Origin: Nitrosospira sp. Nsp2
Lineage (GTDB): Bacteria; Pseudomonadota; Gammaproteobacteria; Burkholderiales; Nitrosomonadaceae
Assembly (NCBI RefSeq): GCF_003050965.1
Contig: NZ_QAOU01000002.1
Span: 1-64,000, forward strand
Direction: 5' to 3'
DNA: 64,000 nucleotides
In this document: in pieces, positions 1-64,000 of the stretch
Numbering within the stretch: the stretch's first letter is position 1
How the letters are laid out: each line of letters starts with the position of its first letter
Translations under genes and position numbers: made by a program
The notes under the pieces: model-generated
What the model was told of the DNA's origin: nothing
The model's database searches: none
What the model saw: the letters and a program-made list of their open reading frames with translations, nothing else

Positions 1-114
1 TATTTCGAGAAGCAGTCTGAACTCATATCCAAGAGCCAGGCGGAAAAACCCTTGCCTGAGCCAACGACCAGTCACGCTCCTGACGGGTCGCACAGTCACA
101 CGCCTGCTAAATGA
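1..114 (+). CDS. C-terminal tail of an unidentified protein (5' end outside window)
   Basis: An open frame enters from the left edge and ends at TGA 112-114, giving 37 residues. The tail is hydrophilic, with prolines and a histidine/serine-rich end (SHAPDGSHSHTPAK). A strong Rho-independent terminator follows 12 bp later, which supports this being the true end of a gene. The fragment is too short to assign a family. It runs toward the oppositely oriented pelB-like gene, so the two are convergent. Confidence 0.6.
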   Translation, partial: YFEKQSELISKSQAEKPLPEPTTSHAPDGSHSHTPAK

Positions 115-126
115 GGAGCTGAAATC

Positions 127-155
127 AGCCCCCGGCAAAACCGGGGGCTTTTTTG
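127..155 (+). terminator. Rho-independent terminator
   Basis: A 9-bp perfect stem (AGCCCCCGG at 127-135 with CCGGGGGCT at 141-149) around a CAAAA loop is followed by a run of T. It closes the partial gene on the left. It lies just beyond the stop of the convergent pelB-like gene but has a T-run only in the + direction. Confidence 0.9.
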
Positions 156-188
156 TTGTTCAGCAGTAGTGATCGGCAAATCTTGATT

Positions 189-3100
189 TCAGAAACGAAA
201 GGAATATTGAAGGCCTGCACCCGCAAAAGCCTGGTCAGTTCTGCCGCCCTGTACGTTGCTGTAGAATGCGCCTGCGCTCAGGATATCGGGACCGAATAGC
301 GACGTTCCCATCGAAAGCCGTCCGTTGTACCCCAAATCGTTCGCAGGCCATACCCCGCCCACCCATGCATCCGCAAGAATAAACGGACGCCTCAGCACCC
401 CTTGATCCGATGGTCCATAACGAAAAGACGTGCCTATCCCCATAAGTGCGAATTTCTTTGGGATGAGCGTTTGAACGCTTGATAAGGAAGGGCTCAATGA
501 TCCACTCAGGTCGGACGGGAGTGTCGCTGCAAGCTGATTGTTTTCCCATGATCCCTGGAGTCTGACCTGCCAGTCCTGGATGCCCCTCAGCAGGGAATGC
601 CCAAGGATCATTTGCAGCTTATAGCCTTTCCCCAGGCTGCCTCCATCTCGGCTCGCATAACGATGACCATCCATATCCACATTGAAAAAGGTTTGTTGTG
701 ACAGTTGAGCGGATACGCCCAATAAGATCGTATCTTTTTTCCCTAGCGCCCGTAACGCCCCTGTTTCATGGCTCATTTCATTCACACCAAGCCGCAGGCT
801 CGCTTTCAATCGATTGGTCACATCCTGGCTGACTCTTGCCGCTCCATAAACGAGGGAATCGACGTCCCGAAGATTACCTCCCAGATTCACCTGAAACAGT
901 CCTTCCCGCAGAGGATGTTTAAATTCCGTCATGATGTCCAGTTCGTTCCTTGCCGGAAGAGTAATCCCGGGATTCGAAGAATCGAGCAGGTTATGCTTCA
1001 GTTCAGTGGCCAGTAAGCCGCGTCCATAAGGCACGTTCAAACGCACCCGGCTTTCGACAAAGTTTATATCGCCCAACGTTTTATACTCGATGCCGCCCGC
1101 CACCTGCTTGCTTGTTTTTACTATTAGATCATCTCTGACATTGAACAGGTATGTTTGCACCGTGGTGGGCTCTTTATGGGACGCGAGAAGCTTATAGGTT
1201 AATGCCAGCGCTTCTTCGTTTTTGTCGAGACGCTTGAGCGTCTCCATCCTGTTGAAATCGGTAAGTTGGTCATTGTCATTTTCAAGAATACGTTCGGCAA
1301 CAACGCGGTCATTTTCCGCCAGGGCTAATGCAAGGCGCTGCCAGGCGGGCGTTTCCTGTCGCGCAATATGTTCCTGCAGAAGCCAGTAACGAGCTGCGGT
1401 ATAATTCTCCTGCGTCAGATATGACGCCACGAGCAGTTCCTGAACCCCCGGGTCATCGTATCCCTTGTCAAGAAATTGCTTTAATATGGATATGTCGGCG
1501 TTTGCTCCCTCCATATCACGAACTAAAGCCATATATTCAGGTCGCAATAAGTCCTTGAATTTGCTTATTGACCCCTCTTTAATTTGCTTAAGGCGGGATC
1601 TTATGTTGAACAGGACATATTTACGCAACCGCCAGGCCGCATCCGCGCGTCCTGCCCTGCCTAAGACATCGGCATAAGTAAGCAGCCAGAGATAATCGTC
1701 GGGACTGATCCGCGATTTACGCTCAAACCACGGCAATGCTTCTTTGTGCTGACCAACCTTAACCAATGCCAGTCCATAAACGCCCCATAATGCCTGGTTT
1801 TTTGAGGCATCCGGCCGCCACGCTTTAACATGGGACCGCAGTGCCCGCTTGTCATTCTGTGCAATGAGGTTCCACAAGATTCCTTCTTTGGCAGTGGTCG
1901 ATGCAGGGTTAACATTTAAAGCCTGCTGATAATGTTGTATAGCTGCATCAGTCCTGCTCTCGTGAGTTTGCAACTGAGCCTGCATCAGCCAGTACATTTC
2001 GGAATCCAGAAATTGCGACTCTTTGCTCCTTGCCGTTTTTAAAAGCCGCTTCAGTTGAGCTGAAGAGCCGGCCTGGTTGGCCGCATCCATCGCGAGCAGC
2101 AGCCAGCGAGACTGGTCGAAACGACGATAGGCTTCCTCGCCGATGGCAATGGCGTCTTCCGGCCTACCCATATCACGCGTCAACTGAATCAAGCGTTCCG
2201 CTACAACGACGTTCGCGTTCCCTGATTTCCACATTACGCTATAAGCCGATAACGAATGTTCGGGTCTTTTCAGTTCCCAGGAAAGCTCACCCAGAATCTC
2301 CCAGAAATGGGTTTCTTTTGCTGTCATATCATCCTTGTGAGACAGCAGCATGGAAAGCGCCTTCTCGGACTGGCCATTTTTCCAGGTTAATTTCGCTTGA
2401 TGGGCCGTAGCCTCTGGCCGACGATTGAAATTAGCGCCAATGAGTTCCCAGGTTTCCATTGCCTCGGATAGTCGTCCGGCGTCTTCCTGTGTTTTAGCCA
2501 GCGCTTCCCATGCTTGTGAATTATCGGGATAGCGCTTCAAATATGATTTCAGAAAATCAACATGATCTGAATAAGTACCTGCCTCGCTGTATGCAAACAA
2601 CAAACTGTTCAACTCCTCGGGCGCTAACTTCCTCGTATTTGATAGCTGTAGCAGCAGGTCCAGGGAAGTATCGACAAAATGCAGCCCTTTTGATAGTCGC
2701 AGCGCATTCGTGATTGCGGCATCATCCTTTCTATTTTTCGCCAGCCATAGCCATTCCTTCAACGCGACCTCTGGCATTAAAGCCCATTCTGCGATCGTTC
2801 CCAGCTTTTCATGAGCGTTTCCGTCTGCCGGAGCAATTTCCACCAGACGCTGGGCTAACGCCAGAGCCGGCTGAAGTTCACCAACCCCAAGCGCACGATC
2901 GACCTGCTTTCTGATTTGTTCAGGATTGTCCGGATCAAGTGACAAGCGCAAAACCCCGACTTCATATGCCTGCCTTGGGTTATTGTCCGCCAAATTAATA
3001 CTGATGGCCTCATCAAGCAGTTCGGGATCTTCCGGGAAGAGCTGCTGATAATTACGGAAATGTTCGAGAGCAAGCTTCCTGTCGCCCGCTGCTTGCAGTG

Positions 3101-3767
3101 CCTTAAGGGTTAGAAATGAGAATTCGCGAGCTTCAGTTTTGTTCTCGGCCAGTTTATAACCTTTGTCATATATCTCCGCTGCTTTACGCGGCATCTCCGC
3201 CGCGATGTACCATCGTGCCGATTCTTTCAATTTCTCCATGCGCTCGGAAGAATGGGGAATAACCGCGGACCATCGATAATATAGATCTGCAACCACAGCA
3301 GTCTGTTCGAGCTCAAGGCTGAGTTTAATGAAACTTGGTAACAAGGATAGTGGAAGCGCCGTTTTACTGATTTCGATAATGCTGTTTTTAAGATTAGCCA
3401 ACTTTGTTTTCTGATCCGGGCCGTCGTCGCCAACTGATGAATAATCGTAGAAGTCGAGTTCCAATACTAATAGCCTGACGCTTAATTCCGGCGTGCGGCC
3501 TGCAAGCTGTAGTGGTTCCAGAGCATTCCGGGCCTCGCGCAATTCCCCGAGGTTTATATGCTGTCGAGCAAGTTCAGTACGTAAACCTGCGTCATCGGGC
3601 TTGATATTCAAGAGGAGCCTTAAATACAGCACCGAGAGATGGTCCGGCTTTGCTATCTGGAATAATTTCTTTAGTCTATCCTCTTCATAAAACAGGAGAG
3701 CAAAAACAAGAGCCAGTCCCAAACCAAAAGAAAGTATTGTTTTTTTTAAATTGCCGAACAAATTCAT
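189..3767 (-). CDS. pelB: PelB-like TPR/outer-membrane porin for Pel exopolysaccharide export
   Basis: A protein of 1192 residues, almost the length I recall for Pseudomonas PelB (about 1190). Seen in the sequence: an N-terminal membrane segment (about residues 10-27), then a very long helical region of degenerate TPR units (about 40-870), then about 310 residues rich in alternating beta strands ending YSFRF, the terminal-Phe signature of an outer-membrane barrel. In known systems PelB anchors in the inner membrane, spans the periplasm with its TPRs and forms the export pore with PelC. The ATG is preceded by AAGAGACCC. No other pel gene is visible next to it: the left neighbour is convergent and the right side is intergenic. 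Alternative: another TPR-barrel exporter such as PgaA or BcsC type, but the N-terminal anchor, size and order fit PelB best. Confidence 0.65.
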   Translation of the reverse strand: MNLFGNLKKTILSFGLGLALVFALLFYEEDRLKKLFQIAKPDHLSVLYLRLLLNIKPDDAGLRTELARQHINLGELREARNALEPLQLAGRTPELSVRLLVLELDFYDYSSVGDDGPDQKTKLANLKNSIIEISKTALPLSLLPSFIKLSLELEQTAVVADLYYRWSAVIPHSSERMEKLKESARWYIAAEMPRKAAEIYDKGYKLAENKTEAREFSFLTLKALQAAGDRKLALEHFRNYQQLFPEDPELLDEAISINLADNNPRQAYEVGVLRLSLDPDNPEQIRKQVDRALGVGELQPALALAQRLVEIAPADGNAHEKLGTIAEWALMPEVALKEWLWLAKNRKDDAAITNALRLSKGLHFVDTSLDLLLQLSNTRKLAPEELNSLLFAYSEAGTYSDHVDFLKSYLKRYPDNSQAWEALAKTQEDAGRLSEAMETWELIGANFNRRPEATAHQAKLTWKNGQSEKALSMLLSHKDDMTAKETHFWEILGELSWELKRPEHSLSAYSVMWKSGNANVVVAERLIQLTRDMGRPEDAIAIGEEAYRRFDQSRWLLLAMDAANQAGSSAQLKRLLKTARSKESQFLDSEMYWLMQAQLQTHESRTDAAIQHYQQALNVNPASTTAKEGILWNLIAQNDKRALRSHVKAWRPDASKNQALWGVYGLALVKVGQHKEALPWFERKSRISPDDYLWLLTYADVLGRAGRADAAWRLRKYVLFNIRSRLKQIKEGSISKFKDLLRPEYMALVRDMEGANADISILKQFLDKGYDDPGVQELLVASYLTQENYTAARYWLLQEHIARQETPAWQRLALALAENDRVVAERILENDNDQLTDFNRMETLKRLDKNEEALALTYKLLASHKEPTTVQTYLFNVRDDLIVKTSKQVAGGIEYKTLGDINFVESRVRLNVPYGRGLLATELKHNLLDSSNPGITLPARNELDIMTEFKHPLREGLFQVNLGGNLRDVDSLVYGAARVSQDVTNRLKASLRLGVNEMSHETGALRALGKKDTILLGVSAQLSQQTFFNVDMDGHRYASRDGGSLGKGYKLQMILGHSLLRGIQDWQVRLQGSWENNQLAATLPSDLSGSLSPSLSSVQTLIPKKFALMGIGTSFRYGPSDQGVLRRPFILADAWVGGVWPANDLGYNGRLSMGTSLFGPDILSAGAFYSNVQGGRTDQAFAGAGLQYSFRF

Positions 3768-4053
3768 GATCGGGTCTCTTAGGCGGAATGTCTGTTGCTA
3801 CATCGAATGGTTTCATCTTCAGAAGTCGCGTGTGGGATCGCCACCTGCCTGGGAGCACTTATCGAGTAGCCAGCACGAATGTTAAAAAGGACAACGTTTG
3901 TCAGATCATTTGCCGGGGACTGGACGGGTCCGGGCCCGGATAGTCTTCGCCTGACCAGCTAAGCCTGACACTCACACACAAGCACGTCCGTTCGATGTAC
4001 CACATAACGGATCACGCCTGAAAACTGGACACCTGTTGATGTGATTGGGTATC

Positions 4054-4370
4054 GTGCCGGACGCGTTCGAGCGCATCTCCGCGCTGGCCGACACATTCGT
4101 GAAAGACCCGCATGCCTTCGCAAAGGTGGGGCAGGTGGTGAAAGTCAAGGTGGTGGAGATAGACGAAAAGCGTAAGTGCATCGCGCTCACCATGCGACTG
4201 ACGAAGGCCGCGGCAAAGGTATGCAGGGTGGGCAGCAAAACAGGAAGCCGGAACGATCCGGTGGCCGGAATAAGCAATCCCGGCCTCAACAGCAGAAACA
4301 GAAACAAAAAGTAGAGGCTAAACCCGATACCGCAATGGCTGCGGCATTCGCGAAGCTAAGAGATAGATAA
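4054..4370 (+). pseudogene. tex: Frameshifted 3' remnant of tex (S1 RNA-binding domain)
   Basis: The frame from about 4054 encodes the last part of a Tex-type S1 domain (ISALADTFVKDPHAF, then VGQVVKVKVVEID and IALTMRL). The usual Tex tail continues in another frame from about 4194 (TDEG, a Gln/Lys-rich linker, then MAAAFAKLRDR and TAA at 4370). Restoring a CTGA repeat at the junction would rejoin the frames, so loss of one copy of a 4-bp CTGA tandem is the likely lesion. The rest of tex (about 650 residues) is missing and upstream sequence does not resemble it. This is a decayed fragment, probably left by a rearrangement; a functional tex is presumably elsewhere. Confidence 0.75.
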
Positions 4371-4556
4371 GGACCATCTGAGCTTTAGAATTTGGGCAGC
4401 TTACTCTCCATTGAGGGGTGGGGAGCGTAGGAATAATCCTATTAGTTAAGTCTTCTGGTTTTTCGTCGTTGTTCAGTTACAAGTAGCGAGCGTGTTTAAT
4501 TGACGCGTTGAAATAAAATGAAGCGTTGAAAACAAAAAACAAAAAAAGGAAATGGA

Positions 4557-6314
4557 ATGAATCAGCCATGGGAAACAGCTTTCAGTGCACGGGATGACCT
4601 ACAGGCGTATGGTGATAACGCTCTGGGGTTATTCGCTCTCGGATTAAAATTCGGGATCGAAGATTTAGATACGATCGCCGCCGATTCGATCACGGATGGC
4701 AGCGACGATAAAAAATGCGATATCGTTTATATTGATGAAGACGAGGCTGTTGCAGTTATTAGCCAATGTTATCTCTCCCGGAAGTACCGAGAGACGGCCC
4801 CGGCTAATAAAGCTTCGGATCTGAACACCGCTGTCGCATGGTTGTTGCAGAGGCCCATCAGTGATTTACCACCTCGTATTGTTTCGGCGGCAAATCAGTT
4901 GCGAAATGCTCTTACGGCCAACAAAATCTCAACCATACACATTTGGTATATTCATAATCTCAATGAATCCACAAACGTAAAAGAAGAACTCCTGACAGTC
5001 GAAGCCTCTGCGAATGCGGCATTAAAAACTCATTATCCGGGTATCGCTACCAAAGTTCATGCTTTGGAAATAGGTCAAAGCATATTTAATGAATGGTACA
5101 CGGACACACTCTCACCTATTTTAGTGAACGACACCTTTAATGTTGAAGTTATAAATGGGTATGAAGTTACAGGACCAGATTGGACAGCTTATATTACCTC
5201 TGTGTCCGCTCGTTTCCTTCATCGCGTGTTCAAGAGATATAGAACACGATTATTCTCGGCAAATGTTAGAGATTACCTTGGTTCTCGATCCAGCGATTCG
5301 AACATAAATCATGGAATAAAAAGAACCGCAGAGTCAGACCCCTTGAATTTTTGGGTATTCAATAACGGCTTAACCGTTCTGGTCAACAGTTATGAAAAAC
5401 CGGATAACAACCAGCGCGGGAAGAAATACCTTACGATTTCGGGGATATCGATTGTGAATGGCGCGCAGACCACCGGTGCCATAGGTTCTCTCAAGAAATC
5501 TCCTTCCGATGAAGTTCAAGTGCCGGTTCGATTTGTGCAAACGAGTAATCCGGATCTGGTACTAAATATCGTTCAGTTTAATAACAGCCAAAACAAAGTA
5601 ACGGCTTCGGATTTTAGAAGCACGGATAAAATCCAAAAGAGGTTGAAAAACGAAATTATTGTGATTCCCAACGCTGAATATGAGGGTGGGAGGAGGGGTG
5701 GTTTTGGTGATGCAATTAAACGTCGACAAAATTTCTTGCCATCATATACCGTAGGTCAAAGCCTTGCGGCGTTGCATGGTGATCCAGTCACTGCGTATAA
5801 CCAAAAGACCGATATATGGATTAATGATCGATTATATTCAAAATACTTTAACGAGGATACAACGGGTGCGCATATTGTATTCGCCTATTCCTTGCTGCGT
5901 GCTGTGGAGAACCGTAAACTAATTCTCATGAACAAAGCAAAAAAAGGTGACGCAAATCTTACTCAGAGTGAAGACAAACAAATCACTTTCTTACGTAAGC
6001 GTGGTTCAATTTATCTTTTGGTTTCCGCTATCGCTGCATGTCTTGAGGTCTTTTTAGGCCGTAGGATCCCCAACCTTTATCGCATATCTTTCGGAGTTCA
6101 GGTTTCGCCCCATGACGCACAGAAGATCTGGAGCGAAATCGTGGACGTTACAGCCCCTCTATCTGCTCAGCTTGAGGAAGCAGTAAATGATGGGCTCAAA
6201 AGTATAGAGCGAGTCAACACAGTGATGCAAAAATTTCAAGGACTTATTGAGGTAACGGCAGATGCAAACGAAAAGAAATACAGGGCTTTTCAGTCACACC
6301 TGACCGCGAGGTAA
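4557..6314 (+). CDS. AIPR family protein (abortive infection phage resistance)
   Basis: 585 residues. The AIPR hallmark core is clear: NFWVFNNGLTVLVN near residues 264-277, ISIVNGAQTTGAIG near 297-310, VQFNNSQNKVTASDF near 339-353. AIPR proteins are implicated in abortive infection and occur alone or beside restriction/BREX-like systems. The N-terminus (about 48-72: DGSDDKKCDIVYID then VISQCY) resembles the PD-(D/E)xK-like start of many AIPR proteins, but the position usually held by Lys (Q-x-K) appears altered to QCY, so nuclease activity is doubtful. Start: ATG with AAAGGAAA upstream. It stands alone between a tex scrap and a perfect 12-bp hairpin. The A/T-richer composition compared with its neighbours suggests transfer. 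Confidence 0.88.
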   Translation: MNQPWETAFSARDDLQAYGDNALGLFALGLKFGIEDLDTIAADSITDGSDDKKCDIVYIDEDEAVAVISQCYLSRKYRETAPANKASDLNTAVAWLLQRPISDLPPRIVSAANQLRNALTANKISTIHIWYIHNLNESTNVKEELLTVEASANAALKTHYPGIATKVHALEIGQSIFNEWYTDTLSPILVNDTFNVEVINGYEVTGPDWTAYITSVSARFLHRVFKRYRTRLFSANVRDYLGSRSSDSNINHGIKRTAESDPLNFWVFNNGLTVLVNSYEKPDNNQRGKKYLTISGISIVNGAQTTGAIGSLKKSPSDEVQVPVRFVQTSNPDLVLNIVQFNNSQNKVTASDFRSTDKIQKRLKNEIIVIPNAEYEGGRRGGFGDAIKRRQNFLPSYTVGQSLAALHGDPVTAYNQKTDIWINDRLYSKYFNEDTTGAHIVFAYSLLRAVENRKLILMNKAKKGDANLTQSEDKQITFLRKRGSIYLLVSAIAACLEVFLGRRIPNLYRISFGVQVSPHDAQKIWSEIVDVTAPLSAQLEEAVNDGLKSIERVNTVMQKFQGLIEVTADANEKKYRAFQSHLTAR

Positions 6315-6377
6315 ACAGTATTAAACTACCGCGCTTGGTCAAGAACCCGACTCTTTACATCTGTCGGATTTCGCGTT

Positions 6378-6409
6378 GCTGAATGGCCTTCAGAAGCAGG
6401 CCATTCAGC
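6378..6409. repeat. Perfect 12-bp inverted repeat (hairpin)
   Basis: GCTGAATGGCCT (6378-6389) and AGGCCATTCAGC (6398-6409) flank an 8-nt loop. It lies between the convergent AIPR and csp genes. There is no T-run, so it is either a Rho-assisted end, a REP-like element or an mRNA-stabilising hairpin. Confidence 0.6.
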
Positions 6410-6578
6410 GTCTGCCTTCGTCGATTGAACCCAGGCGAATTTACGCTTAAATGCTGATGCTAATCTAGCGTTGATCGCCTTTGCGCTTGAGAAGGCAAAC
6501 ACGGCCTTGCGCAGCTTTGACTTTGTATTGGTTGGTGTCGGTCGGTTGCCACGCCTCAGCTCATGTGGCCAGGATTTT

Positions 6579-6968
6579 CTACAAGTCATCCGCAGGGACG
6601 CGCTCCTGAGCCCCAGCGCTTGCGTTGGCTCCAGAACCGGCCATCCGCCGGCAACTCTCTGCGCATTCCCGGCAGACCCGGGCGCATTCTTCCATCCCCT
6701 CTATCTTCTCGCAGCTCTGAGCACAGGCATCGCAAATTTCCGCGCAGACGCCGCAGACCCTTCTGGATAAAGCGGAACCGCTCAGCATGAAGTTCGCGGA
6801 AGTCTGGCACATCTCCACGCAGTTGATCATGAGGCGAAAATGGTCAGGCGCGACATGCTCACCGCCTGCCTCCAGGCAGTGGTTCATCGCTTCGTGCAGG
6901 CAGGTCTGGTGACACTTGGTGCAGGTATCGATGCACGCTTGCATTTGGGGATCGGTAGCATGAGTCAT
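6579..6968 (-). CDS. Four-helix-bundle copper-storage protein (Csp-like)
   Basis: 129 residues with about 16 cysteines in CxxxC and CxxC spacing along amphipathic helices (CIDTCTKCHQTC near the start, CAEICDACAQSC, CARVCRECAESC near the end). This is the pattern of the cytosolic Csp3/DUF326 family, which packs Cu(I) ions inside a four-helix bundle. The start at 6968 is chosen because GGAGACC sits 7 nt upstream; a longer frame to 6992 has no such site. There is no signal peptide, so it is cytosolic. Copper handling is plausible in an organism dependent on copper enzymes such as ammonia monooxygenase, but that link is inference. Confidence 0.9.
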   Translation of the reverse strand: MTHATDPQMQACIDTCTKCHQTCLHEAMNHCLEAGGEHVAPDHFRLMINCVEMCQTSANFMLSGSALSRRVCGVCAEICDACAQSCEKIEGMEECARVCRECAESCRRMAGSGANASAGAQERVPADDL

Positions 6969-7206
6969 GGCGGTCTCCTTCACGTTGGTCAAGAGGTCGA
7001 TTCTTCAGGTCCATTCTTCATATTTCGCGTGAGCGCAAAACAACATTACGATAAGCTTCCCTTTCAGGAAGTTCTGTGCGGGGGCGTACACGTATTTTTT
7101 TGATGGTTCCTGAGAAATCGGCAACCGGAAAAGCGGTTCGCTCGGCGGATCTCGCTTCCCGCGAAGACTCAAGGGAATCCTTTTCACGCTGAGAGTCGGG
7201 TTTTGA

Positions 7207-7800
7207 ATGCATCTCAAGGAGACTGGTCAGAGTTACGACGCTATCGCCCATATCTGGCGTGAGGATCGTATTCAATCGAACGGCATACCTCAGCTGGAGC
7301 GGGCGATCCGATTTGCAAGGAATCGCCGCTTTGCCCTGGATATTGGCTGCGGGTGCAGCGGCCGCTTCGATGTGCTAGGCAAGCACGGGTTTCAAGTTGA
7401 AGGCGTTGACGTTTCTCAAGAACTGATTGCTTTGGCCAGACAAAGCCATCCGGGTATATCGTTTCACCATGCCGATATATGCGAGTGGAATCTTCCGCGA
7501 AAATATGATTTTGTCGTTGCCTGGGACAGCATCTGGCATATTCCGCTTGACCGGCAGGAGCCTGTCTTGCGGAAGATTTCCGAGGGCATGGCGCCGGGGG
7601 GAGTGTTCATGTTCACGACGGGCGGACTGGACAACGCAGAAGAAGAATGCGATTCATGCATGGGCCCGCCGGTGTATTACAGCGCACTGGGCATCCCGAA
7701 GACACTTGAGCTGTTAACGCGCTTCGGATGCGTCTGCCGGCACCTGGAATATGACCAATATCCCGAGCAGCATCTTTATATCATTGCCCAAAAGGCTTAG
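7207..7800 (+). CDS. Class I SAM-dependent methyltransferase
   Basis: 197 residues. Motif I (ALDIGCGCSGRF, about 39-50) binds S-adenosylmethionine. The acidic loop (VEGVDVSQELIALA) and the post-motif YDFVVAWDSIWHIPL give a complete Rossmann methyltransferase core with a short C-terminal cap (a CDSCMGPPVYY loop). The substrate cannot be told: it resembles the general Methyltransf_11/25 group. It is transcribed away from the csp gene, with about 240 bp between them. The ribosome site is weak, but the next Met would cut into the core. Confidence 0.85.
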   Translation: MHLKETGQSYDAIAHIWREDRIQSNGIPQLERAIRFARNRRFALDIGCGCSGRFDVLGKHGFQVEGVDVSQELIALARQSHPGISFHHADICEWNLPRKYDFVVAWDSIWHIPLDRQEPVLRKISEGMAPGGVFMFTTGGLDNAEEECDSCMGPPVYYSALGIPKTLELLTRFGCVCRHLEYDQYPEQHLYIIAQKA

Positions 7801-7937
7801 CTTTCTCGCGCGTGGACCGGGAACCCTATGAGTACAGACTGGCTGGTGGAATTGCAATCGAGGTAGCGTTGGAGACGTGGAGGATGCTAAAAAATCAACG
7901 GGCTGTCGATTAAGCTCCGGCGTTGTGCTTTTTAATA

Positions 7938-8306
7938 TTAATCATCCTTCCGGTGCCGAATCACATCGATCGCGTTCATGGCGATTTCCATTGCCTGGTC
8001 GTTATTCTCCCGTTCTCTCTTTACCATCGCTGTAACTATCTGGTGCATGATTTCGGCTTCCTCGTATGTCGTGCAGCGCATCCTGAACTGATCGAGCGCT
8101 CCGCCCACTACCATGGTTTCAAACAACAGGGGAGGGCCGTCATCATCGGAATTATGATCCATACCAAGAAATATGGTGCTTACCCGAACCTCGTCCAGGT
8201 GATCGTCGGCTATTTTCGGATCGCGGCTAGCCATGCTTTGCCCCCACTTGAACATGTTAGAGCAGGGCACTGCCTCGCGGCCTCGAAGTAAATAGTATTT
8301 AGTCAC
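7938..8306 (-). CDS. Phage-type conserved hypothetical protein
   Basis: 122 residues. The middle (VSTIFLGMDHN, GPPLLFETMVVGG, then a Tyr/Glu-rich helix TTYEEAEIMHQIVTAMV) matches a family of small proteins common in phages and prophages that I recognise by pattern but cannot name. The start is set at the GTG at 8306 because the N-terminal YYLLRGREAVPC segment is typical of the family; it lacks a good ribosome site, and a Met at 8255 is the alternative. It probably marks former phage or mobile DNA between the methyltransferase and the TPR genes. Confidence 0.6.
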   Translation of the reverse strand: MTKYYLLRGREAVPCSNMFKWGQSMASRDPKIADDHLDEVRVSTIFLGMDHNSDDDGPPLLFETMVVGGALDQFRMRCTTYEEAEIMHQIVTAMVKRERENNDQAMEIAMNAIDVIRHRKDD

Positions 8307-8610
8307 TGTTTTTTTTAATTATCCACAGGTTTGACAAATATATTCACAAAGTAGATTCCTGAACTTATATCCCTGTCCGCACAAGCAGTCTGTTACCAGC
8401 CGCACCGACGTTCGCACGCAACATAGTTCGCCCCGTCTGCGAGTGTACCTTTGGCCACGAGGAGCGGCGGGTCTTTTGCAAACCTCTGCGGTCCGGCCAA
8501 TGGCGGTTTTGCTTCGCCGGGCAACCAGCGCTTTCTACCGCTGGGCCGCTGGGAATTGCTGCCTGGAATCATTCGATAGCGCAGTGGAGGTCAGCATGCT
8601 CCGAATTGGT
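8307..8610. other. Intergenic region, upstream of the phage-type gene
   Basis: About 300 bp without a supported gene. It holds a single perfect DnaA-box-like TTATCCACA at 8319-8327 and, close by, a TTGACA hexamer. One box alone is not an origin. Several open frames here are mirror frames of the neighbouring TPR gene. Confidence 0.4.
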
Positions 8611-9924
8611 TTACTGCCGGAAGCCCGCCACCCGGTGGCTTGCCTCCCCGCTGGAGCGACCGGTTGCATCGTACAGCTTTGTGAGGTTTTTCCAGCTGAT
8701 TTGTACGGTTGGGTGGTTGGGGCCATGCGCTTTTTCGAAGAGTGCCAGCGCGCGCTTGTAGTAAGGTTCGGCTTCTGCATACTGGCCCCTGGCGTAATAG
8801 ATCATGCCCAGGTTGTTGAGGCTGGTGGCCATGTTGAGCTGATACGGCTCCGCGGCTTTTTCGGCCTTTTCAAAGATAGCCAGCGCGCGTTGGTAGAACG
8901 GCTCAGCTTCGGCATATTGACCCAGTGCGCGATGGACTTCTCCCAGGGTGCTCAAGTCCCTGCCCACTTCGGGATGATCCGGACCCAGTGTTTTCTCCCG
9001 TATCGCCAGCGCGCGCTTGTAGAACGGCTCTGCCAGGGCATATTTGCCCTGATGGTAAGAGACTTCGGCCAGGTTGCTCAGATCGCTCGCCAGATCGGGG
9101 TGGCCCGCGCCGAGCGTTTTCTCCCGGATCATGAGAGCGCGTCTGTAGAGCAGTTCCGCTTCAGCATGTTTGCCCTGATTGTGATAGACCGCCGCAAGGT
9201 TGTTCAGGCTTGTCCCCAGGTTGGGATGATCGGGAGCGAGTTTTTTCTCATAGAGCGCGAGGGCACGCTTGTAGAGCGGTTCGGCCTGCGCAAATCTATT
9301 TTCGGCATGGTAGATCAAGCCCATGTTGTTCAGGCCGGTCGCAAGGCTTGGATCATCCGCGCCGAGGGCCTTTTCACGAATAGCCAGGGAGCGCTCGTAG
9401 AGGGGCCTGGCTGATGCATACTTCCCCTGGAGGCAATAGAGTTCCGCCAGGTTGTTGAGGGTCTGGCCCACATCGGGATGTTCGGGGCGCAGGGCCTTCT
9501 CCCTGATCGTCAGCGCGCGCTTGTAGAGCAGCTCCGCGTCCGTGTTTCTGCCGGCAGAGCGGTAAAGTTCCGCGTGCCCGTTGAGGGTGGTCGCCACAAG
9601 GGCATGGTTGGGGCCGAAGTATTTTTCGCGGATCGCCAGGGCGCGTTTGTACAGCGGCTCCGCCTCGGCGTATCGGTTGTGGTCACGATAGAGTTCGGCC
9701 AGATTGTTCAGGCTGGTCGCGGTGTCGGGATGGTCGGTTCCAACTGTTTTTTCCGCGACCGCGAGCGACTTCTTCACTGCCACCACAGCACGCTCGTAGT
9801 CACCCTTTTTATAAAGCGATATCGCCTCTTCGCTGATGGCCTTCCACTTATTCTCCTGCGCATAAGCAGGGTGCGCGAAGGCGAGCACCAGAGGCAATAT
9901 AAAAGCGAGCGGGAGTGTTTTCAT
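8611..9924 (-). CDS. Secreted tetratricopeptide (kinesin-light-chain type) repeat protein
   Basis: 437 residues. The signal peptide (MKTLPLAFILPLVLAFAHPAYA, cut before QEN) is followed by about nine 42-residue TPR_10/12 units with the core AEPLYKRALAIREK and HPxxAxxLNNLAELY. Such arrays are protein-binding scaffolds; no enzymatic domain is present. The start at 9924 is preceded by AAGGAAGG, and a longer frame to 10011 would bury the signal peptide. The periodic sequence makes long open frames on the opposite strand that are not genes. Partner unknown; the next upstream gene is a second periplasmic TPR protein in the same direction, 265 bp away. Confidence 0.88.
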   Translation of the reverse strand: MKTLPLAFILPLVLAFAHPAYAQENKWKAISEEAISLYKKGDYERAVVAVKKSLAVAEKTVGTDHPDTATSLNNLAELYRDHNRYAEAEPLYKRALAIREKYFGPNHALVATTLNGHAELYRSAGRNTDAELLYKRALTIREKALRPEHPDVGQTLNNLAELYCLQGKYASARPLYERSLAIREKALGADDPSLATGLNNMGLIYHAENRFAQAEPLYKRALALYEKKLAPDHPNLGTSLNNLAAVYHNQGKHAEAELLYRRALMIREKTLGAGHPDLASDLSNLAEVSYHQGKYALAEPFYKRALAIREKTLGPDHPEVGRDLSTLGEVHRALGQYAEAEPFYQRALAIFEKAEKAAEPYQLNMATSLNNLGMIYYARGQYAEAEPYYKRALALFEKAHGPNHPTVQISWKNLTKLYDATGRSSGEASHRVAGFRQ

Positions 9925-10188
9925 AACCTTCCTTATGAGCGCCGGATCGCGTGAACGCGAGGCTGCAAATCCACGGTTTGCCCCATTGCGCCCGCTGATA
10001 ACGCCGGTCATTTTCTCACAAACGTGGCGTGATGTATCTATTCCAGTGCAGCATTTGCGCGCCTTCCAAGGCCATCGGCAGAAGCTCGGGGCAAGCTTGG
10101 CTGCCGAGCTGGCAAGTTTATAATGGACCCGTTTTCACGCCCGCAGTTCCCGTGGCGCGCGGCTTGCATGAACCGTCGACCGGAGCCG

Positions 10189-11835
10189 CTATTTCCCTAG
10201 AACGGCCTTTCCCCGGACCAGTTCAGGGCGCTCGCTATCATGGTCGGCGGCCACGGTCTGAAGCTTTCCATAATAATCTCGGGCATCATTTCGGTTGCCT
10301 GCCATTTCCGCGGCGCGAGCTGCGCCGGCAATGCTGCGGAAGCGATTGGGATCACGCTTCAGGGAACGCTCGAACTCGGCGAACGCCTCCGCCGGACGGT
10401 CGAGTTCAAGCAGCATCTCCGCCAGCAGTTCGCGGGAGGGAGCGACATTGCCCGGGGTCACCGGATGTTTGTCGCTTGCTTCTTCCGCTTCCGCGGCGGC
10501 GCGCATCAGGCGCACGGCCTCGTCATTGCGCTTGTCCGCAAGGGCAAGCCACGCATTGACCGTCTTGATTTGAAAGTCTGCCTGTCCCGCCCAATAGTCC
10601 AGTTTGGCGGCGGTCATCGCTTCCTTGAGCGCCTGCAGTCGCGCGACATCTTCGCGCGCGGAGGAAGTGTTTCCGCTCCGCGCGGCGCCGAGCCCACGGG
10701 CAAAGACGAGAATGGCTTCAGCCTGCGGGAATTTGTTCCAGGCCAGCTCTGCGGGCGACAGCTCGAGCGCAGCCGCGCCTTTCCAGTCGCTGCGTTCTAG
10801 TGCAAAGCGGGACGGGATAGCGGCGAAGGCATAAGCCGCGGGGAAATTTTCCACGTTGACCTTGCGGATCGATCTGGCTTCGTCGACCAGGCGCCTGGCT
10901 GCCTTGTCCTGCGCTTGCTGGAGGTGGGCGAAAACCATGTAGTCCATGGCATGCAGCGAGTCATAAGCGCCAACGCCGAGGGTCGCGTCCTTGAGTTCGC
11001 TCCTGGCCGCGCGATAGGAGGCCTGGTTGCTCTCCACCATCTCCGGCCAGAGCCCCACACGGGCGAAGATATGCGAGGGCATATGCAACGCATGCGGGAC
11101 GGAGGGCGCAATCATTGCGTAGATCCTCGCTGCGGGCAGGCCCTTTTCAGCCAGTTCTGCATAATCGTAGGTGTGGATCAGATAGTGGGCGACACCGGGG
11201 TGGTTAGGGTATTTTTTGAACAACGGTTCCAGAATACTCGCGGCTTTGAGCTGACTCGCGAACGTTTTGTCGGTGGGCACTGCGGTTGCGTTGAGCGCGA
11301 GCGCATAGAGGACCTGCGCTTCAGTATCGCTGGGATAGCGCGAGGCCACCCCTTTCATCGCTTTTTCATAGGCCAATGCCCGCGGTCGGTAATCCGTTGT
11401 CTCCCAATCGTTGAAAAGGATGGCTAACGCGGCGATATAATCCTGTTCGCGCTCGGTATGGGCGGGTATGCGCCGGGCGTGCGCCAAGGCTATTGCGCCG
11501 GCGTTCCATGCCTTCGCGCCAGGTGGCCAGGTGAACGGATTGCCCAGGGACATCAGGGCAACGCCCCAGTAAGCCATGGCGCAGGTAGTATCGTGGCGCA
11601 GCACGGTGCCGAACCAGTTGATCGCCGGATCGAACCAGAAGGAATGTGCTAACGCCATCGCGCGGTTGAATTCCTTCTGGGCTTCGGCGTTACAGCTTAC
11701 CGGGAAGTTCACCTCCCCGAGTTTTTCGGGGGAAGCGCCACCCACGGGCTCATGTTCATCGTGCGCCCACACGCCTGCTGCCCCGAAGGTGAGGATGATC
11801 GCAAGTATCCATGACGCTGTTTTTGCCCGAGCCAT
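10189..11835 (-). CDS. Exported TPR-containing protein of unknown function
   Basis: 548 residues with a signal peptide (about 1-24, ending GVWA before HDEHEP) and scattered helical TPR motifs (for example EFNRAMALAHSFWFDPAINW near 60, AEAFAEFERSLKRDPNRF near 480). It resembles a widespread family of large hypothetical periplasmic TPR proteins in proteobacteria, with a conserved HALHMPSHIFARVGLW segment near residues 243-258. Start ATG with GGAAG upstream. Function not recognised; protein-protein scaffolding is the safest statement. Confidence 0.8.
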   Translation of the reverse strand: MARAKTASWILAIILTFGAAGVWAHDEHEPVGGASPEKLGEVNFPVSCNAEAQKEFNRAMALAHSFWFDPAINWFGTVLRHDTTCAMAYWGVALMSLGNPFTWPPGAKAWNAGAIALAHARRIPAHTEREQDYIAALAILFNDWETTDYRPRALAYEKAMKGVASRYPSDTEAQVLYALALNATAVPTDKTFASQLKAASILEPLFKKYPNHPGVAHYLIHTYDYAELAEKGLPAARIYAMIAPSVPHALHMPSHIFARVGLWPEMVESNQASYRAARSELKDATLGVGAYDSLHAMDYMVFAHLQQAQDKAARRLVDEARSIRKVNVENFPAAYAFAAIPSRFALERSDWKGAAALELSPAELAWNKFPQAEAILVFARGLGAARSGNTSSAREDVARLQALKEAMTAAKLDYWAGQADFQIKTVNAWLALADKRNDEAVRLMRAAAEAEEASDKHPVTPGNVAPSRELLAEMLLELDRPAEAFAEFERSLKRDPNRFRSIAGAARAAEMAGNRNDARDYYGKLQTVAADHDSERPELVRGKAVLGK

Positions 11836-12268
11836 ATTGTCTTCCGAAGTCGTGATAAAGCATCGTTATTTCTTAGCAATAGCGCAAAGGACGTCCCGCG
11901 GCCCATTAAAACATTTCATCAGACTTGATTGCGGCGCAAAACAAGTCGGAGCGACTGTCTGTTAGGACGATACTTTTGTTTCTCTTTCTCCCTTTTTCCC
12001 TTTGAGAGGCCAGTCCGCCGTACTTCTTCTTCCACTTATAGCATGTGACTTGTGAGATTCATCACATCTTTCCCGCTGGATCTGTACTACTGTCTGATTA
12101 AGTCCGCTCTAAAACCAGGGCGGGCGAAGTCGAATCTTGAATCGCTGTTTTCAAGGTTCCGGTCGATCGGTTGAATCGCTCTATTTGAGCGTACAGGCGA
12201 TTATTTTGCTACGGACATACGCGGGAACAAGCGGGCAAAGAGTGGTTGTCTAGGTATATGAAATAACA
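11836..12268. other. Intergenic region upstream of the TPR gene
   Basis: About 430 bp without a convincing gene. It contains the Crp-type palindrome listed separately. I see no clear sigma-70 promoter aligned to the TPR gene start. Confidence 0.5.
12051..12066. promoter_or_regulatory. Crp/Fnr-type palindrome
   Basis: TGTGA-N6-TCACA, a perfect match to the two half-sites of the E. coli Crp consensus, lies 216 bp upstream of the ATG of the TPR gene at 11835. Whether a Crp homologue in this organism uses this sequence is unknown; a chance match is possible. Confidence 0.4.
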
Positions 12269-12349
12269 GGCTCTGTTGCAAAAAATAAGAAGCGATTAAT
12301 CAGATCACACGCATAGTTTTCTGGTTCGTCCTTTTTTTGCAACAGAGCC
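12269..12349. mobile_element. 81-bp MITE-like element with IS6-type inverted ends
   Basis: GGCTCTGTTGCAAAAAA (12269-12285) and its exact reverse complement (12333-12349) bound about 47 bp of noncoding DNA. The end sequence is the kind carried by IS6-family elements (IS26/IS6100 ends begin GGCxCTGTTGCAAA). No transposase and no 8-bp target duplication are visible, so this is an internal-deletion derivative or an old pair of ends. The right end lies 7 bp after the stop of the Cys-rich gene and may also serve as its transcriptional terminator. Confidence 0.65.
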
Positions 12350-12356
12350 GCCTTTC

Positions 12357-12797
12357 TCATCGACCAGTAGGCGTCTCGACTTCTGCTGGAATCTCACCGC
12401 AAGCAGAAGTACATTCGACCCACAAAACGCATATCCCCTCATCATTCTTCCGATATGTACATAGCAGTGCGCAGGGCGTATTAGGATGCTGTGCGCACGT
12501 GTCATTGCACGCCTGTTTAGCAGCGTCATCGACCTGGGGGCAGCTCAGATCACCAATTTTCTTGGGCGGGATTCTGTCCACAACCGTTGGTACGGTTGGC
12601 GGTATTGGTTTAGGAGATTCCATCTCACGTGCAGACGAAGGGGGCTTGTCTTTCGTATCAAGCACGGTCCAAATAGGGACTGCAATACTTTTATGTTCTT
12701 TCAATGCCGGTCTGTGCGGTCGCTCCTGGGAATGAACCCCGAATGCGCTCGCCCATACCAGGATTGCAAGCAAGAGTTTGGAAAGATGTTTATTCAT
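12357..12797 (-). CDS. Small secreted cysteine-containing hypothetical protein
   Basis: 146 residues. The signal peptide (about 1-24, ending VHS before QERP) precedes a proline-rich linker (residues 60-80) and a C-terminal block with seven cysteines (SCPQVDDAAKQACNDTC, then PCALLCTYRKN, GICVLWVECTSACG), probably disulphide-bonded in the periplasm or outside the cell. The start at 12797 has AGGAAAA upstream; a longer frame to 12863 is less likely. I do not recognise the family. Its 3' end abuts the MITE-like element. Confidence 0.65.
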   Translation of the reverse strand: MNKHLSKLLLAILVWASAFGVHSQERPHRPALKEHKSIAVPIWTVLDTKDKPPSSAREMESPKPIPPTVPTVVDRIPPKKIGDLSCPQVDDAAKQACNDTCAQHPNTPCALLCTYRKNDEGICVLWVECTSACGEIPAEVETPTGR

Positions 12798-12900
12798 AAT
12801 TTTCCTGACTTGTCTCTGAGAGTTGGGATACTGCTCTCCTCTGCGAACCTTCCTGCGGATCAAGTTATAAGTTAACTATAGCATCGGGATTGGTAGATAG

Positions 12901-13056
12901 AGCAAATACATCGTTGTGTCTGGCGAGTGGCAGTTTTCCCGTGATGCTAATTATAGCGGGCCTGATTCCACTATCTTTGGATCTGGCCTCTACAACTGGG
13001 TGGAAGATGTTGGCGTTCCGAACGATTCAATCTCTTCCGTAGCGTTGATACCCTGA
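12901..13056 (+). pseudogene. Remnant of a beta/gamma-crystallin-like domain protein
   Basis: A 51-residue open frame without a start codon (in-frame TAG at 12898) reads WQFSRDANYSG, then IFGSGLYNWV and NDSISSVALIP before TGA. This matches the last Greek-key motif of small secreted crystallin-like or peptidase-inhibitor I36-type proteins. The 5' half is missing, so it is a truncated gene. A hairpin downstream (13079-13103) could be its old terminator. Confidence 0.5.
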
Positions 13057-13078
13057 TAAATGGGGGAGTTAGTATAAG

Positions 13079-13109
13079 GACCCGTTGGTAAACCCGACGG
13101 GTCGATTTA
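13079..13109 (+). terminator. Terminator-like hairpin
   Basis: GACCCGT (13079-13085) pairs with ACGGGTC (13097-13103), with partial pairing inside the loop, and is followed by a short A/T stretch (GATTTAA). It has only three consecutive T, so it is weak. It lies behind the crystallin remnant. Confidence 0.45.
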
Positions 13110-13252
13110 AGTCATTGACGCTTGGATAACACCGGGGACCGTTTCAGGTCTCTCACGAAGAGAAAGGGGAGAGAGAAAGTCTGCCCGATCGGATCACCGC
13201 GATATAAAACCGTTTTCCCTTATTTCTTTTCTGAACTTCGCCGCCAACCCGC

Positions 13253-14527
13253 CTATGTTGCCCGGCGCCTGACTGCATAGCCATACTGGGTAGGCCAGGA
13301 GGGCTCCACTTCCACCGCGTGTTGCGCCTTGATGGCCCAGTACGGTTCCCGCAGCAGTTCCCGCCCGACGAAAACGAGATCGGCCTTCGCGCTGGTGATG
13401 ATTTCATCGGCGAATTGCGGGTCGGCAATCAGGCCCACGCCGCCCGTGCGGATCTCCGCTTCATCGCGGATACGCGCTGCAAACGGGATCTGGTAGCCTC
13501 GGGCTACGGGGATCTTCGCGTCCGGTGTGGTTCCCCCAGAGGAAACGTCGATCAAATCCACGCCGAGCGTCTTGAGTTTTTGGCAAAGCACGATGGACTG
13601 TGCGATATCCCAGCCGCCATCGGCCCAGTCGGTTGCCGAGATGCGCACGAACAACGGCAGCTCCTGCGGGATGACGTCGCGCAGTCGCGTGGCGGTCTCC
13701 AGCAGTAGCCGCATGCGGTTCTCGAGGCTGCCGCCATATTCATCAGTGCGGTTGTTGCTTATAGGCGAGAGAAACTCGTGCATCAGGTATCCGTGCGCGG
13801 CGTGGAGCTCGATGACCTTGAACCCGGCGGCCAGCGCGCGGCGCGCGGCTGCTTCCCAGGCACTGATGCAATGTGCGATGTCCGCCGCGGACATGGGTTT
13901 TGGAACGGGGTCGCCGGCGTCGAACGGCAGGGGACTGGGCCCCAACACCTGCCAGCCGCCCTCCTCAGGGGTTTTCAGGCTGCTGCCGCCGTTCCATGGA
14001 CTATCGCAACTTGCCTTGCGGCCGGCATGAGCGAGCTGGATGCCAGGGACTGCGCCGTGCGCCGCGACGAACCGGGCGATACGGGCCAACGGCTCGATAT
14101 GCTCATCTTTCCAGATTCCCATGTCAGCCGGGGAGATACGTCCCTCGGCGGTGACCGCGGTGGCTTCGACCATCACCAGCGCCACGCCGCCAATGGCCCG
14201 GCTACCCAGGTGAACGAGGTGAAAATCATTGGCAAAACCGTCCTCGGAAGAGTACATGCACATGGGCGACATCGCTATCCGGTTGCGGAAGTTGATGCTC
14301 CGAATGGTTAGCGGGGACAACAGATCGACTTCCGGAATTTCGCGGTCATGCCTGCTATGGCATTGGGGGTGGATAATGCTTTCGGAGGGGCTTCCACCGG
14401 CTATACCGCCGGTAGCGACATCCCTTGCGTTGCGCAGCTCGGCCAGTGCAACAGCTGCGTTGTCCGTCTCATCTACAGGTAGCCGATTTTCGTGCGTGCC
14501 ATCTCTGTTTTCGTCGTATTGGGACAT
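13253..14527 (-). CDS. Old Yellow Enzyme family NADH:flavin oxidoreductase (YqjM-like)
   Basis: 424 residues. The FMN-dependent TIM-barrel core begins near residue 70 (LLSPLTIRSINFRNRI) and shows the YqjM-class signature SPMCMYSSEDG with its redox-tuning Cys, IQLAHAGRKAS, ELHAAHGYLMHEFLSP, the EYGGSLENRMRLLLE arginine motif, and GGVGLI near the phosphate site. These enzymes reduce activated C=C bonds with NAD(P)H. The N-terminus has about 65 extra polar residues compared with YqjM (about 340 residues); AAGGAACG lies before this ATG, so the extension looks real. It is divergent from the alcohol dehydrogenase across a 379-bp gap, which suggests a shared regulatory region. Confidence 0.9.
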   Translation of the reverse strand: MSQYDENRDGTHENRLPVDETDNAAVALAELRNARDVATGGIAGGSPSESIIHPQCHSRHDREIPEVDLLSPLTIRSINFRNRIAMSPMCMYSSEDGFANDFHLVHLGSRAIGGVALVMVEATAVTAEGRISPADMGIWKDEHIEPLARIARFVAAHGAVPGIQLAHAGRKASCDSPWNGGSSLKTPEEGGWQVLGPSPLPFDAGDPVPKPMSAADIAHCISAWEAAARRALAAGFKVIELHAAHGYLMHEFLSPISNNRTDEYGGSLENRMRLLLETATRLRDVIPQELPLFVRISATDWADGGWDIAQSIVLCQKLKTLGVDLIDVSSGGTTPDAKIPVARGYQIPFAARIRDEAEIRTGGVGLIADPQFADEIITSAKADLVFVGRELLREPYWAIKAQHAVEVEPSWPTQYGYAVRRRAT

Positions 14528-14906
14528 GATCGTTCCTTCATCGAAGAACGCCTGTCGATCCCGTCAAGGTACGGAATATCCAGATGTTCAGTCACACAAT
14601 AATTGCCGGACCGGACGGCGAACCTGCCTGCCGGATGCGTGCCATAAGAGACACAATATAAGGAGACAAATAAGAAGCCTCGATAAGCCACGGTGCGGAA
14701 TTCAAGCCACCGCTTACTAAGTGTAGTACGTAGTGTGGAAGGAACTGTTTTTATTATGCTGTTGCCGTGCACGAGCGCCGGGCGGCGCTGCAGAGACATA
14801 ATGTCGCCGCGGGAGGGTGTTCCGCGGGGGTCGTATAGTGGTGCGCGACCTGATAAAGTATGCGGCATCGTTTCAATTTGATGCTGCAGTTTCCGGGACG
14901 GCAATC
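14528..14906. other. Divergent promoter region between OYE and dehydrogenase
   Basis: 379 bp. No operator palindrome stands out. A frame open from 14817 could extend the dehydrogenase N-terminus by 30 residues, but these do not resemble the family. Confidence 0.4.
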
Positions 14907-15923
14907 ATGACTATGACCAACAAGGCGGTTTATGTACAGCCGGGTGGCGGGTTTGACCGCGTCACGTTCGGCAGCAGCGATCCGTCTCCGCCCAAAGCGA
15001 ATGAGATGACGGTGAGAATACGCGCAAGCTCGCTCAACTACCATGATTATGCGGTGGTGAGCGGAATGTGGGGACCGAAGGTGCCGCGCATCCCGATGTC
15101 GGATGGGGCGGGAGAGGTCGTCGCGGTTGGCGAGGGCGTGACTGAGTTCGCGCCTGGGGATCATGTCGTCAGCACGTTCTTTCCCACCTGGCTGGATGGC
15201 GAATCAGAGATCGGCGATTTCCACACCGTTCCTGGCGACGGAATCGACGGCTACGCGCGCGAGCAGGTAACCATGCCGGCGACTGCATTCACGCGCGCTC
15301 CGAAGGGCTATAGCCACGCGGAAGCGGCGACGCTCACCTGCGCCGGGTTGACGGCCTGGCGGGCGTTAATGGTGGATGGAGGCCTGAAACCCGGCGAAAC
15401 CGTGCTTGTCCAGGGAACCGGCGGCGTTTCGGTATTCGCCCTGCAGTTCGCCAAGGCAGCCGGTGCGACGGTCGTCGCCACCTCATCCAGCGATGAAAAA
15501 CTCGACCGGTTAAAAGGGCTGGGCGCGGATTACCTGATCAATTACCGCAAGGATGAAAACTGGGGAGAATCGGCGCGCCGCCTGACTGGCGGCCGGGGGG
15601 TCGATCACGTCATCGAGGTAGGGGGACCGTCATCATTGGCGCAGTCGCTGGTGGCGGCCCGTCTCGCCGGTCATATTGCCGTTATCGGCATTCTTTCAGG
15701 CGTGACGGCAACGCTGCCGTTGCACACGGTTCTTACGCGCCAGTTGCGCCTGCAAGGCCTGGTAGTTGGCAACCGGCGCTGGCAAATGGACATGATCCGG
15801 GCAATCGAGGCGACTGGATTACGCCCTGTCATCGACCGGCATTTTCCCCTGGAACAGATCGTCGAGGCTTTTCGCTATCAGGAGAGCAAACGCCATTTCG
15901 GCAAGATATGTCTTGATATTTGA
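14907..15923 (+). CDS. Medium-chain alcohol dehydrogenase / quinone oxidoreductase family
   Basis: 338 residues. GroES-like N-terminal domain (SLNYHDYAVVSG, MSDGAGEVVAVGEGV, FAPGDHVV) and a Rossmann domain with VLVQGTGGVSVFALQFAKAAG (about 167-187) for NAD(P)H. The structural-zinc cysteine cluster is absent, placing it with the NADPH:quinone reductase / zinc-independent branch. The ATG at 14907 is preferred because the family sequence starts at MTMTNKAVYV; the ribosome site there is poor. Substrate unknown; proximity to an enoate reductase suggests electrophile or carbonyl detoxification (inference). Confidence 0.88.
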   Translation: MTMTNKAVYVQPGGGFDRVTFGSSDPSPPKANEMTVRIRASSLNYHDYAVVSGMWGPKVPRIPMSDGAGEVVAVGEGVTEFAPGDHVVSTFFPTWLDGESEIGDFHTVPGDGIDGYAREQVTMPATAFTRAPKGYSHAEAATLTCAGLTAWRALMVDGGLKPGETVLVQGTGGVSVFALQFAKAAGATVVATSSSDEKLDRLKGLGADYLINYRKDENWGESARRLTGGRGVDHVIEVGGPSSLAQSLVAARLAGHIAVIGILSGVTATLPLHTVLTRQLRLQGLVVGNRRWQMDMIRAIEATGLRPVIDRHFPLEQIVEAFRYQESKRHFGKICLDI

Positions 15924-16071
15924 GCGTGTAAAGTGCCTGAAGCAGGTAGCATTTAAAAGCTTTTAAGGTGTTTAAAGGCTGAGGCGCGGGTGCGAAGCGT
16001 CGTGCCGCTCTACAGGGAGCCGGGCAGGGGATGAGCTCAGGCCGGACAGATGAAGCAGGCGATGCAGAGGG

Positions 16072-17565
16072 ATGCAATTGCTGACACAGAATCAACGGAA
16101 CTATGGAATCGATGAAACCTTGGGATCCTCTATGAGCGGCAATGAAAATAGCCCCGCGGATGCGGGCGTTGCCGTGGCGGAAGGCCATGGAGGCGCAGGA
16201 CAAGTGTTGCACGAGCGTTTGAAGGAAATTACCTGCCTGTATGAGATTCGCCGGGGGATGGGATTGGAATTGTCCGTGGATGACGTTTGCGAGCACATTT
16301 TCAAGCATCTCATACCCGCCATGCAGTTCCCGGAAATTGCCAGCGCCGTGATCGAGCTCGACGGCAACCGGTTCACGTCGCAGAATCACCGCCAGGGATT
16401 GACGAACGCGCTGCAATCGAAGATCAGGGTCAATAGCAAGGTCTGCGGACAGTTGCAGGTATTCTATCCGGCGGACAAGCCATTCCTGGTGCCGGAAGAG
16501 CAGCGGTTGATCGACGCGGTCGCGAGCGATCTGGAGATGTGGCTGGAACGAAAGGAGATTGACGAGGCCCTGCGCGAGCGTCTCAAGGAAATCACCTGTC
16601 TTTATGAGATTCGCCGCGGCCTGGGGCAGGAGCTCTCAATTGACCGGGCCTGCGGGCAGATTTTCGAGCACCTGCTGCCCGCGATGCAATTTCCGGAACT
16701 TGCCTCTGGCGTGATCGAGCTGGGCGGCAGGCGGTTTGTATCCGCGAACCACAGCGAGCGGCGCACGCACGAGCTGCGGTCTGAGATCAGCGCCAACAAT
16801 AAGGTATTTGGCCAATTGCGCGTGTTTTATCCGGACGACAAACCATTTCTGGTGCCCGAAGAGCAGAGACTGATCGATGCGGTCGCCAGCGACCTGCAGC
16901 GGTGGCTTGAACGCAAGCTGCTGGAGCAGACGCTTGTTTCGATAGCGGAAGAACACCAGCGTACGCTTGGACAGGAGTTGCACGACAACCTTGGACAGCA
17001 GATCGCGGCCATTGGATACCAGGCGAAGGCCCTCGAGAAAAAGATAACCGCGTCGGGCAGCAGCAGCGATGTTGCCACCGTCGCCGCGTCCATCGCGGCC
17101 CAGGCTCAGACGGCCGTGATGCAGTGCAAGCAGCTTGCCCAGGGTTTGCTTCCGTTTGAACTTGAAACCAAGGGCTTGACGGCCGCTTTGCATGCGTTTG
17201 CGTCCCAAATAGCCGCCACATACAAGATCAGTTGTGATTTTTCGTGTAAAAACGAGGTTGTCATCACCGATAACAATCTCGCGCTCAATCTTTACCGGAT
17301 CGCCCAGGAAGCGGTCAACAACGCCATACGCCACGGTGGCGCGCAACATCTGATCATCTTGCTGGAGTCGGACGATGGCATGCTCCGCCTCTCCATCTGC
17401 GACGATGGCCGCGGATTTGCCGGCACCAGCACGAGATCCGGACCCACGCCCGGGATGGGCATCAAGATCATGAAATATCGCGCCAGGCAACTCGGTGCCG
17501 CCCTGCAATTCCTGAGGCGCCCCGAGGGCGGCGCCGAAGTGCGGCTTGAAATGCGGACGGTTTGA
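16072..17565 (+). CDS. NarX/UhpB-type sensor histidine kinase with duplicated sensor module
   Basis: 497 residues, no membrane segment. Two near-identical modules of about 120 residues (about 49-165 and 169-285) share ERLKEITCLYEIRRG, AMQFPEIAS, and FLVPEEQRLIDAVASDL; they look like degenerate GAF domains. A HisKA_3 helix follows with the phospho-acceptor His in GQELHDNLGQQIAAIGYQ (about 305), then HATPase_c (NLYRIAQEAVNNAIRHGG and ICDDGRGFAG). It is cytosolic, so it senses an internal cue. The start is uncertain: ATG 16132 has GGGA upstream. Its stop precedes the regulator ATG by one base, so the pair is co-translated. Confidence 0.9.
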   Translation: MQLLTQNQRNYGIDETLGSSMSGNENSPADAGVAVAEGHGGAGQVLHERLKEITCLYEIRRGMGLELSVDDVCEHIFKHLIPAMQFPEIASAVIELDGNRFTSQNHRQGLTNALQSKIRVNSKVCGQLQVFYPADKPFLVPEEQRLIDAVASDLEMWLERKEIDEALRERLKEITCLYEIRRGLGQELSIDRACGQIFEHLLPAMQFPELASGVIELGGRRFVSANHSERRTHELRSEISANNKVFGQLRVFYPDDKPFLVPEEQRLIDAVASDLQRWLERKLLEQTLVSIAEEHQRTLGQELHDNLGQQIAAIGYQAKALEKKITASGSSSDVATVAASIAAQAQTAVMQCKQLAQGLLPFELETKGLTAALHAFASQIAATYKISCDFSCKNEVVITDNNLALNLYRIAQEAVNNAIRHGGAQHLIILLESDDGMLRLSICDDGRGFAGTSTRSGPTPGMGIKIMKYRARQLGAALQFLRRPEGGAEVRLEMRTV

Positions 17566-17566
17566 T

Positions 17567-18223
17567 ATGGCGGCCTCTAAAGCAAAACTGATGCTGGTGG
17601 ATGACCATGCCATGCTGCGTCATGGCATGGCGATGCTCATCAATCTGGAACCTGACTTGGAGGTCGTTGGCGAGGCCGGCGACGGCGCCGAAGCATTGGC
17701 CAGGCTCAAGACAGAGCCTCATCCCGATATTATTCTGATGGATGTCTCCCTCAAGACGCTCTCCGGGCTGGAGGTCATAAAAAGCATTCATGCCGTGGCC
17801 CCGGCATTGCCCGTGCTGGTTGTCTCCATGCATGATGAAACGGTTTACGCCCAGCGCGCCCTGCGGGCGGGTGCGCGCGGATATGTGATGAAGCAGGAGC
17901 CGGGCGAAGTGCTGGTGACCGCCATTCGCGAGGTATTGGCAGGGAATGTTTATCTGAGCAAGCAGATGCACGCCCGGATGCTGAACCGGGCCGCGACCGG
18001 AAACGGGCAGGCTGAGCCCCTGATCAACAGTCTGACCCCGAGTGAGTTCGAAGTACTGCACTTGATCGGGTCGGGCCATAGCAGCCAGGAAATCGCCAAA
18101 TTGCTGAGCCGGAGTATCAAGACCATCGAAACGCACCGCTTTAATATCCGGTCCAAATTGAATTTGAAAGACGGGGCCGACCTGATACGTTATGCGACCC
18201 AATGGATTTCGGAAGAGCGTTAG
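17567..18223 (+). CDS. NarL/FixJ-family response regulator
   Basis: 218 residues. The receiver domain has the acidic pair in LMLVDDH, the phospho-acceptor Asp in IILMDVSL and the Lys switch in YVMKQE. The C-terminal LuxR-type HTH spans about 145-205 (LTPSEFEVLHLIGSGHSSQE, KTIETHRFNIRSKL). It is the cognate partner of the kinase just upstream. The ATG at 17567 follows the kinase TGA by one base; an earlier in-frame codon overlaps the kinase and is less likely. A tandem palindrome 160 bp downstream (18382-18418) is a candidate binding site. Confidence 0.92.
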   Translation: MAASKAKLMLVDDHAMLRHGMAMLINLEPDLEVVGEAGDGAEALARLKTEPHPDIILMDVSLKTLSGLEVIKSIHAVAPALPVLVVSMHDETVYAQRALRAGARGYVMKQEPGEVLVTAIREVLAGNVYLSKQMHARMLNRAATGNGQAEPLINSLTPSEFEVLHLIGSGHSSQEIAKLLSRSIKTIETHRFNIRSKLNLKDGADLIRYATQWISEER

Positions 18224-18381
18224 CGCGGTCCTCGCGGCGCCACGTTGCCATACAGCAATCATGGGATTTAATCGCGCGTGCATAATCCCCGGTTATTTCC
18301 ACCACTTCAGGCGGTTATCACCTTGAACCGCCCACATGTAACTACCCCTTGCATTCTACACTTCTGGCACAAAAATGTTGT

Positions 18382-18418
18382 CTAAGGGTTTCCCTTAGCG
18401 TAAAACAAGGGTTTCCCC
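18382..18418. promoter_or_regulatory. Tandem palindromic operator candidate
   Basis: A perfect palindrome CTAAGGGTTTCCCTTAG at 18382-18398 is followed by a second, imperfect copy AAGGGTTTCCCC at 18407-18418, with centres 23 bp (about two helical turns) apart. It lies 70-100 bp before the lipoprotein gene at 18486 and after the LuxR-type regulator gene. Binding by that regulator is inference. Confidence 0.5.
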
Positions 18419-18485
18419 AATATACTCATAGTGTTGACTGCGATAGGATGACATCACTTTCAATCCTTTTGGGTTTATTACTCTC

Positions 18486-18944
18486 ATGAAAACGACGATA
18501 GGAAAGCATCTCGCGGTTTTGTCCATGCTCGGTTTTCTCACCGCATGCGCACAGATGGGATCGCTCGAGGCGGAGGACGCGACTGCTCGCAAAGCGACGC
18601 AGAGCGCCCGAACCCATGCAGACCATGATCGCCTGGCGCAGCGTTATCAAAACACTGCCAAGGAATTGCGCGTAAAAGCAGAGGAGCAAAAGAAGCTGCT
18701 CCAGCATTACGAGGAGAAAAGCTATCTCTACGGCAGGCAGGCTCAGGATAACAAATCTCATACCGCGGCTTTACTTTCCAGGTACGAGCGAGCCGTAGAG
18801 GACAACGTGAAGCTGGCTGCTCATCACCGGAACATGGCGGCCGAACTCGCAAAGGGTAATTATGCGGCATCGGACGCGCCGCGCCAGGACGATAACCGGG
18901 AGATCAAGGCGAAGGTCAGCTCCGACCCCGGCAATCGTCTGTAA
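18486..18944 (+). CDS. Small helical lipoprotein
   Basis: 152 residues. A lipoprotein signal (MKTTIGKHLAVLSMLGFLTA then Cys21) is followed by a mostly helical, charged body (HADHDRLAQRYQNTAKELR, KAEEQKKLLQHYEEKS) that could form a coiled coil, and a polar tail. It resembles small hypothetical lipoproteins found beside two-component systems in betaproteobacteria. The ribosome site is weak. The tandem palindrome just upstream suggests specific control. Confidence 0.75.
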   Translation: MKTTIGKHLAVLSMLGFLTACAQMGSLEAEDATARKATQSARTHADHDRLAQRYQNTAKELRVKAEEQKKLLQHYEEKSYLYGRQAQDNKSHTAALLSRYERAVEDNVKLAAHHRNMAAELAKGNYAASDAPRQDDNREIKAKVSSDPGNRL

Positions 18945-20005
18945 ACCTTTTAACGTGTAACGCGTTTTTACTGTGTCACGAGGATACCGCTCACGTCGAA
19001 CCAGGTCGGCGTGAGCGGTAAATTTCTTCAACAGGGTGATTCCTTCATCCGTCCTTGATTGCGATTGCTTGATCGCAATTCCTTACAGCGATCCTTATTC
19101 CTTAAGCCGATTGCTTGCATCCGGATAGCCGCCAGTTCCCACCCGCGCGGCCATTCACACATACACAAAACCGGCATCAAACCTACTTAAAACCGCTCGC
19201 ATAACCTGACACCGCGCACATGCTGTTTCAGTAGGGGGCCTGGTATTAAATCGGCGCACAGGCCAGGCTACGAGAAGGGTGTGTAAGAATAAGGGACGGA
19301 AACGGATTTTCTGGCTCGGGTTAAAGCGCAAAGGGTCGTGGGATAGAGAATAAATCCAGATCGTTCCTGTTTGCGCAACCAGCCTTGCTGAAATATCGTT
19401 GCCTGGCAGGCGATTCCGGGGATACACATTTCAACAAGAAGTATAAGAGACGAACGCTCTTTTTATGGTTGGGGTCGAGGAACCTTGTCAGGTTCGTTTA
19501 ATCTGCCGGCGGCAATATACTCCCGTCCCCGCGATCCGCCGGGTTTCAACCTCGACCAGTGTCCAGTCCGTCAGGCGTTATACCGGCGCTAAAGCTTGAA
19601 AGGAGCGATGCCTAAGCAAGGCCCTGCGGACTTCGCCCAGAATACCCTGGATTCCGGCCAACCCACGAGCGATTCTTCATGCACGTATGGGTCGCGGGAT
19701 TCTCCGGTGGTTTTGAAGATGGCGTGGGCTATCCGCTCTATCTGGCCTTCTGCGGATCTGATGTAAGGGACGTATTCAACCATTTTTTACACGCGGTTAG
19801 TCAACAGAACATCTCCCAATTTAAATAAGTGTGGGCCCGTTTTCTGTGCGGTAGACCGCATTTCGCAAGTATGATCCTGCCGCGCCGCGGGGGCCGCGGT
19901 CATCGGCCCGGCACAGGACATATGGAGACGACATTGAAAGGTGATTTTCACGACTACGCCGTTATAGTTTAGAATTGCTCAATCTAAACGGAATGGATTA
20001 CCTGC
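18945..20005. other. Long intergenic region
   Basis: About 1060 bp without a supported gene. Open frames on the minus strand at 19155-19427 and 19589-19783 lack ribosome sites and family resemblance. The only structured site I find is the palindrome at 19967-19989. The region may hold decayed genes. Confidence 0.4.
19967..19989. promoter_or_regulatory. Inverted repeat upstream of the 20006 gene
   Basis: GTTTAGA (19967-19973) and TCTAAAC (19983-19989) are perfect arms around 9 bp that are themselves partly symmetrical (ATTG and CAA). It ends 16 bp before the ATG, overlapping the position of the ribosome-binding region, so it could be an operator or an mRNA hairpin affecting translation. Confidence 0.45.
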
Positions 20006-21421
20006 ATGAAGTGCGATGGGAAGAAAAAAGCGATCTCCTGGAAACATTTGCTGCCTCTGGCGCTCGCGATGAGTATTGGTGCGTGCGGCGATGGAAGCGG
20101 ACCCTCAGCAAGCGGCGGCAGCGGCAGTGGTAGCGGCGGTGGTGGCGGCAAGACGGAAAAAGGCCCTACGACGGGAAAGTTGCTGGATGCGGCGGTAAGT
20201 GGCGTGGGGTACGCGGCGGCGTCCGGAGCTACCGGAACCACGGATGAGAACGGGATTTTCAAGTTTAACCATGGCGACACGGTAGAGTTCAAGCTGGGCA
20301 GCCTGGTGCTCGGCAAGGTCCCGGGGGCGGCCATTATTACGCCGATGGAATTGGCGGGGGATAACGATCACAGGTTGCGAAACCTCCTTGTCCTGTTTCA
20401 GTCCCTGGACGCGGATGGGAATCCGGCGAACGGCATTTCTATCCCGGCCGCTGCCGCATCTGCCCTCAGTGCCTCGATCAAACTGGATAGTGAACCCGCT
20501 GCGTTTGTTGCGTCCCCCGAGTTGCAGAAGGCGAGAGAGGCGGCCGGCATTTCCGGGCCCGTAAAAACCCCCGTGCAGGCCACTGGTCACTTTCTTTCGC
20601 AGGGAATGGCCATGCTCAGCAACCAGGTCTGGGTCAAGCAGGATGATGGGACGGCTTCCATTATCCGTATTGCGGGTACCGGCGCGAACGGCGCCGAGTA
20701 TTTGCAAGGCGAGGCCACGCCGGATGACTCCTGCGACACCAACCGCGTCTGCGGCGGCAATCTGGTCAGCAAAGCCGGTGTCGAATACGGCACCGCGCAC
20801 CTTTCCGGGGTGAATAACAGGGGCTTCAAATTCGCTGCAAAACCTGTAATCGATACCAATCTTCAGGCTGGGCTGTCGAATCCGCGCCCAAACTGGCGAG
20901 TTCGTAGCGATGGCTACAACCTGACTACCTCGGATATTTTCACCGTGCAAAGGAAGCGGGAACAGAAAAGTCTCTTCGGTGAACTCTTCCATATTGCCGG
21001 TACGCTCGAGATCAGCTCTTCGAAGGAGCCCATCAAGACCGAGGTCAAGGAAATCCATTTTTCCCCGATGGAGAACGATCCGAAAGGTATTACCGGGGCG
21101 TGGATTGCGGACCCCGCCAGCATGAAGACGCCAATGTACCTGTTCTTTTCGAACGGGAAATACATGATGGTCGATCCCGTGGGTGATGTAAAAACGGCCG
21201 ATCACGAGAGTTGCGGCGACCCGGGTGTCGAGTTTGCCTCATATACTTATGATTCAGGCGGCAAGGTCCTGAATATCAAGGGATTTACCTACGATACCAA
21301 TGGTTGCGCCGGTTTTTCCACCAACGGCCCGGTATCCTTCAGCATCAGCGCGGATGGCAAAACGGCAACGTTGAATATGCAGGACAAAAGCACGCTTACG
21401 CTTCACCGCATATCGAAATAG
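20006..21421 (+). CDS. Gly/Ser-linker lipoprotein of unknown function
   Basis: 471 residues. A lipobox (AMSIGACGDG) gives lipidation near Cys27, followed by a flexible Gly/Ser linker (about 30-48). The next segment (about 55-100: GKLLDAAVSGVGYAAASG, TDENGIFKFNHGDTVEFKLG) is the Ig-like adhesin/lipoprotein start often seen in surface lipoproteins. The C-terminal third is a beta-rich module (ITGAWIADPA, MYLFFSNGKYMM). I cannot name the family. A terminator lies about 190 bp downstream. Confidence 0.75.
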   Translation: MKCDGKKKAISWKHLLPLALAMSIGACGDGSGPSASGGSGSGSGGGGGKTEKGPTTGKLLDAAVSGVGYAAASGATGTTDENGIFKFNHGDTVEFKLGSLVLGKVPGAAIITPMELAGDNDHRLRNLLVLFQSLDADGNPANGISIPAAAASALSASIKLDSEPAAFVASPELQKAREAAGISGPVKTPVQATGHFLSQGMAMLSNQVWVKQDDGTASIIRIAGTGANGAEYLQGEATPDDSCDTNRVCGGNLVSKAGVEYGTAHLSGVNNRGFKFAAKPVIDTNLQAGLSNPRPNWRVRSDGYNLTTSDIFTVQRKREQKSLFGELFHIAGTLEISSSKEPIKTEVKEIHFSPMENDPKGITGAWIADPASMKTPMYLFFSNGKYMMVDPVGDVKTADHESCGDPGVEFASYTYDSGGKVLNIKGFTYDTNGCAGFSTNGPVSFSISADGKTATLNMQDKSTLTLHRISK

Positions 21422-21612
21422 CACCGTTCGGGTCAACCGGGGTATTTGTGTTTCGACACGCTAGACAGGGCGAAGAAACCATAACTTGCAGCTTTGGCTG
21501 GATGACCTTGTCCCGCCCAAACAATTCAGTCGTATGGGTCGCCGCGCACGAGCCCCGCGCGTTTCGGCTCATGTGCCGGATGGATTTATAAAGGAAATTT
21601 ATAAAAAGCGGG

Positions 21613-21648
21613 GCGAGCTTGAGTCCGACACGGACAAGCCCGTTTTTT
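21613..21648 (+). terminator. Rho-independent terminator
   Basis: CGAGCTTGAGTCCG pairs with CGGACAAGCCCG (one bulge and one G/G mismatch) around an ACA loop and runs into TTTTTT. It ends transcription from the lipoprotein gene at 20006 and faces the convergent DUF2383-type gene. Confidence 0.75.
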
Positions 21649-21683
21649 GACGCACAACTAGCCTCTTCCCCGGCCTCCGGTGT

Positions 21684-22145
21684 TCAGGCGGACCCGGCGC
21701 GATGCCGGGCCGTGTCGCGCAGCTGCCGCACCCGGTCGTGGTTCCTTTTCGCGCCTTCAAACTGGTGATCAAGAATAGCGCGCAGGTCGCCGGGCAACTC
21801 TTCCCTTAATGCATTCTCGTAGGCCATTAACGCCGCAGCTTCGCCCCGTTCGCATTCTTCCAGAACGGCGACGTTATCGTTATTAGTCAACATCGCTTTA
21901 AGATCCACCCAGGCGCGGTGCAATGCGCCCGCCGGGCTCCCGCTTTTGTCCGGGTCGCCGCCGTAGCGTCTCACCTCGGCGCTTAATACGCGAACCCCGT
22001 CATCACAACTTTGGGCGCGGTTCTGAAAATACATTTTCAGGGTGGCGTCGTCCGTGTCATCGGCGCAGGTCCTGAACCCTGCGGCGCCATCCCGTGAAAT
22101 GTCGATCAGGCCGTTGAGCATGCTTACGATTCTGGCATTATCCAT
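21684..22145 (-). CDS. PA2169-family four-helix-bundle protein (DUF2383)
   Basis: 153 residues. It starts MDNARIVSMLNGLIDISRDG and continues with the ferritin-like helical pattern GFRTCADD, YFQNRAQSCDDGVRVLSAEV, GALHRAWVDLKAML, ECERGEAAALMAYENAL. The family (DUF2383/PA2169) is linked to stress and desiccation but its chemistry is not settled. The start at 22145 has AGGAG 8 nt upstream; a longer frame to 22370 is not credible. Confidence 0.85.
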   Translation of the reverse strand: MDNARIVSMLNGLIDISRDGAAGFRTCADDTDDATLKMYFQNRAQSCDDGVRVLSAEVRRYGGDPDKSGSPAGALHRAWVDLKAMLTNNDNVAVLEECERGEAAALMAYENALREELPGDLRAILDHQFEGAKRNHDRVRQLRDTARHRAGSA

Positions 22146-22336
22146 TTTATTCTCCTGAAAGTGAAAGGCAGGGGCTTTCCACCAGTTTAGGATGAGGTGG
22201 GTACCTGATCTGTTCGGTGAAGCACATTCCGTCGCTTTGCGCCCGGGGCGCGCTCCGCCTGTCCGGTTTCCTGCCAGCGTGGCGGTGGCGGGGCCAAAAA
22301 GCAGCGATAAAAATGAACCCGGCGTAAACGGTGCTC

Positions 22337-24688
22337 TTACATTGGTTTTCGCGGCGGTGCGAGTCGCCACGTTACTCGCCCGACTTCCTCGCCTTCATAA
22401 GTCTGCCGGGCAAACAGCTCGAACTCATGCTTCCGCATGGGCTCGGGTATTTTCACCAGCAACCGTAGCGGAATCCGCGCCTTGGCGGGGAAGGCGATCG
22501 GCGGAAAACTTACGCGTCCGCAGGGATTCATGACAATGTGAACCACGCGCTGAGAGTCGGGCCTGGGATAGGCGGCGGAAGCGATGTGATGCGGGCATAC
22601 GCGCAGCCGTTCAGCGAACTCCGGAGGCAATTCGAGCATGATTTCCGAACCGGCCGGAAGCCGCGACACAATCTCAAGCTGCATGCGGCGGGCCATGTCA
22701 GGCGCACCCGCGGCCATGAACGGCAGGGCCACATAACCGGGGGGCTCGGCACGCGGAGGCGGGACGTTATCAACCACGTTGAAATTGCGCCATGTGACAT
22801 TGTTATTGTTGCGGATGAAGGTGGTGAAGTTATTCCAGACCATTAAATCGGCTGGCGTGGGGCCGGGATCGCGCGGGGTGTTGAGGATGCTGATAAAGCA
22901 ATAATGCCCTGGGCCAGGGATGGCCGCCGCTGGCCAGGTGATGGCGCTTGAGACGGTCAGCAAGTCGCCGGTTGGCACGCTTGGCAGCGTTGTTGCTCCC
23001 AACAGGGTCCACAGGTCAGGGGTAAGCAGCGTTGACGGTGGCGCCCAATAGACGGTGGCGGTTACGTTGGAGGCCGCCGTGCCGCCGCGGTTGCGCACGC
23101 GCACGTAAACGAAATTATCCTGCCCGCTTTCAGCCTCGTAGCCCAGCGTCACATCGTTCTCGGTGCCGCTGCCCGCGCCGAAAGCCGCCTGAGGGTCTGC
23201 CACGGGCGTCTGGCGCAGAATGATGTCGGGGCTCGACGCAATGGCGCCCAAGTGGGGGTCGCCGTTATCGCCCACAAAGTCGCGCAGATAAATATCGGGC
23301 GACAGATTGAGCACCATGCCATCGATGATGGCGCGCAAGTTGGGCATGACGCCAATGCGGTCCACGGCTGGGTTTTGGGATGAGGTCCCGTTTGCGGGGT
23401 CGGAGAGAATCATGCGCAGTTGCCATGGCGCCAGTCGGCCGCCGCTGGCCGCCTGCATCAGGCCCTGAACTGCAAGGGCCGCGCCCGTGACGATGGGCGA
23501 GGCGCTGGAGGTGCCGTTGAACCCGGTGGTATAGAGGTTGGTTGCGGTGTTGGTGGCGTCGGAAGAGAGGGTATCCACGCTCTCGCCCCATCCATAACAG
23601 TCTATCCGGCTGCCGTGGCAGGAAAAGCCGAGCCGGGCATGCGGCGCGGTGGCGCTCGCCGCCCCTACTATGATGGCCCCTGAATCCAGAAAATCGGGGC
23701 TGGCGCGATTGAATATCTGCTGGCCGCCGGGATTGACCACGGTATCCAGGTCGACGCCGCCGTTGCCTCCCGCCTCCACCACTACGATACCGAGGGAGGT
23801 TGCGAGCTGAATCACATCGAAAACCGCCGGCTCAATCTCGACCGGAACGAGGTTGTAGCCGAACAGGTTCGTTTGCGCTTCCAGCAGCAGCACGTCGCCA
23901 AATTGCATGACGGCGATCGCGTCGAGTATTGGCTGCGCCGTGCTGTAGCCGCCGCCGTCCCGATGCTGGCCCACGCAGCGGATGGATGCCAGCGCGGGCG
24001 TGATGCCCACGCATCCAAGGGCATTGTCCGCTGCCGCGATTTCTCCCAGCACGCCGCTCCCGTGGAAGAAATAGGAGTGATTCAGCCCCGAGATAAGCGT
24101 GATGCCATGCGCCGCCAGATCTTCATGGTTGAAGGTCCAACCCCATTCCATATCCACCAGCGCCTGTCCTGCGCCATCCCCGCCGGGAAAGTTCCAGGCG
24201 TACTCTGCGTCGATGCCGTCCGGAGCGGGGTCGAGGTATCCCTGGTTGGCGAAGCGGGGATCGTCCGCGGGGTTTACAAGCGGAGGCTCGACGGGCGGCG
24301 GTTCGACATAGGCAATGGCGACTGAATCCCATTGCAGCAGCGCCCTCACCAGCTCTTCAGCATTCGTTCCAAGTGGCAGATTCACCGCGAAATAAGCACC
24401 GAGGTTCGCGGCGCGGAAGGACGGATCCAGCGCCCGCGCCCGCTCGGCCAGCGCGGCAAACTGCTCAGGCTGAATGGAGAGGAGGGGTTCAAGCGTGATC
24501 CCCTCGAACTGGGCTGCCAGCGCGTTCCATGGACCCGCCCCCATGCTTTCCAACGCTCGGGCCGTGTCCTCGCGGGGTAACTGGACATGTTCCTTGAATT
24601 TCACCACCACCCGTCGGCGAAATCCCGGGCCGGGTCGCGCTTGTTCAGTCCCGGGCACGCCAGAGCTTTCGCCTTCATTCGTCGCCAT
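22337..24688 (-). CDS. Subtilisin-like (S8) serine peptidase with C-terminal Ig-like domains
   Basis: 783 residues. The catalytic triad is visible: Asp179 in ALVDMEWGW, His209 in FFHGSGVLGEI, Ser394 in NGTSSASPIVTG, with the oxyanion Asn309 in VEAGGNGG. A propeptide-like region (about 25-130) precedes the domain. After about 450, a CARDB-like beta module (YVRVRNRGGTAASNVTATVY) and a further domain follow. No signal peptide is obvious, which is unusual for a secreted protease; it may use another export route or act in the cytoplasm. Only about 190 bp separates its stop from the DUF2383 gene in the same direction. It is divergent from the lone HAF gene. Confidence 0.9.
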   Translation of the reverse strand: MATNEGESSGVPGTEQARPGPGFRRRVVVKFKEHVQLPREDTARALESMGAGPWNALAAQFEGITLEPLLSIQPEQFAALAERARALDPSFRAANLGAYFAVNLPLGTNAEELVRALLQWDSVAIAYVEPPPVEPPLVNPADDPRFANQGYLDPAPDGIDAEYAWNFPGGDGAGQALVDMEWGWTFNHEDLAAHGITLISGLNHSYFFHGSGVLGEIAAADNALGCVGITPALASIRCVGQHRDGGGYSTAQPILDAIAVMQFGDVLLLEAQTNLFGYNLVPVEIEPAVFDVIQLATSLGIVVVEAGGNGGVDLDTVVNPGGQQIFNRASPDFLDSGAIIVGAASATAPHARLGFSCHGSRIDCYGWGESVDTLSSDATNTATNLYTTGFNGTSSASPIVTGAALAVQGLMQAASGGRLAPWQLRMILSDPANGTSSQNPAVDRIGVMPNLRAIIDGMVLNLSPDIYLRDFVGDNGDPHLGAIASSPDIILRQTPVADPQAAFGAGSGTENDVTLGYEAESGQDNFVYVRVRNRGGTAASNVTATVYWAPPSTLLTPDLWTLLGATTLPSVPTGDLLTVSSAITWPAAAIPGPGHYCFISILNTPRDPGPTPADLMVWNNFTTFIRNNNNVTWRNFNVVDNVPPPRAEPPGYVALPFMAAGAPDMARRMQLEIVSRLPAGSEIMLELPPEFAERLRVCPHHIASAAYPRPDSQRVVHIVMNPCGRVSFPPIAFPAKARIPLRLLVKIPEPMRKHEFELFARQTYEGEEVGRVTWRLAPPRKPM

Positions 24689-24935
24689 TATCGAACTCCC
24701 CTTGTTGATTGTTATGAATAATGTATAGCACAGAATTGCCGTGTTGCGCGAGTGAGAACAGCCCTAAAACGTAGTCTGTTCGCTATTTTCGATAGCGCGA
24801 CAGCTATCCCGGACGTTGCCGGTTACGGAGAAAATGAATATCCATTTTGCGCTGTTGCATTTATTCAGTGCTCACTTGATCTGCAGGAAGGCCGGCCTGT
24901 CGCCCATCTCCCCGCTATTTCATTTGCTATTCCGC

Positions 24936-24963
24936 TTGACAAATCGTGTGTGTGAACTAGTCT
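24936..24963 (+). promoter_or_regulatory. HAF-type promoter (TTGACA-N16-TAGTCT)
   Basis: -35 TTGACA (24936-24941), 16-bp spacer, -10 TAGTCT (24958-24963). The same spacing and a TAnnnT -10 precede array copies F, H, I and L, and the leader also shares GTGCTTT. It is the only promoter-like site in the 378-bp gap between the protease and this gene. Confidence 0.7.
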
Positions 24964-25066
24964 GAGGCATGAATGCGTGCTTTCATGTATCCGTGCAGGC
25001 CGCTCCATCGTTAATGAACTGTCTTTCGGTCTCTAACCGCATCTTACTTTAGCTGGGGCCTTTCAC

Positions 25067-26257
25067 ATGAACTCAATCGATTACGGGTTAAAAATTCGCA
25101 AGACTGCTCTCGCGGCACTGCTGGGTGCCGGCCTGACCGTTGGCCTGACCATGGGGTCGGCAGCCTTTGCCCAAACGGCACGGACGACCTCTTACCTCAT
25201 TGATACGAACAGTTGGCAAGCTACCGAGATTGTTTTTCCCGGAAGAGACACCTTTGCCCGCGGAGTCAACGATCTGGGACAGGTGATCGGCTATAGCGTC
25301 ACAGCAGGGCGTGATCAGCATGCTTTTATAACCGGACCCGACGGGGCGGGGATAACTGATCTTGGCACGCTGGGGGGGCGGAACCGTGTGGCTGAAGGAA
25401 TCAATAGCGCCGGCCGGGTGGTTGGATGGTCCGATACAGTGGGGGAAGGCAGTTCCCACGCCTTTATCACCGGGGCCAACGGGGCGGGCATGACCGACCT
25501 CGGGACGCTGGGTGGGCCGTATAGCGCTGCTCAGGCAATCAACGCCTCCGGACAGGTCGTGGGATATTCCGATACAAGCTCAGGGGGCAGGCATGGTTTC
25601 ATCACCGGCCTCAACGGGGTGGGCATGACTGATCTCGGAACGCTCGGGGGAGCGGAAACCTATGCGTTTGGCATCAACGCTGCCGGGCGCGCGGTAGGGT
25701 ATTCCAGCACGGCAACCGGCAATAGCCATGCGTACATCACAGGCGCGAACGGCGCCGGCATGACCGACCTTGGCACCCTTGGTGGCGGGTTCAGCTCCGC
25801 GCTCGGGATAAACGGCGCCGGTCGGGTGGTGGGGTTTTCCGATACGACCGGAGGGGATCGCCATGCTTTCATTACGGGTCCCGATGGCGTCGGCATGACC
25901 GACCTGGGGACGCTCGGCGGTAATTTCAGTTTCGCAAAGGCCGTCAACGATGCCGGGCAGGTAGTGGGAGATTCTTTTTTTGACGGCACGCCGGGGGTGA
26001 CGCACCCTTTTATAACCGGCGCCAATGGGGTAGGAATGACCGATCTCAATACGCTGGTGCACCTGCCGGATGGAGTAATCCTGACTGAAGCGGGGGGCAT
26101 TAATAATATGGGGCAGCTGGTTGCCACCGCTGCGATTATTCCCGAACCCGCCACCTATGCCCTGATGCTTGCCGGGCTTGTCCTGCTCGGCGTCGTGGCC
26201 AGCAGGAAGTCGGGCTCGAATCGCCGCTCTAATGGCCGTTGGGCTTCAATGGCGTAG
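25067..26257 (+). CDS. HAF-repeat PEP-CTERM protein (lone copy A)
   Basis: 396 residues: a signal peptide (about 1-36, ending AFAQ), then seven repeat units each built on FITGPDGxGMxDLG and a GINDAGQVVG-type core (the cores read GVNDLGQVIG, GINSAGRVVG, AINASGQVVG, GINAAGRAVG, GINGAGRVVG, AVNDAGQVVG, GINNMGQLVA), then IPEPATYALMLAGLVLLG and a basic tail (the PEP-CTERM sorting signal). The family is recognised as the 'probable extracellular repeat, HAF family'; its function is unknown. It lies 24 kb left of the array. Its 3' end overlaps the convergent 26246 gene by 12 bp. Confidence 0.92.
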   Translation: MNSIDYGLKIRKTALAALLGAGLTVGLTMGSAAFAQTARTTSYLIDTNSWQATEIVFPGRDTFARGVNDLGQVIGYSVTAGRDQHAFITGPDGAGITDLGTLGGRNRVAEGINSAGRVVGWSDTVGEGSSHAFITGANGAGMTDLGTLGGPYSAAQAINASGQVVGYSDTSSGGRHGFITGLNGVGMTDLGTLGGAETYAFGINAAGRAVGYSSTATGNSHAYITGANGAGMTDLGTLGGGFSSALGINGAGRVVGFSDTTGGDRHAFITGPDGVGMTDLGTLGGNFSFAKAVNDAGQVVGDSFFDGTPGVTHPFITGANGVGMTDLNTLVHLPDGVILTEAGGINNMGQLVATAAIIPEPATYALMLAGLVLLGVVASRKSGSNRRSNGRWASMA

Positions 26258-26557
26258 CCAGTACGTCACGCCATCGAAATCGACCGAACTGAACTTCGCG
26301 TTACCTCTCGCTGCCTCGTCCAGGCCTTTTCTGTATTCCGGCAGGTAACCGTCGCGGATAAGTTCCGCGCTGCGCTGGTAGGTGTGTTCCGAGGTGATGT
26401 TTTCGACGTTTCTCGCCAGGGACTTGAGGGCCTTTAATTCTTCGGAGTACTCGTCGGTACAGCGGTAATTCAATTCCTGTTCCAGCCACTTGATACGCGC
26501 GAACAGATCATCAGTATGTATGAGGTCTGCCGTATTGGTAATAGGTCCCGATTCCAT
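26246..26557 (-). CDS. Small conserved hypothetical protein
   Basis: 103 residues, acidic and helical (LFARIKWLEQELNYRC, YSEELKALKSLARNVEN), ending in FDGVTYWLRH. It has no signal peptide. A strong AAGGAG sits 7 nt before the ATG. It overlaps the 3' end of the convergent HAF gene by 12 bp, so antisense interaction of the two mRNAs is possible. Family not recognised. Confidence 0.7.
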   Translation of the reverse strand: MESGPITNTADLIHTDDLFARIKWLEQELNYRCTDEYSEELKALKSLARNVENITSEHTYQRSAELIRDGYLPEYRKGLDEAARGNAKFSSVDFDGVTYWLRH

Positions 26558-26681
26558 ATCGATCTCCTTTGTTTATAGCCTTGCCCGTTGTCGATCAGTT
26601 GCTCCCCTACCGCCGCGATAAGCAGGCGCCCAGCCCGTTTCTTGTCTTGCCAGCCGGGACCACCGTCGCAACGGCGGAAAT

Positions 26682-27242
26682 TCAGTGCTTGTCGACGTGT
26701 TTCTTTACCCAGGCCACGTAACGGTCCATCCAGTTCTGGAGGAATTTCCTGCTATCTTCATTGCCGATATTCCCGGCCCCGTCAAACAACCCTTCTGTTG
26801 CCTGAATGAAAGCTTCGGGTTGCCCCAGCGTCGGCATATCCAGATAGGCGAGCGAGTTTCGCAGATGCTGTTGCGCGATGGCAGTCCCAATGGAACCGGG
26901 CGAAGTTCCGATAACGCCCGCCGGCTTGCCCGCCCAGGCGCTCTGGCCGTAGGGCCGCGAGGCATGGTCGAGCGCGTTTTTCAGGACGCCGGGCATTGAC
27001 CGGTTGTATTCCGGGGTGACGAACAAGATGGCATCCGAATCTGCGATTTCCGTTTTCAGGCGCCTGACCGGTTCGGCGGGGGTGGCATCGTCATCCTGAT
27101 TGTAGAGCGGCAGGCCGCTAATCTGCAATTGCCTGAACGAGAACTCCGGCGGCGCCAGTTTCACAATGGCTTCAGCCAGATGGCGGTTGAAGGAATCACG
27201 GCGAAGGCTGCCTACCACTACGCCAACTCGATAATCACTCAT
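26682..27242 (-). CDS. NADPH-dependent FMN reductase
   Basis: 186 residues. Flavodoxin-like fold with the phosphate loop VVVGSLRRDSFNRHLA (about 7-22), FVTPEYNRSMPGVLKNALDHASRP (about 73-96, only its key core PEYNRSMPG cited as the family signature) and AGKPAGVIGTSPGSIGTAIA. These enzymes reduce quinones, azo dyes or chromate; a chromate transporter lies 5 kb away, but a link is only suggestive. Start chosen at 27242 because AAAAGGAG precedes it. Confidence 0.9.
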   Translation of the reverse strand: MSDYRVGVVVGSLRRDSFNRHLAEAIVKLAPPEFSFRQLQISGLPLYNQDDDATPAEPVRRLKTEIADSDAILFVTPEYNRSMPGVLKNALDHASRPYGQSAWAGKPAGVIGTSPGSIGTAIAQQHLRNSLAYLDMPTLGQPEAFIQATEGLFDGAGNIGNEDSRKFLQNWMDRYVAWVKKHVDKH

Positions 27243-27331
27243 GTCGTCTCCTTTTGGTAATTGCAAAATAATGCAGAGAGTCCAGCGGACCAGCTTACCT
27301 TACGATAGCGTCGGGTGCGAAATCGCCAACC

Positions 27332-27360
27332 TTGACTATCTGTTTGAGTTGGTCTAGAAA
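27332..27360 (+). promoter_or_regulatory. Candidate sigma-70 promoter for the deacetylase module
   Basis: TTGACT (27332-27337), 17-bp spacer, TAGAAA (27355-27360), about 180 bp upstream of the 27537 gene. It is similar in look to the HAF promoters. Confidence 0.45.
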
Positions 27361-27536
27361 TTAAAGCGTAGCACCGCAGGGATGGCACTACGCCTGCACA
27401 TGTCCTTTATAGAGCAAAATGGGCCGGAGTGCCCAACAACAAAGAGGGAAAAGTCGGTCAGGCTTGCCTCAAAGACTTCAGGGATGCCTGACTCTTAAGT
27501 AGCATTCATTGTAGACTTTTTCTGAGTGGAGGAAAC

Positions 27537-28337
27537 ATGAGCAACAATAACAAACGGGATGATGCCAAACGGAATGATGCCAAACGGGATGATGCCAAAC
27601 GGGATGATGACAAACGGGATGACGACAAACGGGGTGACCACAAATGGGGTGACGACAAACGGGGTGATGACAAACGGCATGATGACAAACGGCATGATGA
27701 CAAAGGGGATGATGGCAACGGGGGTGATGGCAAACTGGGTGACGGCAAAACGGTCGTGCTGACGTTCGATGACGGGCCCGCGCCTATAGGAGCGCTTAAA
27801 GATATTCTGAAGACGCTGCACCGTGAAGACATAAAAGCCGAGTTTTTCGTCATCGGCAGCGAGGTGGAGGAGAATCCCCAAAAAACGAAAATGATCGTGC
27901 GCGAAGGGCATGAAATTCAAAACCATTCCTGGAGTCACGTTAACCTGGCCACTGCGAGCGAGGAGCAGGTGAGGCTGGAGCTGTCACAAACGCAGGATGT
28001 CATTGAAGATGTCACCGGGGTAACCGCGACGAAAGTTCGTCCGCCATTTGGAGCCGGGGGCTTTGAGGGCAACATCGATCCGGAATTGGCCGCTGTGGCC
28101 AAGGAACTCGATCTTAGCATCGTGACCTGGGATATCGATTCAAGGGACACGTTGCTGCCGCAGGGCCCGGGCCCTGAAAAGTATTCGGATATCGAGAACC
28201 AGTTCCTCCAACAACCTGACAAAACCGAGTACGACATCCTCGTGCATGTGAACGAAGGGACAGCGGCGCAACTCCCCGCGTTCATCGAGCAGTTGTCGGA
28301 ATGGGGATTCACGTTTGGGGAACCTGAAATCTTCTGA
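27537..28337 (+). CDS. NodB-type polysaccharide deacetylase with charged repeat N-terminus
   Basis: 266 residues. The NodB domain is complete: motif 1 TFDDGPAP (the Asp pair), motif 2 NHSWSH (metal-binding His-x3-His), motif 3 RPPFGAGG, motif 4 around VTWDIDSRD, motif 5 LVHVNEG. It should remove N-acetyl groups from a chitin- or peptidoglycan-like polymer. The first 70 residues are 13 five-residue units (KRDDA, KRDDD, KRGDD) encoded by a 15-bp minisatellite. There is no signal peptide, which is odd for a family that normally acts outside the cytoplasm. Ribosome site: GGAGGAAAC. It is paired with the shorter paralogue at 28786. Confidence 0.9.
   Translation: MSNNNKRDDAKRNDAKRDDAKRDDDKRDDDKRGDHKWGDDKRGDDKRHDDKRHDDKGDDGNGGDGKLGDGKTVVLTFDDGPAPIGALKDILKTLHREDIKAEFFVIGSEVEENPQKTKMIVREGHEIQNHSWSHVNLATASEEQVRLELSQTQDVIEDVTGVTATKVRPPFGAGGFEGNIDPELAAVAKELDLSIVTWDIDSRDTLLPQGPGPEKYSDIENQFLQQPDKTEYDILVHVNEGTAAQLPAFIEQLSEWGFTFGEPEIF
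27552..27746 (+). repeat. 15-bp minisatellite, 13 units, inside the deacetylase gene
   Basis: Degenerate units close to AAACGGGATGATGAC are repeated in register with codons, each giving KR-D-D-x. The first units are most alike (KRDDA, KRNDA, KRDDA, KRDDD, KRDDD) and the last are worn (NGGDG, KLGDG). Units are in frame, so gain or loss changes tail length without breaking the gene. Confidence 0.85.
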
Positions 28338-28421
28338 CAGCGGCTTTCGAACGGGGACCGCCAGGCTATTGGCGGTCTGCTTCGCCCACACTGGTTGAGC
28401 GGGAAGTTGCACCCGGGGGCT

Positions 28422-28672
28422 GCGGCAGCGTTGCTCCTGGGCCCGGTGATCGTCCTTGCGTCCGCGATTTCAGAATATCGCCGAGCCCCGATATCAAGCA
28501 TGAGCGTACTGCGACCGGGCGCGAAACCATGAATAACGCATTTCAGCATTCCGGGCCGTTCGCTTATGGGCCGAACAGCTCGAGTTATCCGCCTGCTTAT
28601 CGGCGAACTGCTGTAAGGCAACAAGGGCAACCGTGTTCGCGGGATTCAGCGATGGCGACGTTCACGGCAATT
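28422..28672 (+). pseudogene. Decayed copy of the secreted protein gene at 29369
   Basis: This stretch parallels 29472-29742: both read a signal-peptide-like hydrophobic run, then ISEYR, TATCAAGCATGA, GAAACCATGAATAACG and ACGTTCACGGCAA. A one-base deletion after the ISEYR codons and further changes break the frame here, and similarity stops near 28672. With the flanking deacetylase genes it shows that a two-gene module (deacetylase plus secreted protein) was duplicated and that one partner died. Confidence 0.65.
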
Positions 28673-28785
28673 TTAAGTGCCCGGCGACGGATGGCAGAAC
28701 CGCCGTTACGTTCGCCTGAATGCCGATGCGGTCTGTGGTAACCAGGGTAATAGTTGATCGTTGACTTTATTGCAGAGGGCGAAAC

Positions 28786-29391
28786 ATGCTGGGTGATGGC
28801 AAATCGGTCGTACTATCGTTCGATGATGGACCCGCCCCATTGAGCGCGCTTGAAAGTATCCTCGAAACGCTGCGTCTGAACGAAATCAAGGCAGAGTTTT
28901 ATGTACTTGGGAGCGAGGTGGAGCAGTATCCTGACGCGGCGAGAATGATTGTGCGCGAGGGGCATTCCATCCAGAACCATTCCTGGAGCCATGCTGACCT
29001 GGCAAGAGCGCCAGCGCAGAACGTGAGACTGGAGCTGAAGGATACTCAGGCTGTTATTGTCGATGCCACAGGAGTAATTCCGACGAAAGTCCGGCCCCCG
29101 TATGGTGGGGGTGGGTTTCGCGGCCACATTGATCCCGAATTGGCCGAGGTCGCCGAAGAACTCTCGCTGACTATCGTCACCTGGGATATTGATACCGAGG
29201 ACTGGAAGACGCCCCAGGGGTTGGGCGCGGAGAAGATTTCAATGATCGAGAGCCAGTTCACGCAACAGTCGCGTAAACTCCTGTTCAATGTCCTCATGCA
29301 TGTGCAAAGAGGAACAGCCAGGGGCCTGTCTTCTTTCATTGCCCAGTTGAGGGAATGGGGATTCGAGATTGTGGACCCCGAGAACTCGTGA
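28786..29391 (+). CDS. NodB-type polysaccharide deacetylase (second copy)
   Basis: 201 residues, clearly a paralogue of the 27537 protein starting at the shared LGDGK: motifs SFDDGPAP, NHSWSH, RPPYGGGG, VTWDIDTED and LMHVQRG are intact. It lacks the charged repeat tail and also lacks a signal peptide. The ribosome site AGAGGG lies 8 nt before the ATG. The following gene starts inside its 3' end. Substrate unknown; a matrix polysaccharide would fit the surface theme of the region. Confidence 0.9.
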   Translation: MLGDGKSVVLSFDDGPAPLSALESILETLRLNEIKAEFYVLGSEVEQYPDAARMIVREGHSIQNHSWSHADLARAPAQNVRLELKDTQAVIVDATGVIPTKVRPPYGGGGFRGHIDPELAEVAEELSLTIVTWDIDTEDWKTPQGLGAEKISMIESQFTQQSRKLLFNVLMHVQRGTARGLSSFIAQLREWGFEIVDPENS

Positions 29392-29917
29392 GAGTTGCCG
29401 CGACGATCCGCCGGGACTCCTAAACGGCTGCATTCGGCCGTGCTGGCTGCGCCGGGCTTTGTGTTCGGCGTTGTGTTCGGGCTCGGCGACAACGTTGCTC
29501 CTGAGCCCGGCGATGGGCTCACCGGCCGTGATTTCGGAATATCGCTGCACTCCGGATATCAAGCATGAATGCACGGCGGCGGGCTGCGAAACCATGAATA
29601 ACGATTTCTCGCATGCGGAGTCGTTCACTTATCGACCGGAAAACCATGAGCTAGCCGCGTGTTTATGGACGAACTGCTATGCAGGCAATGCGACCGTGTT
29701 TGCCAACACCGCGACCGGGACGTTCACGGCAATCGGGCCGTTAATGCCCGTGGCTCACCCCGGAAATGAACCCATCATTGTTTCTCTGACAATCAAAGCC
29801 AGCAATAAGGCTAAACCTGTGCCGGGGGAAGGAGAAGCAGCAAGATTTATCGCCGTCTGGGGCTATGGAAGCGAAGGGCTGGCGCTGGAGATGGGCCAGT
29901 GCATAATGGTCCGGTAA
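29369..29917 (+). CDS. Small secreted Cys-containing protein of unknown function
   Basis: 182 residues from a GTG that overlaps the deacetylase stop by 23 bp; the true start is uncertain. A hydrophobic stretch (SATTLLLSPAMGSPAV, about 39-54) probably is the signal peptide core, followed by a mature part starting near ISEYRCTPD with Cys pairs (HECTAAGCE, ACLWTNCYAG) and a beta-rich C-terminus (ARFIAVWGYGSEG). The upstream decayed copy has the same signal-peptide layout (LLLGPVIVLASA). Likely a periplasmic partner of the deacetylase; function not known. Confidence 0.6.
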   Translation: MWTPRTRESCRDDPPGLLNGCIRPCWLRRALCSALCSGSATTLLLSPAMGSPAVISEYRCTPDIKHECTAAGCETMNNDFSHAESFTYRPENHELAACLWTNCYAGNATVFANTATGTFTAIGPLMPVAHPGNEPIIVSLTIKASNKAKPVPGEGEAARFIAVWGYGSEGLALEMGQCIMVR

Positions 29918-30024
29918 AAGAGACTCAGTTTTGCGCTTGAACCGCATTTTGTCTTTTTTCCGCACCCCGCTATCCCTCGCCTTGCCCGTGCCGGCCCCCG
30001 ATGCCCACCGCGCCCCAGCCGCTG

Positions 30025-30123
30025 ACTGCGCCGGCTTGCCCCCGACAGCAAAAGACCAAGGCCGCCACTTGGAGGACCATAACCCCAGTTGCTGCTATAG
30101 CCCCAGGTCGGAGTGACGCCCAC
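30025..30123 (-). pseudogene. Possible remnant of a DUF3309-type small membrane protein
   Basis: The minus strand reads TPTWGYSSNWGYGPPSGGLGLLL, which resembles the central motif of tiny DUF3309 membrane proteins (LPTWPYSxxWGYxPSGGLGL; quoted from memory). After GGLGL the hydrophobic helix is lost to a frameshift, and no N-terminal membrane helix is found. Treated as a scrap. Confidence 0.35.
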
Positions 30124-30216
30124 AGCGCAAGCACTGGGAACGGGCGTGGAGGACTCGGAGCTGGATACAAAGACAAACCTCGTTTCCGTTGCCTTGGTTA
30201 TATGGCCCGTTCGGAC

Positions 30217-31557
30217 TTAACGGTCGGCGACGAATTTCAGGACGTTTCCATTGATGCAATAGCGCTTGTGGCTCGGCGGTGGCCCGTCGTTGAATAGATG
30301 GCCGAGATGAATGCCCGAGCTTGCGCTACGCACTTCGATCCGCCTCATGCCGTGCGAGTTGTCTTCGTGCAGGGTGATGGCCCCTTCCACGGGATCGAAG
30401 AAACTGGGCCACCCTGTTCCACTGTCAAATTTGGTATTGCTGTAAAACAGCGTTGCGCCTGTGACGGGGTCGACAAATCTCCCAGGACGCTTTTCATCCA
30501 GATTGGATGCGGTAAAAGGAGGCTCGGTGCCTTGCGTGAAGGCGATTTTCTGCTGCTCGGGCGACAGTAGCTGAAAGCCCAGCCATTTCCAGAAATTGGA
30601 TTTCTCGCCGTTGTATCCCGTGTAGCGGGCGACTTCCTTGCCGTTCTTGAACAGCACGATGGTGGGTGCCGCGAACAAGGGTTTCTCCAATGTCCAGCCG
30701 CTGGGCGGACTTGAGTTCAGCGTCCTTGCAATGGGCACTTCCGCTTGCCAGGAACTCATGATGTCCTTTTCGAAGCGCTCGCAAAATTCGCAATGCTCGG
30801 CCTCGAATGCCACCAACTGTCGAGCAAGGTCCAGATCGCCGCTCTTCAGCGGCTGCGCTATGGGGTTGGACGTTGCCGAGTCCGCAGAGGTACCGGAGGA
30901 GATGGAGGATATCTCCGCCTGCCCAATTTTTTTGGCGGAATCGGGGTATTTCACTCCGATACCCCCCAGTCCGCAATAGCCATCGGGATTCTTTTTCAGA
31001 TAGTTCTGGTGGTATTCCTCAGCGGTAATGTAATTCTTCAGCGGCAAGATTTCGGTGGTGATCCTGCCGTAACCCGCAGCATTGAGTGCTTTTTGATAAA
31101 CTGCCTGGGTTGCAAGTCCCGCAGCCTTCTGGTTCGCGTCATGGTAATAGATAGCGCTGCGATAATTGCTGCCTACATCGTTCCCCTGGCGGTCGCCTTG
31201 AGTGGGGTTATGGTTCTCCCAAAATTTGGCTAACACTGTTTCCAGGGTTACCTCGGCTGGATTGAAAATCACCTTGACCACTTCCGCATGGTTGCGTGCT
31301 GTAGTTTTACCGGTGCGAAGCGCTCTTTCGTGATTAAGGATGTCCTGATAACCGGCGCTGGGAAGATCGCCACCCGCATAGCCGCTTTCCACGTCTACAA
31401 CACCGGGGATTTCACCCATGCGCTTCTCCACTCCCCAGAAGCAACCCATGCCCAGAACGATATACTCCGTCGCCGGATGTAATGTCGTGATTTTCTCCAT
31501 TGCATATGCTCCCGTGATAACGCTCAACCCTGCTGCCATAGCCATGGCCGCCTTCAT
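30217..31557 (-). CDS. msrAB: Periplasmic MsrA-thioredoxin-MsrB fusion (methionine sulfoxide reductase)
   Basis: 446 residues. Signal peptide (1-19, ending GAYA). MsrA domain about 30-205 with catalytic Cys39 in GMGCFWGVE and Cys195 in PDGYCGLGG. A thioredoxin-like segment about 240-335 with Cys256-x-x-Cys259 (EHCEFCERF). MsrB domain about 340-446 with KFDSGTGWPSF, HLGHLF and catalytic Cys434 in RYCINGNVL; the zinc cysteines are absent. It reduces both stereoisomers of methionine sulfoxide in envelope proteins. In Neisseria PilB the thioredoxin part is first; here it lies between A and B. GGAGGTG precedes the ATG. Confidence 0.93.
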   Translation of the reverse strand: MKAAMAMAAGLSVITGAYAMEKITTLHPATEYIVLGMGCFWGVEKRMGEIPGVVDVESGYAGGDLPSAGYQDILNHERALRTGKTTARNHAEVVKVIFNPAEVTLETVLAKFWENHNPTQGDRQGNDVGSNYRSAIYYHDANQKAAGLATQAVYQKALNAAGYGRITTEILPLKNYITAEEYHQNYLKKNPDGYCGLGGIGVKYPDSAKKIGQAEISSISSGTSADSATSNPIAQPLKSGDLDLARQLVAFEAEHCEFCERFEKDIMSSWQAEVPIARTLNSSPPSGWTLEKPLFAAPTIVLFKNGKEVARYTGYNGEKSNFWKWLGFQLLSPEQQKIAFTQGTEPPFTASNLDEKRPGRFVDPVTGATLFYSNTKFDSGTGWPSFFDPVEGAITLHEDNSHGMRRIEVRSASSGIHLGHLFNDGPPPSHKRYCINGNVLKFVADR

Positions 31558-31869
31558 TTCATGGCACCTCCATTAATCGCGATCGTGAGATCTCGATCCT
31601 GTTTTGTAATACTTAGAATACCCATCCTTCAAAAAATTCTGTCGCTTATCGTTAAAACAGATAATGCCAATACACGCCCTATCTTAGTGCACCCGTCGAT
31701 CTTATCGATGAGTACGATTCATGTTGCTTGTTCTACCCGCCTCCGCGAGGGAACAGACGCCTGTTAATCCTCCAGCGAAAATACGTTCCCGGCCGGCTAC
31801 AACGAAAAAATCTTCAGGCTTCCTCTCTTTGGAAAACGTTCGGGATTAGACATCGCAGTTCCTCCCTGA
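31558..31869. other. Intergenic region between chrA and msrAB
   Basis: 312 bp. Apart from the ribosome site of msrAB I see no convincing gene, hairpin or operator. Confidence 0.4.
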
Positions 31870-33261
31870 TTAAAAAGCCAAGCCCGAGGCAATAATTGCA
31901 GGAGTTAGCAGATTCAGCGCCATACCGATGATTCCACATCCCAGAATGACGGGAATGACTCCTGCCTTGAAGCGAAACAAAGCAATCATTGCGATAGCGG
32001 CAAGCATGACGGAAAGTACATCAAGGGGACCGCTCATGCCAGATGGCCAGAAAACATGGTAGGCGAAAAACAGGGCGAGGTTGACGATAATACCCACGAC
32101 TGCGGCGGTAATGCCAGTAAGTGGAGCTGTAAGTTTCAGATTCCCATGGGTGGTTTCTATAAAAGGACCGCCTAGCAGGATAAAAATGAAACTCGGCAGA
32201 AAGGTAAAAAAAGTGGCTACGGTAGAGGCGATAAAAGCTGAGGCAAACAGCGCATCCGGACCCAGAGCTGCCTTCACCCACCCACCCACGAACCCGACGA
32301 AGGTTACTACCATGATGAGGGGTCCGGGTGTGGTTTCACCCAATGCAAGCCCATCAATCATTTGATGGGGGGCCAACCATTGGTAATGCTCAACTGCCCC
32401 TTGATAAATATAGGGCAGCACGGCGTATGCTCCACCAAAAGTAAGCAAGGCCGCCTTGGTGAAGAACCAGCCAATCTGGATAAATATGCTGTTCCCGCCA
32501 AAGGCGAGGAAAAGAGCGCCCATAGCAGTCCCCCAGATGGCAAGACCTGCGGCGGCCACTCGAATAAACTTTGTCCTGCTAAACAAGGCATGGGCCGGCG
32601 TGGGTGTATGGTCATCTATCCAGGCACTTGCAGATTCTTTTCTGGCGTCACCATGTCCACCGCCTATCCTGAAATGACCCGGCGTGATGCGTCCGCCCAA
32701 ATAGCCAATCAGACCCGCCCCCAGAATGATAAAGGGAAACGGTAATTTCAAAATAAAGACCGCCAGGAATGCGAGCGCGGCAATGCTCCATGTCACTCCA
32801 TTTTTCAGCACGCGCGATCCGATCCGGTAAGCAGCGAATAGAACAATGGCCACCACTGCGGGTTTGAAGCCATAGAGCATGCCGGCAACGGCGGGAACCG
32901 AGCCGTAAGCCATATATACCCATGCCAGCCCCACGAGAATGAAGAAAGAGGGCAATACGAAGAACGTGCCGGCGATAAGACCGCCTGCAGTGCGATGCAT
33001 GAGCCAGCCGATATAGGTTGCCAGCTGTTGTGCTTCAGGGCCAGGCAGGACCATGCAATAATTCAGGGCGTGCAAAAAACGGCTTTCTGAAATCCAGCGT
33101 TTTTTCTCGACCAAATCCTGGTGCATGATCGCAATCTGCCCGGCAGGGCCACCAAAACTCATGAATCCGAGCTTTAGCCAGTATAAAGTGGCCTGCGCAA
33201 GCGTAACGGGAGGGGATGTATCAGAATTGGGTACGTTGTTACCTTCGCGCAGGACGTCCAA
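31870..33261 (-). CDS. chrA: Chromate transporter, CHR family (bidomain ChrA)
   Basis: 463 residues with two homologous membrane halves. The first carries FMSFGGPAGQIAIMH and MVLPGPEAQQLATYIGW; the second carries LLTFGGAYAVLPYIYQ and LALGETTPGPLIMV, the paired hallmark of long ChrA. About ten membrane segments. ChrA exports chromate from the cytoplasm. The start is a TTG at 33261, supported by GAGGAGAG 5 nt upstream; no ATG exists before the first helix. No chrB regulator is next to it. Confidence 0.92.
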   Translation of the reverse strand: MDVLREGNNVPNSDTSPPVTLAQATLYWLKLGFMSFGGPAGQIAIMHQDLVEKKRWISESRFLHALNYCMVLPGPEAQQLATYIGWLMHRTAGGLIAGTFFVLPSFFILVGLAWVYMAYGSVPAVAGMLYGFKPAVVAIVLFAAYRIGSRVLKNGVTWSIAALAFLAVFILKLPFPFIILGAGLIGYLGGRITPGHFRIGGGHGDARKESASAWIDDHTPTPAHALFSRTKFIRVAAAGLAIWGTAMGALFLAFGGNSIFIQIGWFFTKAALLTFGGAYAVLPYIYQGAVEHYQWLAPHQMIDGLALGETTPGPLIMVVTFVGFVGGWVKAALGPDALFASAFIASTVATFFTFLPSFIFILLGGPFIETTHGNLKLTAPLTGITAAVVGIIVNLALFFAYHVFWPSGMSGPLDVLSVMLAAIAMIALFRFKAGVIPVILGCGIIGMALNLLTPAIIASGLAF

Positions 33262-33652
33262 GCACTCTCCTCTATCGGGAATTACCCGCTAAGGTTTGAG
33301 CAAGCCTTGGACGCAAGCGTCTTGAATGGGGAGGCTGCCAAATCCCCGATAAACGATGCTAATTATTCTCGCCAAAAAACGCAAGTTCAACATGCGCGCG
33401 GTAACTTATAAACGATATTGAGGAGAACATCCTAAGGCGCATGGGCGGCGATCATATTGCTGCGACGATCATTGCGCGGACTTTGATTTAAAACCATGGT
33501 CGAGCTTCTAGACCCACCCGTCCATCTTGGACTCCTGAAAAATCCATCAAGCGAAATCTTTGCCAGCCTGTCTGCTAGTGAACAGGTGTAGCCTCTTCAA
33601 CCCTTCATCATCGCACCACCGCCGTAATCAAAAAAATGGAAGGTGCTGAAAA
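33262..33652. other. Intergenic region
   Basis: About 390 bp with short broken open frames and no recognisable gene or strong hairpin. Confidence 0.4.
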
Positions 33653-33787
33653 ATGAATTTTGACCATGCAAAACTTCAGAAAAGCTTACGTAGTACGAAG
33701 TTGCAGGAAACTCCTCACAAGAAAATATTTCGGCTTAGGAAACTGGGGCTGGCGCTTAATGTGACGTTTGATATCCTTCTATCCTAA
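33653..33787 (+). CDS. Possible 44-residue basic small protein
   Basis: Open frame starting MNFDHAKLQKSLRSTKLQ with eleven Lys/Arg among 44 residues. GGAAGGTG lies 9 nt before the ATG, which is the only support. No family is recognised. Confidence 0.3.
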   Translation: MNFDHAKLQKSLRSTKLQETPHKKIFRLRKLGLALNVTFDILLS

Positions 33788-33984
33788 CGCCTAGCTTTGC
33801 TCCAGACACGGCGACATAAGCAGCTTTGCGCGAGCTTCCTGGGCAAAACCTAGTCGGAACTTTTTACAATTCGGCAGGAAATACTTCTTACACTTTGATC
33901 CCATACATTCTTTTGAGCGGGAATGTATATTGCTTATAAACCTATCGGTGATCCAAACTACCTTAATCGATAGGCTTCCGAATT

Positions 33985-34197
33985 ATGGTTCAAGAAAAAA
34001 GCGTGCACCGGCCGGTGGAGGCCGTACTCGAAGCGAGCCACAATGACGGCAACCCGGAGCGAAATCGCAGCGAGACACTTCGAAGACTGATGGAGTTTTA
34101 CGAATCCGACGAAACTGCCAACGAAGAGGAAAGTGAGATTGACGTGATAAATCAACTATACGACACGACAAATAGCGCTACAAAAAGGGAGGATTAA
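33985..34197 (+). CDS. Possible small acidic hypothetical protein
   Basis: 70 residues, highly charged. NRSETLRRLMEFYESDE could be a short helix, and the C-terminal half is very acidic (ETANEEESEIDV). The ribosome site is weak (AGGC). It might be an antitoxin-like or orphan protein; nothing specific supports a role. It overlaps the tail of the minus-strand frame at 34156-34293. Confidence 0.35.
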   Translation: MVQEKSVHRPVEAVLEASHNDGNPERNRSETLRRLMEFYESDETANEEESEIDVINQLYDTTNSATKRED

Positions 34198-34293
34198 ACT
34201 GGTCGGTATCCGTACCATGAGCAGGCAGGTAACACGAAGATGTTTGCCGCGGAGGTCGTGCCAGTTCGCCAAGGAAAACTGATTCCGTTGCAT
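34156..34293 (-). CDS. Possible 45-residue small protein with strong ribosome site
   Basis: Starts MQRNQFSLANWHDLRGKH. The ATG is preceded by AAAAGGAG at good spacing, stronger than for many real genes here. The rest (LRVTCLLMVRIPTSLILPF) is hydrophobic. It may be the start of a longer gene cut by a frameshift. Unrecognised. Confidence 0.3.
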   Translation of the reverse strand: MQRNQFSLANWHDLRGKHLRVTCLLMVRIPTSLILPFCSAICRVV

Positions 34294-34744
34294 AGTTACT
34301 CCTTTTGGTGATTTGTATCCCTCAATCTCAAGGGCGGGGTTTTTGCCAGGAGAGACCGCCCGCAACAGCAATACTCTCGAGAACACTCCCGCGACCACAG
34401 GATAAACCTCCCGCATGCAAGACCTCTGTCTGAACCTCACGCCACCTTTAATCTTTACAGGGCAGAGTTATAGTATTGCCAAGTGATCGAGGTACGGCGA
34501 ACGATTGCCTTTTAAAGTGCAGAAGACGGGGCCTGGATCTGAACAAGCTATAAGTTAAAAATCTGTGCTTGCACAAGCTTCCTAGTGTGGGCTCCAGCGA
34601 TTATTAACCGCCTCATCATGGCCTGCCGCAGCCTGATGGATAGGATTTTCCCCGACCAAATGCGGGGTAGAGGTTGACGATTCTTCGAAATGGCTGTAAA
34701 CCACTTATGCAGATCAAATTTGAATGATCAGAAATAGTATTGAA
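34294..34744. other. Intergenic region
   Basis: About 450 bp with no supported gene or clear signal. Confidence 0.4.
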
Positions 34745-35959
34745 TCAGTTGCGCTCGTTCTTCCCCACCGAGTATTTTCGGCAATGCTCGAGGTACTGCC
34801 CTTCATGATTTGTAATCAAATGCACGATACTGGTCCAAAGCCACGAAGGGGCATCCAAGGTTTTGAAGCGATTTTTCTGAAGTTCCCTAAACCACAGTTT
34901 TTTGGTTGAAACATCCATCTGCCGCAGATGTGCCCTTCCAACAATCGCCGCCAAATACCTTGCGAGTTTCTTGGCTTCGTCTTCCGTCAAGCTGTCTACT
35001 TCAATTTTCATATCCTGGGGAAGTAGCTCCCTTAGAAACACCGATGTATCCAGGAGGCGAGCTGCCGCCATTCTTTCTCCGAGGTAGGGCGAAAGATGCC
35101 GGGCGGCTGTGACAACCCGATCAGCATGTTCACGCGGTATCAATTGACTCGCTTGCTTCGGCGCAACCGGCAACGTTGCTTCCTTGATGTCCATTAAGCA
35201 AAACGTTTTTTCATCGGAAGCACCATTTTTTATATAGAGCAGCACAGCATTGCGAAGGTTTCCCAACGAACTGCAGCCTTTTTGCCAATATGCGGCATCG
35301 AGGAGCTTTATAACCGAATTGTCATCCATTACATTTAGCGAAGTCGCCAGGTGTGTTATGGTTTTTTGCTCAAATAATTTTTCGATCGCCGCTCTCTCCT
35401 CGCGAGAAAGTGGCCAAAAGTTTTTTCCTAGCGGAATAAGCGGAGAGGATAGTTCCAGCCGTTCAATGGCTAACTCCTTCCAGGTCCGCCTGGTTGCTTT
35501 TCTTTTTGCGATTTTTATAGATGCTGGATTTTTTATGGGCTTCGATTCTGATTCATCGAATGCATGCTCATAACCTGACATTAAGTGTTCTATTAATTGT
35601 GCGGTGATAACACCCGGCAAGCCGGATCCCCGTACAACCGAAGCAAGAGATAATCCGAGCCGTATCAAGTCGTGTGCCGGATTTCCGATGACGGCCTGGT
35701 CAAGATCCCTGATCTGTATATCAACTTCTCCTTCATGGTTGGCGATGGGTCCGAGGTTCCCCAAGTGACAATCGCCGCAGATCCAAATGGCGGGGCCTGA
35801 TGGAAATCGCATCGTCTTCTCTTCCAGCCATTCGTAAAACTTGGCCGTGTTTCCTCGTACATAAGCATGAGGTGATCTAGCCATTTTCCGATTGCGCATT
35901 TCGGAAAGAATGTTTTTTCGCTCACCAGGAGCAGGGGGCGTGAATTCTGGACTCTTCAT
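34745..35959 (-). CDS. DUF2252 family protein
   Basis: 404 residues. Typical DUF2252 landmarks: MARSPHAYVRGNTAKFYEWL near 26-45, IWICGDCHLGNLGPIANHEG near 58-77, IRDLDQAVIGNPAHDLIRL near 83-101, and AIVGRAHLRQMD near 350. The family resembles aminoglycoside-phosphotransferase/kinase-like folds (the GDCHLGN motif mimics the HGDxxxxN loop), but its substrate is not known. The ribosome site is weak. Confidence 0.88.
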   Translation of the reverse strand: MKSPEFTPPAPGERKNILSEMRNRKMARSPHAYVRGNTAKFYEWLEEKTMRFPSGPAIWICGDCHLGNLGPIANHEGEVDIQIRDLDQAVIGNPAHDLIRLGLSLASVVRGSGLPGVITAQLIEHLMSGYEHAFDESESKPIKNPASIKIAKRKATRRTWKELAIERLELSSPLIPLGKNFWPLSREERAAIEKLFEQKTITHLATSLNVMDDNSVIKLLDAAYWQKGCSSLGNLRNAVLLYIKNGASDEKTFCLMDIKEATLPVAPKQASQLIPREHADRVVTAARHLSPYLGERMAAARLLDTSVFLRELLPQDMKIEVDSLTEDEAKKLARYLAAIVGRAHLRQMDVSTKKLWFRELQKNRFKTLDAPSWLWTSIVHLITNHEGQYLEHCRKYSVGKNERN

Positions 35960-36555
35960 GTGCAGGTTGAATTATCGCTCTGGCAAGCGCCATTAATATT
36001 AAGGAAAGGTGAGAGGGTCCGCTGCGATAATTGTTCCTGCAGTGGCGGTGATTTTCGCAGGAAATTGATCCGCATATCCGGATAACAAAGCCCGCCGAAG
36101 CGGGTTAGGGGGGAAATATTGAGCAGGGGTTAGGATTTATCCACTGCATGCATCGTTTACCGTTTCGTTCGCATCCCATATATTCTTTTGTGCTTTTTTT
36201 TCTTCTTAAATTTTTCCAGCGAAGTCTTTATCCGACCCTTTTAATTGATCTTTATTCAAAATCGATCTCCTCTTGAGTGCATACGTTTTGATTTCGTGTA
36301 ACAGATTACTGCAGGACAGCTTAAAAACCAGATTAATGCTTTTTTGTGACTTCGTGCCGTTCGGTATAGCACATTGCAGGTACGCGACATTCAAGTCCCG
36401 GCACACAGAAACTGCGGACCAATGGCCGCACTGCCAAGAGATGTGGCCAGACAGCTTGGGATATCAAATCCAGCGCTTTCCCTCAGGATTCCGCACCCTT
36501 AAAGTACTTTGCGATCCATTTTCTGAGACGACCCCTGCCCCTTATCAGGAGATCA
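35960..36555. other. Intergenic region
   Basis: About 600 bp lacking a recognisable gene. It ends at the truncated csbD-like gene. Frames on both strands are short and lack ribosome sites. Confidence 0.4.
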
Positions 36556-36690
36556 ATGAAAAGAAGTCAAGTCCACGGTTCTGCAAAAGACCTCTCTGGA
36601 AAGGTGCAGGAAGAAGCTGGGAAACTGCCTGGAATTGTTATCCTTACGTGTCCTGATTTTCCTGCACAGCCTAATCAACCCGTTCTCTGA
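36556..36690 (+). pseudogene. Truncated CsbD-like stress protein gene
   Basis: Starts MKRSQVHGSAKDLSGKVQEE then AGKLPG, the unmistakable first 25 residues of a CsbD-family protein (normally about 60-70 residues). The rest (IVILTCPDFPAQ) is unrelated, and the frame stops at residue 44, so the second half is lost to a frameshift or deletion. AGGAGA sits 5 nt before the ATG, so the short product may still be made. Confidence 0.6.
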
Positions 36691-36925
36691 TTGATTGGAG
36701 ACTCGTCTTGTCTGCTAGCGTACAGAGCGAAGTTAAGTTGCCCAGTAACATGCCGTCATCGGTCGACCGGGCAGGGCAGTCATAGCGGGTGGTGCCGTGT
36801 GGTGCCGTGTGGTTCGTATATCGAACTTCCCTCGATGGAGGAGTGGACGCGGTTATGCTAATCCACCGTCGCTTCCAAACCTGCCCTGCAAGCCTTACTC
36901 GTTCCCATTGTCAACATCTTTCGAT

Positions 36926-37930
36926 ATGAAATCATCAGCCCATATTATTGGCGCCGGAGGTATTGGCATTGCAGCAGCGGCATGCCTCATCCGTGCTGGC
37001 TGGGACGTCACCATGATCGAGTCGAACCCCCGGAAGCTCTCCGCTGGGCGCCGCGATGAAATGACGCTCGACGGCCAGCCCATTCAGGGGGCGCACTTCA
37101 TCCATTTTGATGAATGGGTGCCGCCAACGGACAAGGTGGTGTTGCTATGCACGAAAACATTCGATAACGCGCCGGTCCTGCAACGAATCGCGAATACTCA
37201 AGCGTTGGTACCCATTCAAAACGGCTATGACATGGAACTTGAGCAATGTGACCATCCTGCGGAAGCCATTGCTTCATTTGTTTCTGAGTGCCCGCGTGAT
37301 CGCCTGAGCGCTCGCATTACCCGCGCGGGGTCTTTGCACATAGGCGCGCGGCGAAAGACAACTAGCGCCGAACATGAACACATCAGCGCCCTCGCCTCCG
37401 CGTTTACTGAAAGCAAACTATTTCCCGTCAAGTGTGTTTCTGATATTCGGCCATTCAAAGCAACTAAACTGATGTACAACGCAGCTGTTTCACCGCTGGC
37501 GGCAAGCGCCGGTGTCGATAATGCAGAACTCCTCACTGATCCGCTCGCGCAAAAACTATTCTTCGCTCTGTTAAAAGAAAACTACGCAATCTTGCATCAC
37601 GCCGGTCTGCCGCTTGAAACGATTGGCCCATTTCACCCCCACACCGTAATGCGTATATTGCGGACACCGCTCTTGCCCAAAATCATGGGGTTGTTCTTCC
37701 GTCCTTCCTTGCGAGGGGCATATTGTTCCATGAGTCCGGATATGGGAAGCGGACAGACTGAAATTGATGCTTATAACGGACATCTTGTTCGACTTGCAGG
37801 AGCCTTTCCTTGCCCTATTAATAATGCCGTTATCAATCTGGTTGATCGAATCTCACGCGACCGGCTCGCCAAGACACGAACGCACCTTCGTCATCTCGCC
37901 GCATCTCTCCCCAATGGTGTTTTAAAATGA
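36926..37930 (+). CDS. Ketopantoate reductase (ApbA/PanE) family protein
   Basis: 334 residues. Rossmann motif HIIGAGGIGIAAAACLIRAG (about 5-24), MTLDGQPIQGAHF, VVLLCTKTFDN (the catalytic-region KT motif) and VPIQNGYDME match the PanE fold, and the C-terminal helical domain is present. True PanE makes pantoate for coenzyme A; this divergent member may act on another 2-keto acid. The start at 36926 is where homology begins; a longer open frame upstream is not protein-like. Its stop overlaps the next gene start (ATGA), so the two are translationally coupled. Confidence 0.8.
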   Translation: MKSSAHIIGAGGIGIAAAACLIRAGWDVTMIESNPRKLSAGRRDEMTLDGQPIQGAHFIHFDEWVPPTDKVVLLCTKTFDNAPVLQRIANTQALVPIQNGYDMELEQCDHPAEAIASFVSECPRDRLSARITRAGSLHIGARRKTTSAEHEHISALASAFTESKLFPVKCVSDIRPFKATKLMYNAAVSPLAASAGVDNAELLTDPLAQKLFFALLKENYAILHHAGLPLETIGPFHPHTVMRILRTPLLPKIMGLFFRPSLRGAYCSMSPDMGSGQTEIDAYNGHLVRLAGAFPCPINNAVINLVDRISRDRLAKTRTHLRHLAASLPNGVLK

Positions 37931-38913
37931 ATTTGATAACCGGAGGCGGCGGGTTTATCGGTTCGCATCTCGTGCATCAACTGCTCGCCAGCGGCGAGCC
38001 TGTCCGCGTTCTTGAACATCCTGAGGCGGTAGTAAATCATTTACCCCTTGAACGCATTGAACTTGTTCGCGCAGATATTCGAGACTTCGGAGCGATGCGA
38101 AATATGATGCACGGTTGCGACCGCGTCTATCATCTTGCGGCTGATCCCAATCTTTGGCGACGCAATCGTTGTGAATTTGACGAAATCAACCATAAAGGTA
38201 CTCTCAATGTCATGCGGGCCGCACTCGACAGCGGTGTGAGTAGAGTGCTCTACGTAAGCACCGAAAGTATTCTTACATCGGACGAGTTCAGCGGTGGAGC
38301 CGCTGAGTCCGTCCGCCTGGGTGAAGAGGACATGATCGGACCTTATTGCTTGAGCAAATTTCAGGCGGAACAGGCTGCGTTCCAACTTGCCGAAGCTGGC
38401 GCCCCGGTCATTGTATGTAGTCCAACATTGCCTATGGGGCCAGGGGATAGAAATCAAACGCCTCCCACCCGTCTCTCGGTCGCCTTCTGTCAGGGCAAAA
38501 TTCCAGTCTATCTGGATTGTAAATTGAACCTGATCGATGTCCGTGACGTGGCTGTCGGATTGGTGCGCGCAATGCAACGGGGCAGACCTGGCGTTCGATA
38601 TCTGCTCGCAGGACATAACTGTCGGTTAATCGAGTGGCTTCAAATTCTTGGAGACATTGTGAATCGCCCCGCTCCACGATGGACGATTCCATATCCGGTA
38701 GCGCTGGCGATTGGTTGGTTCAGTGAGTTGTGGGCCGATCATATTTCACATCGCATGCCTAGCGCGACGGTCACGGGTGTGCGACTGACAAAACGTACCA
38801 TGCACTTCGATCCTTCGGCGACCTATGACGAGCTTGGTTTGGAGGCCCCGCGGCCCATAGAGGAATCTGCAAGGGATGCGGTGAGTTGGTACCGCAAGCA
38901 GCATTGGATCTAA
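37927..38913 (+). CDS. NAD-dependent epimerase/dehydratase (extended SDR, HpnA-like)
   Basis: 328 residues. NAD-binding LITGGGGFIGSHLVHQLLAS (about 3-22), YVSTESILT, catalytic YCLSKFQAE (Tyr-x3-Lys) and SPTLPMGPGD are typical of extended SDR sugar-nucleotide or dihydroflavonol-type reductases; general likeness to hopanoid-associated epimerase HpnA. The start codon overlaps the stop of the upstream reductase (ATGA), so both belong to one operon and probably one pathway. Substrate unknown. Confidence 0.85.
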   Translation: MNLITGGGGFIGSHLVHQLLASGEPVRVLEHPEAVVNHLPLERIELVRADIRDFGAMRNMMHGCDRVYHLAADPNLWRRNRCEFDEINHKGTLNVMRAALDSGVSRVLYVSTESILTSDEFSGGAAESVRLGEEDMIGPYCLSKFQAEQAAFQLAEAGAPVIVCSPTLPMGPGDRNQTPPTRLSVAFCQGKIPVYLDCKLNLIDVRDVAVGLVRAMQRGRPGVRYLLAGHNCRLIEWLQILGDIVNRPAPRWTIPYPVALAIGWFSELWADHISHRMPSATVTGVRLTKRTMHFDPSATYDELGLEAPRPIEESARDAVSWYRKQHWI

Positions 38914-39163
38914 ACCAGCAAAATCGTGGCTGGAAGATGCGTTGCAAGTGCATAGGGTTTCTACGCGGCTACTAACAGGGTTCGAGTGGGAGGCGGCTGC
39001 TGACTCCGCCAATGCTCCCGGAAATTTTTGGAATATGAAAATTATCATCCCAGACCAGCCGGGACGCAGAGGGGCCTCTGAGCCTAGGAGTTGTTACATA
39101 GACCTGGAACAGTCCACTATTGTCACTCATATATTGACGCAAAGGACGGCTGTCAAAGATTCG

Positions 39164-42100
39164 CTACCCTCCGAAACCCGTGGCTAGATACTCGGCCAGG
39201 AGCACCACGCCGTATGCGCCCGACGGCAAGGCGACGGCGGCGCCGAATACCGGGTGTTGGGTAAACGGCAGGAATGCACCTCTGTGATTGTTTTTTATGG
39301 CTTGGATCGCCCATTCCAGTTCCTGTCTGTTCTGGTCGTCATCCGACATCTGGCGGGAGCGGATGAGCCTGCTCTCAAGCCGTTTGACGACTTCGCGTTT
39401 GGCGATCTCCGCCGAGTGCCGCAATGCCATGCTGCTGATAATGACGAGTGCGGCGTTGAGGGTAAAGATAATGATGAGCGCGGTGGGAAAATCCCAGTTG
39501 TCGAAGTAGCGGTGGCGGGCCATACCCAGCAGGAACATGATGATGAACGGGAAATAGATAAAGTTGCCGATCACGGTGGTGCGCTCGGCAATCAGTTCGA
39601 TGCTGAGCCATTCCTCCAGGGTCTGCTTGCTCATGTTTCGTTCCGCGGATAGTTTGTCCAGCGTCCCGCCAGACCACCGGATTTTTTTCATAGCGATGCA
39701 GTTGACCCAGCGCCGGCAGAGCCTGGTCGAATCCACGATATAAAAGATCAGAACCATCAGCGCGATCACGGCAAGAATGACAGCTACATTATTGATCTCG
39801 ACGCAGGCATCTCCCCGGCAGGGGGTCTGAGGAAAACCCAGCAGCTTCATCAGCAGCAGGGCGGCCAGCCAGGCGACAGCCAGTTGCGGCAACGCGCGTG
39901 CCGCGAAATTTTTCCATTGACCAAGGGTGATGTATTCATGCCACAGGTGACCGGCATCAATCTGCTCCGCGGTTTGAGGGCGCCACACATGCAGGCCGAT
40001 ACAGCGGCGCAGCCGGCTGGAGAGGGCGCTGGAGAAAATTCCCCAAGCCCCGAGGGGGCGGGGGCTGGATTCCTCACGTGTGTTATTACCCAAAGGTTCG
40101 TTTTTTTCTTCAAACATAAAGCATTGCGCCAGGGTGCGCTCATTCTGTTGCAACTTACGCCAGGAATACCAGAGAAAGGCCAGGCTCATCACTAGCGCGA
40201 GTAGCCGGAAGATGGCGGCCGGCCACGCACTGATTCCTTCGGTGAAGGTAAATGGCTCGTTCTCCGCTGCGTTCGGCACTCTCCACATTATCCATTCTAT
40301 GATGGCGTAGCCGGTTGCCGCCGCGATCGCCACTGCCAGCCACAATAATTTATCGGATCCGAGCCTGAGAAGAGCATTCGCCACCGAACTGCTGATCAGC
40401 ATGGCCCCCGCAATCAGGACGAAAACGGTGAGCGCCACCCATGCTGCCTGCGCAAGCCAGTTCTGGGCAGGGGAGAATGGAAAGCGATTCAAATCGGGAC
40501 GGGGAGGGTGAATGCTGATGGCGTCGCCGGTTGATTGCGAACGCGGATTCGGATTTGTGCTGATGTCGAAAGCGCCGTGCCGCCCGACTTCATACAACCT
40601 GGGCTGTACATGAGGGGAAAATAGCAGCGGCTCTGCTTTATCCATCGCTTCGCGCAACTGGAAGCAGCCTGGACAATCTACCTTTTGCGAGGGCACGAAA
40701 TGTTCCAGCGCCCATAAGGCGGAATAGAACAGCGAGGTCTGGTAACTGTCCCGGAATGGCGGAATCGGCGTTTGCAGCGCCGATTGAAGTTCAAGCCCAT
40801 AATGCGAAGCAATGATAAGGTTGCGCGTCGATATCCATTGCGCGGGATAGGCCAGGCGGGCATTAAGATCGGTGGTAAAAAATATCGCGCGGGGAAATGT
40901 CGGGCGCAGCGCCTGCAAAATGAGCAGCTTGTCATAGACATCGCTGCCAAGCACGCCGATGGCCCTGAACTCCTCCCCGTTCTTCGCTTCCTCTTCCTTA
41001 AGCGCTGCCGCGAGCCTGAGGACATAGTCGAGTTGCGCACGCCCTTCCGGACGCTGGCCCGCGTTCTGCTCGACACCGGGAAGCTCCCCCTCGTACCATG
41101 CCCTGATTCTCGCCTGGCTGTCGTCCTTTTTATCGCTGTCCTTATCGTTTGCCGTGGCTGGCAATTCCCCGTCGAGGCCAGCCAGATACGAATGCCGGTA
41201 AACCCAGCCCGGCCATTCATCCCTGCGCAGCTTGTCGATTTCGCCCTTCAGGGGCGCACCCGTGGCGCCGGAGCCGTTATTCATCGCCACTGCGGCAAAA
41301 GTGCGCGGCAGCGAGCGTCCGTAGAGCGTGTCCCACTCGGAGATCAGCGCAACTTTGGGATTGCAGTTTTTGTCGGCGCAGGGTTTCAAATCGACCTGGC
41401 GGCGTTTCAGCTCCTGCAGAAGCTGCTCCGCCAATACTGCATCCGTATCAATGGTTCTCGTCAGCCTGATCTGCCCCCTTGCGAACAGTTTCTGCACCGA
41501 CTCGTTTGTTTGCTGACCGTCCTGCTGCCGGGAAGGGAGGGCGGGCGGCCGGTCGAGCAGAAACGTATCCTCGGCTGTCGCCCATGGGGAAAAGAAACGA
41601 ACATCTTTCAGGCGGTCGAAGGCAGGAGGGGAAGCGCCGGGCTGTCCGGTCTGCAATTCCTTCAGCATGGCGCTTAACGCCGCGGAGCTTCGGGGCCCGA
41701 GTACCTCGTAGGTCGGGTCTACTTTTGACTTATGCCTGGCAAAGGTTTTGTGAAGCGACGCAAGGAGATCATCCAGGAACGTCAGCGGATGCGCGCCAGC
41801 ATCCTGTTCCTTGAGCCACAGGATGAGCACAGGTTTAGCATGCGGCTGCCCGTGAAATTTCGCCTTTGGGAGAAACAATTCGACTGGAACAAGCACGTCG
41901 ATGTCGCCAATGCCTGCTTCCGGCCCCGCCGTTGCTTCCTTATCCCTGTCGCTGAACGGGTTCCATTTGAAAAAACGGAGATACTCTCCCGATTCCGGCA
42001 CGTAGCCCGCCGCCCCGAGAGCCGATACCACCGCATAACGATCCTTGAGCCTCGATTCGCCGCCATTGACGTACGGGCTTCCATCGACGAATACCGGGAG

Positions 42101-42421
42101 CACCCGCAGGCTGGAAATGCTAGACCCGACGAGGGATTCCACCAGCCTGTCGAGTGTATGCACGTCGTCTTTTACCCCCGGCTGCGTTGGACGCTTTTGT
42201 TCCAGCTGCCGGTGTGCCTCGATCGCTTCAAAAGGGTCCTGCCACAAACGGGATTGAACCAGGCCCTTTCTCTGGAACATGCTCGTTGCCTTTTCCTTGT
42301 CGATCGGTCGCACTGTTTTAAGCGTGATTCCTTCGTAATAAAGGTAACCGCTTACCATTGCAACCAGCGCAATAAGCCCGGCCAGGGGCAGCTTCGATTT
42401 TTCGTCCTGTTTTTCCGCCAT
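39164..42421 (-). CDS. Large multispanning membrane protein of unknown function
   Basis: 1085 residues. One N-terminal membrane segment (about 12-30), a soluble region of about 600 residues with acidic low-complexity stretches (TANDKDSDKKDDSQ), then six to eight membrane helices in the last 400 residues (for example WVALTVFVLIAGAMLISSS, LWLAVAIAAATGYAIIEWI, GNFIYFPFIIMFLLGMA, ALIIIFTLNAALVIISSMA). I recognise no catalytic motif. It is transcribed alone, with 250 bp on one side and about 600 bp on the other. Probably an envelope protein; function unknown. Confidence 0.75.
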   Translation of the reverse strand: MAEKQDEKSKLPLAGLIALVAMVSGYLYYEGITLKTVRPIDKEKATSMFQRKGLVQSRLWQDPFEAIEAHRQLEQKRPTQPGVKDDVHTLDRLVESLVGSSISSLRVLPVFVDGSPYVNGGESRLKDRYAVVSALGAAGYVPESGEYLRFFKWNPFSDRDKEATAGPEAGIGDIDVLVPVELFLPKAKFHGQPHAKPVLILWLKEQDAGAHPLTFLDDLLASLHKTFARHKSKVDPTYEVLGPRSSAALSAMLKELQTGQPGASPPAFDRLKDVRFFSPWATAEDTFLLDRPPALPSRQQDGQQTNESVQKLFARGQIRLTRTIDTDAVLAEQLLQELKRRQVDLKPCADKNCNPKVALISEWDTLYGRSLPRTFAAVAMNNGSGATGAPLKGEIDKLRRDEWPGWVYRHSYLAGLDGELPATANDKDSDKKDDSQARIRAWYEGELPGVEQNAGQRPEGRAQLDYVLRLAAALKEEEAKNGEEFRAIGVLGSDVYDKLLILQALRPTFPRAIFFTTDLNARLAYPAQWISTRNLIIASHYGLELQSALQTPIPPFRDSYQTSLFYSALWALEHFVPSQKVDCPGCFQLREAMDKAEPLLFSPHVQPRLYEVGRHGAFDISTNPNPRSQSTGDAISIHPPRPDLNRFPFSPAQNWLAQAAWVALTVFVLIAGAMLISSSVANALLRLGSDKLLWLAVAIAAATGYAIIEWIMWRVPNAAENEPFTFTEGISAWPAAIFRLLALVMSLAFLWYSWRKLQQNERTLAQCFMFEEKNEPLGNNTREESSPRPLGAWGIFSSALSSRLRRCIGLHVWRPQTAEQIDAGHLWHEYITLGQWKNFAARALPQLAVAWLAALLLMKLLGFPQTPCRGDACVEINNVAVILAVIALMVLIFYIVDSTRLCRRWVNCIAMKKIRWSGGTLDKLSAERNMSKQTLEEWLSIELIAERTTVIGNFIYFPFIIMFLLGMARHRYFDNWDFPTALIIIFTLNAALVIISSMALRHSAEIAKREVVKRLESRLIRSRQMSDDDQNRQELEWAIQAIKNNHRGAFLPFTQHPVFGAAVALPSGAYGVVLLAEYLATGFGG

Positions 42422-42670
42422 ATGAGAAGCCTTTCAACGGCGGCGTTGCGCCGCGGCAGTAAGGTCCGAGAGAGTAAATGTCAAAATGGCCGAGTTGCCA
42501 TTATTTATAGTAAAGGACTGCAAAACTATAAAGCAGGTAGCTCAAGCGCGGCGCGTCCGAGTGGGAACGGAGGCCGTGGCTGTGGAAAGTGGAAGGCGCC
42601 TGACGGATCGGTTCGGCTTCGATTGAGGTAGCCTTTCGAACCTGTCGAGCCTGTCGAACTCGAGGCGGCA
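42422..42670. other. Intergenic region upstream of the large membrane protein
   Basis: About 250 bp. Short direct repeats (CGAACCTGTCGAGCCTGTCGA near 42636) lie just before noncoding element A. No gene. Confidence 0.4.
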
Positions 42671-42896
42671 TTGTACTTCAGTCCAATAGCCAGTCCGCCT
42701 GGAATTGGCGAATATATCACCCGGGAAGCACTGATGCAGCAGGGAGGCTTCCCTAAGTGAAAATAGAGTCACTGACGCAAGTGAAAGCAGCAGAAGCAGC
42801 AAGCAACGAGCAACAGAAGCAAGGAAACAAATAAAGCAAGTAAACGGAAGCAAACGCCTTGGACCCGGTCGCAGCACTGCTGCTACCGGGTTTTTT
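42671..42896 (+). ncRNA. Duplicated structured noncoding element, copy A (sRNA candidate)
   Basis: It shares an ordered set of blocks with 45687-45832: TTGTACTTCAGTCCAATAG at the start, a hairpin (GGGAAGC 42723-42729 with GCTTCCC 42747-42753), AGTGAAA, GAAGCAAACGCC, and a Rho-independent terminator (ACCCGGT 42863-42869, ACCGGGT 42885-42891, then TTTTTT). Between the blocks is an AGCA/AAGCA-rich stretch that is longer here. No protein frame is shared. The arrangement fits a small RNA, or a conserved 3' module of a lost gene. It lies convergent to the CorC gene. Confidence 0.55.
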
Positions 42897-43016
42897 ATTC
42901 GTTGTGAGGGACGGTGAGAACGAAATGCCCATCCCATCGCGAAAATGGCTCGCCCATACACCGAATGAGGACAAAGGGCAGGATGACGATACATCCTGCT
43001 CCGCGAAACAGCCCAT

Positions 43017-44339
43017 TCACCTTCCGGGCTCATCCGGCGGAGCGGTATCGGCAGGAGTTGCCTTTCTTGGTGTCGCCAGCACCTTGTCGATGCGATTACC
43101 ATCCATGTCGATAACCTCGAAGGTCCATCCCTCCCATTCGCAGCGGTCTCCCGTCTGCGGCAGTTTTCCCACGAGCAGCATAACCATTCCGCTGAGCGTG
43201 TTGTAACGTCCCTTTTCTTCCTCTGGCACCTCCTTAAGGCCGAGCCGGTCCTTTAGCTCGGGGACGGGAATAAAACCATCCAGGAGCCAGCTGCCATCAT
43301 CACGCCGCATTGCCCATGCGTCCTCGGGCCGTTTCGGCTTGAACTCGCCGGTAATGGCCTCCATCACATCCTCCAGGGTGACGATGCCTTGCACTTCGCC
43401 GTATTCATCTATGACGAATGCGAGGTGGGTGCCAGAATTCTTGAAGTTTTCCAGTAGCTCGATACCGGTAAGGGACTCCGGAACGAATACCGGTGGATGC
43501 AGATTTTCGGTCAGATCTGGTTTCTCGCCACGCAATGTCTGAGTGAGGAATTGCCGCGCTCTGGCTACCCCCAGTATTTCCTCCCAGCTGCCCTTGAGCA
43601 CCGGGAAGCGCGAATGCTCGCTGGCTTCAATCCGCTTGATGTTTTCTTCCAGCGGTTCCTCGATATCGAGGTAGACAACGTCGCTTCGCGGCACCATAAG
43701 CGATGCAATCTGACGGTCATCCAGGCGGAACACATTGCGGATCATCTGGTGCTCTTCATGCTCGATCACCCCGGCGCTCGAGCCCTCCGCAAGCATCAGG
43801 TGGATTTCCTCCTGAGTCACGCTTGGCCTGCCCTGCTCTTTGATTCCAAGGGCGCTTAATATCAGCGCGGTCGACGCGGACAACAACCTCACAAACGGTT
43901 TGGAGACAACCGCCAGCCACAGCATCGGTCGCGACACCCAACGGGCGACAGACTCAGGATTAATTTGGCCCAGCCGTTTGGGAACCAGTTCGCCCAGCAC
44001 GATGGTGAAATAGGTAATGCCGACCACGACCACGCCGGTGGCGAGATATTCCGAGAGGGGTTTTTGAACTCCCAGGTTTTCGATCCACCCGGTGAAGGGA
44101 CGCGCCAGCGCGGCCTCGCCGATGATCCCGTTCATAATGCCGATGAAGGTAATCCCGATCTGGACAGTGGAGAGAAAGCGGTTTGGATCTTCCCCCAATT
44201 GTATTGCTGCGGCTGCGCCGCTGTCACCGTTCTGTGCCAGGTTTTGAAGCTGGGCTCTACGCGAAGTTATCAACGCGATTTCGGACATGGCGAACACGCC
44301 GTTGAGAATAATGAGGGCAAACAGTAAAGAGATTTCCAT
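43017..44339 (-). CDS. CorC/HlyC family membrane transporter with CBS domains
   Basis: 440 residues. CNNM/DUF21 membrane domain at the N-terminus (MEISLLFALIILNGVFAMSE, QIGITFIGIMNGIIGEA), two CBS domains (about 200-330: MVPRSDVVYLDIEEP, LAFVIDEYGEVQGIVTLEDV) and the C-terminal CorC_HlyC domain (DGSWLLDGFIPV). Members act in magnesium/cobalt efflux or envelope homeostasis. The start is set at 44339 because the family begins with this hydrophobic run; the longer frame to 44405 adds unrelated residues. Confidence 0.9.
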   Translation of the reverse strand: MEISLLFALIILNGVFAMSEIALITSRRAQLQNLAQNGDSGAAAAIQLGEDPNRFLSTVQIGITFIGIMNGIIGEAALARPFTGWIENLGVQKPLSEYLATGVVVVGITYFTIVLGELVPKRLGQINPESVARWVSRPMLWLAVVSKPFVRLLSASTALILSALGIKEQGRPSVTQEEIHLMLAEGSSAGVIEHEEHQMIRNVFRLDDRQIASLMVPRSDVVYLDIEEPLEENIKRIEASEHSRFPVLKGSWEEILGVARARQFLTQTLRGEKPDLTENLHPPVFVPESLTGIELLENFKNSGTHLAFVIDEYGEVQGIVTLEDVMEAITGEFKPKRPEDAWAMRRDDGSWLLDGFIPVPELKDRLGLKEVPEEEKGRYNTLSGMVMLLVGKLPQTGDRCEWEGWTFEVIDMDGNRIDKVLATPRKATPADTAPPDEPGR

Positions 44340-44713
44340 GAGCGATATGTGTTCGAACGAACACCGTAGTTGAAAACAGGCGACTCGATTAGCGAAAATA
44401 GGCAACGCAATATTCGGCGGAGCGGCTGGACCGAAGGGTAAGACAATTTCCGCGAACCATCATCTTCAGGTTAGATGAGATTTAGGGAAGATTCACCTGC
44501 CCCAAGATTTACCCCTGAGCAACGAGCGCTTTAACAGGCAGCCAGACCCCGTGGTGATGCCTCGCAATGGCAATTCAGGTTGGGTAGGGATATCATGAGG
44601 CGGCATGAAGATATTCGCGGACGCAGCCAAGGATAAAGTGCAATCAACCGGGGGAAGTCAAACCAGTGCAATCAAACCAGTGCAGTCGGGAAAGCATGAT
44701 AGACGAGGAAACC
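44340..44713. other. Intergenic region between CorC and VOC genes
   Basis: About 370 bp; divergent promoter region. No hairpin or operator stands out. Confidence 0.4.
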
Positions 44714-45190
44714 ATGGATGAGAAAGACATGAGCGAGAGAAGCGCGGACGAAAAGACCAAACCGCACATCGTCGGAGTCAATCACATTGCCCTTGAGGTG
44801 GGAGATATCGACGAGGCGCTGGACTTCTACGGCCGCATCTTCGCCTTCAAATTACGGGGCCGAGGCCAGAGCGCCGCTTTTATCGACATGGGCGATCAGT
44901 TCATCGCCCTGATGAGAGGGCGGAAACAGCCCTCGGATGACCAGCGGCATTTCGGCCTGGTGGTTGATGACCGTTCGCGCGTGCGGGAGCTCGCCCAAGC
45001 GGCAGGGGCAACCATGCTGGAAGGCGGCAGGCTGGACTTCCTCGACCCGTGGGGCAACCGTGTTCAGGTGGTTGAATACCGTGACCTGCAATTTACCAAG
45101 ACGGACGCGGTGCTGAAGTACATGGGGCTGGACTTGGAAAAGACCGCGGAGGCGCAGACTGAACTGCGCGCAAAGGGTATCGAGCACTGA
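44714..45190 (+). CDS. VOC (glyoxalase-fold) family protein
   Basis: 158 residues. After a charged 18-residue start, the VOC pattern appears: VNHIALEVGDIDEALDFYGR (His metal ligand), AAFIDMGDQFIALM, QRHFGLVVDD, DPWGNRVQVVEYRD. This is one glyoxalase-like module pair; such proteins can be glyoxalases, dioxygenases or resistance proteins, and the substrate cannot be told. The start at 44714 has GAGGAAA upstream; a Met at 44696 is an alternative. Confidence 0.85.
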   Translation: MDEKDMSERSADEKTKPHIVGVNHIALEVGDIDEALDFYGRIFAFKLRGRGQSAAFIDMGDQFIALMRGRKQPSDDQRHFGLVVDDRSRVRELAQAAGATMLEGGRLDFLDPWGNRVQVVEYRDLQFTKTDAVLKYMGLDLEKTAEAQTELRAKGIEH

Positions 45191-45317
45191 GGGCGAATGG
45201 CCGCGCATAGCCGGCGCGAAAAGCCGGGAGGCTTCTGGTTTTCGAGTTATACGAGGCTGACTCTTGTAATGGCGGCCGGGATTGATGTACTCCGCGGGGT
45301 GAATCAGTTAGTGACGG

Positions 45318-45518
45318 CTATTGCTCATCGACCCATGCGCGGGCTTTTGCACTCGCGGCCTCGTGCGCCTTGCTTTCATCATCCGTCGGCTCGGCGAAGC
45401 TTTCGTAGGCAACCACGCCCTTCTCGTCAAGAATCCGGTAGCGACCATTCCAGAGACCGGTTGTGTCGTCACGCTCCGCCCAGGCAGTAATTTTGTATCC
45501 CTTGTACTCAGCATTCAT
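45318..45518 (-). CDS. Small conserved hypothetical protein
   Basis: 66 residues: MNAEYKGYKITAWAERDD, a beta-rich start (NGRYRILDEKGVVAYESF) and a helical tail (KAHEAASAKARAWVDEQ). A strong GGAGG lies 8 nt before this ATG. Similar one-domain proteins occur widely in betaproteobacteria; no function known. Confidence 0.75.
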   Translation of the reverse strand: MNAEYKGYKITAWAERDDTTGLWNGRYRILDEKGVVAYESFAEPTDDESKAHEAASAKARAWVDEQ

Positions 45519-45686
45519 GTTTGTCCTCCAGATTAGATGATGAGCGTATTGGGTTTTAAGCAAAATATCAATGTCGGTTTAGGGGGATTCGGGGTGAATT
45601 CGAGCGAAAGCGCGAAAAAATAGACGTGAGCCCAGGGACGGGATCCATCGATCCGACGCAGCCTTGCATGGTCCGACAGGGTCGGG

Positions 45687-45832
45687 TTGTACTTCAGTAC
45701 AATAGGAAAGTGCCCCAGGATTGGTAACATGCAATCGGGGAAGCAATGGTGGGGTGGTCGCTTTCCCAGTGAAAGTGGAAATAGAAGCAAACGCCATGGC
45801 CCGGTCGCAGCGATCCTGCTTCCGGGCCTTTT
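45687..45832 (+). ncRNA. Duplicated structured noncoding element, copy B (sRNA candidate)
   Basis: Second copy of the element at 42671. The start holds a perfect palindrome TTGTACT-TC-AGTACAA; then hairpin GGGGAAGC (45737-45744) with GCTTTCCC (45760-45767), AGTGAAA, GAAGCAAACGCC and a terminator (GGCCCGG 45798-45804, CCGGGCC 45822-45828, TTTT). The variable bases keep the stems paired in both copies (the two terminator stems differ in sequence but both pair), which suggests RNA structure is kept. It runs toward the convergent cpxA stop. Confidence 0.55.
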
Positions 45833-45961
45833 CGTTGGGCTGGAGGTGGCTGCACCTGCGACTGCGTCAGGGGGAGGCGACCGCGATTTTTAAACCGGTC
45901 TCCAATGCCAGGCTCGGGAAGAAGGATAAGAGGAAAAAGGCCTCGATTGGTCAAATGCTCC

Positions 45962-47329
45962 TCAAGTTCCGGCGAGCTGCAAGCGGATATGAACACTCAG
46001 CCCTTCGTCGGGTTCATTTCTCGCCATGATTTCGCCGCCATGCAGCCGAACAGCCCGTTCAGCGATGGCCAACCCGAGTCCGTATCCACCGCTTGTGCGG
46101 TCCCTCGCTTCTTCCACCCTGACGAAGGGCTCGAAAAGGTGGAGCAGCATTTCGTCAGGTACGCCGGGTCCGCGATCCCGAATCCGAACGAGGATGCGAT
46201 CCTGGCGATCTGTATCGGGCAGCATGCTTATTTCTACGGTCGTATCGGGTTTTGTGTACCTGATGGCATTGCGCACGACGTTTTCAATCGCGCTGTGCAG
46301 CAGCCTGGCGCTGGACTGGACAATCGCCGGAAAGGATTCGCGCAATTCGACCCTGCAACCACGTGACGCTGCTTCAAATTGCGCATCTTCTATAAGCCCT
46401 TCGAGCAGTTCCCGTATATCCACCTTGTCAGTACGTCCGGCATCCACTCCCGCTTCGAGGCGGGAGAGCTCAAGAAGCTGGCCGATCAGTTCATTCAGGC
46501 GTTCTATCTCGATTTCGATGCGGTCGAGCTCGTTTTCGGCCTGTCCATTTGATCGCTGGCGAGCAAGACCTAATGCAACCTGAATGCGTGCGAGCGGTGA
46601 CCGCAGTTCATGGGAGGCGTCGCTCAGCAGTTGCCGTTGCGAACTGAAGACTTTTTCGAGGCGTTCAGCCATTTTGTCGAATGCGCCTGCCAGGTCGGCG
46701 ATTTCATCGCGGCGCGTACCCATGGATGGGGAAACACGCTGGGTAAGGTCGCCGGCTGCGATATGTTGGGCGGCGCGCCGCAACCGCTCCAGCGGGAACG
46801 TCTGGTACCGGCTGAGCAACAGGCAAACCAGCGCGCTTATCAGGGCTGCAATGGTCACCGGCAACGCAATAACTCTCGGCCGCTGCAACACCCTGAGCAA
46901 TGTGATGCTCTGGAAGTCCGGCACCATGCGATACGAGCTTCCATCCGCCAGGCGGATTGACCGCAGGTGAGCCGGGGCCTTTCGTTCCATGCGTTCCGCA
47001 TGTTGGCGCCTCCTGTCCAGCCTTGTGACGATATAAGCGGGAACCTCACGCCCCAGAAGGTCCTGTCCGCTTTCATCAATCAGGAAAATCGGTATCGCTT
47101 CGCGACGGTCCAGGCGGCTAAGCCATGCTTCAAGGCCTTCGATACCGTTTTGTTTTGCTGCTGTTTGGGCTTGATCGAGATATTCGGCAAGGCGCGCACG
47201 CATGCTGCCGATATCCTGCTGGGTTCGCGTGTGTTCCAGATAGCTGGAAACCGCGAACAGGAGTAACGCGGCAAAAATTACCAAAGTAAGCCAGAACGAT
47301 AGAAATATTTTCCAGAATAATCTGTGCAC
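45962..47329 (-). CDS. cpxA: CpxA-like envelope-stress sensor histidine kinase
   Basis: 455 residues from a GTG at 47329, 1 bp after the regulator stop (47331-47333), with GGAA upstream. Membrane helix near 5-25 (IFLSFWLTLVIFAALLLFA), a periplasmic sensor domain of about 110 residues, a second helix (VIALPVTIAALISALVCLLL), HAMP linker, HisKA with the phospho-His in SDASHELRSPLARIQVALG, and HATPase (NVVRNAIRY, RDRGPGVP, GYGLGLAI). Layout and partner genes match CpxA. A frame extending to 47389 overlaps the regulator and is less likely. Confidence 0.88.
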   Translation of the reverse strand: MHRLFWKIFLSFWLTLVIFAALLLFAVSSYLEHTRTQQDIGSMRARLAEYLDQAQTAAKQNGIEGLEAWLSRLDRREAIPIFLIDESGQDLLGREVPAYIVTRLDRRRQHAERMERKAPAHLRSIRLADGSSYRMVPDFQSITLLRVLQRPRVIALPVTIAALISALVCLLLSRYQTFPLERLRRAAQHIAAGDLTQRVSPSMGTRRDEIADLAGAFDKMAERLEKVFSSQRQLLSDASHELRSPLARIQVALGLARQRSNGQAENELDRIEIEIERLNELIGQLLELSRLEAGVDAGRTDKVDIRELLEGLIEDAQFEAASRGCRVELRESFPAIVQSSARLLHSAIENVVRNAIRYTKPDTTVEISMLPDTDRQDRILVRIRDRGPGVPDEMLLHLFEPFVRVEEARDRTSGGYGLGLAIAERAVRLHGGEIMARNEPDEGLSVHIRLQLAGT

Positions 47330-47330
47330 A

Positions 47331-48029
47331 TCAGTTCCGTGAATAAATATAACCGACCCCACGGACCGTCTTGATTCGTTCCTGGCCATCAGGCAGCGGG
47401 CGCAGCTTTTTGCGCAGGTTGCTTACATGCATATCGAGACTGCGGTCATAACGGCTTAACTTGCGGCCGAGCGCCTGCTGTGAGAGGGTTGCTTTCAAAA
47501 CAACCTGACCCGCTTCCCGCAACAGCACATGCAACAGACTGAATTCGGTGCTGGTCATCGCTATGGAATGGTTCCCGCACGTAACGGTGCGGGAACCATT
47601 GTGCATGACGATATCATCAAGTACTATTTGATCGGGCCGATCTTTTCCATTCTGGAACTCGCCTTGCGCCTCTGCTCTTCTTAAAATTGCGCGAATTCGC
47701 GCCAACAGCACGCGGGGATTGGAGGGTTTCGCGAGATAGTCGTCTGCTCCAAGCTCAAGCCCGACGATGCTGTCGACGTCATGCCCGCGCGCGGTCAGCA
47801 TAAGCACAGGAAGTTGGGACCGGGTGCGCAGTTCACGCAATACATCGAAACCATTTCGGCGCGGCATCATCACATCGAGTATCAGCAGATCATACTGGTT
47901 GGCCGCGATTTTACTTAACGTCATGTCGCCATCATGCGCCACATCGACATCGAAGCCTTCTACCGCAAGATAATCCACCAGCATGCCGCTCAATTCGATA
48001 TCGTCATCCGCCAACAGTATGTGGGCCAT
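47331..48029 (-). CDS. cpxR: CpxR-like OmpR-family response regulator
   Basis: 232 residues. Receiver domain with LLADDDIELSGML, phospho-acceptor Asp in LLILDVMMPRRNGFDVL, and Lys in LGADDYLAKP. C-terminal winged helix (MTSTEFSLLHVLLREAGQVV, RSLDMHVSNLRKKL, KTVRGVGYIYSRN). It is followed immediately by the kinase and is divergent from a Spy/CpxP-like gene, the classic Cpx arrangement. A perfect CpxR box in the shared promoter region supports the name. Confidence 0.9.
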   Translation of the reverse strand: MAHILLADDDIELSGMLVDYLAVEGFDVDVAHDGDMTLSKIAANQYDLLILDVMMPRRNGFDVLRELRTRSQLPVLMLTARGHDVDSIVGLELGADDYLAKPSNPRVLLARIRAILRRAEAQGEFQNGKDRPDQIVLDDIVMHNGSRTVTCGNHSIAMTSTEFSLLHVLLREAGQVVLKATLSQQALGRKLSRYDRSLDMHVSNLRKKLRPLPDGQERIKTVRGVGYIYSRN

Positions 48030-48127
48030 CCGTTTTTTCCAGGTTAATCGTTTGCAAAGGCTTGCCTGATGTATCTGCTACGGATATTGCCAAATTAATG
48101 CGGCCAAATACAGCGCCCCCCGGACTC

Positions 48128-48142
48128 TTTACACAACTTTAC
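48128..48142 (-). promoter_or_regulatory. CpxR box
   Basis: The minus strand reads GTAAAGTTGTGTAAA, an exact match to the E. coli CpxR consensus GTAAA-N5-GTAAA. It lies between the divergent cpxR and spy/cpxP-like genes, 16 bp before a TTGACA (48159-48164) that could be the -35 of the latter, though no good -10 is visible. Confidence 0.8.
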
Positions 48143-48244
48143 GCTTCCGTAACCCTTCTTGACATTGCCCGGTCGTATTCTTTGTTCAAGCCGTACACAT
48201 TCGCGGCGATATTCTCCGACAACACTATCAAGAGGACTGGCTAA

Positions 48245-48739
48245 ATGAAAACAATCGTCAAAATTTCATTGATCGGCGGGTTACTGGCAAGCAGTATGGC
48301 TTTGGCCGATCCGCATTCGGACACGTATTTGAAAGACGGCGCGCGAGGATGCCATCACGGGGCACGTTCCGGAAAGATAGGGCAAGGTATGGAGGGCAAA
48401 GGGCTGTATTGGGAAAAGATGGCGGATCGCCTCCAACTCACGACGGCGCAGCGCGCATCGGTTAAAGCGGCTGTGGAAAACGCCAAGCCCCGATTTGCAG
48501 ATCTAAAGGAAAAAATGCGGACCAATCGAAAAGCGTTAAAAGAACTTGGGCGAGCCGGAAACAGTGACGAAAGCCGGTTGGAGGCATTGGCACGGGAGCG
48601 GGGTAATCTGGTGGCCGACCTGACCATTCAGCGCAGCCGGACACGTAATGACATAAATAATGTGTTCACCGATGCCCAGCGGGAGCAGATGAAACAGATG
48701 CGTGAGAAGCATCGGCAGGAGCATCGCAATAAAGCCTGA
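48245..48739 (+). CDS. Periplasmic Spy/CpxP-like LTxxQ protein
   Basis: 164 residues. The signal peptide (about 1-21, ending MALA before DPHS) is followed by a helical body with the family motif LTTAQRASVKAAVE (LTxxQ) near residue 65 and a second FTDAQREQMKQMREKH near 140 (a degenerate repeat of the motif). CpxP in E. coli inhibits CpxA and aids clearance of misfolded proteins; Spy is a chaperone. Position beside cpxR and the CpxR box make it a likely Cpx target that feeds back on the sensor. Confidence 0.88.
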   Translation: MKTIVKISLIGGLLASSMALADPHSDTYLKDGARGCHHGARSGKIGQGMEGKGLYWEKMADRLQLTTAQRASVKAAVENAKPRFADLKEKMRTNRKALKELGRAGNSDESRLEALARERGNLVADLTIQRSRTRNDINNVFTDAQREQMKQMREKHRQEHRNKA

Positions 48740-49100
48740 AACGCAACCGGTCCAGGGAATATAATCCGGGTCTGCGCGACCTGTGGAACAATGGCCGCCA
48801 GCCGAAGGAGATTTGATCCTGCCCCCGGGATAAGCCCGAGCCCTGCCGACAGGCAGGGCCTATTTGGGGAGTCGCCTAATGGTTCCTAAGGACGGGCGCA
48901 ATCCGGAATAGGGGAGGGTCAATATCAGGCGCGCGTAAATCGCCGGAATCCGCCATGGCGAGTTAACGGAACCAGGTAACTGAGCCAAGGTAACTAAGGG
49001 TTAGGTTCGTCTGCCGGTATTTCACAATGCGGACCACACCTTCAACTCATGGCGGATGTGCCGCACCTCGACAATTGTTTTCATATATCAATAGGTTGGT
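48740..49100. other. Intergenic region with hairpin
   Basis: About 360 bp. A perfect 8-bp stem GCCCTGCC (48840-48847) / GGCAGGGC (48852-48859) with GACA loop may end the spy-like mRNA, although the T-run is poor. Short direct repeats (AGGTAACT) occur near 48975-48990. No gene seen. Confidence 0.5.
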
Positions 49101-49763
49101 ATGAACAGACTATCGGGACTTTGCATCATCCTGCCGCTATGCGTCATCGTTACCGGCTGCGCAGGATTTCGCGGCGGCTGGGAAAGTGCCGCTTATTTCG
49201 ATGGTACTGCTCCCGTCGCACCCCAGCGGCAGCGTTCGACCGAGGGGCCTGAGCTGAACCTCCCCGGATTGAATCTGCATGTCGGTATCGACAACCGGCT
49301 GCAAACTTACGACACGCAGATTTTCTTCGGCTTGCCGCTCTCTGTTGACCCGCGCAATCTATATCCCAAAAATTATCGGCCCGGGAAGACCCGGGTCTTT
49401 GTGGACGTGACGCCGCGGACAGGCGGGTTTGTGTTCCGGCCGCTACTTGCATCGCTCGTGATCGGCAGCACGCATTATCCAGCAGTGCGGGGGTTTGAGT
49501 TTGGTATGTGGGATGCGGAGGGACAGCAGACGAATACCGGCGGAGTATGGGATCACCGCGATGTCGGAGGAGGGGTGTCCCTCACCGAGCCCCATAAACG
49601 GTATCGATTGTCGCTGGAATTCGACATTCCCGTTCCGTCGCCCAAGTCCCCCGACATTTTGCTCGATCTTTCCCGCGCGCTTCAGGACCTCGGCAGTGTT
49701 GGAGACCCACCGTTGCCGCTGATCCGGTTTGCGCCGGTTAAATGGGAGGAGGGGTATACCTGA
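49101..49763 (+). CDS. Lipoprotein of unknown function
   Basis: 220 residues. The lipobox (PLCVIVTGC) gives lipidation near residue 20. The mature protein is beta-rich, with TRVFVDVTPRTGGFVFRP and YRLSLEFDIPVP. It resembles hypothetical lipoproteins of the same clade; no catalytic residues recognised. It lies alone just before the HAF array. Confidence 0.7.
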   Translation: MNRLSGLCIILPLCVIVTGCAGFRGGWESAAYFDGTAPVAPQRQRSTEGPELNLPGLNLHVGIDNRLQTYDTQIFFGLPLSVDPRNLYPKNYRPGKTRVFVDVTPRTGGFVFRPLLASLVIGSTHYPAVRGFEFGMWDAEGQQTNTGGVWDHRDVGGGVSLTEPHKRYRLSLEFDIPVPSPKSPDILLDLSRALQDLGSVGDPPLPLIRFAPVKWEEGYT

Positions 49764-49866
49764 TCCGAAATTTTTGAGCATGATTTGAGCGGTCTTCTAT
49801 ATTGAAAACGAAGCGCCCCGGTTGTAGGGTCAGCGGGAGCGCTGTTTTCCTCAGGAGAACTTCATC

Positions 49867-49947
49867 ATGAAGGTCACCCATCGCTACAGAATCCCCAGCT
49901 TTGTGCGCGCCGCAGCCCTGTTTGCTTGCCGCTACAGGATTACTTAG
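49867..49947 (+). pseudogene. HAF-array remnant: signal-peptide stub
   Basis: CAGGAGAACTTCATC then MKVTHRYRIPSFVRAAALFA, clearly the leader and signal peptide start of array copies G and I (MKIAHRSKV, MKITRRSRV), but TAG ends it at residue 26. It lies 0.8 kb left of an internal HAF scrap (50714), so both may be ends of one disrupted copy with later DNA between. Confidence 0.75.
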
Positions 49948-49948
49948 G

Positions 49949-50143
49949 CTAATCCTCCAACGCGTATCGGCTCATCACGTCGTTCGAGTCGATGCTGCTC
50001 TCGGCCCAGTATGCGCTCTCAAGGTTCCTGATGCCCGTGCGTGTCAGCTCAGACAGATAGTATTCCCTGTCGTGCCCATACCGCTCGATCAGGCGGTTCA
50101 GCCTTGATTCAATATCAGAGTTAATCTCCAGCCTGAGTTCCAT
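49949..50143 (-). CDS. Ribbon-helix-helix (antitoxin-like) small protein
   Basis: 64 residues: MELRLEINSDIESRLNRLIE, the DNA-binding strand and first helix of a CopG/RHH fold, then YYLSELTRTGIRNLE and an acidic tail. A strong GAGGAG lies before the ATG. It is typical of antitoxins, but no toxin gene is adjacent on the same strand: the downstream side holds the HAF stub. It may be an orphan antitoxin carried in by an insertion. Confidence 0.6.
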   Translation of the reverse strand: MELRLEINSDIESRLNRLIERYGHDREYYLSELTRTGIRNLESAYWAESSIDSNDVMSRYALED

Positions 50144-50713
50144 AGTATCGCTCCTCTATTTTGAACTGCTCTTCCTTCCAGTTAAAAGCCCAAACCGCGA
50201 ATAGCCGGTTGAATTGAACGAACCCCGCTTCTCCTGCACACGGTTTTGATATTACGGTTTTTCGGAACTATAACAATTGGACCAAAGTACACTTAGTGAA
50301 TCGATGAGGCAGTGGACGGCTTTATAAACGTTCGTGCTCTGTCTGCCGATTGGGCTTCAGTATTAAGCTACCTGATCCCCTAAGAACGCACGCACTACCG
50401 AAGCAGCACGGCGACGGAAGTACACAGTCAGCAGCACCGGATTCCTGCTGGACAAGAGTCGAAGACCTGTCATGCCTCTGGTAGGAGCGGCCTGATGGGA
50501 CCATGTTGCGACGAAAGCGCGTGCTCGTCTAAAACACGCCTCAGAAACTATTACCATTACACGATCGATGCTTTCGCGCGCCCATGTGCTGGAGGAGCCC
50601 CGGGCTTTTACCCTGCCTGACTCTGCAAACGGACTACTACAGCATTGCAGATGCATTTATGTGCTGGTTGGCCTAACTTGACCTAAACCAGGAATTCATC
50701 CTGCCTTGGCAGT
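50144..50713. other. Intergenic region with REP-like sequence
   Basis: About 570 bp without a gene. The stretch 50480-50535 (GGTAGGAGCGGCCTG, GCGACGAAAGCGCGTGCT) resembles a REP-type repeat and shares 22 of 26 bases at 50508-50533 with 58061-58086 in the array. Otherwise unstructured. Confidence 0.45.
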
Positions 50714-50812
50714 TCGGCTCGGTCTCCTTGCTCGGCATATGGAATGAACAATAGCGGTGAAGTGGCGGGTTCGTCCACATCGGCATCCAGCGGCCACCAG
50801 CAGGGGCTGTAC
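50714..50812 (+). pseudogene. HAF-array remnant: half repeat unit
   Basis: TATGGAATGAACAATAGCGG encodes YGMNNSGEVAGSS, a HAF core (GxNNSGxVAGSS), with GSVSL in a shifted frame before it. The promoter and leader of copy B follow directly. Remnant of an older array member. Confidence 0.65.
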
Positions 50813-50903
50813 TGTGTCACATCCGCTGTAACATTTCATAACCTATACTTGAATATCGAAAACACGCTGATCAACCTTGTCCTGATCTTCGTTGGAGGAT
50901 CTG

Positions 50904-51638
50904 ATGAACATTCACCACTGCTACACACTGCGCAACCTTATCCTGGCCGCAGTCCTGACTATTGGGTTCGCATCTTCCGCGCTTGCTCAGGAGCGTGCTT
51001 TTTTAGTTGACCTTAACAGCAAGGAAGCAACCGACCTCGGCACACTCGGTGGAGACTTTAGCTTCGCCAGGGGGATCAACGACATGGGGCAGGTGGTAGG
51101 GGAATCCGTGACTGACAACGGGCAGGTCCGTGCCTTCATCACCGGCCCTGATGGCGTAGGCATGACCGACCTCGGCACACTCGGTGGAGACGTGAGCATC
51201 GCTTACGGAATCAACGACGCCGGGCAAGTGGCAGGGGGATCCGATATTGTCAACGGGGGGACCCATGCCTTCCTCACCGGCCCTGAAGGCGTAGGCATGA
51301 CTGATCTCGGCACACTCGGCGGAGACTATAGCTTCGCTTCCGGGATCAACGACGCCGGGCAGGTGGTAGGGTACTCGTACACTGACAAAGGCCAGTTCGA
51401 TGTCTTCATCACGGGCGCCAATGGCGGAGGCATGACCGACCTCGGCTCCTTGGTGAGTCCGCCGCCCGGTTTTGCTTACTTTGCCCACGCTACAGCCATC
51501 AATAACCATGGGCAACTGGCTGCAGTAGCTGTAGTTCCCGAACCGGAGATGTATGCAATGCTGTTGTCAGGCCTTGGCTTGATCGGCTTTTTAGCGCCCG
51601 GGCGAGCAACTGCATGGAATTTACCATCCAAGGCATAA
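50904..51638 (+). CDS. HAF-repeat PEP-CTERM protein, copy B (four units)
   Basis: 244 residues, B/C/D group. Signal peptide MNIHHCYTLRNLILAAVLTI to SSALAQ. Only four cores are present (GINDMGQVVG, GINDAGQVAG, GINDAGQVVG, AINNHGQLAA), against seven in its relatives, which implies loss of three units. PEP-CTERM: VPEPEMYAMLLSGLGLIGFL, then a short tail. Loss of one base against copy C (CATGGAATTT versus CATAGGAATTT) removed the shared stop and added seven residues (WNLPSKA). GGAGG lies before the ATG. Confidence 0.88.
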   Translation: MNIHHCYTLRNLILAAVLTIGFASSALAQERAFLVDLNSKEATDLGTLGGDFSFARGINDMGQVVGESVTDNGQVRAFITGPDGVGMTDLGTLGGDVSIAYGINDAGQVAGGSDIVNGGTHAFLTGPEGVGMTDLGTLGGDYSFASGINDAGQVVGYSYTDKGQFDVFITGANGGGMTDLGSLVSPPPGFAYFAHATAINNHGQLAAVAVVPEPEMYAMLLSGLGLIGFLAPGRATAWNLPSKA

Positions 51639-51820
51639 AGGATGATTTCCCTCTTTGGCTTCCTTGTCACCTCATGCGTTTGCTCGAAAAAACGATAGAT
51701 CAGCTTTCAATCGCTGTACCTGTCACATCCGCTCTAACATTCATAACCTATACTGGGATATCGAAAACACGCTGGTCAACCTTGTCGTAATCTTTGGCGG
51801 AGGATCTGATGAACATTCAG
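51601..51820 (+). repeat. Duplicated B-C spacer (parallel to 52921-53135)
   Basis: The DNA between copies B and C closely parallels that between C and D: the same end of gene (GGCGAGCAACTGCAT), GCATAAAGG, AAAAAACGAT, CAGCTTTCAATCGCTGTAC, CACATCCGCTCTAACATTC, a TATACT-like -10 and GGAGGATCTGATGAACATTC. The unit of amplification therefore was gene plus promoter. Confidence 0.8.
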
Positions 51821-52937
51821 CATTGCTACCCACTGCGCAACCTTATCCTGGCCGCAATTCTGACTATTGGGTTCGCATCTTCCGCGCTCGCCCAGGAGCG
51901 TGCTTTTTTAGTTGACCTTAACAGCAAGGAAGCAATCAACCTTGGCACAATCGGTGGAGACCGGAGCTATGCAAACGCTATCAATGATGCGGGGCAGGTG
52001 GCAGGGTACTCCGGGACTGCCAACGGGCAGACCCATGCCTTCATCGCGGGCCGTGATGGCATAGGCATGACCGATCTTGGCACACTCGGTGGAGACGACA
52101 GCTATGCTAACGGGATCAATGACGCGGGGCGGGTGGTAGGGTACTCCGAGACTGACAAAGGGCTGACCCATGCCTTCATCGCGGGCCGTGATGGCATAGG
52201 CATGACCGATCTTGGCACACTCGGTGGAGACGACAGCTATGCTAACGGGATCAATGACGCGGGGCGGGTGGTAGGGTACTCCGAGACTGACAAAGGGCTG
52301 ACCCATGCCTTCATCACCGGCCCTGATGGCCTAGGCATGACCGATCTCGGCACACTCGGTGGAGACGTGAGCTACGCTACCGGGATCAATGACGCGGGGC
52401 GCGTGGTAGGGTACTCCTACACTGGCAACGGGCAGACCCATGCCTTCATCACGGGCCCTGATGGCGCCGGCATGACCGACCTCGGCACGCTCGGTGGAGA
52501 CAACGAGTTGGGCTACTGGGATCAACGACGCGGGGCAGGTGATAGGCGTATCCAGGACTGACAACGGTCAGGAGCATGCCTTCATCACGGGCCCTGATGG
52601 CGCAGGCATGGCCGATCTCGGCACACTCGGTGGAAACCAAAGCGTCGCTTACGGGATCAACGACGCGGGAGAGGTGGTAGGGGCAGCCCAAGATGCTGAT
52701 AACCGGGGGCTCCACGCCTTCATCACCAGCCCCAATGGCTTAAGTATGACTGGTCTTGACTCCTTGGTGAATCCGCCGACTGGTTTTACTTACAACTTTA
52801 CGGACGCTAATGCCATCAATAACCACGGGCAGCTGGCTGCAGTGGCAGTAGTAGTTCCGGAGCCAGAGATGTATGCAATGCTGCTGTCAGGCCTTGGCCT
52901 GATCGGCTTTTTAGCGCGCGGGCGAGCAACTGCATAG
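51809..52937 (+). pseudogene. HAF-repeat PEP-CTERM gene, copy C (frameshifted)
   Basis: Signal peptide MNIQHCYPLRNLILAAILTI to SSALAQ, then seven units. The first four lie in the starting frame; near 52502-52506 an extra base (GACAACGAGT where relatives have one codon less a base) shifts the frame and a stop follows at 52561. The rest (cores GINDAGQVIG, GINDAGEVVG, AINNHGQLAA and VPEPEMYAMLLSGLGLIGFL) is intact in the +1 frame to 52937. Without correction the product lacks the last three units and the sorting signal. The frameshift is not in a homopolymer. It could be a sequencing error, a recent mutation or a switch. Confidence 0.85.
52031..52300 (+). repeat. Perfect 135-bp tandem duplication inside copy C
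   Basis: 52031-52165 and 52166-52300 appear identical base for base, each encoding one 45-residue unit with FIAGRDGIGMTDLG and GINDAGRVVGYSETDKGL. Other units in the array differ at many positions, so this copying event is recent. It brings copy C to seven units. Confidence 0.9.
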
Positions 52938-53123
52938 GAATTTCCACCGCAAGCATAAAGGTTGGTGTCCCTCGATCGCTTCCTTGTTATCTCATGTCTT
53001 TTTGCTCAAAAAACGATGCATCAGCTTTCAATCGCTGTACGTATCACATCCGCTCTAACATTCGTGATCTATCCTGAATATCGAAAACACGCTGATCTTG
53101 TCGTGATCTCTGTGGAGGATCTG

Positions 53124-54242
53124 ATGAACATTCACCGCTGCTACACACCGCGCAACCTTATCCTGACCGCGGTCCTGACTATTGGGTTCGCATCCTCCGC
53201 GCTCGCCCAGGTTGCTTTATTGGTTGACCTTAACAGCAAGGAAGTAACCTACCCTGGCATCCTCCCCGGTGGGTTCAATAGCCGTGCTTTGGGGATCAAC
53301 GAGGCGGGGCAGGTGGTAGGGGAATCCGATATAGGCGGCGGGCTGACCCATGCCTTCATCACCGGCCCTGATGCCGCTGGCATGACCGATCTCGGCACGC
53401 TCGGCGGAGCCAGGAGCATCGCTTACGGGATCAACGATGCGGGGCAAGTGGTAGGGCAATCGTACGCTACTGGCAATCAGCAGTTCGCTGGTTTCATCAC
53501 CGGCCCTAATGGGGTAGGCATGACCGAACTTGGCACGCTGGGCGGAACCTGGGTCCAAGCTTTCGGGATCAACAACGCGGGGCGGGTGGTAGGGGAATCC
53601 ACGACTGCCAACGGGCAGACCCATGCCTTCATCACCGGCCCTGATGGCGAAGGCATGACCGATCTCGTCGGCACCCTCGGTGGAGACTATAGCGTTGCTA
53701 GAGGGATCAACGATGCGGGGCAGGTGGTAGGGGTAAACGGGGCTGGCCATGCCTTCATCACGGGCCCCAATGGCATGGGCATGACCGATCTCGGCACGCT
53801 GGGTGGAGACTATAGCTACGCTTTCGGGCTCAACGACGCGGGGCAGGTGGTAGGGTACTCGGCAACTGCCAATGGGCAGATTCATGCCTTCATCACCGGC
53901 CCTGATGGCGCAGGCATGACCGATCTCGGCACGCTGGGTGGAGACTATAGCTTCGCTTTCGGGATCGACGACGCGGGGCAGGTGGTAGGGGTATTCCAGA
54001 CCGGGTTCGCGCCGGCCCATGCTTTCATCACCGGCCCTGGTGGCGTAGGCATGACCGAGCTTGACTCCTTGGTGGACCCGACGCCTGGCTTTAAGTACTT
54101 TAACAGCGCCACTGCCATCAATAACCATGGGCAAGTGGCTGCGGCGGCAGTAGTGGTAGTTCCCGAGCCCGAGACGTATGCAATGCTGTTGTCAGGCCTT
54201 GGCTTGATTGGCTTTTTAGCGCGCGGGCGAGCAGCTGCATGA
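53124..54242 (+). CDS. HAF-repeat PEP-CTERM protein, copy D
   Basis: 372 residues, B/C/D group by leader and signal peptide (MNIHRCYTPRNLILTAVLTI). Seven cores: GINEAGQVVG, GINDAGQVVG, GINNAGRVVG, GINDAGQVVG, GLNDAGQVVG, GIDDAGQVVG, AINNHGQVAA. One unit has an added Val (DLVGTLGG) and the fourth is shortened (VVGVNGAGHAF). Sorting signal VPEPETYAMLLSGLGLIGFL with a short basic tail. GGAGG precedes the ATG; the open frame upstream of it is leader DNA. Confidence 0.92.
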   Translation: MNIHRCYTPRNLILTAVLTIGFASSALAQVALLVDLNSKEVTYPGILPGGFNSRALGINEAGQVVGESDIGGGLTHAFITGPDAAGMTDLGTLGGARSIAYGINDAGQVVGQSYATGNQQFAGFITGPNGVGMTELGTLGGTWVQAFGINNAGRVVGESTTANGQTHAFITGPDGEGMTDLVGTLGGDYSVARGINDAGQVVGVNGAGHAFITGPNGMGMTDLGTLGGDYSYAFGLNDAGQVVGYSATANGQIHAFITGPDGAGMTDLGTLGGDYSFAFGIDDAGQVVGVFQTGFAPAHAFITGPGGVGMTELDSLVDPTPGFKYFNSATAINNHGQVAAAAVVVVPEPETYAMLLSGLGLIGFLARGRAAA

Positions 54243-54340
54243 ACTAATGAGTAATGGACTCTTCATACTTAAACACAATGCGGAGCACATAATGGTGAGG
54301 CGAAAGAAGGCGAAAATTTGGGATAAATAGAGGCTGCCTT

Positions 54341-54369
54341 TTGACAGCTTAACTTCCATCACCTATTTT
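54341..54369 (+). promoter_or_regulatory. Promoter of copy E (TTGACA-N17-TATTTT)
   Basis: -35 54341-54346, -10 54364-54369. The same block, with TACCTT as -10, precedes decayed copy J, so E and J form one promoter group. Confidence 0.7.
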
Positions 54370-54407
54370 GAAGTAAGCGATCCTAAACATGCCTTGCCGG
54401 AGATGCC

Positions 54408-55568
54408 ATGTCACTGAACCGTTGCTTCAAAGTGAGCAACCTCATTCTGAGCGTTGCCCTGATTATCGGCCTGGGCCATGGTACTCATGCCGTCGCCCAG
54501 GAACGCTTTCCATTTCTGATTGACCTCAACACAAGGACGGTAACCCAACTCGAACGCCTGGATGGAGGCACGACCGTACCTAGGGCGTTGAATGATGTCG
54601 GACGAGTGGTGGGATATTATTTTCCCCCAGGTCAGGGACTCCATGGCTTCATTACCGGTCCTGATGGCATGGGGATGAGAAATCTGGGCTTGGCAGGTAG
54701 CAGTGTCGCCGATGACGCCGCGGACATCAATGAGGCGGGGCAAGTGGTGGGACGACGTTCTACTCCAACTCCTTCTTCTACAACTGCCTTCATCACTGGG
54801 CCTAATGGCGAGGGCATAAGGGACCTTGGCTCGTTAGGTGGGGATTTCAGCGCCGCTCAAGGTATTAACGACGCCGGGCAGGTAGTGGGTGAATCTGAGA
54901 CGGCTGAACGCGATTCCCATGCCTACATCACCGGTCCAAATGGGACGGGTATGAGAGATATCGGCGCTTTAGAGGGGAATTTCAGCTCGGCAAGCAGGAT
55001 CAACGATGCGGGGCAGGTAGTGGGGCATTCTACCACAGCTGAACAATATTTCCACGGCTTCATTACGGGCGCTGATGGGATGGGCATGAGGGACCTTGGC
55101 ACTTTAGGCGGGCGAAACAGCTATGCTAATGACATTAACGCTGCGGGCCGGGTGGTGGGAAGTTCTGATACTGCTGCTGAAGGTCACCATGCCTTCATCA
55201 CGGCTCCCGATGGGGTAGGCATGATGGATCTTGGCGCTTTGGGCGGGGGCATTAGCTGGGCTTCCGGCATCAACGATGCGGGCCAGGTGGCGGGAACTAC
55301 CAGCACTGCTGAAGGCGGAGAGCATGCTTTCATAACCGGTCCCAACGGCGAAGGCATGACCGATCTCAATTCACTGGTTGATCTGCCCCCGGGGGTGCTT
55401 CTAATGAATGCCGTGGATATCAATAACAGTGGACAAGTGATTGCTACCGGCGTTCCGGAACCGGAGACCTATGCGTTGCTGCTGGTCGGCTTGGGCTTGA
55501 TTGGGTTCATGGCGCGGCCGAAGCGCCTGCCGTATAAAAAAGCGGATATAAAAGGGCCTGAGTGTTGA
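54408..55568 (+). CDS. HAF-repeat PEP-CTERM protein, copy E
   Basis: 386 residues, E/J group. Signal peptide MSLNRCFKVSNLILSVALII to AVAQ. Seven cores: ALNDVGRVVG, DINEAGQVVG, GINDAGQVVG, RINDAGQVVG, DINAAGRVVG, GINDAGQVAG, DINNSGQVIA. Sorting signal VPEPETYALLLVGLGLIGFM followed by an unusually long basic tail ending PEC. The ribosome site GGAG lies before the ATG. Confidence 0.92.
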   Translation: MSLNRCFKVSNLILSVALIIGLGHGTHAVAQERFPFLIDLNTRTVTQLERLDGGTTVPRALNDVGRVVGYYFPPGQGLHGFITGPDGMGMRNLGLAGSSVADDAADINEAGQVVGRRSTPTPSSTTAFITGPNGEGIRDLGSLGGDFSAAQGINDAGQVVGESETAERDSHAYITGPNGTGMRDIGALEGNFSSASRINDAGQVVGHSTTAEQYFHGFITGADGMGMRDLGTLGGRNSYANDINAAGRVVGSSDTAAEGHHAFITAPDGVGMMDLGALGGGISWASGINDAGQVAGTTSTAEGGEHAFITGPNGEGMTDLNSLVDLPPGVLLMNAVDINNSGQVIATGVPEPETYALLLVGLGLIGFMARPKRLPYKKADIKGPEC

Positions 55569-55622
55569 GGCTACGAGATCTAATCCAAGCTTTTACCCGG
55601 GCTGGCCGGAAGTCGCCCGTTC

Positions 55623-55650
55623 TTGACAATTCGCCTAGGCCGTCTACTCT
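55623..55650 (+). promoter_or_regulatory. Promoter of copy F (TTGACA-N16-TACTCT)
   Basis: -35 55623-55628, -10 55645-55650; the spacer ends in GTC as in copies H, I and L. It lies 53 bp from the ATG at 55703. Confidence 0.75.
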
Positions 55651-55702
55651 AAAAACGTGCTTTTCTCTGTTGCGGTTCAGTTCTTTGCAAGGAGTGCCCA
55701 AA

Positions 55703-56818
55703 ATGAATATGAAAAAAAACGGGGGCTTTAAAGTCGGCATTTTCGTCCTTGGTCCGGTGCTTTTAGCTGTCCTGAGCATTGCTACTCATGCCGATGCGGA
55801 AATTCTCTATTTCATGGACCTTAACAAAAGGACAGTGAGCGAGATTAAGACTTTCGGCGGGTTCAGCACCTTCGGCGGCATAAACAATGCAGGGCAAGTG
55901 GTGGGCGGAGCGACTACCCCTGAAGGGGGTCATTACGCGTTCCTCACCGGTCCGAGTGGCCAGGGCATCAGAAATCTTGGTTCGCTAGGCGGCAACTTCA
56001 GCCGGGCATTAGGGATTAACGATTCGGGGGAAGTGGTAGGCTTCGCCGACACGGCGACTGGCGCGCGTCGTGCCTTTATGACTGGCCCCAATGGCGTCGG
56101 GATGCGGGACTTAGGCACTTTGGGCCGGGATCAAAGCGTGGCTGAAGGCATCAACAATACCGGCCAAGTGGTGGGATATACACAAACCGATACGCAGACC
56201 GGTAGTGATGCGCATGCTTTTATTACTGGTCCCGGCGGTGAGGGCATCAGGGATCTTGACGGCACTTCGGGAGGGGCGACGAACTATGCTTTTGCGATAA
56301 ACGATGCCGGGCAGGTGCTCGGGTTATCCGTAACTTCGGGGGGCGATTTTGTTTCGTTCATAACCGGCCCCAACGGCGCCGGGACGGTGGTTCTTGGCAC
56401 TTTTGGAGGGCGTGGCGACGTTGCCACCGACATTAACGCTTCCGGTCAGGTAGCAGGCGGTGCTGGCATCACGGGTCCCAATGGTATGGGTATGACGACA
56501 CTTGGCACGTTAGGCGCGTCTGGTACCGACGTCACCGATGCTGAAGGACTCAATGATGCGGGGCAGGTGGTTGGAAGTTCTTCCACCTCTGCCGGCGCTA
56601 CTCATGCATTTGTAACCGGCCCCGATGGCGCAGGCATGACGGACCTTAATTCACTGGATTTCCTGCCGGAAGGGGTTCTTCTAACTGCCGCCATGGACAT
56701 CAATAACGCGGGACAGATCATCGCAACGGGTGTTCCGGAGCCGGAATCTTATCTCATGCTGCTGGCAGGACTGGGTATGGTTGTGTTTGCGGCTCGCCGA
56801 AAGCGACCTTTGGCATAG
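55703..56818 (+). CDS. HAF-repeat PEP-CTERM protein, copy F
   Basis: 371 residues. Signal peptide from MNMKKNGGFKVG to ATHADA. Seven cores: GINNAGQVVG, GINDSGEVVG, GINNTGQVVG, AINDAGQVLG, DINASGQVAG, GLNDAGQVVG, DINNAGQIIA; the fifth unit has a shortened connector (GGAGITGPNG). Sorting signal VPEPESYLMLLAGLGMVVFA, then a basic tail. Start chosen at 55703 because AAGGAG precedes it; open sequence upstream covers the promoter. Copy G follows 66 bp later without its own clear promoter. Confidence 0.92.
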   Translation: MNMKKNGGFKVGIFVLGPVLLAVLSIATHADAEILYFMDLNKRTVSEIKTFGGFSTFGGINNAGQVVGGATTPEGGHYAFLTGPSGQGIRNLGSLGGNFSRALGINDSGEVVGFADTATGARRAFMTGPNGVGMRDLGTLGRDQSVAEGINNTGQVVGYTQTDTQTGSDAHAFITGPGGEGIRDLDGTSGGATNYAFAINDAGQVLGLSVTSGGDFVSFITGPNGAGTVVLGTFGGRGDVATDINASGQVAGGAGITGPNGMGMTTLGTLGASGTDVTDAEGLNDAGQVVGSSSTSAGATHAFVTGPDGAGMTDLNSLDFLPEGVLLTAAMDINNAGQIIATGVPEPESYLMLLAGLGMVVFAARRKRPLA

Positions 56819-56884
56819 GAACCTGGTAATCCGCCCCACACGCTTTGTGCTTGGCAGCCTGTCTTTTCCTAAGGAGAACTTCGT

Positions 56885-57991
56885 ATGAAAATTGCCCATC
56901 GTTCCAAAGTTCGAAGCTTTTTCCTCGGTGCAACCCTGTTCGCTGGCTTCGGTTTTGATGGTTATGCCGCTGACCCAGAGCGTTCCTTCCTGATTGATCT
57001 TAACAGTAGAGAAGTGACAGAGTTGGGAAGTTTGGGGGGCGGACGCACTGTTGCAACGGGAATTAACGACCTCGGACAAGTGGTGGGGCAATCCGTTACC
57101 TCTGCCAGCCGATATCATGCTTTCATCACCGGCCCCGACGGTATCGGCATACGGGACCTGGGTATACTTGGGGTTGTAGACCAAAGCTCTGCCACCGCGA
57201 TTAATGGTGCCGGACAGGTGGTGGGGCATTCGGGCGAGGCTTTCATTACCGGGGCTGATGGCAGGAACATGAGGCCTATTGGCAGTTTGGGAGGAGGAAG
57301 TACCTCTGCTCACGATATCAACGCTGCGGGACAGGTGGTGGGACAGTCCTTCACATCCGCGGGTAGTTATCATGGCTTCATTACCGGCCCCGATGGCATG
57401 GGCATGAGGGACCTTGACACTTCGGGTGGGAGAACCAGCACTCCATTGGCTATCAACGATTCTGGCCAGGTGGCAGGGCATTACGTGACATCCGCCGGTG
57501 CGCAGGGCGCTTTCATTACCGGTCCCGATGGAATGGGCATGAAGGACCTTGGTGCGTTGGGTGGCGCTATAACCGATGTTTACGATATTAACGCTGCGGG
57601 GCAGGTGGTGGGGGCTTACCGCGCTTCCTCGGGTGTTACGCATGCTTTCATTACCGGGACCGATGGCGTGGGTATGAGAGACCTTGGGACGCTTGGTGGA
57701 GGGTTTAGCGTCGCACAGGGGATTAACGATGCCGGGGAAGTAGTGGGACGATCAACTATCTCCACCGGCGCTGAGCATGTTTTCATCACCGGTCCCGGTG
57801 GCGAGGGCCTCACGGACCTGAGTTCGCTGGTGGGGCTGCCAGAAGGATTGGTTCAGGTTTACGAGATCGACATTAATAACGCAGGCCAGGTCAGCGCGAT
57901 GGGTATACCCGAACCCCAATCCTACATCATGTTGCTGGCGGGGTTGGCTCTGATCGGGTTCGTGGCGCGGCGGAAGCACCTGCTGGTCTAG
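56885..57991 (+). CDS. HAF-repeat PEP-CTERM protein, copy G
   Basis: 368 residues. Signal peptide MKIAHRSKVRSFFLGATLFA to YAADPE. Seven cores: GINDLGQVVG, AINGAGQVVG, DINAAGQVVG, AINDSGQVAG, DINAAGQVVG, GINDAGEVVG, DINNAGQVSA; the second unit lacks the usual connector (HSGEAFITG). Sorting signal IPEPQSYIMLLAGLALIGFV. It retains the leader block (GTGCTTGGCAG, CCTAAGGAG) but no TTGACA, so it is probably read through from F. Confidence 0.92.
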   Translation: MKIAHRSKVRSFFLGATLFAGFGFDGYAADPERSFLIDLNSREVTELGSLGGGRTVATGINDLGQVVGQSVTSASRYHAFITGPDGIGIRDLGILGVVDQSSATAINGAGQVVGHSGEAFITGADGRNMRPIGSLGGGSTSAHDINAAGQVVGQSFTSAGSYHGFITGPDGMGMRDLDTSGGRTSTPLAINDSGQVAGHYVTSAGAQGAFITGPDGMGMKDLGALGGAITDVYDINAAGQVVGAYRASSGVTHAFITGTDGVGMRDLGTLGGGFSVAQGINDAGEVVGRSTISTGAEHVFITGPGGEGLTDLSSLVGLPEGLVQVYEIDINNAGQVSAMGIPEPQSYIMLLAGLALIGFVARRKHLLV

Positions 57992-58255
57992 GAACTCTTA
58001 GATACTCTCCCCGTATCCGATTACCGCCTCAGGCCAGTGAGCGACCGTTGGATCGATGGCGCGGCGAAAATGCGTGCTGGTCTAAACGTTCGGAGAAGCT
58101 CCACTTATCCGGTCTGAGTCGTCCCGCGCCTCCCGCCTGACCTCCGCGTTTTATACCACCTGACACCTTACTTTTCCAGCAAAGCAGGGCAAATCCGCCG
58201 ATGTGTTCGAGCCCTGGCTGAGCCTGGATAGGCGCAAGCGGAAATTTTTCCCGCC
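57992..58255. other. Spacer between copies G and H
   Basis: About 260 bp before the H promoter. It carries the 26-base match (58061-58086) to the REP-like stretch at 50508. No gene. Confidence 0.45.
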
Positions 58256-58283
58256 TTGACAATTCAGGCCTGTCGTCTACGGT
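58256..58283 (+). promoter_or_regulatory. Promoter of copy H (TTGACA-N16-TACGGT)
   Basis: -35 58256-58261, -10 58278-58283; spacer ends in GTC. Leader follows to AAGGAGAG before the ATG at 58335. Confidence 0.75.
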
Positions 58284-58334
58284 TAGAACTGGTTTTGTTC
58301 GTAGCAGCCCGTCCTTTATTAAGGAGAGCAGGTC

Positions 58335-59441
58335 ATGCGCACATATGGATTCAAACCCGGGAGCTTAACCTTCATCGCAGCCTTGCTCGCCGGCCTCGGA
58401 TTTATTACTCCTGCTGCAGCCCAGTTACAGCCCTACCTCGTTGACCTTAACAGCAGAACAGCAACCACGCTCGGCCCGATGGGAGGGATAAGCACTCACG
58501 CAGCGGCGATCAACGATGCGGGGCAGGTGGCGGGGTCATCTGATCGCGGGGCTTTCATTACCGGCCCCGACGGAATGGGCATAAGGGACCTTGGCCCCTG
58601 GGCAAGCCCTTGGGATATTAACAATGCCGGGCAGGTGGTGGGGGGAAATATTTTTTTTCCCCCTCCCACTGGTGAGTCACATGCTTTCATTACCGGGCCG
58701 GATGGAGTGGGTATAAGAGACCTTGGGACGCTTGGGGGGGATTTCAGCTGGGCGGACGCGGTCAATGATATCGGGCAGGTGGTGGGCACGTCCAGTACGG
58801 CGAGCCGTGGTACACGTGCTTTCATCACCGGCCCCGATGGCGGCAGCATGAGAGAACTTGAGGCGTTTGGTGAAATTTTCGGAGCTTCTGTGCGCTTCTG
58901 GGACATCAACGATGCTGGCCAAGTAGTGGGAGGTATCTTGCCGCCGGGAGGCGATTCTTTTTTTCGTCCTTTCATCACTGGCCCAAATGGGGTTGGCGTG
59001 CGTACCCTTGGTGACGCCTGGGGTGAGGCCACCGGGATCAATAATGCGGGTCAAGTCGTGGGGTCGATGGGACCTCACGCCTTCATTACTGGCTCGAACG
59101 GCGTCGATGTGAAGGAACTTGGGACGCTTGGAGGGGATTACAGCTCGGCCTGGGACATCAACGATGCGGGCCAGGTGGTTGGAATATCCAGTATTACGGC
59201 AGATGGTTCTTTGCATGCTTTTGTTACCGGCCCTAATGGCGATGGCATGACCGACCTCAATTCACTGGTTGACCTGCCTGATGGGGTTGTTCTTACCGAA
59301 GCGAGGGAGATCAATAACGCGGGTCAGGTCATTGCGTACCCTGCGTCCCCCCAAATTCCCGAGCCGAAGATTTATGTCATGATAATTGCCGGGCTGGGCC
59401 TGATCGCGTTGATAGAGCGGCGGAAGCGGCTGTTGCTCTAG
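58335..59441 (+). CDS. HAF-repeat PEP-CTERM protein, copy H
   Basis: 368 residues. Signal peptide from MRTYGFKPGSLTFIAALLAG to PAAAQ. Seven cores: AINDAGQVAG, DINNAGQVVG, AVNDIGQVVG, DINDAGQVVG, GINNAGQVVG, DINDAGQVVG, EINNAGQVIA. Several units are irregular (SSDRGAFITG, NIFFPPPTGESHAFITG), so connectors tolerate insertions. Sorting signal IPEPKIYVMIIAGLGLIALI, shared closely with copy I. Ribosome site AAGGAGAG. Confidence 0.92.
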   Translation: MRTYGFKPGSLTFIAALLAGLGFITPAAAQLQPYLVDLNSRTATTLGPMGGISTHAAAINDAGQVAGSSDRGAFITGPDGMGIRDLGPWASPWDINNAGQVVGGNIFFPPPTGESHAFITGPDGVGIRDLGTLGGDFSWADAVNDIGQVVGTSSTASRGTRAFITGPDGGSMRELEAFGEIFGASVRFWDINDAGQVVGGILPPGGDSFFRPFITGPNGVGVRTLGDAWGEATGINNAGQVVGSMGPHAFITGSNGVDVKELGTLGGDYSSAWDINDAGQVVGISSITADGSLHAFVTGPNGDGMTDLNSLVDLPDGVVLTEAREINNAGQVIAYPASPQIPEPKIYVMIIAGLGLIALIERRKRLLL

Positions 59442-59633
59442 AAACTCTCCAGGAACTCCTGGGTACTCCCCATCTCACCGGCGCCTTCACGGTGGTCGCC
59501 GGCAGGCGGCCGGTGGTTGTTAGCCTGCTGATGCCCGCCTAAAGCCCTACCGTAGCAATCCCAGCGCTTCACCGCAGTCCGGATGTCTTTGTGGGCTGCC
59601 GTAATCGGCACTCTACGCGAATTTTGTGTTGCC

Positions 59634-59661
59634 TTGACAATCCCGCTTTGCGGTCTAATTT
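59634..59661 (+). promoter_or_regulatory. Promoter of copy I (TTGACA-N16-TAATTT)
   Basis: -35 59634-59639, -10 59656-59661; spacer ends in GGTC. Followed by ATGCTTTGCTGGCAG and CCCAGGAG leader sequence. Confidence 0.75.
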
Positions 59662-59711
59662 TAGAACATGCTTTGCTGGCAGTGCCTGCCTTTCCCCAGG
59701 AGACCTTCATC

Positions 59712-60866
59712 ATGAAGATTACCCGTCGTTCCAGGGTGCGGCGCGTTATCCTCGCTTCAGCCCTATTTGGTCTCGGTTTTATTACTCCGGCTGCAGCGCA
59801 GCTGCATCCTTACCTTATTGACCTTAATAGCAGAACAGTGACCGAGCTTGAAGTCGCGGATCTCTTCCTGGAACCTGCACGGGCGATGAACGATGCGGGG
59901 CAGGTGGCTGGAATATTCCTGACACCGGGGAAGGACTACCATGCCTTAATCACTGGTCCGGATGGGGTGGGCATGAGGGACCTTGGCACTTTAGGCGTAT
60001 CCTACAGCGTGGCTCATGGCATCAACAATGCGGGCCGGGTGGTGGGAATTTCGACCAGATATGCCGCCGATTCTTCCGCATGGGAATACCGTGGGTTCAT
60101 CACTGGCCCGGATGGGGTGGGCATGAGGGATGTCGGGAGTTTAGGGGGAACCTTTTCCGAGGGTTGCGACATCAATAATTCCGGGCAGGTGGTGGGTGTA
60201 TCCACCATAGTCGGAGAAACTCAGCATGCTTTCATCACTGGCCCGGATGGGGTGGGCATGAGAGACCTTGGCACTTTAGGCGGAGTCGGACGCATCCCTA
60301 CTCACGTTAACGATGCCGGACAGATAGTAGGCTCGTCTCCGTACGAGACTGGTTCGTTCATCACTGGTCCAGATGGAACGGGAGTGAGAGACCTTGGCAC
60401 GCTCGGCGGCGATTTTACCTTGGCGTCTGGTATTAACGATGCGGGGCAGGTGGCGGGACTGTCTTATACGACGGGCGGCGAAGCTCATGCTTTCATCACC
60501 GGCCCCGACGGCATGGGTATGAGGGATCTCGGCGCTTTAGGCGGGGCTAATAGCGTTGGCCGTGATATCAACGATGCGGGTCAGGTGGTGGGATCGTTCA
60601 GAGCTACTGAGGGAGCTCTTTCGCGTGCTTTCATTACCGGTCCCGATGGCAACGCTATGGTTGATCTCAATTCGCTGGTTGACCTGCCAGGCGGAGTTGT
60701 TCTTGGCGAAGCGGTACTCATCAACAATTCCGGCCAGGTCGTTGCTTACCCTCAAATTCCCGAGCCGAAGATTTATGTGATGATTCTTTTCGGACTGGGT
60801 TTGATCGGACTCTTTGCACGCCGCAAGAAGGCAGAAAACCCCTGGATGAACATGGGTCGCCTTTGA
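59712..60866 (+). CDS. HAF-repeat PEP-CTERM protein, copy I
   Basis: 384 residues. Signal peptide MKITRRSRVRRVILASALFG to PAAAQ. Seven cores: AMNDAGQVAG, GINNAGRVVG, DINNSGQVVG, HVNDAGQIVG, GINDAGQVAG, DINDAGQVVG, LINNSGQVVA. Sorting signal IPEPKIYVMILFGLGLIGLF and a longer tail (KKAENPWMNMGRL). Start at 59712 after CAGGAG; the open frame upstream is leader. Its stop codon lies inside the TTGACA of the copy J promoter. Confidence 0.92.
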   Translation: MKITRRSRVRRVILASALFGLGFITPAAAQLHPYLIDLNSRTVTELEVADLFLEPARAMNDAGQVAGIFLTPGKDYHALITGPDGVGMRDLGTLGVSYSVAHGINNAGRVVGISTRYAADSSAWEYRGFITGPDGVGMRDVGSLGGTFSEGCDINNSGQVVGVSTIVGETQHAFITGPDGVGMRDLGTLGGVGRIPTHVNDAGQIVGSSPYETGSFITGPDGTGVRDLGTLGGDFTLASGINDAGQVAGLSYTTGGEAHAFITGPDGMGMRDLGALGGANSVGRDINDAGQVVGSFRATEGALSRAFITGPDGNAMVDLNSLVDLPGGVVLGEAVLINNSGQVVAYPQIPEPKIYVMILFGLGLIGLFARRKKAENPWMNMGRL

Positions 60867-60891
60867 CAGCTTAAGTTCCATCACCTACCTT
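60863..60891 (+). promoter_or_regulatory. Promoter of decayed copy J (TTGACA-N17-TACCTT)
   Basis: -35 60863-60868 contains the TGA stop of copy I; -10 60886-60891. Near-identical to the copy E promoter block (GCTTAAxTTCCATCACCTA). Confidence 0.65.
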
Positions 60892-60931
60892 GAAGCAATG
60901 GATTGCCAACGCCGCCTTGCGGGAGGATACG

Positions 60932-61485
60932 ATGACGCTCAGACATTGCTTCAAAGTCCGCAGTCTCATTCTAACCACAGCCCTGATGGCGGGTCTCAGC
61001 CCCGTTACTCATGCCACTGCCCAGGAACGCCCGTTCCTTGTCGACCTCAGAGCAGGACAGTAACCGAACTTGGAACCTTAAGCGGCAATCGTACTGTCGC
61101 CTCGGGCATTAACGATGCCGGGCAGGTTGCGGGATATTCGATCACGTCTGAATTCGACCGGCATCCGTTCATCACCGGGTCACGGCGGCAAGGGCATGAG
61201 AGACCTTGGCACTTTGGGCGGGGGTTTCAGCCAAGCTTATGATGTCAACGATGGGGGGAAGGTGGTGGGGCAGTCTGACAAGTTGAGGAGAGGAAGCTTT
61301 TCCTGCACGGTTTCATCACCGGTCCCGATGGCAGGGGAATGCGGGAACTCGGTACCTCAGGCGGGGTAGGCGTCTATCCTGCCGGCATTAACAATGCGGA
61401 GCAGGTAGGAGGGTGGTTACATCCGACCACAGGTAATCCCAATCCCATGGCTTCATCACCGGGCCTAACGGGATGGGCATGAGAG
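60932..61485 (+). pseudogene. HAF-repeat PEP-CTERM gene, copy J (decayed)
   Basis: E/J group. Starts MTLRHCFKVRSLILTTALMA to HATAQ, then stops early because one base is missing in the LIDLNSR-type codons. At least three more frame changes follow (near 61178, 61290 and 61440). Only three cores are readable (GINDAGQVAG, DVNDGGKVVG, GINNAEQVGG), and the sequence jumps from GPNGMGMRE into the leader of copy K, so units four to seven and the sorting signal are deleted. Confidence 0.88.
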
Positions 61486-61540
61486 AGGCCATTAGCCCTG
61501 GGATAGGCCTTTTGCAGAAAAAAACCGAAGAGGATCCATT

Positions 61541-62656
61541 ATGAAAATCATCCTTGGCTTCAAAGTCCGTGGCTTTATCCTCGCTGCAGCATTTTTTGGT
61601 CTGGGTTTGGGCACCGGAGCCTCTGCCCAACAGGCCTCATACCTCATCGACCTCAACAGCAAGACAGTTACCCATCTTGGCACTTTAGGCGGGAATTTCA
61701 GCGTGGCATATGACATCAACGATGAGGGGCAGGTGGTGGGTTATTCTTCAACGGTGGAAGGGGCTGCCCATGCTTTCATCACCGGCCCGAACGGGATGGG
61801 TATGAGGGACCTTGGCACGTTAGGTGCGCCATACGATTATAACAGCATTGGATGGCGTGTTAATGAGGCGGGGCAGGTGGCGGGTTGGTCGAGCACGCCT
61901 GAATTGGATAGTCATGCCTTCATCACCAGCCCCGGTGGGAGGGGGATGAGACCCCTTGGCACGCTCGGCGGTATTCACAGCTTCGCTACGGGCATCAACG
62001 ATGCGGGGCAAGTGGTGGGAGTGTCCGGTTCCCATGCCTTTATTACTGGGTCGGATGGCATGGGGATGAGAAGCCTTGGCACGTTGGGGGGGTATTATAG
62101 CGTTGCTCGGGGCATCAACGAGGCCGGACAGGTGGTGGGAGAGTCTAGCACTGGTGAATTTGGCGATTCCCATGCCTTCATCACCGGCCCTGACGGCATG
62201 GGAATGAGAGACCTTGGCACGTTAGGCGGGGATAGTGTCGCCCGTGACATCAATGATGCCGGGCAAGTAGTGGGAGAGTCCAATTTCCATGCCTTTATCA
62301 CTGGTCCAGATGGCATGGGTATGAAAGACCTTGGCGCGTTGGGCGGTATTTTTCCCTTTAATTCCAGCGAAGCTTTGGGCATCAACGACGCCGGGCAGGT
62401 GGTGGGAAGTTCTTACACTGATGAAGATCGTTTATTCCATGCCTTCGTCACCGGTCCTGATGGGGAAGGCATGATGGACCTCAATTTGCTGCTTGATCTG
62501 CCTGATGGGCTGGTTCTATCGCAAGCTACTGGCATCAATGACACGGGCCAAGTCATCGCCACCGCATTTATCCCGGAGCCGGACTCGTATCTCGTGTTGC
62601 TCGCGGGGTTGGGGCTGGTCGGGTTCATGGCTCGGCGAAAGTGGCGGCCGGCATAA
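61541..62656 (+). CDS. HAF-repeat PEP-CTERM protein, copy K
   Basis: 371 residues. Signal peptide from MKIILGFKVRGFILAAAFFG to ASAQ. Seven cores: DINDEGQVVG, RVNEAGQVAG, GINDAGQVVG, GINEAGQVVG, DINDAGQVVG, GINDAGQVVG, GINDTGQVIA; two units have short connectors (VSGSHAFITG, ESNFHAFITG). Sorting signal IPEPDSYLVLLAGLGLVGFM. GAGGA precedes the ATG. Its own promoter is not evident: transcription may come from the decayed J promoter. Confidence 0.92.
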   Translation: MKIILGFKVRGFILAAAFFGLGLGTGASAQQASYLIDLNSKTVTHLGTLGGNFSVAYDINDEGQVVGYSSTVEGAAHAFITGPNGMGMRDLGTLGAPYDYNSIGWRVNEAGQVAGWSSTPELDSHAFITSPGGRGMRPLGTLGGIHSFATGINDAGQVVGVSGSHAFITGSDGMGMRSLGTLGGYYSVARGINEAGQVVGESSTGEFGDSHAFITGPDGMGMRDLGTLGGDSVARDINDAGQVVGESNFHAFITGPDGMGMKDLGALGGIFPFNSSEALGINDAGQVVGSSYTDEDRLFHAFVTGPDGEGMMDLNLLLDLPDGLVLSQATGINDTGQVIATAFIPEPDSYLVLLAGLGLVGFMARRKWRPA

Positions 62657-62847
62657 AAGATATCGAAAAATGGGTAAAGGAAGAGGCGAACAGCGAAGCG
62701 CCGCGTCCGAGCGACTTGTTCTTGAGGATAGTTCGTTGGGTGGCTCAATTAAAAGCGGTTGAGCGGAATGGGGGCCTCACCGTTAGAAGCAGGCGACCAA
62801 ACGCTGTTGTGCTGGTTGTCGACTGGCCGAAGCGGGGCTCATCCTGC

Positions 62848-62875
62848 TTGACAACGCAGGCCGGTTGTCTATTCT
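62848..62875 (+). promoter_or_regulatory. Promoter of copy L (TTGACA-N16-TATTCT)
   Basis: -35 62848-62853, -10 62870-62875; spacer ends in GTC. Leader GTGCTTTCCGCTGGGCAG and CCGAGGAG follow. Confidence 0.75.
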
Positions 62876-62925
62876 GAGATCGTGCTTTCCGCTGGGCAGT
62901 ACCCCTTCCCGAGGAGTTCTTCATC

Positions 62926-64000
62926 ATGAGAAAAACGCGCGGCTTTAACGTCGGAAGCTTTATTCTCGCTGCAACCTTGTTCGCTGGGCCCGGTTTTATT
63001 GCTCATGCCGCTGCGCAGGAACGCTCCTACCTTATCGATCTCAATAGCAGGACGGTGACCGAACTCGGAGATCTGGGGGGCGGTTTCACCAGGGCCTACG
63101 GCCTTAACGATTCTGGACAGGTAGTAGGAAGTTCCAACACGTCTGCCGGCACGCAACGCGCTTTTATCACCGGCCCAGATGGCGTGGGCATGACTGATCT
63201 CGGTACCCCAAGCGCGAATTCGAGGAGCCAAGCTTATGGCATCAATAATGCGGGCCAGGTGGTTGGATTTTCGGCCACGCCCGAAGGCGCTCCCCGTGCT
63301 TTCATGACCGGGCCCGGCGGGATGGGTATAAGGGATCTTTTCGGGGGCGTTGCTCAGGACATCAACGCGGCTGGGCAGGTCGTCGGCGGAACCGGCGATG
63401 ATTTTCATGCTTTTATCACTGGCCCGAATGGCATCGGCGTGAAAGATCTAGGATACCTGGAGGGAAATTACAGCGTGGCTTTTGGTGTCAATGATCGTGG
63501 CGAGGTGGTCGGGTGGACACCGGTGTCAGGGAATTCACACGCTTTTATCACCGACCCGGGTGGCGCGAATATGAGAGACCTTGGGACTTTGGGCGGAAGC
63601 TTTAGCCACGCTAATGCTATCAACGGTGCGGGGCAGGTCGTAGGATTTTCCTCAAAAGACGATTCGGGTCAGGGAGGGTTTGCTTTCATCACTGGCCCCG
63701 GCGGGGTGGGGATGAGGGACTTGGGCACCCTGGGGCGCAATTCCAGTGTGGCTAATGACATCAACGAAGCCGGGCAAGTGGTGGGATTTTCCGCTACCTC
63801 CATCGATGGCCTTGACCACGCTTTTATCATCAATCCTGATGGTACTGGCATGATCGACCTGAATTCGCTCGTGGACGTGCCGGGCGGCGCTATTCTCACC
63901 CGAGCCATGGATATTAATAACATGGGCCAGGTAATCGCGCTGGGTATTCCCGAACCGGAATCCTATGTCATGTTGCTTGCGGGGCTCTTCATGATCGCGT
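62926..64000 (+). CDS. HAF-repeat PEP-CTERM protein, copy L (cut by window edge)
   Basis: 358 codons before the right edge. Signal peptide from MRKTRGFNVGSFILAATLFA to HAAAQ. Seven cores: GLNDSGQVVG, GINNAGQVVG, DINAAGQVVG, GVNDRGEVVG, AINGAGQVVG, DINEAGQVVG, DINNMGQVIA. The sorting signal begins (IPEPESYVMLLAGLFMIA) and runs off the window; only about ten residues should be missing. The array may continue to the right. Confidence 0.92.
   Translation, partial: MRKTRGFNVGSFILAATLFAGPGFIAHAAAQERSYLIDLNSRTVTELGDLGGGFTRAYGLNDSGQVVGSSNTSAGTQRAFITGPDGVGMTDLGTPSANSRSQAYGINNAGQVVGFSATPEGAPRAFMTGPGGMGIRDLFGGVAQDINAAGQVVGGTGDDFHAFITGPNGIGVKDLGYLEGNYSVAFGVNDRGEVVGWTPVSGNSHAFITDPGGANMRDLGTLGGSFSHANAINGAGQVVGFSSKDDSGQGGFAFITGPGGVGMRDLGTLGRNSSVANDINEAGQVVGFSATSIDGLDHAFIINPDGTGMIDLNSLVDVPGGAILTRAMDINNMGQVIALGIPEPESYVMLLAGLFMIA

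Follow-up and report, generated by a model that had tools for sequence, protein, structure and literature searches.

Secreted HAF-repeat proteins of Nitrosospira: a predicted seven-bladed β-propeller with a nearly constant unit number and a hypervariable face

The HAF repeat (TIGR02913) and the PEP-CTERM/exosortase system are both families already known. TIGR02913 models a single repeat of 39 residues, and in the literature that we searched, at the level of titles and the beginnings of abstracts, we found neither a fold nor a repeat number for it and no structure or function for the HAF family. For PEP-CTERM genes, the accessible part of Haft et al. 2006 describes, in 99 of the 167 proteobacterial cases, an upstream sigma-54 site with a TTTACA motif (PMC1569441). 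Among propellers, the PLL/PHL lectins of Photorhabdus are seven-bladed (accessible text of PMC6943638), and the WD40 propellers of the NOD-like immune receptors HET-D and HET-E of Podospora, according to the accessible part of PMC12222747, undergo concerted evolution and carry a small number of hypervariable residues, subject to diversifying selection, at a presumed interaction face, with a polymorphic repeat number of 10–12 in sequenced reactive alleles. DUF3466 (PF11949) is named without a function in the available section of PMC3237569.

Here, we analyzed the window, that is, a whole stretch of 64,000 nucleotides, from the soil ammonia-oxidising bacterium Nitrosospira sp. Nsp2, whose genome holds about twenty copies of a secreted HAF-repeat protein, nearly all of them with seven units. 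The window copies B, D, E, G and K match TIGR02913 with 127.4–201.6 bits (cut-off 22.65) and agree with it in repeat length and motif, while differing from this single-repeat model in being whole multi-unit proteins. Two copies, D (30.3 bits) and K (37.7 bits), additionally exceed the Pfam cut-off of DUF3466 (25.1) with partial matches; copy E lies below it, and B and G have no match. A phage origin was discarded as a candidate, given no PHROGs match for copy G, the sole copy scanned.

Export by way of the PEP-CTERM signal, as put forward in an earlier note on this DNA, is well supported: PF07589 scores above its cut-off in every one of the five scanned copies (B, D, E, G and K), a simple rule based on motif and hydropathy having assigned the tails of the remaining copies, and a search for exosortases found both XrtA (351 bits, cut-off 208) and XrtB (458 bits, cut-off 275) in the genome. 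As in the known system, the PEP-CTERM tail is accompanied here by an XrtA locus with XrtA-associated partners and by PrsR (758 bits), and an exosortase would process the tail of each intact copy. PrsR is likewise not a neighbour of the tandem array, and both the XrtA locus and the XrtB/EPS locus are located on another contig. The additional claim that the array stands beside matrix genes is true only loosely: the window contains a PelB gene, and 1.3 kb after copy A two polysaccharide-deacetylase genes start, but no matrix-type genes were found next to the tandem array itself.

Table 1. HAF-repeat genes and remnants in the window.
Feature	Position	Strand	Content	Basis
Copy A	25067..26257	+	signal peptide, 7 HAF units, PEP-CTERM-like tail	unit profile; complete-copy rule; AF2 model
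Copy B	50904..51638	+	signal peptide, 4 HAF units, PEP-CTERM	unit profile; PEP-CTERM above Pfam cut-off
Copy C	51809..52937	+	7 units over two frames, frameshift in unit 5	ORFs 51791-52561, 52476-52937
Copy D	53124..54242	+	7 HAF units, PEP-CTERM	unit profile, TIGR02913 and Pfam scans
Copy E	54408..55568	+	7 HAF units, PEP-CTERM	unit profile, TIGR02913 and Pfam scans
Copy F	55703..56818	+	7 HAF units, PEP-CTERM-like tail	unit profile, complete-copy rule
Copy G	56885..57991	+	7 HAF units, PEP-CTERM	unit profile, TIGR02913 and Pfam scans; AF2 model
Copy H	58335..59441	+	7 HAF units, PEP-CTERM-like tail	unit profile, complete-copy rule
Copy I	59712..60866	+	7 HAF units, PEP-CTERM-like tail	unit profile, complete-copy rule
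Broken copy J	60850..61482	+	HAF units over three short frames	ORFs 60850-61242, 61082-61369, 61279-61482
Copy K	61541..62656	+	7 HAF units, PEP-CTERM	unit profile, TIGR02913 and Pfam scans
Copy L	62926..64000, past window end to contig base 64032	+	7 HAF units, PEP-CTERM-like tail	unit profile
Possible HAF unit remnant upstream of copy B	50732..50789	+		one weak profile match, ORF 50687-51010

Units were counted with a profile of 45 columns built from 31 distinct units of the Nitrosospira sp. Nsp2 genome (Table 1). Seven units were found in ten of the eleven window copies and four in copy B, which confirms the count by eye of the earlier note except that copy C reaches seven only over two frames: its first frame holds four units and the start of the fifth, its second the remainder of unit 5 together with units 6 and 7. 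Because of this frameshift copy C is not one intact protein and is probably inactive. Copy L (L031) is complete on the contig, and the possible remnant upstream of copy B is a single weak match of 13.6 bits over 19 residues.

Seven units are present in 19 of the 21 complete secreted copies of the genome, in 59 of 64 from other Nitrosospira and Nitrosovibrio (among the matches listed) and in 28 of 32 from outside these genera, 106/117 in total, so the number does not vary freely among related genomes. To call it invariant, as had been done, is nevertheless too strong, since a second complete four-unit copy (L038) is encoded elsewhere in the genome and complete copies of 5, 8, 10 and 11 units occur in congeners; among complete copies, such exceptions (4, 5, 8, 10 or 11 units) are rare. 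The 11-unit gene contains an internal 543-base duplication without a single mismatch and stems from a metagenome-assembled genome, and may for these reasons be an assembly artefact. By profile, seven units are also found in relatives from Chloroflexota, Euryarchaeota, Verrucomicrobiota, Planctomycetes, Cyanobacteria and Acidobacteria, which are 36–49% identical to copy A in the deep alignment described below; several of them have no PEP tail and hence stand outside the 117.

The sampling bears on how these fractions are to be read. From 187 ORFs, 70 were set aside from the complete-copy count, 24 of them with seven units (10 from the genus, 14 from outside) and 46 with other numbers, mostly short or broken frames; one set of relatives was retrieved with seven-unit queries and is biased toward full length. 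Several six-unit counts were rejected as an artefact of a missed degenerate last unit, which was reread by eye and then handled by a rule that may in turn overcount (L135 and L138 entered as eight on that account). L121 was entered as six and has seven by eye, a 156-residue fragment of the genus set (L045_10808) passed the completeness rule and was entered as an exception, and a four-unit gene of a N. multiformis metagenome-assembled genome (L094:1205-1954) failed the signal rule and is outside the 117. In the least biased sample, a unit-level search of Pseudomonadota, HAF occurred in 14 of 299 genomes including Nitrosospira sp. Nsp2; the other 13 comprise five with a seven-unit protein, one with an autotransporter-like three-unit protein (L164), one with a six-unit protein (L175) and six that gave no confident count. 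Four ORFs of this sample have seven units by profile, one of them as a double seven, and L168 and L169 have seven by eye.

Computational modeling predicts that the HAF domain adopts a propeller fold. AlphaFold2 returned a pLDDT of 97.1 and a pTM of 0.93 for the domain of copy A with an alignment of 57 sequences, namely four window copies and 53 of 54 relatives picked for having seven units (one stretch of L149 was omitted), and a pLDDT of 83.2 and a pTM of 0.80 for copy G with nine window copies as alignment. In a Foldseek search of the PDB with a 316-residue query, the seven-bladed Photorhabdus lectins stood at the top of the best 50 matches (PLL2: E 2.8e-8, 315 alignment columns including gaps); CylK (TMq 0.60–0.63), TolB and DAIP were also matched. 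We take all of these best 50 matches, as far as we recognise them, to be β-propellers; their TM-scores are moderate (TMq 0.42–0.63), and the six-bladed TolB ranks alongside the seven-bladed PLL. A profile search of PDB sequences detected no relative, the PLL lectins included, and gave one antibody chain at E 0.68; PLL proteins are not known to be PEP-CTERM proteins. With the count of seven in 106/117 copies, the models and their propeller matches lend support to the closed seven-bladed, propeller-like domain that had been proposed from the repeat count.

In the predicted arrangement, each blade would be a four-stranded HAF unit of 45 residues with the motifs GGxxSxAxGI, QVVGxSxT, HAFITG and GMRDL, and an intact copy, the four-unit copy B excepted, would consist of a signal peptide, one closed seven-bladed β-propeller and the PEP-CTERM tail. 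The ring would be closed by a two-plus-two velcro between the N-terminal strands and the last unit: SYLID and VTEL at the N-terminus would serve as strands three and four of blade seven, xxATGIN and GQVIA, the last before the PEP motif, as strands one and two. The N-terminal segment YLIDLNSRTVTEL is similar to the pair of HAFITG/MRDL strands missing from the last unit, and the DSSP strands of the predicted model, taken with the sequence logic, are consistent with a pairing of first and last strands. Scored as a HAFITG-MRD pair, the N-terminal segments have a median of −11.3 versus −23.3 and exceed 95% of their shuffles in no more than 36 of 62 proteins, while the stretch after the last core is too short for such a pair in 56 of 58. 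The description of a first unit without the FITG strand is therefore better worded as an N-terminal segment that scores like this pair and a last unit that is devoid of it.

Nine hypervariable columns per unit, a feature new here, make up 20.8% of the residues and contain 88% of all Tyr and Trp (371/423 and 93/106, respectively). They lie mostly on one face of a hairpin, where unit residues 8, 10, 12, 23 and 25 together with the loop residues 30 and 31 combine hypervariability with a high content of Tyr, Trp and Ser, and this suggests a diversified binding surface. For columns chosen on 43 proteins from outside Nitrosospira, pN/pS across 45 non-overlapping pairs of units from the genus is 1.77 (bootstrap 1.43–2.26) versus 0.24 elsewhere. 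As far as the accessible text on HET-D/HET-E goes, the HAF copies are similar to these receptors in having propeller repeats that evolve in concert and a few hypervariable positions at a presumed interaction face, and differ from them in being secreted and in keeping an almost constant unit number.

It is possible, if rather doubtful, that the hypervariable positions are simply unconstrained surface, the propellers being structural matrix proteins whose many copies reflect drift after duplication. The closest pairs have a pN/pS compatible with 1, that is, 1.21 (0.80–1.90) in 14 pairs at ≥86% identity and 0.89 (0.49–2.06) in 10 pairs at ≥90%, neither significantly above it; several copies are broken (C and J in the window, L033 elsewhere in the genome), and no ligand is known for HAF proteins. 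Neutral drift, however, leaves the concentration of Tyr and Trp and their clustering on one face unexplained, and distant relatives vary most at nearly the same positions. Outside the genus the Tyr/Trp enrichment of these columns is weaker (71% and 41%), in part owing to the frequent W or Y at column 36 in those proteins. The hypervariable Tyr-rich positions make a role in recognition or variation, which we infer, more plausible; the face would then present a set of putative binding patches or clefts, with a polysaccharide of the own matrix or of neighbouring cells as the most likely ligand.

The number seven itself might have been inherited from one seven-unit gene that was duplicated with too little time for drift, regardless of whether the units form a ring. 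This reading is in keeping with the kinship of the window copies, paralogues that are 51–57% identical to copy G and mostly arranged in tandem. In 62 proteins, units at the same position of different proteins are 56.3% identical, units at different positions 55.7% and units within one protein 59.5%; the same-position excess is small (0.007) and was reached by none of 500 permutations for the Nitrosospira sp. Nsp2 genome, which shows that part of the order has been inherited; positional kinship could also be blurred by saturation at variable sites. Nevertheless, we regard descent as the sole reason as unlikely: the identity specific to position is almost gone, the relatives in the six other phyla have seven units as well, and arrays with recent unit duplications (a pair at 88–95% DNA identity inside 4 of the 62 seven-unit proteins) still total seven. 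With almost no position-specific kinship between copies, seven looks maintained rather than only inherited, and ring closure would be what keeps it during exchange, duplication and loss of units.

Equally improbable is an array that acts as a store for phase or antigenic variation, in which recombination between copies would alter an expressed surface. Tandem paralogues and broken copies would fit such a store, as would the large sets of some species (two genomes have 123 and at least 150 HAF matches, the eleven other congeners 6–45, among the matches listed), but no single expression site is visible, since every copy starts at a site of its own behind a separate upstream region, which in E, F, H, I and L includes a TTGACA box, and no slippage tract was seen by eye at the frameshift of copy C. 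A general promoter and terminator scan gave counts equal to chance, and hence it is the recurrence before five of eleven copies that speaks for the TTGACA boxes. Control by sigma-54 was dropped as an explanation: TTTACA is absent within 300 bases upstream of the eleven window copies, where four scattered weak sigma-54-like matches and no clear site were found, a departure from the genes in the accessible part of Haft et al. 2006 that concerns a non-defining feature. An open solenoid or string of small units, its number set otherwise, for example by the thickness of wall or capsule, is very unlikely, for although complete copies range from 4 to 11 units and L164 and L175 have three and six, both AlphaFold2 models match propellers and not solenoids among the PDB matches listed, and the last unit is cut short at the very point that the N-terminal strand pair would fill.

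We consider it probable that the intact copies other than B are secreted, closed seven-bladed HAF propellers in which the velcro closure would keep the number at seven and a hypervariable face would serve for binding. A widespread repeat family would thereby gain a predicted fold, a repeat number that is almost exact and a face on which it likely works, and the HAF copies offer a natural test of whether ring closure fixes the repeat count during unit turnover. The set also points to a way in which the surface or matrix of soil ammonia oxidisers might be diversified. More tentatively, the copies may form a repertoire of natural binders, each a constant seven-bladed ring with a hypervariable Tyr/Trp/Ser patch per blade, diversified by unit exchange and duplication while ring closure holds seven; if true, some strains would each possess an individual collection of at least twenty receptors at the surface or in the matrix, which might serve self-recognition in aggregates.

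From position 50904 to the end of the window, the open reading frames form a same-strand series of HAF/PEP-CTERM genes, and one further such gene (copy A, at 25067) lies apart from this array. The window is part of contig 2 in a 3.46 Mb genome with at least 123 matches to the HAF model TIGR02913 in a scan that scored 150 of 187 candidates. Units were counted with our own 45-column profile, for which 31 distinct units were taken from this genome; the profile gave seven units each for copies A, D, E, F, G, H, I, K and L and four for copy B. Copy C reaches seven only across a frameshift, and the earlier count of seven in every copy but B is accordingly upheld for nine intact genes and for C with this restriction. 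The two broken copies inside the array, C and J, point to copy birth and death. Upstream of E, F, H, I and L, a TTGACA box is followed at similar distance by a TA-rich hexamer, a possible individual promoter for each gene; a general promoter scan gave no excess, and a scan of the upstream regions found no TTTACA/sigma-54 arrangement.

Features of the window, of other contigs of this genome and of compared loci outside the window (handles beginning with L)
Feature	Location	Strand	Remark
Broken HAF copy J	60850-61482		fragmented; 45-column profile
HAF copy C	51809-52937		frameshift in fifth unit; 45-column profile
Possible HAF remnant	about 50732-50789		45-column profile
TTGACA + TA-rich hexamer	54341-54369; 62848-62875		also upstream of F, H, I
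PelB-type outer-membrane TPR/beta-barrel protein	189-3767	(-)	PF24604, 289.6 bits
AIPR family protein	4557-6314	(+)	PF10592
Two polysaccharide deacetylase genes	27537-29391		first starts 1.3 kb 3' of copy A
ORF of 1085 aa	39164-42421	(-)	
XrtA + chain-length, tyrosine-kinase, FemAB, glycosyltransferase, amidotransferase partners	contig 4		
XrtB + EpsD, EpsE, EpsF	contig 4		
PrsR	contig 7		
Four-unit genes retaining both end regions	L038:3070-3885; L094:1205-1954; window copy B		
Natural ten-unit copy	L045:17210-18808		
Natural eleven-unit copy	L059:345-2108		perfect 543-base duplication; metagenome-assembled genome
Double seven-unit ORF	L166:199-2529	(-)	PEP-CTERM-like tail after each set

Unit number was surveyed in 132 sources, made up of 131 loci (L031 to L161) together with the window itself, and 187 distinct ORFs carrying two or more units were retained. 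Of these, 117 were complete copies, in which a hydrophobic segment precedes unit one and the protein ends in a PEP-type tail; the other 70, among them 24 with seven units, were excluded as fragmentary or differently built. The seven units claimed as fixed in the earlier note were counted by the profile in 106 of the 117 complete secreted copies of all groups, yet copies with four, five, eight, ten and eleven units occur, and part of the locus set was retrieved with seven-unit queries, which biases it to full length. Seven units are present in 19 of 21 complete copies of this genome (the other two have four), in 59 of 64 from other Nitrosospira/Nitrosovibrio among the matches listed (the five exceptions have 5, 8, 10 and 11 units and, in a fragment, 2) and in 28 of 32 from elsewhere, where one exception scored six (seven by eye) and three scored eight (two possible overcounts). 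A unit-level sample of Pseudomonadota contained HAF in 14 of 299 genomes including this one; the 13 others comprise five with seven-unit proteins, one with a six-unit protein (L175), one with a three-unit protein (L164) and six whose units were not countable with confidence. Seven is the rule for the secreted family, not a law for every HAF-matching protein. Four units may represent a second stable form: both end regions are intact in three genes of this size, against a single five-unit gene. Among the seven-unit proteins of the Pseudomonadota sample, one ORF at L166 holds two seven-unit sets, as if two propeller genes had been fused.

This number persists despite turnover of the units themselves. 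If the arrays were purely inherited, the highest similarity would be expected between units at matching positions of separate copies, which is hardly the case: across 62 proteins, unit identity is 56.3% at the same position, 55.7% at different positions and 59.5% within one protein. The same-position excess within this genome is small, 0.007, yet a value reached by none of 500 permutations, and some positional order could be masked by saturation at variable sites. Furthermore, 4 of the 62 seven-unit proteins contain two units that are 88-95% identical at the DNA level, meaning that units duplicate and the total nevertheless stays at seven, for which closure of a ring would be the simplest reason.

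Structure prediction, proposed in the earlier note, gave propeller matches for both modelled copies. With AlphaFold2, copy G reached pLDDT 83.2 and pTM 0.80 from an alignment of nine window copies, and the domain of copy A pLDDT 97.1 and pTM 0.93 (303 of 316 residues at pLDDT ≥90) from 57 sequences, 53 of them retrieved relatives selected for seven units. In a Foldseek search of the PDB, the best 50 matches of the copy A model are beta-propellers as far as their names show, headed by seven-bladed PLL lectins (6rg2, E 2.8e-8) and including CylK (TMq 0.60-0.63), TolB and DAIP; the list for copy G was similar. With TM-scores in a moderate range and six-bladed TolB placed beside seven-bladed PLL, blade number is not proved by structure prediction alone; the unit count proves it. 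Both protein ends would fit a velcro closure of the ring: in 36 of 62 proteins, the similarity of the N-terminal segment to the HAFITG-MRD strand pair exceeds that of 95% of shuffles, and in 56 of 58, the residues from the last core to the PEP motif leave too little room for this pair.

As to export, the exosortase search suggested earlier revealed both XrtA and XrtB. The matrix genes said to lie beside the propellers were found in part, near copy A and elsewhere in the window, but no matrix operon was found around the tandem array among the eight window ORFs scanned. The AIPR family has been linked to abortive infection, and the 1085-aa ORF, which lacks a Pfam match at E 0.001, looks membrane-bound by eye.

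Most positions of the unit are strongly conserved and a few are hypervariable. The nine most variable columns (7, 8, 10, 12, 23, 25, 26, 30, 31) were selected from 43 non-Nitrosospira proteins (258 units), where they carry 71% of the Tyr and 41% of the Trp residues; in 372 units they make up 20.8% of residues but contain 371 of 423 tyrosines and 93 of 106 tryptophans. In 45 non-overlapping unit pairs of the genus Nitrosospira at ≥80% DNA identity, pN/pS is 1.77 (bootstrap 1.43-2.26) at these columns and 0.24 (0.19-0.30) at the remaining ones, a contrast that is clear at each identity cut. Diversifying selection is suggested, not proven, as the closest pairs give 1.21 (0.80-1.90; 14 pairs) and 0.89 (0.49-2.06; 10 pairs). 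Positions 8, 10, 12, 21, 23 and 25, with 73% of Tyr and 76% of Trp, would share one face in an antiparallel-hairpin register with its turn at NDAG. Binding scaffolds typically combine a conserved framework with a variable surface of Tyr, Trp and Ser. In PLL lectins, sugar sites are located between the blades (PMC6943638).

HAF and PEP-CTERM are already established names, and the HAF fold may well be visible already in predicted-structure databases of cellular proteins; the consulted portions of a mainly open-access literature (including PMC1569441, PMC12019908 and PMC3237569) yielded no mention of HAF fold or repeat number. Within this literature, three points appear to be new: the prevalence of seven units across the family, the retention of that number while units turn over, and the aromatic-rich hypervariable face. 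By its composition and by analogy, this face has a putative role in binding, with polysaccharide as a first guess for the ligand, because the XrtB locus combines EPS export with genes for a GDP-mannose dehydratase and a GDP-fucose synthase-like protein (463.5 bits, short of the 500-bit cut-off).
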